33,543 nucleotides of DNA from Treponema sp. GTDB lineage: Bacteria; Spirochaetota; Spirochaetia; Treponematales; Breznakiellaceae. Numbering within the stretch: position 1 is the first letter of the stretch; every line of letters begins with the position of its first letter. The position numbers and the translations under genes are program-made. Below the pieces are notes generated by a model that saw only the letters and a program-made list of their open reading frames with translations, ran no database searches and had not been told where the DNA came from. Below are positions 1-33,543 of this stretch, in pieces. The stretch is taken from the NCBI GenBank assembly GCA_009787795.1, contig WQSP01000005.1, positions 1-33,543 of the forward strand, given 5' to 3'.

Positions 1-209
1 TCGCTTATAATGGCATCGGTAGTTGTATTATTTGCAGTAGCCTTAATACGCAGCCAGTCGGCAGAAAGACTGTCCACAAAAATGAGGGTGTTACCCTTTT
101 CCGCATGTCTTGCAAAAAAGCCGCTATTGCCGTTGCCGGACAGTCTTGGCGGATTTTTTGTATAGTGTTCATCCAGGGCGTCATATTCTTCATCTGTCAT
201 ATCAGGCAT
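1..209 (-). CDS. Antitoxin of a BrnT/BrnA-like type II TA pair (partial, runs off the window start)
   Basis: Minus frame from ATG at 209 reads MPDMTDEEYDALDEHYTKNPPRLSGNGNSGFFARHAEKGNTLIFVDSLSADWLRIKATANNTTTDAIISE and stays open to position 1; AGGAG lies just upstream. The supplied 5..193 ORF is a different frame. Confidence 0.6.
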   Translation of the reverse strand, partial: MPDMTDEEYDALDEHYTKNPPRLSGNGNSGFFARHAEKGNTLIFVDSLSADWLRIKATANNTTTDAIIS

Positions 210-218
210 ATTTTTCTC

Positions 219-470
219 CTAAATATTGAGCAATTTACGGTGCGCATTGGTACATCTCATCGCATGAAAGACCTTCACTGTTTGCTCGTCAATTACATTA
301 TACATTATCTCCAGCAAATTTGCATTGTTATCAAATCCTATCAACAGATGTTTGCCAGGATCGTCCTCTACAATATCATCATATTTCCAGTTCAATATGG
401 CGTGTCGAATATTTTCTTCGGTAATGTCATGTTTAAACGCAGACGGCACATATTTAACGACAACTTCCAT
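219..470 (-). CDS. BrnT-like toxin of a TA pair (small conserved protein, toxin first)
   Basis: MEVVVKYVPSAFKHDITEENIRHAILNWKYDDIVEDDPGKHLLIGFDNNANLLEIMYNVIDEQTVKVFHAM...; pattern KH-x-ITEE-x-IRHA ... LLIGFD ... NLLEIMY ... VFHAM. ATG at 470 preferred over the TTG at 494 used in the track. Confidence 0.6.
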   Translation of the reverse strand: MEVVVKYVPSAFKHDITEENIRHAILNWKYDDIVEDDPGKHLLIGFDNNANLLEIMYNVIDEQTVKVFHAMRCTNAHRKLLNI

Positions 471-484
471 GGAGTTAATATAGC

Positions 485-3400
485 ATGAAAACAAACAGGA
501 GACAAGGGAATAAGAATTTAACCACTATCATCACTTTATTCGTGGTAAATTTCTTTTTACTTACTTCCTGTCCCGAGGATATGCAATTCGGCGAAATGGT
601 TTTACCCGAAGGCCAAGGCTCTCTTTCTCTTTATATAGACGAGATTTCCTCTTCGCGCACAATTTTGCCGAAGAATACGGATTGGTCGTCTTTTTCTGGC
701 ACTTTTGAAATTGACATTACAGGTCAGCCTTTAATTACGCGTAACATTAACAATTTGTCAAGTCCCATTGTTCTGGATGCGGGAAATTATGATATTACGG
801 TAACGGCTTTGGACGGTACAGCCCCTTTCGCAAGAGGACAGATTAATATTACCGTTATCGCTGGAGAACCTTCTGCCCATATAATCAGGCTAAGGGCGAT
901 TTTCGAAGCGGGTGTGGCAGGGACATTTGGCTGGAACGTAACAATTCCCGCAGCAGCTACGGGGCAGATGCTCATAACCCGAATTGACGGCACTCCTGTT
1001 GGCGCTGAAGATCTTGCGCAGGGTGCAAACAGCGGAACAAGGGTTTTGGATTGTGACTATTACTTTGTAACCACTACCCTGAAAAAAACGGGACGCGTAG
1101 ATGTTATTCGCCGTGATGTTTTGCACATTTATCAAAACATGACAAGCGTATTTGCAATCGAGTTTGCAGACGCGCTGTTTAACAACAGTCTGCACTATGT
1201 TACATTTGATTTTAATTACGGCAGTTTAAGCGAGATGGAGCCTGTTATTCACGGCGAACCGATTGCAAAGCCTTCGCCCGATCCGCAAAGAAACGGTTAT
1301 GGATTTGCAGGCTGGTTCACCGAGGCTGCCGCGGTTAACGCGTTTAATTTCAGCCAGCTTGTTTTGAACGATATAACCCTGTACGCCTCCTGGATACCAA
1401 ACACCGCAAGCATTACGCTTACTGTGGCGCAGATAGAAAACGGCGACCCGATTTTCTCGGCGCCTGTTGTTGTTTCGCGTAACGGTATCGGCGTTCCCGC
1501 GGTTTTTAATGTCAATGTACCAAGCGCGGGCAATTATTCGCATTTTAAATGGGAGATTGCAGGCGTCGGTTTAATGCCCTCTTTTGTTTCCGAAGGCGCA
1601 TCCGCTTCCGCCTTTACGATAAACGGAGCGAATCCCAATTACGGCACTCTTGGCGGGCATGTATTAAAACTTACCGTAACACGAAACGGGATTTTGTATC
1701 AGGTGAATATTCCGTTTACGATTGTTGAAACAATACCGCCTGTAGAAGTCAGCACAAACGGAGTAATAACAGGGTACGCCGACCTTGCATCTGCGTTTGG
1801 TGCAATCGGAACGAATGCCGGTAACTATGTCATTACGCTTGGAGAAAACCAAACGATGACGGCAAACCGCACGATCAATTCCAACCAGCATATCACGATA
1901 ACAGGCAAAGACGAAATGCGGACGATTAACTGCAGTACTGCCGGAACAAATATTACCATGTTTTCGATAAACAGCAATGCAAGTCTTACGCTTGGAAACA
2001 ATGTCACCATTCAGGGAAGAACCGAAGCGGGAAGCGGCGATCTTGTCTTTACTTCTGCCGGTACTTTCAGAATGCTGGAAGGTTCAAGAATAACAGGGCA
2101 TCAAGTTAACAGCGCAACTTCGGCGGCAGTCTATGTTGGTACAAGCGGCCGTTTTGAGATGTCAGGCGGAAGCATTGACGGTAACAACAGTACAGTAACG
2201 GCAACATCAACAAACGCTGCAGGCGGCGTGATATTTACAGGTCTTTCAGGCGGCATATTCATTATGACAGGCGGCAGTATCACAGGCAATACACAAGGCC
2301 CGGAAGCGTCCGATATGTATCATGAAACTGTCGCCGCAGGCAGCTTTACCATGTCAGGTAGTGCCAGTATCGGCGCGCTAAAAATGAACGCTCCAAACTC
2401 AACCACAGGCGCAAGTGTGAATATCGGCGAGGGCTGGACAGGAAGCATAGACAGGCTGAACCTGCGAGGCACCATTGCAGATATCGCGGCAGTTTCACAA
2501 CGGTGGGATAACAGAATGCTTTTTAGCGGCATCAGCTCCGCCAAAGTTAACAGTATCGCTCTTGGGGAATTTATCAGCAGCGGCAATGATCGGCAGGCGA
2601 TTGTCTCGTTGTGTTTCATCGGCACATCGGGCAATGATTTGGGCAGATTGTTGGCATTCCCTGCAACAGCGGCTGTTACTGTCAGTGCAAACGGCGTAAC
2701 CTCAGGCTTCCTTAGTTTGACAGCCGCGTTTGCCTTTATCGGTTCGCAGGAAGGGGAATTCACCGTTACGCTGAGGGAAAACCAGACGATGACGGCAAAC
2801 CGCACAATCAATTTTAATCAGAATATAACGATAACAGGTTCAGGCGGCATGCGAACGATTGACGGCAGTACTATTGGAACCGCTGTTGTCATGTTTACAT
2901 TAAACTTTACCAGCGCAAGTCTTACGCTTGGAAATAACATCACCTTGCAGGGTAGAACCAACGCGGGTACGGCGGCTGTTGTCAATAATACAAACGGTAC
3001 GTTCAGAATGCTGGAAGGTTCAAGAATCACAGGACATGCAAGCAGCAGCGCAACCTCGGCGGCAGTCAACATAACAGGCGCAAGCTCTGTTTTTGAAATG
3101 TCAGGCGGAAGCATTGACGGCAATAACAATACTATTGGTGCAACAAACACAAACGCCACAGGCGGCGTGTATTTTACAGGCGGCACTTTTACCATGTCGG
3201 GCGGCAGTATAACAGGCAATACGCAAGGAACAGAAGCGTCCGACACATACCATGCGGTTACCACCGCCAACCGCTTTACCATGTCAGGCAATGCCAGTAT
3301 CGGCACACTTAAACTGAACGCGACAAGCACGACCGCAGGCGCAACTATGAGTATAGGCACAGGCTGGACGGGCAATATTACCACGCTAAATCTTCGCGGC

Positions 3401-4576
3401 GAAATAAACGCTATCGCAACGGCTTTGGGTTATTGGACAAACAGTACCAGAACAATTTTAAACGGCATCACCGCCGCACAGGTCGCAAGGATAGGTCTTG
3501 GCGAGTTTATCAGCAGCAACAATACACGGCAGACGATTACAGATACGCACATTATCGGCACAACAGGAACGGAATTGGGTGTGCTGGTTGAGAGACCCAT
3601 CATTCCCGGTTCCGGCACACCGGCAGACCCATTCAACATTTACAACGAGACAGAACTTCGCGCAGTTGGGCGCGGAACATACAACGGCATGAGCTGGTCG
3701 ACTTCGGCTCATTACCGTTTAATGAATAACATTACATTGACCGGCGGCAACTGGACACGCATTGGCGACATAGCAACAGGTTTCTCGGGAACATTTAACG
3801 GCAACGGAAAAACGATCGCCGGAATGACAGTTGCGGAAAGCTCAACAGCATATCAAGGTATGTTCTGTTTTATAAGCCCTGAAGGAGTTGTAAGAAATCT
3901 TGGGTTGGTGAATGTCAATATTACAGGCTTCAGAAATGTTGGCGGTATTGCAGGAGACAATGAGGGAACAATCGAAAACTGTTTTGTAACAGGCAGTATA
4001 ACCGGAACCGAAACCCAAATCGGCGGTATTGCCGGATACAACTTAGCGAGCGGCACCATTCAAAATTGTTATGTAATTGCCAACATTACAGGAGCAAATG
4101 ATTTGGGCGGTATTACCGGATATGCTTCTTTAGGCATAATACGAAATTGTTATGTTGCCGGAACCATTACAGGCGGCGTTACCAGTAATACTTTTGGTGT
4201 TGGCGGAATTTCCGGTTCCAATGCAATGTCAGTACAAAACACTGTCACATTACTTCAAAGCATAACAGTAACAAGCGGAACAGGTTACAACAAAATTACC
4301 GGCGTTAATTTAACTGGCGGCTCACTTGCAAATAAACGCGCATGGAGCGGCACGGTACTCTCTCCTGTAAAAACCGCTACAAGCAATTTAACAGGCGTTA
4401 ACGGTTTGGACGTAACTGCTGCCGTTTTAAAAACACAAGCCGCATGGCAAGCATCAGGCGCGGCTTTCAGCTTCGGCACAAGCGACGCTTCGCCCTGGGT
4501 CTGGCAGGACGGTAAGATGCCGCGTCTGCATTGGGAAACAGGCAGCAGGGATTGGCCTGCGTATTTTACGGATTAG
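485..4576 (+). CDS. Giant surface lipoprotein/adhesin: lipobox (LLTSC), Flg_new/InlB-type repeat, two beta-helix-like modules, GLUG-like C-terminal repeats
   Basis: 1363-aa ORF; signal peptide MKTNRRQGNKNLTTIITLFVVNFFLLTSC; YVTFDFNYGSLSEMEPV...GFAGWFTEAAAVNAFNFSQLVLNDITLYASW; repeated MSGGSI-GN / LEGSRITGH; GGIAGDNEGTIENCFVTGSITG. Confidence 0.85.
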   Translation: MKTNRRQGNKNLTTIITLFVVNFFLLTSCPEDMQFGEMVLPEGQGSLSLYIDEISSSRTILPKNTDWSSFSGTFEIDITGQPLITRNINNLSSPIVLDAGNYDITVTALDGTAPFARGQINITVIAGEPSAHIIRLRAIFEAGVAGTFGWNVTIPAAATGQMLITRIDGTPVGAEDLAQGANSGTRVLDCDYYFVTTTLKKTGRVDVIRRDVLHIYQNMTSVFAIEFADALFNNSLHYVTFDFNYGSLSEMEPVIHGEPIAKPSPDPQRNGYGFAGWFTEAAAVNAFNFSQLVLNDITLYASWIPNTASITLTVAQIENGDPIFSAPVVVSRNGIGVPAVFNVNVPSAGNYSHFKWEIAGVGLMPSFVSEGASASAFTINGANPNYGTLGGHVLKLTVTRNGILYQVNIPFTIVETIPPVEVSTNGVITGYADLASAFGAIGTNAGNYVITLGENQTMTANRTINSNQHITITGKDEMRTINCSTAGTNITMFSINSNASLTLGNNVTIQGRTEAGSGDLVFTSAGTFRMLEGSRITGHQVNSATSAAVYVGTSGRFEMSGGSIDGNNSTVTATSTNAAGGVIFTGLSGGIFIMTGGSITGNTQGPEASDMYHETVAAGSFTMSGSASIGALKMNAPNSTTGASVNIGEGWTGSIDRLNLRGTIADIAAVSQRWDNRMLFSGISSAKVNSIALGEFISSGNDRQAIVSLCFIGTSGNDLGRLLAFPATAAVTVSANGVTSGFLSLTAAFAFIGSQEGEFTVTLRENQTMTANRTINFNQNITITGSGGMRTIDGSTIGTAVVMFTLNFTSASLTLGNNITLQGRTNAGTAAVVNNTNGTFRMLEGSRITGHASSSATSAAVNITGASSVFEMSGGSIDGNNNTIGATNTNATGGVYFTGGTFTMSGGSITGNTQGTEASDTYHAVTTANRFTMSGNASIGTLKLNATSTTAGATMSIGTGWTGNITTLNLRGEINAIATALGYWTNSTRTILNGITAAQVARIGLGEFISSNNTRQTITDTHIIGTTGTELGVLVERPIIPGSGTPADPFNIYNETELRAVGRGTYNGMSWSTSAHYRLMNNITLTGGNWTRIGDIATGFSGTFNGNGKTIAGMTVAESSTAYQGMFCFISPEGVVRNLGLVNVNITGFRNVGGIAGDNEGTIENCFVTGSITGTETQIGGIAGYNLASGTIQNCYVIANITGANDLGGITGYASLGIIRNCYVAGTITGGVTSNTFGVGGISGSNAMSVQNTVTLLQSITVTSGTGYNKITGVNLTGGSLANKRAWSGTVLSPVKTATSNLTGVNGLDVTAAVLKTQAAWQASGAAFSFGTSDASPWVWQDGKMPRLHWETGSRDWPAYFTD
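512..552. repeat. Degenerate copy of a dispersed palindromic repeat inside the lipoprotein 1 signal peptide
   Basis: Inverted repeat aatttaaccac (515-525) / gtggtaaatt (542-551), one bulge; shares 'aagaattt(a)accac' with copies at 4600 and 11771. Confidence 0.5.
1192..1395 (+). repeat. Flg_new/InlB B-repeat-like domain in lipoprotein 1
   Basis: YVTFDFNYGS...GFAGWFTE...DITLYASW pattern. Confidence 0.7.
1738..2655 (+). repeat. Beta-helix module 1 (copy 1 of 4 across the two lipoproteins)
   Basis: Begins VEVSTNGVITGYADLASAFGAIGTNAGNYVITLGENQTMTANRTI, ends ...LGEFISSGNDRQAI...; same scaffold in four copies. Boundaries approximate. Confidence 0.8.
2670..3595 (+). repeat. Beta-helix module 2 (copy 2 of 4)
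   Basis: VTVSANGVTSGFLSLTAAFAFIGSQEGEFTVTLRENQTMTANRTI ... LGEFISSNNTRQTI. Boundaries approximate. Confidence 0.8.
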
Positions 4577-4586
4577 GGGAAAAGGG

Positions 4587-7500
4587 ATGAAGGGATTGAA
4601 GAATTTTACCACTAACTCGAACCACGAACCCGCGAAAAGAAATCGAACAGCAAGTTTGTGTTTGTTTGTGTGGTTCGTGGCTACTCTATTTCTCTTTGCT
4701 TCCTGTACTGAGCCTTTTACTGCCTGGAATATCGATCTCCCCGAAGGCAAAGGTTCTTTCTCGCTTTCGCTTTCTTCTGCGCGTACAATTTTACCGACCG
4801 CTCCCCTATTGGACGATTTTGCAAATTACACGCTTGCCTTTGTCGCGACAACAGGCGGCGAAGACGAAACCGTAAACAGAACAAACGCGACGCTTTTAAG
4901 CGATCCCATAATATTATATGCAGGGACTTATACTCTTACCGTTACAGCTTACAAGGCCGGAGATTTGATTGCCGCACGGGGAACGACAACCGGCATTGTG
5001 ATTACCCCGGGGCAAAACAATACGGCGAGCGTTACGCTTCATGCCCTTTTGGATGAACCGAACACAGAAGGAACATTCAAATGGAACATCACTCTTAACA
5101 CATCGCCTGTTACGGTAACTTTGGCAACAATGAAAATTTATAATTCGGACGGCACACAACAGGGAGCAAATGCAAATCTTTCCGCCTCGGGAACAAGCTC
5201 GGGCGAGAGAGCGCTTGCTTCGGGAATGTATACAGTTTCTTTCTATCTTGAGGGAACGGAGGAAGGCGAAAATAAAAGCGTAAAGTGGGACGAGCTTCTT
5301 TATGTATACGCAACTCTGGAAAGCGGTTTTGCCTATACCTTTACGGATGAACACTTTAAAAAAATCAATTGGAAAGTTACTCTCGACAATAATTTTGAAG
5401 GCGGCGGCAGCGTTACGCAATCTGTAATGCACGGCGGCACAATTTCGCGTCCATCGCCTGATCCGGCAAGATCCAAATATGACTTTATTGACTGGTATAC
5501 AACCAACGCCGCATTTACAACTCCTTATGATTTTGCCTCGCCTGTAACGAATGACTTAACCCTTTTCGCAAGATGGGAACTTACACCCGTTGTTACGGTA
5601 ACTGTTGACGGCGTAACCTCAGGCTACAATGACCTCGCCGCCGCGCTTGCATTTATCGGCACTCAGGCAGGGAACTTCACAGTAACGCTGAGAGAAGACC
5701 AGACGATGTCGGTAAACCGCACGATTGTCGCCAGTCAGAATATAACGATAACAGGTTCGGACGGGATGCGCACAATTAACGGCAACAATCTCCCCGCAAT
5801 TGCCATTATGTTTACAATAGGCAATGCCGGCGCAAGCCTGACGCTTGGCGAAAACATCACCGTACTGGGAAGAACCTCGGGGGGAGCGGGAGCTCTTGTG
5901 AGTGTGTCCGACGGCGGTACGTTTACCATGCAGGAAAATTCAAGAATACAAGGGCATAATATAAACAATACAGGATCAGGAGCTGTTCTTATAGGGAACG
6001 GCGGCACATTTAACATGATGGATAATTCCGTAATAACAGGCGTTATCGTTTCTACCGCTACAAGCGCCGCTGTTTGCCAGATCAACGCCAACACAACCTT
6101 CAATATGCACGGCGGACAAATCACCGCAAACAGCAATTCCATAACGGTGGCAACAACATCTGCGTCAGGCGGCGTATTTTTGACCAACGGTATTTTTAAC
6201 ATGACAGGCGGCAGTATTTCAGGCAATACGCATGTTGGAGAAGCCTCCGATGTGTACCATGCCATTACCGCCGCAGGCAGCTTTACCATGTCGGGCAATG
6301 CGCAAATCGGCGCGCTCAAACTGAACGCGACAAGCGAAACCGAAGGCACAAACATTACAATCGGAGCAGGCGGCTGGACAGGCAGTATTGAAACGCTTAA
6401 CTTGCGCGGCAACATTGCCGCTATCGCAACGGCTTCTGGTTATTGGACCGGTACCAGAGCAATTTTCAATGACATAAACTTTGCACAGATTAATAATATC
6501 GGGCTTGGAGAATTTATCAGCAGCAATAACGCGCGGCAGGCGATAGGCCCTGTTTACAGAATCGGCACTGAGGGCGCGAGTTTGGGAAGATTGGTTATAG
6601 ACGCGAATTTTGCGCCTGTAACCGTTACGGAAAACGGCGCGGGCACAGGTTATCTCAACCTTGCCGCCGCGTTTACCGCAATCGGCACGCAGGCAGGGAA
6701 CTTCACCATTACGCTGAGAGAAGACCAAACGATTACGGCAGAGCGCTCAATCAGAGCAGGTCAAAATATAACGATAGAGGGCTCAGGCGGGATACGAACG
6801 ATTTTCGGCAACACTCCTTCCATAGACAGTATTCATATATTTGCGATAGGCAATGCCGACGCATGCCTTACACTGGGCAATAATGTTACCATACAGGGAA
6901 GAACCCAGCCTGCCGCTGGAGCTGTTATCAATAATACAAACGGCACGTTCAGAATGCTTCCCGGTTCAAGGATTACAGGACATCGAAGCAACGGCGGAAC
7001 CTCGGCGGCAGTTAATATAATCGGCGCAAACTCTGTTTTTGAAATGTCAGGCGGAAATATAGACGGTAACAATACTTCTATACCGTTTGCTACAACAACT
7101 GCCTCAGCGGGCGTGTATTTTACAAACGGGACTTTCATTATGACGGGCGGCAGCATTACGGGCAATACGCAAGGGGGAACGGATGCCTCCGATGTATATT
7201 TTGGACCAACCGTTGCCGCAAATTATAACACCGCCAGTTTGCAAATATCCGGCTCTGCCAATATCGGCGCGCTCAAACTGAACGCAAACAGCACAACCGC
7301 AGGCGCGACTGTAAGTATAGGCACAGGCTGGACGGGCAGTATTACCACGCTCAACCTGCGGGGGGACCAGATCGCTATCGCAACGATTATGGGTTATTGG
7401 ACCGGCAGTGACAGAATCATTTTTAACGGCATCACCGCCGCGCAGGTCGCAAGAATAGGGCTTGGAGAATTTATCAGCAGCAATAATGCAAGGCAGACGA

Positions 7501-8603
7501 TTGGCCCCGATTACATGATCGGCACAACTGCGCCGGATTTGGGCAGGCTGATTGTAAGACCTGACGGCACAGCGGCGGCCCCATTCCTAATTTACAACGA
7601 GACAGACCTGCGGGCAGTCGGGAATGGAACATACAACAACATGAACTGGTCTCTTTCTGCGCATTACCGGTTGGTAAACAATATTACATTGACGAGCGGC
7701 AACTGGACACCGATTGGAAATACAGACAATCACTTTACAGGTTCCTTTGACGGAGACTCAAAAACAATTTCAAACTTGACTATAACGGCAACAACAAATA
7801 ATCAGGGAATGTTTGGGGTTATCGGTGTAGGCGGAGCGGTAAGAAATCTAGGTCTTGATATGAATATAACAGTAACCGGAACCGGCATTACTCATGCAGG
7901 CGGCATTGCAGGTATGAACGGAGGCATAGTCGAAAACTGTTATACAACAGGAAGCATTAATGGCGTTAGACGTGTCGGCGGTATTGTGGGTCAAAACGGT
8001 TTGGAAAATCAGGCAGGACCGGGAGCCGCAGTCAGATTGTCCCATTCAACGGCGGCAGTAACGGCAAGCGAAATAGTGGCAGGCGGTGTTGTAGGACGAA
8101 ATGTTTTTTACGGCGTAATAGAAAACTGTTATTCAACTGGCAATGTCACCGCCAATTTTACGGGAGCGGATGTAAGGGCAGGCGGCATAGTGGGTTACAG
8201 CGGTAACGGTTCTGATATCAATATTGGAGGATCTGTCAGGTTTTGTTATGCCACAGGAAATGTCAGCACGCCGAATGCCACAGGTACAGGATGGGCGGGC
8301 GGCATCGCAGGTGATTTTACAAGAAGCACAGCAGAAGGCAATGTGGCATTAAATCAATCCGTAACCGGTGTTCCCGGCAATCGTGTTTTCGGTACTTTTC
8401 ACGCAAACAGCGTAGCTTCCAATAATTTTGCCCGCGCGGCAATGTCGGTAAACGGAGCAACGGTAACAACAGGAACAGGCGAAGCAACTGCTCATGGTGA
8501 AAATGTCGCGGCAGCCCAATGGACTAGCGTACAATGGTGGCGCGATCGCGGCTTTACCGCTACGGCATGGCCCGAAAGCAGACTGCCTTTGACACTGCCG
8601 TGA
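4587..8603 (+). CDS. Second giant surface lipoprotein/adhesin, paralog of 485..4576
   Basis: 1338-aa ORF starting 10 nt after the previous stop; lipobox LFASC; same domain order (Flg_new, two beta-helix modules, GLUG-like repeats). Confidence 0.85.
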   Translation: MKGLKNFTTNSNHEPAKRNRTASLCLFVWFVATLFLFASCTEPFTAWNIDLPEGKGSFSLSLSSARTILPTAPLLDDFANYTLAFVATTGGEDETVNRTNATLLSDPIILYAGTYTLTVTAYKAGDLIAARGTTTGIVITPGQNNTASVTLHALLDEPNTEGTFKWNITLNTSPVTVTLATMKIYNSDGTQQGANANLSASGTSSGERALASGMYTVSFYLEGTEEGENKSVKWDELLYVYATLESGFAYTFTDEHFKKINWKVTLDNNFEGGGSVTQSVMHGGTISRPSPDPARSKYDFIDWYTTNAAFTTPYDFASPVTNDLTLFARWELTPVVTVTVDGVTSGYNDLAAALAFIGTQAGNFTVTLREDQTMSVNRTIVASQNITITGSDGMRTINGNNLPAIAIMFTIGNAGASLTLGENITVLGRTSGGAGALVSVSDGGTFTMQENSRIQGHNINNTGSGAVLIGNGGTFNMMDNSVITGVIVSTATSAAVCQINANTTFNMHGGQITANSNSITVATTSASGGVFLTNGIFNMTGGSISGNTHVGEASDVYHAITAAGSFTMSGNAQIGALKLNATSETEGTNITIGAGGWTGSIETLNLRGNIAAIATASGYWTGTRAIFNDINFAQINNIGLGEFISSNNARQAIGPVYRIGTEGASLGRLVIDANFAPVTVTENGAGTGYLNLAAAFTAIGTQAGNFTITLREDQTITAERSIRAGQNITIEGSGGIRTIFGNTPSIDSIHIFAIGNADACLTLGNNVTIQGRTQPAAGAVINNTNGTFRMLPGSRITGHRSNGGTSAAVNIIGANSVFEMSGGNIDGNNTSIPFATTTASAGVYFTNGTFIMTGGSITGNTQGGTDASDVYFGPTVAANYNTASLQISGSANIGALKLNANSTTAGATVSIGTGWTGSITTLNLRGDQIAIATIMGYWTGSDRIIFNGITAAQVARIGLGEFISSNNARQTIGPDYMIGTTAPDLGRLIVRPDGTAAAPFLIYNETDLRAVGNGTYNNMNWSLSAHYRLVNNITLTSGNWTPIGNTDNHFTGSFDGDSKTISNLTITATTNNQGMFGVIGVGGAVRNLGLDMNITVTGTGITHAGGIAGMNGGIVENCYTTGSINGVRRVGGIVGQNGLENQAGPGAAVRLSHSTAAVTASEIVAGGVVGRNVFYGVIENCYSTGNVTANFTGADVRAGGIVGYSGNGSDINIGGSVRFCYATGNVSTPNATGTGWAGGIAGDFTRSTAEGNVALNQSVTGVPGNRVFGTFHANSVASNNFARAAMSVNGATVTTGTGEATAHGENVAAAQWTSVQWWRDRGFTATAWPESRLPLTLP
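4600..4685. repeat. Dispersed palindromic repeat copy inside the lipoprotein 2 signal peptide
   Basis: gaattttaccac lead, then ccacgaacc (4622-4630) / ggttcgtgg (4672-4680), a perfect 9-bp inverted repeat. Confidence 0.7.
5368..5580 (+). repeat. Flg_new/InlB B-repeat-like domain in lipoprotein 2
   Basis: WKVTLDNNFEGGGSVTQSVMHGG...KYDFIDWYTTNAAFTTPYDFASPVTNDLTLFARW. Confidence 0.7.
5587..6590 (+). repeat. Beta-helix module 3 (copy 3 of 4)
   Basis: VTVTVDGVTSGYNDLAAALAFIGTQAGNFTVTLREDQTMSVNRTI ... LGEFISSNNARQAI. Boundaries approximate. Confidence 0.8.
6613..7555 (+). repeat. Beta-helix module 4 (copy 4 of 4)
   Basis: VTVTENGAGTGYLNLAAAFTAIGTQAGNFTITLREDQTITAERSI ... LGEFISSNNARQTI. Boundaries approximate. 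Confidence 0.8.
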
Positions 8604-8615
8604 TATTTACTGCCT

Positions 8616-8657
8616 GCATTTAGCGCTGTTTGGCGTGCATTCTGCGCTGTTTTGCCA
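8616..8657 (+). repeat. Two imperfect 21-bp direct repeats
   Basis: gcatttagcgctgtttggcgt (8616-8636) followed directly by gcattctgcgctgttttgcca (8637-8657). Confidence 0.7.
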
Positions 8658-8689
8658 TAAGTTACTTTTAATCGGGTTAAATGATAAAT

Positions 8690-8695
8690 TATAAT
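8690..8695 (+). promoter_or_regulatory. -10 box TATAAT for the CNB-domain gene
   Basis: TATAAT 7 nt upstream of ATG 8703; no SD; -35 not clear. Confidence 0.5.
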
Positions 8696-8702
8696 TTATA
8701 CA

Positions 8703-9959
8703 ATGAGCGGACATCTTCACTTTAAACCTGCCATCACCAAGCTTGCAAAGGATTCGTATATCTTTGTTGAGGGAAAACCGAATGCCGACAAGTTTTACAT
8801 TGTCAAAGAGGGAAAGGTGCGCATTATCCGCGAAAACGAGGATTTGCACGGCGACATTTTAAACCCCGGCGACATTTTTGGAACAATTTCCGTTATGGCA
8901 GGACACGGTTATATCATGTCTGCAGTTGCCGTAACGGATGTGACTTTGCTTGTTATCGATCGCAAGCAATACGGCGATCTTGTCCGCAAAACAAACTCCA
9001 TCGCAATGAAAAACATCAAAACGTTTTCTGTCCGTATGCGGGAATTAAACGATCATTTGTCGGAACGAATGCTAAAAAGTTCTTCCACCGCCGATTCTTC
9101 GGTGCTTTTTGACATTGCGGAGTATTACGAAAATTCGCAGAAAATAAACCACGCGGTTTATGTTTATCATCAGTATTTGAACAATTGCCCCAACGGAGAA
9201 AAAATCGAAGAGGCAAAGCAAAAGCTCGAAAAACTGCAAAACTATGTTTCTGTTGACAGACCTTCCTACCCCGAAAATACAATGATGCAGAAATACCCAA
9301 AGGAATGCCTTCTTTTTGCAGAGGGCGAAATGGGAAACAATCTTTATATCATTCAAAGCGGTTCCGTAAAAATCATAAAAATTGTAAACAACCAGGAAAT
9401 TGTTCTTGCTGTTCTTGGAAAAAGCGACATTTTCGGCGAAATGGCGATGCTCGACGACAAACCGCGCGCCGCAACTGCGGAAATCTACGAAGAATGCACA
9501 TTGTTAGCTGTCAATAAGGACAACTTTTCAAAATTGATTCATGATCAGCCCGATATGGTTGTAAAACTTACCAGCATGATGGCGGAACGTTTATGGCTTT
9601 TATACCGCCAGTTGGACAACACGTTTATCGAAGAGCCGATCGGAAGGCTTTTTGACGCGCTTATCATTCAACTGGAAAAAAACAAAGTGGATTTGACGTC
9701 AAAAGATTCGTATCAATGCAGTTTTGGTTACAAGGAATTAATGGGCATGGCGGGGCTTGCAGTGGACAGAGCCGACGGTTTGTATAATAAATTCCTTGAT
9801 ACAAAAAAAGTTTTAATCTTGGAAGACAAATTACAGGTAAATAATGTAAGCGAGACCTTTAAGGAAGCCGAGTACTACCGCAACATGCAAAAAAAGGAAA
9901 ACTCCGTAAGGGAATCGAAAAACAAGGATAAAGAAAAAAGTGCCACCTCGGAGAATTGA
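8703..9959 (+). CDS. Two-CNB-domain (cyclic nucleotide-binding-like) regulator with degenerate Crp-type winged helix
   Basis: Two CNB folds; second has FGEMAMLDDKPRAATAEI; C-terminal FGYKELMGMAGLAVDRADGLYNKFLDTKKVLILEDKLQV resembles a Crp HTH. Confidence 0.8.
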   Translation: MSGHLHFKPAITKLAKDSYIFVEGKPNADKFYIVKEGKVRIIRENEDLHGDILNPGDIFGTISVMAGHGYIMSAVAVTDVTLLVIDRKQYGDLVRKTNSIAMKNIKTFSVRMRELNDHLSERMLKSSSTADSSVLFDIAEYYENSQKINHAVYVYHQYLNNCPNGEKIEEAKQKLEKLQNYVSVDRPSYPENTMMQKYPKECLLFAEGEMGNNLYIIQSGSVKIIKIVNNQEIVLAVLGKSDIFGEMAMLDDKPRAATAEIYEECTLLAVNKDNFSKLIHDQPDMVVKLTSMMAERLWLLYRQLDNTFIEEPIGRLFDALIIQLEKNKVDLTSKDSYQCSFGYKELMGMAGLAVDRADGLYNKFLDTKKVLILEDKLQVNNVSETFKEAEYYRNMQKKENSVRESKNKDKEKSATSEN

Positions 9960-10013
9960 ACTCCAGACACGCAGATTTTCAGTCTGCTGCTCTACCAACT
10001 GAGCTAAGGTGGC
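9941..10013 (-). tRNA. tRNA-Phe (GAA)
   Basis: Minus-strand GCCACCTTAGCTCAGTTGGTAGAGCAGCAGACTGAAAATCTGCGTGTCTGGAGTTCAATTCTCCGAGGTGGCA; 73 nt, cloverleaf; loop CTGAAAA gives GAA. Confidence 0.95.
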
Positions 10014-10033
10014 AAGTTGACAGTCTTAATAAC

Positions 10034-10062
10034 AATATGCCAAAAACGCCCGAATGTGTCAA
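10034..10062 (-). promoter_or_regulatory. Sigma70-type promoter for tRNA-Phe
   Basis: Minus strand TTGACA (10057-10062), N17, CATATT (10034-10039). Confidence 0.5.
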
Positions 10063-10085
10063 TACCCCAAAGAAAAAATTCTAGA

Positions 10086-10463
10086 TTATCTTAATTTTCC
10101 CTGGACCTTTTTTATGTCCTCTATAAAGCGCGGTTTTATATCCTTTGGAATGGTTCCCGACTTGAAGAAGATAAAATCTTTGCCGGACTTGGTAAGCACC
10201 TTAAATTGAAGAACATCTTCGATTTTAAGGATGGTCTGCGTACTCATATGCTCAAATTGCGCATTTGAATTGTCAAAAATGGTCTCTTTTGTAATAAGCA
10301 CAAAATTGACGGTTTTTGCCTTGGCATTTTCAACCCATAATGCCGAAACAAAGTCTTCTTTTTTGATTGCGCCGCTTGCATAGTCCTTGGTTTGCGACAA
10401 TATTTTTTTGTCTACCTTGGTAAAATCTGTCGTGTACCTGTAATCGCCAAATTTTTCAACCAT
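10086..10463 (-). CDS. Small conserved-type protein, possibly bacterial PH-like domain; function unknown
   Basis: 125-aa ORF with SD GGGAGG; lies between two tRNA genes. Confidence 0.7.
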   Translation of the reverse strand: MVEKFGDYRYTTDFTKVDKKILSQTKDYASGAIKKEDFVSALWVENAKAKTVNFVLITKETIFDNSNAQFEHMSTQTILKIEDVLQFKVLTKSGKDFIFFKSGTIPKDIKPRFIEDIKKVQGKLR

Positions 10464-10483
10464 GAAAACCTCCCGATAAAAAC

Positions 10484-10556
10484 TGGAGATATGGGGATTC
10501 GAACCCCAGGCCTATTGATTGCGAACCAATCGCTCTACCAACTGAGCTATATCCCC
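10484..10556 (-). tRNA. tRNA-Ala (CGC)
   Basis: Minus-strand GGGGATATAGCTCAGTTGGTAGAGCGATTGGTTCGCAATCAATAGGCCTGGGGTTCGAATCCCCATATCTCCA; anticodon loop TTCGCAA gives CGC; G3:U70 alanine identity pair present; no encoded CCA. Confidence 0.92.
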
Positions 10557-10606
10557 TGTATCTAATGAAATTTAGCCATAATTGGGGCGCTTGGTCAAGT
10601 GGCAAG

Positions 10607-10624
10607 GCGGGGATTGCTCCCCGC
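10607..10624 (-). terminator. Possible weak hairpin terminator after ilvE
   Basis: gcgggg (10607-10612) / ccccgc (10619-10624) with 6-nt loop, just after the ilvE stop; no clear U-tract. Confidence 0.3.
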
Positions 10625-10630
10625 TTTGCA

Positions 10631-11713
10631 TTATACTTTAACCATCCACCCCTTGGTGTCGGGCAATTTGCCGTACTGGATGCCCTTAATTGTGTCGCGG
10701 ATTTCTATGGTAAGCTCGCCTGTATTGCCGTCGTTAAAAACGGCTTTTTTGCCCTGATACGTCAGGGATGTAAGAGGCGTGGCTCCCGCCGCAGTGCCGC
10801 TTACGAAACATTCCTTGGCTTCTTCCATCGCTTCGTCAATCGAGATTTTTCTTTCCTGTACTTTTATTCCCTTGTCGCGCGCAAGCTCGATTATGCTCTC
10901 TCTTGTTATGCCGGGAAGAATTGTATCACCAAGCTCAGGCGTTACAAGTTCGCCCGATTTCAAGTAAAAGAAAATGTTGCAGGACGAGCCTTCTTCGATA
11001 TATTTGCGGTTTGTTCCGTCAAGGAAAACGCATTCCATGTATCCGTCTTTTAATGCCTGCGATTTTGCAAGAGCCGAGATTACATAATTTGAACATGCCT
11101 TTATCCAGCCTGTGCCGTTGGGCATTGCCCGTACCTTATCGGAAACAATTGCGTCCGACCTTCCCGACGAGAAATACGAGCTTACAGGCGTATTGATCAC
11201 CATTACATAGGGTTCAGAGGACAGATTCACTCCGATACCGCCTTCGGCAATTGTAAAAGGTCTTATATATACCGAGTTTGCAGTCATGTAGGAATCTTTT
11301 TCCCATGCGCTTTCATAGTGAGGATAAAAACCGAGAGCGGCATTGCGCTTTACGGTTTCGATGCATGCTTCCATAAAAAGTTTATCCGGGAACGGCGGCA
11401 TTTTTAAACCTTCCATTGAACGCGCAAAACGAGCTGCGTTTTTATCGGGTCTGAAAATTGCAAGGCCTCCGTTTTTTTGCGGAAGCGCCTTTAATCCTTC
11501 AAAACATGCCAATCCATACTGGCTTGTGTAATTGACAAGAGGCATATCCTCATAATGATTGCGGGAATTTTCAAGCTTTGCGCGGGCATCTTCGCTCATC
11601 GCAGCTTCTTCTTCCTGCGTCTTGTGCGGTTTTTCCAAATACTCCTGCGGCCATTTGCCGTCGGTAAACTTGGAGCGGTAGGTAATCGGATACGTGTTTA
11701 ATGCAAAAGCCAT
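10631..11713 (-). CDS. ilvE: Branched-chain amino acid aminotransferase
   Basis: 360 aa; YGLACFEGLKALPQKNGGLAIFRPDKNAARFARS, YIRPFTIAEGGIGV, GRKYIEEGSSCNIFF-like region; SD AAGGAG. Confidence 0.93.
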   Translation of the reverse strand: MAFALNTYPITYRSKFTDGKWPQEYLEKPHKTQEEEAAMSEDARAKLENSRNHYEDMPLVNYTSQYGLACFEGLKALPQKNGGLAIFRPDKNAARFARSMEGLKMPPFPDKLFMEACIETVKRNAALGFYPHYESAWEKDSYMTANSVYIRPFTIAEGGIGVNLSSEPYVMVINTPVSSYFSSGRSDAIVSDKVRAMPNGTGWIKACSNYVISALAKSQALKDGYMECVFLDGTNRKYIEEGSSCNIFFYLKSGELVTPELGDTILPGITRESIIELARDKGIKVQERKISIDEAMEEAKECFVSGTAAGATPLTSLTYQGKKAVFNDGNTGELTIEIRDTIKGIQYGKLPDTKGWMVKV

Positions 11714-11771
11714 AGTATACTCCTTGAGTTACTATACAAATTATATAAATACTATGCAATAGGAAGAAGAA

Positions 11772-11838
11772 GAATTTACCACGGAGGACACAGAGGACAC
11801 GGAGTTTTTATTTTCTTTTCTTCGTGTTATTCCGTGGT
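11772..11838. repeat. Dispersed palindromic repeat copy overlapping the FemAB gene 3' end
   Basis: gaatttaccacggaggacacagaggacacggag...cttcgtgttattccgtggt; accacgga (11778-11785) / tccgtggt (11831-11838). Confidence 0.75.
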
Positions 11839-12875
11839 TTATTTTTCTTAGTAAACAATATTTTTTTGCGGAGTTTTTCTGCCATACAAAACAAACTGTA
11901 TAAAAAACCATTGTAGGCAAAATCCCAAGTGCCGCTTCTGTGCATTATTTGTCCGCCGAATCCTGTCTTGAACCGATACAATCCTGCCATCGGATGAGAT
12001 GGATCCTCATTCGGAGGGATGCCGAAAAGATCGTAATTGATGCAGCCCTTTTCCTTTGCATCCTGCATTGCCTTCCACTGAAGCGCGTAGGGTGCCATTA
12101 AATTGCGTTTGTTGTTGGACGAAGCTCCATAAAGATATGTTGCGTCCTTCCCCCAAAAAAGAACAACAATCGCGGCAAGCGTTTCGCCCTCGTGAGACGC
12201 TGTGTACAGTTTGATTTTTTCCCCGCAAAGCTCAAAAAGCGTTTTGTAATAATTCAATCCGTGCACTGAAATTCCGTCCCTTTGCGCTGTTTCCTTTAAC
12301 AAATTGTAAAATGTTTCAATTTCTTCAATTCCGCATGTTTTAACAGTTACGCCTTTTTTTTCCGCAAGCGAAATATTGTATCTCCATTTTGATTTCATCT
12401 GCGAAAGAATTTCTTCGGGTTTGTTTTCCAGATTGATGATAACGGTATCAGGCGGCTGAACTGTTGCTGCCGCTTTTTTGAATCCTGCGGATAAATATGA
12501 ATCATTACTTTCATTACTACCCTGCCATGGCGGCTCAAAACGAACAAATACGCAATTTCGCGGCAGAAACGGTTTTAATTTTTTTGCAGTTTCCGATACG
12601 GCTTTTTCATTTTCGTTTGAAAAAAAATTTACGGGAAGCTGCGGGCCCCAAGGCACATAGGCAAAAGAAAAACCCGGCACAAGTTTTCTGCAAAGAACCA
12701 AAAGATGCGTTTTTTCCCTTAAATTGTCATAAAGCCATTCTGTTAAAAACGCTTTTGCGCTCCAGCCGAACTTTGCCTTAAATTCACCCCACATGGAAGA
12801 CTGCAAAAACACATCTGCGTTTTCCAAGTCCGACAATTGCGCCTGCGAGACATTCAATTTAATGAACCTCTCCAT
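11808..12875 (-). CDS. FemAB/FemX-family peptidoglycan aminoacyltransferase-like protein (GNAT fold)
   Basis: YNISLAEKKGVTVK, AAIVVLFWGKDATYLYGASSNNKRNLMAPYALQWKAMQDAKEKGCINYDLFGIPP...GLYRFKTGFGG. Confidence 0.88.
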   Translation of the reverse strand: MERFIKLNVSQAQLSDLENADVFLQSSMWGEFKAKFGWSAKAFLTEWLYDNLREKTHLLVLCRKLVPGFSFAYVPWGPQLPVNFFSNENEKAVSETAKKLKPFLPRNCVFVRFEPPWQGSNESNDSYLSAGFKKAAATVQPPDTVIINLENKPEEILSQMKSKWRYNISLAEKKGVTVKTCGIEEIETFYNLLKETAQRDGISVHGLNYYKTLFELCGEKIKLYTASHEGETLAAIVVLFWGKDATYLYGASSNNKRNLMAPYALQWKAMQDAKEKGCINYDLFGIPPNEDPSHPMAGLYRFKTGFGGQIMHRSGTWDFAYNGFLYSLFCMAEKLRKKILFTKKNKPRNNTKKRK

Positions 12876-15090
12876 TTGGAATTTTTTCCGTTCTTACGGG
12901 AATGCCGTTCAAACACAATTTTTTATCGCCTGTCATTACAACATTTTCTTTTACAAAAACAGGATACGAAAAAAATGTGTCTATGTCGATTTCATCAAGA
13001 GCTTTATTATCTTCGCCTTCGGGCAGAAACCTTGTTCCTGTAGGAGTATCTCCTGCGTCCAAAACTTCCACGCGTTCTTTTTTCTGCCCGTCCTCTCCTT
13101 CAATTTCATCGCCTGCGGCAAGAAGCATACCCCTGGATTCGACACCGCGAAGTTTTGCAGGCTTTAAATTGTACGCGACAATTATTTTTTTTCCAAGCAA
13201 CTGCTCTTCCGTGTAATGCTGAACAAGTCCTGAAACAATCTGCCTCTCTTCGCGCACTCCCGTAACGCCTTCTCCCGTTTCAAGATTGATAATGTAGAGT
13301 TTGTCCGCTTTTGGATGCTTTTCTATCTTTTCGATTTTAGCGGCGCGAAGATCCACAACAGAAGAAAATGTTTTTTGCTCCTGCCTTTCCTTTTGTGTGC
13401 CGGAATATTTTTCCCTGAATGCGTCAACCTGTTCATCTTCCAGTTTTGCAAAAAGAACTTCGCTTTTTATCTGATAATCAGAAATGCCCTCGGGGGTTCC
13501 AATGCATTTCCAGCACAAATTTTCCCTGAATTTCAAACCAAGGAAAGACGCGATTTTTTCCGCGGCGGCAGGCATGTACGGCTCTATCAAAACGGCAAGG
13601 TCTCGCACAATGTACGTTAAATCACTTATTACGGCTTTTGCCTTGTCAGGGTTTTCATTCTTTAGTTTCCACGGCTCATTGTCCTGGAAATATTTGTTTG
13701 CATGCGACGAAAGCTCGAATATTTCACGGAAAGCGTCCCTTAATTCCGCCCTGTCAAGTTTTTCTGTAATGGAGTTTTCGCGTTTCCTTACTTCTTCCCA
13801 TAACGCTTTGTCGCTCAAACCCGGGCAATCAGGCACCTTGCCGTCAAAGTAGCGCGTAACAAACGAAAGCGTGCGGTTAACCAAATTGCCAAGATTTCCA
13901 ATAAGTTCGCCGTTTACCTTTTCCTGAAAATCGCTCCATGTAAACATTGCGTCGGTTTTTTCCGGTCTGTTGTAATAAATGTAAAAACGCCAGACATCGC
14001 CTGGAATCCCCGTTTCCATTGCGTCTGTTCCGAACACTCCAACTCCCCTGGATTTTGAGAATTTTGAATTTTCATAATTCAGGTATTCGGAGCTTGACAT
14101 GTGATGAAGCATTGTCCATTTGTCGCCCGAACCCAAAAGGCTGGAAGGAAAAATAACCGTATGAAAGGGAATGTTGTCTTTGCCGATAAACTGAAAAAGC
14201 TCAACTTCGTCGGGGGCTTTCCACCAATAATCGGTAAATTTGCGCCAATCGCCCGCCTCCGATTTTTCTTCACCTAACAAACCGGTTATTGAAATATAGC
14301 CTATCGGAGCGTCGAACCAAACATAAAAAACCTTGTTCTCGTACCCGGGTTTTGGAACGGGGATTCCCCATTTCAAGTCCCTTGTAATAGCGCGTTCCTT
14401 TAATCCGTCGCGTATCCATGCCAAAGTCATTTGAATTGCGTTATGCGCCCAAAAACCGCTAGCAGAGGCCGACTTTATCCATTCTTCAAGTTTGTCCTTA
14501 ATTGCCGGAAGATCAATATACAAATGATTTGTTTTTTGCAAAGACGGCGTGCTTTCGCAGGCGGAACATTTTGGCTCTTTCAAATCTGTCGGGTCAAGCA
14601 ATTTTTGGCATGCTTCGCATTGATCGCCTCTTGCGTTCGTGCTTGCGCACTTTGGGCAAACGCCGATTATGAACCGGTCTGCAAGAAATTTATTGCACTT
14701 TGCGCAAAAAAACTGTTCGATTGTCCTTTCGCATACAAAGCCCGCTTTATCCAATTTTTTAAAAATATCCTGAACAACTTCCGTTTGAATTTCTGTCGAT
14801 GTGCGTCCGAATTTGTCAAATGCAATATTAAACCATTTGTAAATGTCGGCATGAATCTTATGGTAGCGATCGCAAAGCTCTTTGGGAGTTACGCCTTCCT
14901 GTGCCGCTTTCGTTTCTGTCGCTGTGCCGTACTCGTCGGTACCGCAGACATACAAAGTTTCCATTTGGCGAAGTCTGCAAAAACGCGCAAAACAGTCCGC
15001 AGAAAGCACCTGAATCAGGTTTCCTAGATGCGGCTCGTTGTTGACATACGGCAGAGCCGATGTAATCAGTCTTCTTTTCATAATTGACAT
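12859..15090 (-). CDS. metG: Methionyl-tRNA synthetase with C-terminal tRNA-binding domain
   Basis: ITSALPYVNNEPHLGNLIQVLSADCFARF, Zn-binding cysteines, KFSKSRGVGVFG (KMSKS-like), C-terminal EMAP/Trbp111-like domain. Confidence 0.96.
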   Translation of the reverse strand: MSIMKRRLITSALPYVNNEPHLGNLIQVLSADCFARFCRLRQMETLYVCGTDEYGTATETKAAQEGVTPKELCDRYHKIHADIYKWFNIAFDKFGRTSTEIQTEVVQDIFKKLDKAGFVCERTIEQFFCAKCNKFLADRFIIGVCPKCASTNARGDQCEACQKLLDPTDLKEPKCSACESTPSLQKTNHLYIDLPAIKDKLEEWIKSASASGFWAHNAIQMTLAWIRDGLKERAITRDLKWGIPVPKPGYENKVFYVWFDAPIGYISITGLLGEEKSEAGDWRKFTDYWWKAPDEVELFQFIGKDNIPFHTVIFPSSLLGSGDKWTMLHHMSSSEYLNYENSKFSKSRGVGVFGTDAMETGIPGDVWRFYIYYNRPEKTDAMFTWSDFQEKVNGELIGNLGNLVNRTLSFVTRYFDGKVPDCPGLSDKALWEEVRKRENSITEKLDRAELRDAFREIFELSSHANKYFQDNEPWKLKNENPDKAKAVISDLTYIVRDLAVLIEPYMPAAAEKIASFLGLKFRENLCWKCIGTPEGISDYQIKSEVLFAKLEDEQVDAFREKYSGTQKERQEQKTFSSVVDLRAAKIEKIEKHPKADKLYIINLETGEGVTGVREERQIVSGLVQHYTEEQLLGKKIIVAYNLKPAKLRGVESRGMLLAAGDEIEGEDGQKKERVEVLDAGDTPTGTRFLPEGEDNKALDEIDIDTFFSYPVFVKENVVMTGDKKLCLNGIPVRTEKIPNGEVH

Positions 15091-15099
15091 AATATAAAA

Positions 15100-16941
15100 T
15101 TAATGGGAAAATTTCAAGGTGAATTCGTTTGTCCAGCTTTCGTTCGGTTCAAGGGAAATCTGAAAACCCGGGAAGATCCCCGTTGCCTGATATATGCCGT
15201 TTTTGCAGCAAGGAACAAGACATCCTGAAAAACCGTTTTTGGAAGAAAGAACAATCTGCACTTCGTTTTTCAGGTCGTGTATTTTAAGGTTATCCGTATC
15301 AAACTTGCTTTCCAAATGTATATCTTTTCCCGTTTTGTCGATTGTATAAAAGCGAACGTATTCGTCGCCGATTCCTGCAAACGAAAAATCGATTTTTGTT
15401 ACAAACCTGAATTTTTGGCATTCGGTTCCCGTATTTTTCAACTGATACGAAACGCAAATGGCCTCTTTTTTAAGAAGAAAACATTTTTGTATTTCCATAC
15501 AGTTAAACGGAATGTTTTCTGCCGCATTGGAAAGTTTAAAGCACGATTTTCCCTTTCTGTCCTGGGACAGGGCTTCATATTGTTCGTTATGGCACAATCT
15601 TGAATTTTTTCCGTCAAGAAAACCAGAATCGTCAATTTCCAAATCCTGCGGCGCAATAATGTCTGCAAATGCCGTTTTCCTCCCGTTTTCGTCGCAGCCG
15701 CAGTCAAGATAATTCCATTCTTTGGGAAGATAATCAAGTTCGAATATGCCGGCTCCCCTAAGCTGAATGTAACAGTTTATTTTAACATCCTGAAAAAGAT
15801 GTTCCTTAATGCCGTCAAAATCAAAATCATGCTGAACAAGGGAAGAAACAAATTTTCCGTTATCCCTTGTAAGTCTTTCCGCGCGCAAAAGAGAGCTGTA
15901 TGCGGATTTTCTAAGGGAGCTTTGAAATTTGCCCGCTTCGGAAAAAAGACACGAATCCTGCGCCTTCCATAATTCTTCCCTTGCGTTTAACTTTCTTGCC
16001 TTGTCGCCCTTTAGCTGATTTATCAAAACATTCGTAAAAATCATTTTGGAGTAAATTCCGTTCGCTTCCGCATGTTCAATCAAAAAATTACGCGGCGAAA
16101 AATTTTCGATAAGCCCGCATGAATCCTTAAAATTTGTTTTCTTGTATTTTTTTTGCGTTTTTAATATCTTGGAAGGCAGAATTGTTTCTACAATGTTTTC
16201 GGAAAGCGATATTTCCTCGAAAAACCTGTTCCATGCCGTATCGGGAGCCTCTTCCTGCGAAGACGCAACTTTTTGCGGAAATACGCTTATTATTTTCACT
16301 TCATTGGAGGCAGGACATTCCGTTTCGAATTTGTTTTTAAGCTCGACAAAAACCTGCGAAAAACTTTTTTGTTCAAGGTCTTTTTCTATCGGCAACGAAA
16401 CGGGAAAAACCGTAACAAGTTTTCCCTGATCTTCTGTTATGCATGGAGAAAAAAGATCTGCGCCATTCATTCCCGCCCTTAAAAATTGATCCCCCGACAA
16501 AAAAGTATAATTCATGTCGCCTGAAGAAATGGCGGCCGCCAAATTCTGTTCCCAGACAAAATCCGGCATCCAGCAACCAAGCGGTCTTTTTCCAAAGTGT
16601 TTTCTAAGATATGTTGTTAAAAGTTCAATCTGCCCTATTCTGTCCGCAAGAGGAATAAGCGGAAAGCTCGGTTCGTAAAATCCGCCGCCAAGCAACTCAA
16701 CCTGTTTTCTTGATACCATGTCTTCGATAAGCATTAAAAATTCCGAATGGTTTCGTTCTATCCAGTACAAAAGAACGCCCGAATAATGCAGAACCGCATG
16801 AATGTTCGAATAACGGTACAAATTCGAAACAAACGGCTTAATTTTATTAAGGTATGCAAATTCAAAATCGGCTTCTCTTGCGCCTGAAGGAACATGGGCA
16901 TGAGAACCAAGAATCATATTGATTTTTTTTTCTTCTTTCAC
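15100..16941 (-). CDS. GH57-like protein (4-alpha-glucanotransferase/DUF1926-type fold), probably catalytically degenerate
   Basis: 613 aa from GTG; ELLGGGFYEPSFPLIPLADRIGQIELLTTYLRKHFGKRPLGCWMPDFVWEQNLAAAI matches the GH57 N-terminal scaffold; GTGA overlap with the upstream gene. Confidence 0.75.
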   Translation of the reverse strand: MKEEKKINMILGSHAHVPSGAREADFEFAYLNKIKPFVSNLYRYSNIHAVLHYSGVLLYWIERNHSEFLMLIEDMVSRKQVELLGGGFYEPSFPLIPLADRIGQIELLTTYLRKHFGKRPLGCWMPDFVWEQNLAAAISSGDMNYTFLSGDQFLRAGMNGADLFSPCITEDQGKLVTVFPVSLPIEKDLEQKSFSQVFVELKNKFETECPASNEVKIISVFPQKVASSQEEAPDTAWNRFFEEISLSENIVETILPSKILKTQKKYKKTNFKDSCGLIENFSPRNFLIEHAEANGIYSKMIFTNVLINQLKGDKARKLNAREELWKAQDSCLFSEAGKFQSSLRKSAYSSLLRAERLTRDNGKFVSSLVQHDFDFDGIKEHLFQDVKINCYIQLRGAGIFELDYLPKEWNYLDCGCDENGRKTAFADIIAPQDLEIDDSGFLDGKNSRLCHNEQYEALSQDRKGKSCFKLSNAAENIPFNCMEIQKCFLLKKEAICVSYQLKNTGTECQKFRFVTKIDFSFAGIGDEYVRFYTIDKTGKDIHLESKFDTDNLKIHDLKNEVQIVLSSKNGFSGCLVPCCKNGIYQATGIFPGFQISLEPNESWTNEFTLKFSH

Positions 16942-17531
16942 CCTACACTAATCATCCTAAAAAGCAGTAAAGAACCTGTTGTAAAAACAAGCGACAGTAA
17001 CCCCATGGCGATCAGAATCAACGGTTTTCCGCGCAAAAAAACCGGAACGGCTTCCAATGCGGCGCGGTAACGAATCTCCCTTATAATTGTATTTACAAGA
17101 AAAATGCCCGCCGTAAATCCAAACGACAAAATGACAGCCTCAAGAAAACCGTTTGCAAGATTGATGCAGATAAAGACCGAAGCTGCCGTAACTCCCGCAG
17201 GGAAACTGATTATCGACTCGTCTTTTATTTCTTTTTTCATTATAAACTTGAATATCAAATATTCAAGCCCCGAATAACAGGCGGCGCTTAGCGGAAACAG
17301 TATAATGTAAATAAAAATGCCCTGAATCAGCGAAAACAGAATATGTGCAAAGAAAAACCACAATAGGATTATCGATGCAAATATGATGCCCGATTTTATC
17401 AATGCCGACAAATCCATCGATCCTTTGGATTCGACAACTCCCTTTATTCCAAGTCCGCACTGCAAGACAAGATTCATCGTAAATCCCGAATAAATCAATA
17501 AAATCAAAACTGTTATTCCTTCCATTTTCAT
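16938..17531 (-). CDS. RnfA/RnfE-family-like membrane subunit (divergent; rnfA position)
   Basis: SGFTMNLVLQCGLGIKG at the N-terminus; GFLEAVILSFGFTAGIFLVNTIIREIRYRAALEAVPVFLRGKPLILIAMGLLSL resembles the RnfA C-terminus. Confidence 0.65.
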   Translation of the reverse strand: MKMEGITVLILLIYSGFTMNLVLQCGLGIKGVVESKGSMDLSALIKSGIIFASIILLWFFFAHILFSLIQGIFIYIILFPLSAACYSGLEYLIFKFIMKKEIKDESIISFPAGVTAASVFICINLANGFLEAVILSFGFTAGIFLVNTIIREIRYRAALEAVPVFLRGKPLILIAMGLLSLVFTTGSLLLFRMISVG

Positions 17532-18172
17532 TCTCCCTTATTCCCTTTGGAAGACTGATAAAGACAGATAATATATCCAAGCAAAAGCAAAGCTCCCGCG
17601 GAAGAGCCGAAAATTCCAATCGGGAAAAACGCGCCTTCCGTAAAATACATGATTGTCAGCATTCCCTGAAATGTTCCGGGAAACGAAAGCGAGCAATACG
17701 AGAGAGGTTCTCTTACGATTGAAAAAACGATAATCAAACCGGCAAGGGATGCGGCTTGCGAAACGGCATCCGAAACATGTTCAAAAACATCGGGGCGCGC
17801 ATTTTCGGGAAGCACCTGCTCCACTATCCCCGAACTTGCGCAAAAAAGCGGAACAAGACAAAGAAGCATGAAATTTTCAAATACCACAAACGGGCAAAGA
17901 AGCCAAAAAAGGAAAATGTAAATTGCGCCGAAAAAAGACGCCAAACATGTATAGATGACAGCCTTTCCCTTTACGGGAAAAATTTTATCGCCTGCCGAAT
18001 TCAACAGCGAGGAAAAAACAAGCGCGGTAAAACCGTATACCCAGAACAGACATCCTGCAATTGTAATTGCCCACGAAAGACGCGCGGAAGCCATTATTAA
18101 AAGCCCGGCTCCCATCAATCCCCCAAGAGGAGAGAGAGAACCCCAAAAAGAATATTGCCGGCTTAAACTCAT
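17528..18172 (-). CDS. RnfE-position membrane protein (divergent)
   Basis: Multi-TM protein in rnfE position between rnfG-like and rnfA-like genes; ATGA overlaps on both sides. Confidence 0.5.
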   Translation of the reverse strand: MSLSRQYSFWGSLSPLGGLMGAGLLIMASARLSWAITIAGCLFWVYGFTALVFSSLLNSAGDKIFPVKGKAVIYTCLASFFGAIYIFLFWLLCPFVVFENFMLLCLVPLFCASSGIVEQVLPENARPDVFEHVSDAVSQAASLAGLIIVFSIVREPLSYCSLSFPGTFQGMLTIMYFTEGAFFPIGIFGSSAGALLLLGYIICLYQSSKGNKGE

Positions 18173-18576
18173 TGTGTTTTTCCTTCTATTCTGTCAGTGT
18201 ACATTTTGACAATACTGTCTGGCAAATCTCCAAAAACCTGAACGGCATGAGCGCTTAAGGGAAGAATTTCCCTAACTTCGCCTGTTTGCGCGACAACAGC
18301 TCCAAGAGGAATCAAAACGCCGTCCTGAAACGCGCCAAAAATAAACATTTTATCGTCTGAATATTGAATCGAAAACCAATAACCCAAAAGACCCGCCTTT
18401 GTGCTTTTGTCTTTTATATGCGCCAACAGATAACGCGAATCGCCGTTTGATGTCAAAACATAATTTGCGGAGCGCATCAGATAACTTGCCTGAAGAGGCG
18501 TTGTCAGAATCCATAAAAGCGAAATAAGCAGTAAAAGTCCTGTCACCCAGCCGAAAAAAAGCGCCTTGTCTCTCAT
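18169..18576 (-). CDS. RnfG-position short membrane-anchored protein
   Basis: 135 aa, one N-terminal TM; called by position; no [S/T]GAT flavinylation motif. Confidence 0.45.
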   Translation of the reverse strand: MRDKALFFGWVTGLLLLISLLWILTTPLQASYLMRSANYVLTSNGDSRYLLAHIKDKSTKAGLLGYWFSIQYSDDKMFIFGAFQDGVLIPLGAVVAQTGEVREILPLSAHAVQVFGDLPDSIVKMYTDRIEGKTQ

Positions 18577-19598
18577 ACGGGATTCTCCTTGACAGATGCC
18601 GTATTTTTTCGCGAAAGAAAAATTCTTTCCTCAAGAAGCCTGATAATCGGCGTTATGCAATTTACAAGCGCAATGGCGATAAAACAGCCGGAATAATCCA
18701 TGCATTTGTACCTGAAGAACCATGAAAGTATTGCGCCTAACAATACCGCAAGTATTATCCCCGGTTTTAATTTTGCGCTGCTTGCAGGTTCCGCCGCAAG
18801 AATGAAAGCTGCCGCAATTGTTCCGCCCGAGAACAAACCGTATAACAAATCGCCGTTCCAAAGCATCATCGAATCGCCCGAAAAACGAATCAAAAAACCG
18901 TAAACGGAAAGGAACAAAAGCGGAATCCAGCCGCGGTTTATTCCGATAGCCGTTATTATAATCGTGCCGATTAAAAGCGCAAATATTCCCCTGTCCGCAA
19001 TAATGCCGGGTCCCGAGTTGAAAAGCAAATCGACATAACCGGAAGGAAGCTGAACTTCCGTAACGGAAAAAATCGTGCTGTTGAAAAATTCGGTAACGGT
19101 GTTGTCAATTGCGCTCAAGTCGCCCGTAAATACCATATCGGTAACAGAGGAACCGCCATCCTGCGCATTTTTATATGCGGCTGGCCATGAAAAACGAATG
19201 AAGAGCCATCCGCCAAGAGCCGGGTTCAACCAGTTTGCACCCAATCCTCCAAAACTGTATTTGACGACAGTAATCGCAAAAGCGGTGCCGAATATCACAT
19301 AAACCGGGCTTAGCTGATTTGGAAGAAGCATTGTCAGAATCATCGCTGTAGCGGCTGCGCTTCCGTCTTTTATTTTTGCGCCCCTGCTTGTTCTGCATGT
19401 CAGCAAAAATTCCGTCAATATGGCTGTCGAAAGCGCGGTAAGGGCAATTATCAAAGAACTGCCGCCGTCGCCCAAAGACGATTGCAGAACGCATGCAAAT
19501 GCGCAGCCGCAAATAAGCCACATCCGTCCCGTGCTTGGAACGGAAATGTTAATTTGGGGTTTATGCGAAAATATCCTTTTTGCCTCAGACATTTGCAT
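18573..19598 (-). CDS. rnfD: RnfD/NqrB-like membrane subunit
   Basis: KDGSAAATAMILTMLLPNQLSPVYVIFGTAFAITVVKYSFGGLGANWLNPALGGWLFIRFSWP matches the RnfD core. Confidence 0.85.
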   Translation of the reverse strand: MQMSEAKRIFSHKPQINISVPSTGRMWLICGCAFACVLQSSLGDGGSSLIIALTALSTAILTEFLLTCRTSRGAKIKDGSAAATAMILTMLLPNQLSPVYVIFGTAFAITVVKYSFGGLGANWLNPALGGWLFIRFSWPAAYKNAQDGGSSVTDMVFTGDLSAIDNTVTEFFNSTIFSVTEVQLPSGYVDLLFNSGPGIIADRGIFALLIGTIIITAIGINRGWIPLLFLSVYGFLIRFSGDSMMLWNGDLLYGLFSGGTIAAAFILAAEPASSAKLKPGIILAVLLGAILSWFFRYKCMDYSGCFIAIALVNCITPIIRLLEERIFLSRKNTASVKENPV

Positions 19599-20886
19599 CC
19601 TCCCCCGATTTTTCCATAAAAGTTTCGAGTAACGGAAGCGCCGACGGACACACTATTTTGCAGCATCCGCAGCCGTGACAGCCTGTAGTGCCCGCAAATT
19701 CTATTTCCTGCATCCTTATGCGCTTGTAAATATCCTGCGGATCAAGACCCATCGGGCACACTGCCCTGCACTCGCCGCAATTTATGCAATTCTGAAGACC
19801 GTGAATTGCCGCCTGGGATTTTGCCATCGCGACTATCGCATAACACGTTTTGCCTACAGGTTCGTCAAGATACATCACTTCCCTTCCCGACAAGGGAGAG
19901 CCTGTAACAATTCTTTCGGGAGGTTCTATAAATCCGCCGCATTGTTCTATCACTTCGCTTATGCGCGTTCCGATTCTCACTTTTAAAATTTGCGGTTTTT
20001 TTACCGCAGTGCCTCCGACTGCCACGTATCGATCCAGAATCGGTTTTTTATGCACAACTGCGTCATAAGCCGCGACAAGAACCGCAGGACCAAGAATCAA
20101 AATGGAACCCAAATTCACGCCTTCTTTTTTTTCGTAATCGCGCAGGGCAAGTTCCAGTTCCCGTTTGTTTCTTTGCGGATATTTTGATCCTGTCATTATA
20201 AGAGTTGACGGAGTTTCCAATCTTGCCGCTTCCGAAATAAGAAGCTGACCCAATTCCTTTTCCTTGTGAGAAACCGCAAAAACTATATTTGCAACCTTAA
20301 AACACGATTTTGCGACAATTGCCGCGCCGTCGATTACCGCCTTAATCCTGTCATGACAAAGCGCGTAATCCGCAACAAGCCAAGGATCGTCAAAAACGCA
20401 TCTTACCACAAGCGAAATTTTTTCGTTTTCTTTTCTTGCATTTGATATCAAATCGGAAAGGGGCATTTCGGAATTTTCCATTTCCACTATTCCGTAATCG
20501 GAAATAATGCGCTGAAGATCGTATCCGTTCAATCCGTTCCAAATCATTATTTCGTCTTTTTTTCCGAGCCTTTCGAATGAGCCTTCCATTTTAATCACAA
20601 AGGCATCGTTGTTGATTCCGTCCCTGTCTTTCCATGTCACTTTTCTTATTATTCTGCCGGGAACCGTTGCATGCACATTCGCAGCTCCTGCTCCCGAAGC
20701 TCTTGCAACAAGCATGCCTTCGCGAACCGTTTCTCCAATGGAGACGACAGGGAAAACCTTTCTTGCCCAATTTCCAAGTTGAATTACGGAAATGGCGGGA
20801 AGAAAAGCGTTTACGGCTTGAGATTTTTCCGGTGCCGACGAGTCGTCATAGGGAAGTCCTCCCCTTGGAAAAGAATATACCTTCAT
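19585..20886 (-). CDS. rnfC: RnfC-like subunit with two 4Fe-4S motifs
   Basis: CINCGECRAVCPMGLDP and CHGCGCCKIVCPSALP; GPAVLVAAYDAVVHKKPILDRYVAVGGTAVKKPQ...VRIGT as in RnfC. Confidence 0.87.
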   Translation of the reverse strand: MKVYSFPRGGLPYDDSSAPEKSQAVNAFLPAISVIQLGNWARKVFPVVSIGETVREGMLVARASGAGAANVHATVPGRIIRKVTWKDRDGINNDAFVIKMEGSFERLGKKDEIMIWNGLNGYDLQRIISDYGIVEMENSEMPLSDLISNARKENEKISLVVRCVFDDPWLVADYALCHDRIKAVIDGAAIVAKSCFKVANIVFAVSHKEKELGQLLISEAARLETPSTLIMTGSKYPQRNKRELELALRDYEKKEGVNLGSILILGPAVLVAAYDAVVHKKPILDRYVAVGGTAVKKPQILKVRIGTRISEVIEQCGGFIEPPERIVTGSPLSGREVMYLDEPVGKTCYAIVAMAKSQAAIHGLQNCINCGECRAVCPMGLDPQDIYKRIRMQEIEFAGTTGCHGCGCCKIVCPSALPLLETFMEKSGEDANV

Positions 20887-20887
20887 T

Positions 20888-22336
20888 TTATGCGTCCTTT
20901 CGGCTTCCTCTCATGTTTTTTTTATTATACAACAATTTATTGTTTATAATCAATCCCGGCAAAACGAACAGCAACAATACAAGGAGCGACAAATTGTCGC
21001 CGATTCCGCCCAAAGCGCGCGAATCCGTTGTTGTCCTTGTGCCGCTGTTTACTGTATTGAAAAATTCCATCAGATATTTCAGCGGAAACGGCGGATAATC
21101 GCCCGGCCTGATTTCTGCAGATGCCGCATTTGCGTTCATTACGGGAAATCCGTCAGAATCGGGATAAAAAACAGGGAAAACATCCGAATCCGCGCCAAAG
21201 CGTCTTACGGAAAAAGACGTTTGAAATTCGATATGATCAAAATAATCCTTTTCTTCGATTATTATGTCGAATCTGTTTGAATTGTCGTAGGAACCCGACA
21301 TGCGCGGCGTAAAAATCATTGTTACAAAAGCGCCGACAATAAACGGCAAAATATAAATCGGAAAAACAAATTCCGGGAAACGCCGTTTTACAATTGTTAT
21401 CGGATTGAATCTTTTGTGCTCTACGCCCGAGAACGACACAATTTTAAGCGAAAAGAAAAAAACTGCAAAAGAAACAACCGAAGCCGCGATTAAAAACAAA
21501 AACTGCAATTGCGAAAAAATTACCAATACTGCAAATGCCAAAACGAATACGGGCAGAAAAAACCAGTAATTTTTATACGGCAGAATTATTTCCTTGTACA
21601 TTTCCGCCATTCTTTTTTTAAAATATTTTGAATGCGGACGCGTCGGGTTTACAAGATCTCCCAAAGGTTCCTTTAAAAGAATGAAAAGTCCGTAAAGAAG
21701 GGCTGCGCTTCCTATTCCCGCCGCTCCAAAAAAACCAAGCGAAGACAAAACGGGAATCATCGGTATAATGTTTACGATGCTGCGGTGAACTTTTCTGTTT
21801 CTGTAAATAAAAATCAAAAGCAATGCGGAAGCTGTCGTATAAACGGCAAAAAAGAGAAAAAGCGGCCGCCCTATACCGAAATAATTAACGGAAAAGGGAA
21901 TATCGCGCATCAGTTCCGCCAATTTTTTGTCAAGCGCGTCCGAATTCCAATTGCCCGCCATTAGCGGAATGTATGCGTAACGCTTTCCGTTTCTTACGAA
22001 TATTTCCCGCACTTTGTCGGCATATCCGTCATTGCGCGGATCAAAATCAAAAACTCTTGTGCCGTACTCGTCAAGCGGAATCCTCAAAATGGAATCGAAT
22101 CCGTCCAGAAAAACCCACTGCGTGGATTCGCAGACAGGCTCTCCGACAAAGTACAAACCTGTCGATTGGATAATGGATTTTAACGGTTTGTCTTCGATTG
22201 CGTCTTCATCAACAGAAAGAACCGCATATCCGCCCCTGAACTCTTCAAACCCCATGGAAAAACCGATAAAGTGAAGGGCCATTGCCGCGATGAGCGAAAC
22301 CAAACTTGCTGCAATAACGGAGCGAAAGAAAGACAT
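20888..22336 (-). CDS. Multi-pass membrane protein with large extracytoplasmic regions, unknown function
   Basis: 482 aa, one N-terminal TM, hydrophilic region, then several TM segments; starts the run directly upstream of rnfC (1-nt gap). Confidence 0.8.
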   Translation of the reverse strand: MSFFRSVIAASLVSLIAAMALHFIGFSMGFEEFRGGYAVLSVDEDAIEDKPLKSIIQSTGLYFVGEPVCESTQWVFLDGFDSILRIPLDEYGTRVFDFDPRNDGYADKVREIFVRNGKRYAYIPLMAGNWNSDALDKKLAELMRDIPFSVNYFGIGRPLFLFFAVYTTASALLLIFIYRNRKVHRSIVNIIPMIPVLSSLGFFGAAGIGSAALLYGLFILLKEPLGDLVNPTRPHSKYFKKRMAEMYKEIILPYKNYWFFLPVFVLAFAVLVIFSQLQFLFLIAASVVSFAVFFFSLKIVSFSGVEHKRFNPITIVKRRFPEFVFPIYILPFIVGAFVTMIFTPRMSGSYDNSNRFDIIIEEKDYFDHIEFQTSFSVRRFGADSDVFPVFYPDSDGFPVMNANAASAEIRPGDYPPFPLKYLMEFFNTVNSGTRTTTDSRALGGIGDNLSLLVLLLFVLPGLIINNKLLYNKKNMRGSRKDA

Positions 22337-22343
22337 AAAATGC

Positions 22344-22841
22344 CTATTTCATAAAAAGGTAAAAGCAAATCGCAATGAATATTCCAAGGCAGGATCCCAC
22401 AAGCACTTCCAAAGGCGTATGCCCCTGCACTTCTTTTACGGAATGAAAATCAAGACCTGTTAATTTTGCCGATTGCTTGCCAAGATTGTTAAGGGCTTTT
22501 GCCTGCAAACCTGCCGCTCTTCTGACTCCGACAGAATCGCGAAGAACGACCATCGCAAAGAACAAACAAAAAATGAAAAAATCGGAATCGATGCCGTGCC
22601 TGATGCCTGCCGATGTTGCAAGAGCGCAAACTGTCGCAGAATGGCTGGAAGGCATTCCGCCGGTACGCCATATCATTGTCTCTATTGCATCACGCCTGGT
22701 TTTGTGTTTGAAGGTTATCAGATAAAAAACCATCTTTAGAACTTGAGCAACACACAAGCTTGATACAGTGGACAGAAACATGGGATTAAAAAACAACGAT
22801 TTTATCGCCATTGCGGCATTCATTTTTTTATCATCCATCAA
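22344..22841 (-). CDS. Divergent PAP2 family (DUF212/YuiD-like) protein
   Basis: RTGGMPSSHSATVCALATSAGIRHGIDSDFF...VLRDSVGVRRAAGLQAKALN...VKEVQGHTPLEVLVGSCLG. Confidence 0.88.
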   Translation of the reverse strand: MMDDKKMNAAMAIKSLFFNPMFLSTVSSLCVAQVLKMVFYLITFKHKTRRDAIETMIWRTGGMPSSHSATVCALATSAGIRHGIDSDFFIFCLFFAMVVLRDSVGVRRAAGLQAKALNNLGKQSAKLTGLDFHSVKEVQGHTPLEVLVGSCLGIFIAICFYLFMK

Positions 22842-22861
22842 AGCGCATTTCTTGTCAATAT

Positions 22862-22869
22862 GGTATAAA
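22862..22869 (+). promoter_or_regulatory. Extended -10 element (TGG-TATAAA) for the RluA-family gene
   Basis: tggTATAAA, -10 at 22864-22869, 7 nt before ATG 22877; no SD. Confidence 0.5.
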
Positions 22870-22876
22870 TATCAAT

Positions 22877-23875
22877 ATGGAACTTATAACAGGGGAAAAT
22901 GACAAGGGTCGGCGGCTTGACAGAATCCTTCGCAAAGCGCTTCCCGACTGTCCTCTTCCTTTGATTCACAGGCTTTTAAGGCAAAAAAAGGTGTTGGTTG
23001 ACGGGAAACCGCATAAAGCCAATGACAGAATTGATGAAGGAATAACGATTTCCATTCCGTCTTTGAATGCCGCGGATCAGGGGTTTAAAATCAAGGAGCG
23101 GGGGTTGGAAGCCGTGGATCGGTTTGTCAAACCGGAAATATTGTGGGAAGGGATGGGGCTTGTTGCCGTCAACAAACCTGCGGGCGTTGCCGTTCACGGA
23201 GATAACAGCCTTGATACAATTGTCCGCTCGTATCTTATCGACAAATTAACACCTTCCCTTTCATTTGCACCCGGTCCGCTTCACAGGCTGGACAAACCGT
23301 CAAGCGGCATCGTTGTTTTTTCTTCCGGTCTTGAAGGAGCGCGTCTTTTTACAAGTTTAATGCGCGAACAGAAAATAAAAAAAACCTACCTTGCAGTAAT
23401 CGAAGGCAAACTTGAAAAAGAGGAAATTTGGCAGGACGAACTTTTGCGCGACAAGGAAATGAAGAAGACATTTGTTGCAAATAAAATAAGAAATACCCCG
23501 CATAAAAATAAAACAAAGACCGCAATTACAAAGGTTACGCCGTTGTCTTTTAACGGCGAATGCACTTTGATAAAAGCGCAAATTGCCACAGGAAGAACTC
23601 ATCAGATACGCGCACAGGCGGCATCTCACGGGTATCCGCTTTTGGGAGATGTCAAATACGGAGCAAAGAAAACAGGAAATAAGGAATACAAGATAAGAAA
23701 TAAGGAAAATGTTGAGTTTTTTTTGCATGCATGGAAGCTTGAATTTTTGGATGTAAAAATTGAAGCTCCTTTGCCTCAAACCCGAATGCCAATCGCTTCT
23801 CTTATTGCTTCCACAAGCGTTTTTCTGTCGGGAAGCCTTCCCGAGATACCGGGAATTTCTACGAGTAACGGATAA
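22877..23875 (+). CDS. RluA-family 23S rRNA pseudouridine synthase with S4 domain
   Basis: GRRLDRILRKALPDCPLPLIHRLLRQKKVLVDGK (S4), GPLHRLDKPSSGIVVFSSG (HRLDxxTSG motif), IATGRTHQIRAQAASHGYPLLGD. ATG 22877 preferred over 22811. Confidence 0.92.
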   Translation: MELITGENDKGRRLDRILRKALPDCPLPLIHRLLRQKKVLVDGKPHKANDRIDEGITISIPSLNAADQGFKIKERGLEAVDRFVKPEILWEGMGLVAVNKPAGVAVHGDNSLDTIVRSYLIDKLTPSLSFAPGPLHRLDKPSSGIVVFSSGLEGARLFTSLMREQKIKKTYLAVIEGKLEKEEIWQDELLRDKEMKKTFVANKIRNTPHKNKTKTAITKVTPLSFNGECTLIKAQIATGRTHQIRAQAASHGYPLLGDVKYGAKKTGNKEYKIRNKENVEFFLHAWKLEFLDVKIEAPLPQTRMPIASLIASTSVFLSGSLPEIPGISTSNG

Positions 23876-24093
23876 TTGCCCGAAAGCTGCCAATCTGTCA
23901 TGTAATCGCCAAGCCAATCTGCGGTTTCTTCCGTTAGCAGCAAAACACGGCAATAAGGTTCGTCGATTGCTTTTTCCGTAATGTCCTTAAAAACAAATAC
24001 AGCGTGCTGCTGATCCCTGACTGCGATTCCGTCAATGCCTATAAAACGAAAAGCCGTTACAAGCTCTTCGTCGCCAAGAAAAAAATAATCCAT
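23776..24093 (-). CDS. V/A-type ATPase subunit F
   Basis: MDYFFLGDEELVTAFRFIGIDGIAVRD...VLLLTEETADWL...PLLVEIPG. Confidence 0.85.
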   Translation of the reverse strand: MDYFFLGDEELVTAFRFIGIDGIAVRDQQHAVFVFKDITEKAIDEPYCRVLLLTEETADWLGDYMTDWQLSGNYPLLVEIPGISGRLPDRKTLVEAIREAIGIRV

Positions 24094-24102
24094 TTAAAAA
24101 TG

Positions 24103-24417
24103 TCAAAGGAATAAAATCAGGAACGCCACGATTAATCCCCAAAGACAGATTCCTTCCGCAAGACCTACAAGCGGAAGCGCTTTCCCGAAAAGGTCCGGGT
24201 TTTCGCTCATGGCTCCCATTGCGGCGGAGCCAATGCGTCCTACCGCAATGCCGCCTGCAATACAGGAAATGCCAACCGATAAGGCTGCCGCAATGTATTT
24301 TAATGAAGAAGCGATCGATGCGCTCTCTTCGCCTGCGCCATGCTCCTGCGCAAATGCACCAAACCCGAAAAAACATCCAATAAGAGCCGCGCACAAAACA
24401 ATTACAATCCTTTTCAT
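24103..24417 (-). CDS. V/A-type ATPase proteolipid subunit K
   Basis: Leader-like N-terminus then two-TM hairpin GISCIAGGIAVGRIGSAAMGAMSENPDLFGKALPLVGLAEGICLWGLIVAFLI. Confidence 0.9.
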   Translation of the reverse strand: MKRIVIVLCAALIGCFFGFGAFAQEHGAGEESASIASSLKYIAAALSVGISCIAGGIAVGRIGSAAMGAMSENPDLFGKALPLVGLAEGICLWGLIVAFLILFL

Positions 24418-26426
24418 ATCCTCTCCTTATAATTTATGCGAAACGGAGCAAACTCCACGCCTGTTTCCAATAAAAATTTATTGAAAAATTCATAATATTG
24501 CAAGCGGATAACCTGTATGGTTACGATTAATCCTTCAAGCGCTATAATAATTGCGTTTCCAAAAACAAATATAAAAGCTGCCAGAAATGATGCGCCAATG
24601 CCGTATCCTGAAATTTTATCGGTAAAATAAAAAACGATAAACGAAAAAACGGCGTGCGCAAGCGCAAACGCTCCAACGCGCACAAAACTTATCGTGTTGG
24701 AAAAATACCCTGAAACCGTTTCCAATATTTCAACAAACCCCTGCATGACAAACGCAAACACGCCTTCTTTTTGTGAAGGTTTTTCGCCCGAAACAATTCC
24801 ATAAACTGCAGGACCGAAAAGAATGAACAAAAGAGGAACCAAAAGAGCGAAAACATCATGTGTTTCAAATTGACCGTTAAAAAAAAGAATTTTTATAACG
24901 ACAAACAGGGCATACCAGAACAATAAAAGTCCCGAAAGCCCTGTTCTGGAAAAAAACGCAGTCTTGTATTTTTTTAAAATTATGCGGTTATATATATTTA
25001 TTATTAACCCCAAAGAATTTATAACAACTCCGATTGCGATTGTAAAACCGAAAAAATACAACAATTTGGTAATGCTTCCGCCTTCTTCTGCAAGCGGAAG
25101 AATGTGCAGGATTCTGTCTTTCGGATACCCAAAAAGCGCTTCTGTTACGGCTCTTGTAGGACCTATAAGAATTTTTTCGTTTGTAAAAACAGATCCTGCA
25201 AGAAACCCCATTATCATGGAAGATATTCCGACAGAAACCAAAACAGTCGAATATTTTTTAAGTTTGGAAAGTTTTGAACCGCCCGTTTTGATTATTATTC
25301 CCAATAAAAGCAGGACAAACCCCTGCCCTGCGTCTCCAAACATTATTCCAAACATGAGCGTAAAGAAAAATGCGACAAGCACTGTAGGGTCGACAGTTCC
25401 GTACAAAGGAGCGCCGTAAGAAAAAACAACGCTTTCAAATCCCCTGACAAACGCATTGTGCTTCATCGAAACGGGCACTTTTTCCTTTCCGCTTTGAATT
25501 GCGGGAACTTCATCGGGCAAAAACGATCGAACCGCGATTCTTCCGTTTGTTATTTCGTTTAACCCCCTGACAAGCAGAGACGACGAATCGGCGGGTGTCC
25601 AACCCGAAAAATGATAAAGATTCGTTGTTGTTGTAAACCTTGCCTTTATTTCTTCCACAAGCATTGCAATTCGCCATGAAGCGATGTGTTTTTTCAATTC
25701 AAGCGCGCATCTTTTTGCCAATTGCGCTTTTTCTTCTTTTATGCTTTCAATTTCTTTTTCCATCTTAAAAAACTGATCGATTAGTCTTTTAAGGATTTCT
25801 GCGGGAATGCCAAGATATTTTTGCGGCAGCTCAACAGGTTCAAACTGCGCTTTTTTCAATTGGGTGTCAAGCGCAAAGCGTCCTTTTTTTGAGCTTGCGG
25901 CAAGAATTCTGTCATCGTCATCCAATGAAATGATGACCGCCCTGTTTCCCATATTTTCGCGTAACTGCGAAATGCCGTTTGGATCCAAACGCCCGACCCT
26001 AAGCGTAAGATACGAAAGATGTTCAAAATCGGAAAACGGCACATTCATTTTGGAAAAGGCCTTAACTTCGTTGATTGTTTCCTTTATGCGCTGTTTTTCA
26101 TTGGAAGCCTTGTATTCCCTGTCTTTCATCGATTCGATAATCGAACAAAGGGATATTGCCGCCGCTTCCCCTTCTTTTCCCGGAATGGAAACTTCATCGT
26201 TGTATTTTGAAAGGTCCGTGTTTTTGTTTACGACTCCAAGATAATCGCCCGCAGAGTATAACCTTTCGATTAAATCCCTTATGTGCAAAACATCCTGTCC
26301 TTCGTAAACAATATCGCTGCCCGGAAACTGAATTGACGCTTTTCGCCCGAGAAAATTCAAAACTGCGTCCATGTCTTCCTTAAAGACGGTTAACTCCATA
26401 TAAAGCATTTTTCGCGGAAGGAACAT
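24414..26426 (-). CDS. V/A-type ATPase subunit I
   Basis: 670 aa; LNFLGRKASIQF, FFTLMFGIMFGDAGQGFVLLLLG, FVRVGAFALAHAVFSFI. Confidence 0.93.
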   Translation of the reverse strand: MFLPRKMLYMELTVFKEDMDAVLNFLGRKASIQFPGSDIVYEGQDVLHIRDLIERLYSAGDYLGVVNKNTDLSKYNDEVSIPGKEGEAAAISLCSIIESMKDREYKASNEKQRIKETINEVKAFSKMNVPFSDFEHLSYLTLRVGRLDPNGISQLRENMGNRAVIISLDDDDRILAASSKKGRFALDTQLKKAQFEPVELPQKYLGIPAEILKRLIDQFFKMEKEIESIKEEKAQLAKRCALELKKHIASWRIAMLVEEIKARFTTTTNLYHFSGWTPADSSSLLVRGLNEITNGRIAVRSFLPDEVPAIQSGKEKVPVSMKHNAFVRGFESVVFSYGAPLYGTVDPTVLVAFFFTLMFGIMFGDAGQGFVLLLLGIIIKTGGSKLSKLKKYSTVLVSVGISSMIMGFLAGSVFTNEKILIGPTRAVTEALFGYPKDRILHILPLAEEGGSITKLLYFFGFTIAIGVVINSLGLIINIYNRIILKKYKTAFFSRTGLSGLLLFWYALFVVIKILFFNGQFETHDVFALLVPLLFILFGPAVYGIVSGEKPSQKEGVFAFVMQGFVEILETVSGYFSNTISFVRVGAFALAHAVFSFIVFYFTDKISGYGIGASFLAAFIFVFGNAIIIALEGLIVTIQVIRLQYYEFFNKFLLETGVEFAPFRINYKERI

Positions 26427-27455
26427 TTAAGACACCTCCAGCAAATCGAAAACTTTTGAGCTGCTGATTCCAAGAGACAAACCTTCGGCAACGCTTGTCA
26501 AAAGATCCTCTTCGTACAATTTTAATTTTACAAAACAATAAAACGCGCTTACGGACATCGGTGAACTGTGAAAATGCCTTATATAAAGATGATGCAGGTA
26601 CTTGGAAGCCGCATTTTGAAAATGACGCGGATCGATCTTCCAATGGGCGGATGTTCCTTCTTCGTTTAGAAATTTTTCCCATCTCCAGCCGCGCCAGTCT
26701 TCCCTTACATCAAGGGAAAAATGCAAAGAAGATCTTGCCTCTGCGCAGACAGTCGCGCGTTTTTGACTGACTTTTCCGAACATGTTGATATTCATGATGT
26801 ATTTCGCGGTCTCGGCTTCGCTTTTATTGTAATAGGTGCGGATACGCATTACCCAAAGACAGTTTCTGATTGATATTTCGTCCGCGATTAAACGCGCGGC
26901 GATTTCCCTGTCTTCGGCTTCAAGCTGGGACAAGCTGTCAATTAAACCCTGATAATATCTGTGATCCAATTTTGTTTCGATATCAACAAGTTCCATTCCT
27001 TTTTTTACGGACCTTAACTCCTGCGAAAGCAAATGTTCAAAATCGGTTTTTCTTAACATTGCGCCGACATCGGGAAACGCGTCAAAACGAATTGTGCCAA
27101 AGCGCCCGATATTGCTGATAATGGGCAATTCGGTTCTTCCGCCTGCAATGGAACCCAAACATTCGACAAAGCCCGAATATTCGATTCCTTTAAGGAGACG
27201 CACCAAAAGTTTCGGCGGCTGTGAAAATGAATTTACAATCGATAAAATATGGCGCACGGATCGTTTTACAATGCGCCTTTCTAGATCGGGAAGCAATTCC
27301 CTTCCCGGAAGTTCCCTGTACAAATCGGGAAAAATGTTTCTGTCGAGTTCATTCAGGGTATGGATGCCTTTAAGGGAAGACATTCTTTTCCCCATGAAGG
27401 ATTTTCCAATGAGCCAACTTGCTTTTGCATACGCATAACCCGAGTCAGTCCACAT
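26427..27455 (-). CDS. V/A-type ATPase subunit C (AC39/d family)
   Basis: YAYAKASWLIGKSFMGKR; DHRYYQGL; ISIRNCLWVMRIRTYYNKS; LLTSVAEGLSLGISSSKVFDLL. Confidence 0.8.
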   Translation of the reverse strand: MWTDSGYAYAKASWLIGKSFMGKRMSSLKGIHTLNELDRNIFPDLYRELPGRELLPDLERRIVKRSVRHILSIVNSFSQPPKLLVRLLKGIEYSGFVECLGSIAGGRTELPIISNIGRFGTIRFDAFPDVGAMLRKTDFEHLLSQELRSVKKGMELVDIETKLDHRYYQGLIDSLSQLEAEDREIAARLIADEISIRNCLWVMRIRTYYNKSEAETAKYIMNINMFGKVSQKRATVCAEARSSLHFSLDVREDWRGWRWEKFLNEEGTSAHWKIDPRHFQNAASKYLHHLYIRHFHSSPMSVSAFYCFVKLKLYEEDLLTSVAEGLSLGISSSKVFDLLEVS

Positions 27456-27458
27456 GTT

Positions 27459-27755
27459 TTAACCCTTAAGATAATTGTTCAAAAGGTCACAAAACCCCTT
27501 TTCGTCGATTTTTACGCCCGAAATTTCCCTTTTATAATCGTCAAGCGATTTTTGATACTGCGCTTTTATTTTTTCTTTTTCTTCTTCAAGCGATTTTTCG
27601 CGCTTTTTGATTTCTTCTTTCAAACGCTCTTCGTAAACCGCGCGATTTTTTTCCTCGTTTTCCCGAATGCGTTTTTGCGCTTCTTCTTCCGCGTCATTTA
27701 CCAAAGCCGAAGCCTCGGATTCCACTTCCAGCAAATGTTCAAGCGTATTTGGCAT
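27459..27755 (-). CDS. V/A-type ATPase peripheral-stalk coiled-coil subunit (G/H-like)
   Basis: 98-aa charged coiled coil at the head of the V-ATPase genes. Confidence 0.65.
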   Translation of the reverse strand: MPNTLEHLLEVESEASALVNDAEEEAQKRIRENEEKNRAVYEERLKEEIKKREKSLEEEKEKIKAQYQKSLDDYKREISGVKIDEKGFCDLLNNYLKG

Positions 27756-27758
27756 AAG

Positions 27759-28241
27759 TTAAACGGAGTCCGCAGAAAGCATTTCTTCGAATTTGCGGAT
27801 TATTTTAAATGCGCTTTGCGGATCACGCTGTGCCTGAAGTTCAACCTGAAACTGCGGGATTTCCATAAGCTCCGCAAGATGTTTTAGCAAACGAAGATAT
27901 TTTTCGGAATCCTCAAGCGGAGAAATAATCATAAACAAAAGATAGACAGGCTCTCCGTCCAATGCGTCATATTCAATGCCTTTTCTTGAGATTCCCAAAA
28001 CGCCGCGAAGAGTTTTTACGGCGTTTGTTTTTCCGTGGGGAACTGCGATACCCTTGTGAATGCCTGTAGACATTTTTTCTTCGCGTCTTACAATCGCGTT
28101 TAATATGTCATCATGAGAATGGGAATTGTCGGCATGGCAATAATGGGCTACAAGTTCTTCGAAAGCTTCTTCCTTGTCTTCAGCTTCCATTTCAACCTTG
28201 ATGAATTCCGGCAATAACACGTCTTGCAGAATCATAAACAA
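27759..28241 (-). CDS. ptsN: PTS EIIA, nitrogen/fructose type (PtsN-like)
   Basis: ILNAIVRREEKMSTGIHKGIAVPHGKTNAVKTLRGVLGISRKGIEYDALDGEPVYLLFMIISP; phosphorylatable His in AVPHGK. Confidence 0.9.
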   Translation of the reverse strand: MFMILQDVLLPEFIKVEMEAEDKEEAFEELVAHYCHADNSHSHDDILNAIVRREEKMSTGIHKGIAVPHGKTNAVKTLRGVLGISRKGIEYDALDGEPVYLLFMIISPLEDSEKYLRLLKHLAELMEIPQFQVELQAQRDPQSAFKIIRKFEEMLSADSV

Positions 28242-28260
28242 CCCCTCAAATTATCCGCCC

Positions 28261-28650
28261 CTACTCCACAGGAACCGCGTCTTCCACTATGTTGAAGATG
28301 CTTTCGTCAAAGAAAAATTCATCGTTCGACGGAGGATTGATTTCGTCCTCCACCCAGGAAGAAACATCTCTTGCCCTTTGATCTTCCCTTGCGGCATCTT
28401 CAACGCCCGTACCGCCCGGTGTGCGGCTTAAAAGAGCCAAGCCAAAACTTATTACAAGAAACATCGATCCCAGCACTGTTGTTGCCCTTGTAAGAACATT
28501 GCCCGAACGCGAACCGAATGCCGAACCCGATCCGCCGCCAAAAATACCGCCAAGTCCCCCCGAATCGTCATTCTGAATCAAAACCAGAAGGACAAGAAGG
28601 ACTGCATTGATTATAAAAGCCACCAATAATATAACGCTTAAAACACCCAT
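28261..28650 (-). CDS. secG: Preprotein translocase subunit SecG
   Basis: LVLLVLIQNDDSGGLGGIFGGGSGSAFGSRSGNVLTRATTVLGSMFLVISFGLALL. Confidence 0.93.
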   Translation of the reverse strand: MGVLSVILLVAFIINAVLLVLLVLIQNDDSGGLGGIFGGGSGSAFGSRSGNVLTRATTVLGSMFLVISFGLALLSRTPGGTGVEDAAREDQRARDVSSWVEDEINPPSNDEFFFDESIFNIVEDAVPVE

Positions 28651-28748
28651 CTTTACAAAACTCCGTTTTCAAATATGCATACAGTATACAGAATGGAAGG
28701 AGTTTGTGCAATAGCGCGGAGGAAGGGATTGGGGAGCGGGGATTAGTG

Positions 28749-28777
28749 TTGAAATTTGTACAAAAAGGCTGTATTAT
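28749..28777 (+). promoter_or_regulatory. Sigma70-type promoter TTGAAA-N17-TATTAT for the C1 protease gene
   Basis: TTGAAA 28749-28754, 17-nt spacer, TATTAT 28772-28777; ATG at 28784. Confidence 0.65.
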
Positions 28778-28783
28778 TTTAAC

Positions 28784-30196
28784 ATGCTGTCAAAATCCAA
28801 ACATGTTATCTTTCTATCGATATTCATTCTTGCCGCCTCGCTTGCTTTCGGTCAGGGCAGGGGCGCGATATTTGACGAACAATATGACAATCTTCCGCGC
28901 AGAGCCGAGCTTTCCGCCAGGGCTTATGAAGGGCTTCCAAGCGCCTTCTCCCTAAGGCAATTTGCTCCGCTCCCCGGCGATCAGGAGCATTACGGCACAT
29001 GCGTCGCCTGGGCTGCAAGTTATGCCGCGCGCACCATTTCCGAATCCGTGGCGTTAAACCGCACCAACCAGACGGAAACCACACAAAATGCATTTTCTGT
29101 CGCCCAGATTTACCGTCATATAAGACCCGATGACCCCGAAGGACTTTACGGAGCGCAAATTTATTCCGCCCTCGATTTCATGAGGGATACGGGCGCTTCC
29201 CGAATGCTTGACATCGAGCGTTCTTCTTCGTTTTCGAGGGTCGATCTTGCCTATTACAGAACCACGCGCAATTTTCCGATTGCCGATTATGTCACGCTTT
29301 TTTCAAGGGAAGACAGGCGCAAACAGGCGCTTATTACAAGAATCGTAAAAAAAAGCATTTCCGAGGGAAGACCTGTGATTATCGGCATGAATACCCCGGA
29401 CTCTTTCACTTCCGCAAGAGACGTGTGGAGGCCCAGGGAAAACCCTCAGCGTTTTTATTACGGTCATGCCCTCTGCGTTGTCGGTTATGACGATACAAGG
29501 CACGGCGGCGCATTCGAAGTTTTAAACAGTTGGGGCAGAAAATGGGGAAGCGGCGGATACATCTGGATACCCTACAATGTGTTTGTCGATTTTGTAATGG
29601 AAGCGTACGAGATAATCGAAAATATTGCCGCCTTCAGCGACGAAATCAGGTTTGACGGTTTTGTGCGAATGGATGTTGTAAATCAGACGGCAACAAGAAC
29701 CGCAGGCGTTGCGCTTTCGGACAACAATTTTTATACGGCAACAGAAACATTCACGGAAGGCACAGAGGTGAGCTTTGTGATAGGAGCGCGTGAAAGCGCG
29801 TATGTTTATTCGTTCACCGTTTCCCAAAGCGCCGATTCGGAAGCATTCTTTGCTCCTGTTTTGATGTTTCCCTCGACAGGCGTTTCGGCTTTGTTGAATT
29901 ACAGCGACAGCGCAATAGAGCTTCCGGGCGAAAACAGGGTGATTCAAATCGGTTCCGCCGGCACCAAATACCTTGTAACGCTTTATGCAAAACATGCGCT
30001 GGACATTCAAAACATCATGCGCACATTTGTCTCGACGGGAGGCTCAATCAACAAAAGGCTTGCCGCCGCTGTAGGCGACGGCTATACAACCGATTTGTCG
30101 TTTAACGAAAACGAAGCGGCATTTACGGCAACGCCCGAAAATCCGCGCACTGTTGCCGCAATCGTTCTTGAAATCAAAACTGCGCCAAATCCTTAA
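28784..30196 (+). CDS. Secreted papain-like (C1) cysteine protease with C-terminal DUF4384-like domain
   Basis: Signal peptide ...ILAASLAFGQ; GTCVAWAASYAAR (Cys), GHALCVVGYDD (His), VLNSWGRKWGSGGYIWIPY (Asn). Confidence 0.88.
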   Translation: MLSKSKHVIFLSIFILAASLAFGQGRGAIFDEQYDNLPRRAELSARAYEGLPSAFSLRQFAPLPGDQEHYGTCVAWAASYAARTISESVALNRTNQTETTQNAFSVAQIYRHIRPDDPEGLYGAQIYSALDFMRDTGASRMLDIERSSSFSRVDLAYYRTTRNFPIADYVTLFSREDRRKQALITRIVKKSISEGRPVIIGMNTPDSFTSARDVWRPRENPQRFYYGHALCVVGYDDTRHGGAFEVLNSWGRKWGSGGYIWIPYNVFVDFVMEAYEIIENIAAFSDEIRFDGFVRMDVVNQTATRTAGVALSDNNFYTATETFTEGTEVSFVIGARESAYVYSFTVSQSADSEAFFAPVLMFPSTGVSALLNYSDSAIELPGENRVIQIGSAGTKYLVTLYAKHALDIQNIMRTFVSTGGSINKRLAAAVGDGYTTDLSFNENEAAFTATPENPRTVAAIVLEIKTAPNP

Positions 30197-30203
30197 TGCT
30201 GCA

Positions 30204-31760
30204 TTACTGCGTAATGCTTAACGTATAGGGCTGATTCGGCTCATCGTCCAGACACCATATCTTCAGGAGATATGTGCCGTTATTCAAATTAAGCGAAAGG
30301 CGCGAGCTTAACGAATCGCCGCCGTCATCGTCTTCTGCAATCAGGTTCAGGTTCGAATCGTACAATTCGATGTAAGTGTCAAGGCGGTTATTGTTTACGC
30401 CCCTTACGTTTATCGTATAACGTCCTGCGCGTGTTATCTGAAACCTTACCCAGTCGATATCGTCGCCCGAATGGAAGTTGCGCGTTTGCGTAGCCCCTAT
30501 TTCAATCGATTTTGCCTGACCGGGTTCGTTATCAGGTTCAAATTCATCGGGGGATACATTTGTGCCGTCCGGGAAGAAAGCCCTAAAGCCGTAGCTTCCC
30601 GAAACATTCTGACTGTAACCGCGGATTAAAACGATATAGCGGGTGCCTGCAGTTACGCTGTAGCGAAGACGCGCGTTATTGTTGTTTCCGCCGTCGTCGT
30701 TTTCGTCCAGCATTTCCCTGTCGGCATCATAAAGTTCCATGTAGGTGTCGATTCTTCCCGTTGTTTCGATTGTAAGACGTCCATTTCGCGCAGGCACCAG
30801 AAGGAAATAATCTTCGTCGCCCTGCTGCAAAGTGCGGTTAACGGTAACAATATTCGTATCGCCTTCGCCTATTTCGTAAGCAATCGGATTTTCAAAACTG
30901 CTCATTCCTTCCCTTACGACAATAAACGCGCGAAATCCGTAAGCGCCTGCGGTGCTTCCGCCAAAACCGCGCACAACAGCAAGGTATCTTGTGCCCGCCC
31001 TTACACTCTGAACAATTCTTGCATTTAGTCCCTGTCCGCCGTCATCGTTAACTGCAATTTCGTCGCCTGTATCATAATTGTAAAAATGCATGTATGTGTC
31101 GATGCTGCCTGTTGTCTCCATTGTAAGCCGTCCGTCCCTTTCCGGGACCAAGAGAAAAAAATCTTCATCGCCCTCCGTTATTGTGCGGTTCATTACTGCG
31201 GCGGTTGGACTTGTTCCAATAATATAAGTGACAGGCGAATCCCAACTGTCAGGCTCGCGCGCATCGCGTCCGCCCGCTGCGGCTGCGTTTGAACTTGTGC
31301 CGCCTCCTCCGCCCGATATCATGTCGTTAATGTGATCGTTACGCTCAAAGCTTGAGTAAAAACTGCCTTCTATTGCCCTGTCCGACAGGCGGATTAAACG
31401 CGAATAAACCCTGATGACATCAGCCACCTGAACTATTTCGCCGACAATTGTCCATCCTGCATCCTGGGCGCCGCCCGTTAAAATTATGTAATTCCTTCCG
31501 CGCATGTTTGTCAGTTCGCCGACAAGCTGATTTACCCAATACGAGCTGAACGGCGGAACGCCATCCTGAAATGTAAACTGGCCGACAAGAACTTTCTCGG
31601 CCCTTTTTTCCAATAATTTTGCATGTATTTCATTTGCCAGATTTTTGACAGCTTCGTCCATTTGACCAACCGGGCTTGCGCTTGCGGCGGCGCCGGTTTG
31701 TGCAAAAGTCAGGCTTGCGGCAAGAAAGAAGATCGAAATCAACAAAAAGACTCTTTTCAT
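30204..31760 (-). CDS. Secreted protein: N-terminal lipoprotein/CsgG-like domain plus three PPC (pre-peptidase C-terminal) domains
   Basis: Three repeats of 'GDEDFFLLVP..GRLT.ETTG.IDTYM.LYD.....NDDGG..NAR....V.AGTRYI..RG' type; signal peptide; SD GGAGG. Confidence 0.85.
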   Translation of the reverse strand: MKRVFLLISIFFLAASLTFAQTGAAASASPVGQMDEAVKNLANEIHAKLLEKRAEKVLVGQFTFQDGVPPFSSYWVNQLVGELTNMRGRNYIILTGGAQDAGWTIVGEIVQVADVIRVYSRLIRLSDRAIEGSFYSSFERNDHINDMISGGGGGTSSNAAAAGGRDAREPDSWDSPVTYIIGTSPTAAVMNRTITEGDEDFFLLVPERDGRLTMETTGSIDTYMHFYNYDTGDEIAVNDDGGQGLNARIVQSVRAGTRYLAVVRGFGGSTAGAYGFRAFIVVREGMSSFENPIAYEIGEGDTNIVTVNRTLQQGDEDYFLLVPARNGRLTIETTGRIDTYMELYDADREMLDENDDGGNNNNARLRYSVTAGTRYIVLIRGYSQNVSGSYGFRAFFPDGTNVSPDEFEPDNEPGQAKSIEIGATQTRNFHSGDDIDWVRFQITRAGRYTINVRGVNNNRLDTYIELYDSNLNLIAEDDDGGDSLSSRLSLNLNNGTYLLKIWCLDDEPNQPYTLSITQ

Positions 31761-31817
31761 AAATCCTCCATAAGGTTTTTTATCGTAACATGAAATGATT
31801 AATAAGGCTAGACGTAC

Positions 31818-32681
31818 TTAACGGTTTGCATTGTAGATTTTGCTTGAGGGCGGCACCGACTGAACGATCCAAACGTTGCCGCCGATAATGCTGTCGTGTC
31901 CAATAACAGTTTCGCCGCCCAAAATTGTTGCGTTGGCATAAATTGTCACATTGTCTTCGATTGTCGGATGGCGTTTTTTTCCGCTTTCGCCTTTTTTGAC
32001 GGACAGCGCGCCCAATGTTACGCCCTGATAAATTTTTACGTTTTTCCCGATTATCGTGGTTTCGCCGAATACTATGCCAGTGCCGTGATCGATAAAAAAC
32101 GATTCGCCAATTTGCGCGCCCGGGTGTATGTCGATGCCTGTTCTTCTGTGAAGAAGTTCGCTCATCATGCGCGGAATCAAAGGCACCTCGCGCGAATAGA
32201 AAAAGTGAGCGATACGATGCACAACTATCGCCTGAAATCCCGGGTATGACAAAATAACTTCGTCCGCGCTCATTGCGGCAGGATCTCCGCGCACAGCCGC
32301 TTCCAAATCTTTTGCAAGGATTACCCTGATTTTTGAAAGCTCTTCAAAAAATTCTTCGATTATCATTGCGGCAACTGCCCTGCATCCTTCATGCCCGCAG
32401 CTAAGAGCGCCAATCCGCGCGGAAAAAGCAAGGCTCTTCTCCACTTCGGATCTTAACGCCAAAGCGAGATTGTTTATTTTTTCTACCGTGAATAATTTTA
32501 AACTCTGTTTGCCTGTATCCAAATTTTCCAAATACCCGGGAAAAAGAAGTTCTTCCAATCCGCGCACAATATTGTTTATACTTTCCCTTCCCGGAAGATT
32601 AATCGAACCTGAATGATTCACCATTCCATGCGTTTCGTAATTTTCGAGAAGATCGCCTATGCTTTTCTCTAATCTATTCAT
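31818..32681 (-). CDS. cysE: Serine O-acetyltransferase (EpsC/CysE-type, left-handed beta helix)
   Basis: IDIHPGAQIGESFFIDHGTGIVFGETTIIGKNVKIYQGVTLGALSVKK...HPTIEDNVTIYANATILGG. ATG at 32681 with AAGGA preferred over GTG at 32705. Confidence 0.93.
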   Translation of the reverse strand: MNRLEKSIGDLLENYETHGMVNHSGSINLPGRESINNIVRGLEELLFPGYLENLDTGKQSLKLFTVEKINNLALALRSEVEKSLAFSARIGALSCGHEGCRAVAAMIIEEFFEELSKIRVILAKDLEAAVRGDPAAMSADEVILSYPGFQAIVVHRIAHFFYSREVPLIPRMMSELLHRRTGIDIHPGAQIGESFFIDHGTGIVFGETTIIGKNVKIYQGVTLGALSVKKGESGKKRHPTIEDNVTIYANATILGGETVIGHDSIIGGNVWIVQSVPPSSKIYNANR

Positions 32682-32697
32682 AAGAATCCTTAATTTA

Positions 32698-32803
32698 TTA
32701 TCCACGGATTTTCACGGATTTTCACGAATTGTTTTTTCTTTTCCGTGTTAATCCGTGTTAATCCGTGTTAATCCGTGTTAATCCGTGTTAATTCGTGGAC
32801 ACT
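32698..32803. repeat. Palindromic repeat with tandem 10-bp units
   Basis: Left arm tccacggatt ttcacggatt ttcacgaatt; right arm five copies of (a/t)tccgtgtta (32741-32790) then attcgtggac. Confidence 0.9.
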
Positions 32804-33543
32804 TTCTTCTCCGATTTGTCAACAAGAGTTGACAAATCAGTTCCGCCCTTGAAGCGCAGTACATTTACCATAAAGATATTAAGCTTGTTGACAATGTTGG
32901 GCGGAAGCAGGTTACCGTCAATTTCTACCGAGAGTATCGGGTAATTGCGCTCACGCGCCCACGGCGTAAACAAGCCTTCGATTACGCGGCCTATTAAACA
33001 TGCAAACGGGCTGATGTTTACAATACCCGAATAGCCTGCGTCCATTGCGGCGGCTGCGGAGCCCGAAGAAACCGCAATTTCGGAATTGAGTTCCAGATTT
33101 ACAAAGTGCTCAACCGTATAGCTCATTATGTGACGCATGTCGTGCGGCGTTTCAGGAATCAGCCCCGTAGGTTTTAAAATCGAAAGAGTTTTCTTTTCGA
33201 TATGATGCTTCCACCATTCTTCGATTTGCAGTTTCTTTAAATCCTTGGAAGGCTTGGAAAAAAGACGCTTGCCCGGTTTTTGCAGTTTGATCAATTTTTT
33301 AAGCGCGTATTCGCGGACAAAGTCCAAATAATGAATCCATTCGCTTATGCCTGCAATTTTTACGACAATGCCGCGCTCGCTCATAAGTTCGATTAACTCT
33401 CCGACCGCAAAATCGTCACGACGCACATAAATTTCACCTACAATTAAAACGCGCGGACAGTCCGCAACTTTTCGTTTTAACGGAATCTTTTTAACATCCG
33501 ATGCTACAAGTTTTAATTCTTTCCATAAACTGTCCGGGTTATG
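32788..33543 (-). CDS. C-terminal part of a CoA-substrate-specific activase-related/2-hydroxyacyl-CoA dehydratase-like protein (DUF2229-type); 5' end off window
   Basis: Frame is open to 33543 (...PRVLIVGEIYVRRDDFAVGELIELMSERGIVVKIAGISEWIHY...); AAAAMDAGYSGIVNISPFACLIGRVIEGLFTPWARERNYPILSVEIDGNLLPPNIVNKLNIF. Confidence 0.75.
   Translation of the reverse strand, partial: HNPDSLWKELKLVASDVKKIPLKRKVADCPRVLIVGEIYVRRDDFAVGELIELMSERGIVVKIAGISEWIHYLDFVREYALKKLIKLQKPGKRLFSKPSKDLKKLQIEEWWKHHIEKKTLSILKPTGLIPETPHDMRHIMSYTVEHFVNLELNSEIAVSSGSAAAAMDAGYSGIVNISPFACLIGRVIEGLFTPWARERNYPILSVEIDGNLLPPNIVNKLNIFMVNVLRFKGGTDLSTLVDKSEKKVSTN

Follow-up and report, generated by a model that had tools for sequence, protein, structure and literature searches.

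Does a five-gene relative of the Rnf ion pump that appears to have lost its redox cofactors still work as an Rnf complex, or does it do something else? We addressed this question for a minus-strand operon (16938-20886) of Treponema sp. in what is called here the window, i.e. the whole stretch of DNA analysed (33,543 nucleotides). The earlier note had read this operon as an Rnf-like C-D-G-E-A set lacking rnfB and most cofactor sites, with only the two RnfC [4Fe-4S] motifs intact. Our analysis confirmed this observation with one correction, given below. Termite-gut treponemes, and apparently the syphilis spirochaete as its only such complex, keep this operon, which has lost nearly every part known to carry electrons through the membrane, yet is preserved by selection and probably does a new job.

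We first examined the five genes and their neighbours. The C and D genes overlap by 14 nt, whereas D/G, G/E, E/A and A/GH57 overlap by 4 nt, GH57 directly following the A gene where RnfB is absent. The RnfC-like protein was recognised by TIGR01945 (E 7e-63; 212.6 bits, below its curated cut-off of 246) and by the PDB RnfC 7zc6_C (4e-49), and the RnfD-like protein by PF03116 (1e-47) and PDB 9eri_D (3e-16). The E and A proteins had no Pfam hit and are RnfE and RnfA homologues only at the profile level: their family profiles matched canonical RnfE and RnfA by HHalign (96-97% probability, E 3e-9 and 2e-10), and the A profile found A. woodii RnfA in the PDB (9eri_A, 6e-9). In contrast, the protein in the G position had no detectable sequence homology to RnfG, and HHalign with canonical, intermediate and Treponemataceae-like sets gave no bridge to it. 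Its AlphaFold model is confident (pLDDT 91) and predicts an RnfG-like topology, but RnfG came only third in a Foldseek search, with a non-significant E of 0.33; its assignment to the G position rests on synteny only. The membrane protein that ends one base before rnfC gave only weak, non-significant RND/SecDF-like fold hits.

Features of the operon and its neighbours, with positions in the window
Feature	Position	Strand	Length (aa)	Remarks
RnfC-like subunit	19585..20886	-	433	two [4Fe-4S] motifs kept, NADH/FMN loop lost
first RnfC [4Fe-4S] motif	19753..19788	-		CINCGECRAVCP, residues 367-378
second RnfC [4Fe-4S] motif	19645..19680	-		CHGCGCCKIVCP, residues 403-414
rebuilt former FMN loop of RnfC	20380..20403	-		RCVFDDPW, residues 162-169, in place of NGxECEPY; highly conserved across Breznakiellaceae
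RnfD-like subunit	18573..19598	-	341	N122 and E270 (riboflavin/Na+ site) and D202 (Glu185 equivalent); covalent-FMN Thr replaced (D160)
RnfG-position protein	18169..18576	-	135	predicted: one TM helix, beta domain, C-terminal helix; no flavinylation motif, RnfG homology not shown
RnfE-like membrane subunit	17528..18172	-	214	[2Fe-2S] ligand pair lost
RnfA-like membrane subunit	16938..17531	-	197	[2Fe-2S] ligand pair lost
GH57 glycoside hydrolase / 4-alpha-glucanotransferase-type gene	15100..16941	-		usual 3' neighbour of the locus, also of intact Rnf
membrane protein directly upstream of rnfC	20888..22336	-	482	also upstream of GH57-linked intact Rnf; no Pfam family
DUF212 (divergent PAP2) gene	22344..22841	-		upstream, syntenic in relatives

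We then compared the cofactor sites column by column, using the site identities of A. woodii (PMC11889175) and C. tetanomorphum (PMC9588780). The RnfC NADH/FMN motifs (GGAGFPTHVK and NGxECEPY), identified from the canonical alignment and from their probable correspondence to NuoF-like folds, the RnfD covalent-FMN threonine (T156 in A. woodii), the RnfG flavinylation threonine and the four RnfA/E [2Fe-2S] cysteines were missing. The RnfC [4Fe-4S] motifs, however, appear not to be the only survivors: of the RnfD Asn/Asp pair that binds riboflavin, and is a postulated Na+ site, the Asn is kept and the Asp is replaced by Glu, which leaves open whether the pair as such is retained. We also considered the possibility that ligands had moved to shifted positions, but no invariant Cys or His was present in the E, A or G family alignments, so that at the sequence and profile level no replacement was found.

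To find out whether the missing parts are encoded elsewhere, the rest of the genome was searched. The window is contig 5 of a 1.83-Mb, 71% complete assembly, in which contig 77 carries a complete canonical rnfC-D-G-E-A-B with all tested cofactor sites and contig 28 carries one ApbE. The stripped operon is therefore a paralogue of an intact complex in this organism, and the normal rnfB and rnfG present in this genome belong to a separate, self-sufficient operon.

Close relatives of this RnfC were found in named Treponema MAGs and in Breznakiella homolactica RmG30. Across Treponematales and some neighbouring families the locus is syntenic (DUF212 - 482-aa protein - C-D-G-E-A-[B] - GH57), with single parts missing in some genomes. 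Two relatives (G256 and G267) carry a canonical Rnf with RnfB at this same GH57-linked locus. Interestingly, intermediates exist: one (G245) keeps RnfB and all four A/E cysteines but has lost the RnfC NADH/FMN loop and the RnfD and RnfG flavin sites, another (G063) keeps RnfB and three cysteines, and several Treponemataceae-like genomes keep a short RnfB-like gene with a single CxxCxxCxxxC motif but no A/E ligand set. In a concatenated RnfC+RnfD tree all stripped operons fell in one clade (UFBoot 100), with G256 and G267 branching outside it in the same part of the tree, whereas the canonical paralogues of the same genomes formed separate lineages.

In 49 stripped operons all eight RnfC Fe-S cysteines were intact in 49, and none kept the NADH/FMN motifs. 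All four A/E [2Fe-2S] cysteines were kept in one operon, three in one and at most two in the rest, RnfA cysteines being found only in those first two. In 28 Breznakiellaceae operons, the RnfD residues equivalent to C. tetanomorphum Asn124, Glu185 and Asp248 were N in 28/28, D in 28/28 and D/E in 28/28 (D in 8 and E in 20). In most Treponemataceae-like genomes these polar residues are changed (N to S, D to W), so the ion pathway is not universally kept; the universal element is the Fe-S-bearing RnfC on a membrane scaffold.

The above findings raised the question of whether the operon is a ruin. In the two pairs of relatives with unsaturated synonymous change, dN/dS was about 0.1-0.3 for C, D, E and A and 0.3-0.5 for the G-position gene, showing purifying selection. 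In RnfC, 35 canonical invariants are lost, while 35 other positions are at least 90% conserved in the family but absent from the canonical sequences compared; one cluster of these is the rebuilt loop, which lies exactly where the canonical FMN loop was. FDDPW was present in 77 of 80 further loci, although this count is biased because one of the two search patterns contained it.

Twelve genomes at least 90% complete carry the stripped operon as their only detected Rnf, with no second RnfD, no RnfB over the family cut-off and no RnfA/E match to PF02508, except for one weak match (1e-7) in one of them (G138) that is probably its own stripped gene. There RnfB is absent and no A/E ligand remains, while RnfC keeps 8/8 cysteines and RnfD keeps N and E. 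A supply of missing parts from a canonical operon is thus ruled out as a general answer. One of the twelve (G056) matches Treponema pallidum: its genome has 1,139,633 bp and its rnfD-like gene lies at 173.9-174.9 kb, the place given for tp0151 (PMC7162541).

Taken together, these data support the proposal of the earlier note that this is a neofunctionalised Rnf paralog with a different electron route, or an ion-transport or structural complex no longer doing NADH:ferredoxin chemistry, although the two alternatives are not fully separated by our work. It is very likely from sequence that the operon derives from an intact rnfCDGEAB-GH57 locus, has lost the sites listed above and is under purifying selection. 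A. woodii mutants of the A/E cluster cysteines, of RnfG T185/Y113 and of RnfD N123/D249 abolish activity (PMC11889175), from which it follows that the complex cannot run the known ferredoxin-to-NAD U-shaped electron path or its [2Fe-2S]-driven Na+ stroke. Beyond this point the mechanism is inferred. We hypothesize that a soluble low-potential donor (ferredoxin or flavodoxin), or the redox state of the cell, reduces the exposed RnfC Fe-S clusters, and that this changes the conformation of the RnfD (and RnfA/E) scaffold and so gates, rather than drives, ion flow through the retained RnfD pathway; in C. tetanomorphum, RnfD Asn124, Asp248 and Glu185 line the postulated Na+ passage (PMC9588780). 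The gating step has no direct evidence and may not apply to the whole clade, given the Treponemataceae-like RnfD changes; in species with both operons, sharing of RnfB/RnfG from the canonical complex cannot be excluded, and unknown cofactors could sit elsewhere. The explanation as a whole, including gating, is tentative. It is possible, but no more than that, that the operon represents a third Rnf-superfamily complex beside Rnf and NQR, an Fe-S-gated ion conductor (or redox sensor) without a transmembrane electron chain, conserved across treponemes and the only Rnf-type complex of the syphilis spirochaete.

Other readings appear less likely. The RnfC Fe-S clusters and the RnfD riboflavin pair are neighbours in the Rnf chain (PMC11889175, PMC9588780), and could form a short relay at the cytoplasmic face that passes electrons to riboflavin in RnfD and on to an unknown acceptor without crossing the membrane, the A/E/G subunits being only scaffold. 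This is the strongest of the rivals but still unlikely, as the pair is lost in most Treponemataceae-like genomes that keep the operon and no acceptor or new redox module is encoded at the locus. Somewhat less probable is a structural or regulatory complex without transport, in which the RnfC Fe-S domain is a redox sensor or docking platform; the universality of the RnfC motifs as the only redox element and the usual GH57 neighbour are in its favour, while the strict conservation of charged RnfD channel residues in Breznakiellaceae suggests transport or flavin binding.

We consider it improbable that the operon still encodes a redox-driven Rnf pump, with RnfB/RnfG borrowed from the canonical operon or, in T. 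pallidum, with a flavinylated lipoprotein and flavodoxin in place of RnfG/RnfB. In its favour, the window genome has a full canonical set and ApbE, the T. pallidum-sized genome has FMN_bind domains near 192 kb and 623 kb, and Tp0171 is listed among proteins with the ApbE motif (PMC12052999). However, the membrane [2Fe-2S] ligands and the RnfD covalent FMN site are gone and cannot be supplied by a lipoprotein, and the genomes with only the stripped operon lack canonical RnfA/E and RnfB above cut-off. A decaying, functionless remnant is very unlikely: despite the many site losses and an in-frame stop in rnfC of one relative (G288), frequent frame breaks were not seen, dN/dS is well below 1, new residues have been fixed, the eight cysteines persist in all 49 operons, and the operon survives in a 1.14-Mb reduced genome without canonical Rnf.

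If this view is right, annotations of the operon as 'Rnf' in many treponemes are misleading, since it cannot do Rnf chemistry by the known route. No paper describing it was found in the limited literature searched, which did not extend to the source paper for the T. pallidum RNF (Deka et al. 2015, mBio). With the Rnf complex of A. woodii, C. tetanomorphum and A. vinelandii it shares the C-D-G-E-A order, homologous C, D, E and A subunits and the two RnfC [4Fe-4S] motifs, but it has no RnfB, no NADH/FMN site, no covalent flavin sites, no A/E [2Fe-2S] ligands and no recognisable RnfG, and we do not class it as a functional Rnf member. The 'noncanonical RNF' proposed for T. pallidum (PMC7512555; tp0151 is called rnfD in PMC11371664) is very probably the orthologous operon; it is treated there as a flavin-based pump using flavodoxin (PMC7512555, PMC11717252), whereas the sequence lacks the covalent flavin and [2Fe-2S] sites that the known mechanism needs. 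Na+-NQR (nqrABCDEF) has also been proposed to be an rnf duplicate that lost rnfB (PMC4014512), but NQR lost the RnfC Fe-S clusters, kept the membrane flavins and [2Fe-2S] and gained NqrF, while the spirochaete derivative kept the RnfC clusters, lost the membrane redox chain and has no NqrF-like module at the locus. The operon series shows step by step how a redox pump can be stripped while its scaffold is retained, a mirror image of the proposed birth of NQR.

The Rnf-like operon lies near V-type ATPase subunits, namely the C-ring (PF00137), subunit I (PF01496) and AC39 (PF01992), from which it is separated by a plus-strand RluD-like pseudouridine synthase gene. The same window also carries two very long adjacent ORFs (1363 and 1338 aa) with Listeria-Bacteroides repeat and GLUG motifs; these are probably surface proteins and are apparent paralogues. 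Directly upstream of rnfC, in both stripped and GH57-linked intact Rnf operons, we observed a gene for a 482-aa membrane protein without Pfam family, and its AlphaFold model gave weak RND/SecDF-like fold hits. This gene was, however, missing in the T. pallidum-sized genome (G056) and in G245, a relative with an intermediate operon. A GH57 glycoside hydrolase gene follows Rnf at this locus even where Rnf is canonical, as in the relatives G256 and G267, an old and unexplained linkage.

Coordinates of features in the window and in related genomes
Sequence	Positions	Feature
window	485-8603	two adjacent long ORFs
window	15100-16941	GH57 glycoside hydrolase gene
window	20888-22336	482-aa membrane protein gene
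window	24103-27455	V-type ATPase subunits
locus L084 (G288)	about 6724-6785	in-frame stop in rnfC of the stripped operon
G056 contig 1	192278-192514	first FMN_bind domain
G056 contig 1	622681-622899	second FMN_bind domain
RnfC-like protein (P0001)	residues C163 and about C177	newly conserved cysteines

Among the relatives, rnfC of the stripped operon is split by an in-frame stop in G288, while the neighbouring genes look intact. In several genomes of the f2 (Treponemataceae-like) group, short RnfB-like genes with a single CxxCxxCxxxC motif remain next to stripped Rnf (loci L082, L224, L226-L229 and L234). In addition, two FMN_bind domains were found in the T. pallidum-sized genome, the first of which lies where Tp0171 would be expected. 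Interestingly, comparison of the RnfC-like protein with the canonical RnfC sequences showed two cysteines near the old FMN loop that are newly conserved in Breznakiellaceae RnfC and absent from the canonical sequences at these columns.
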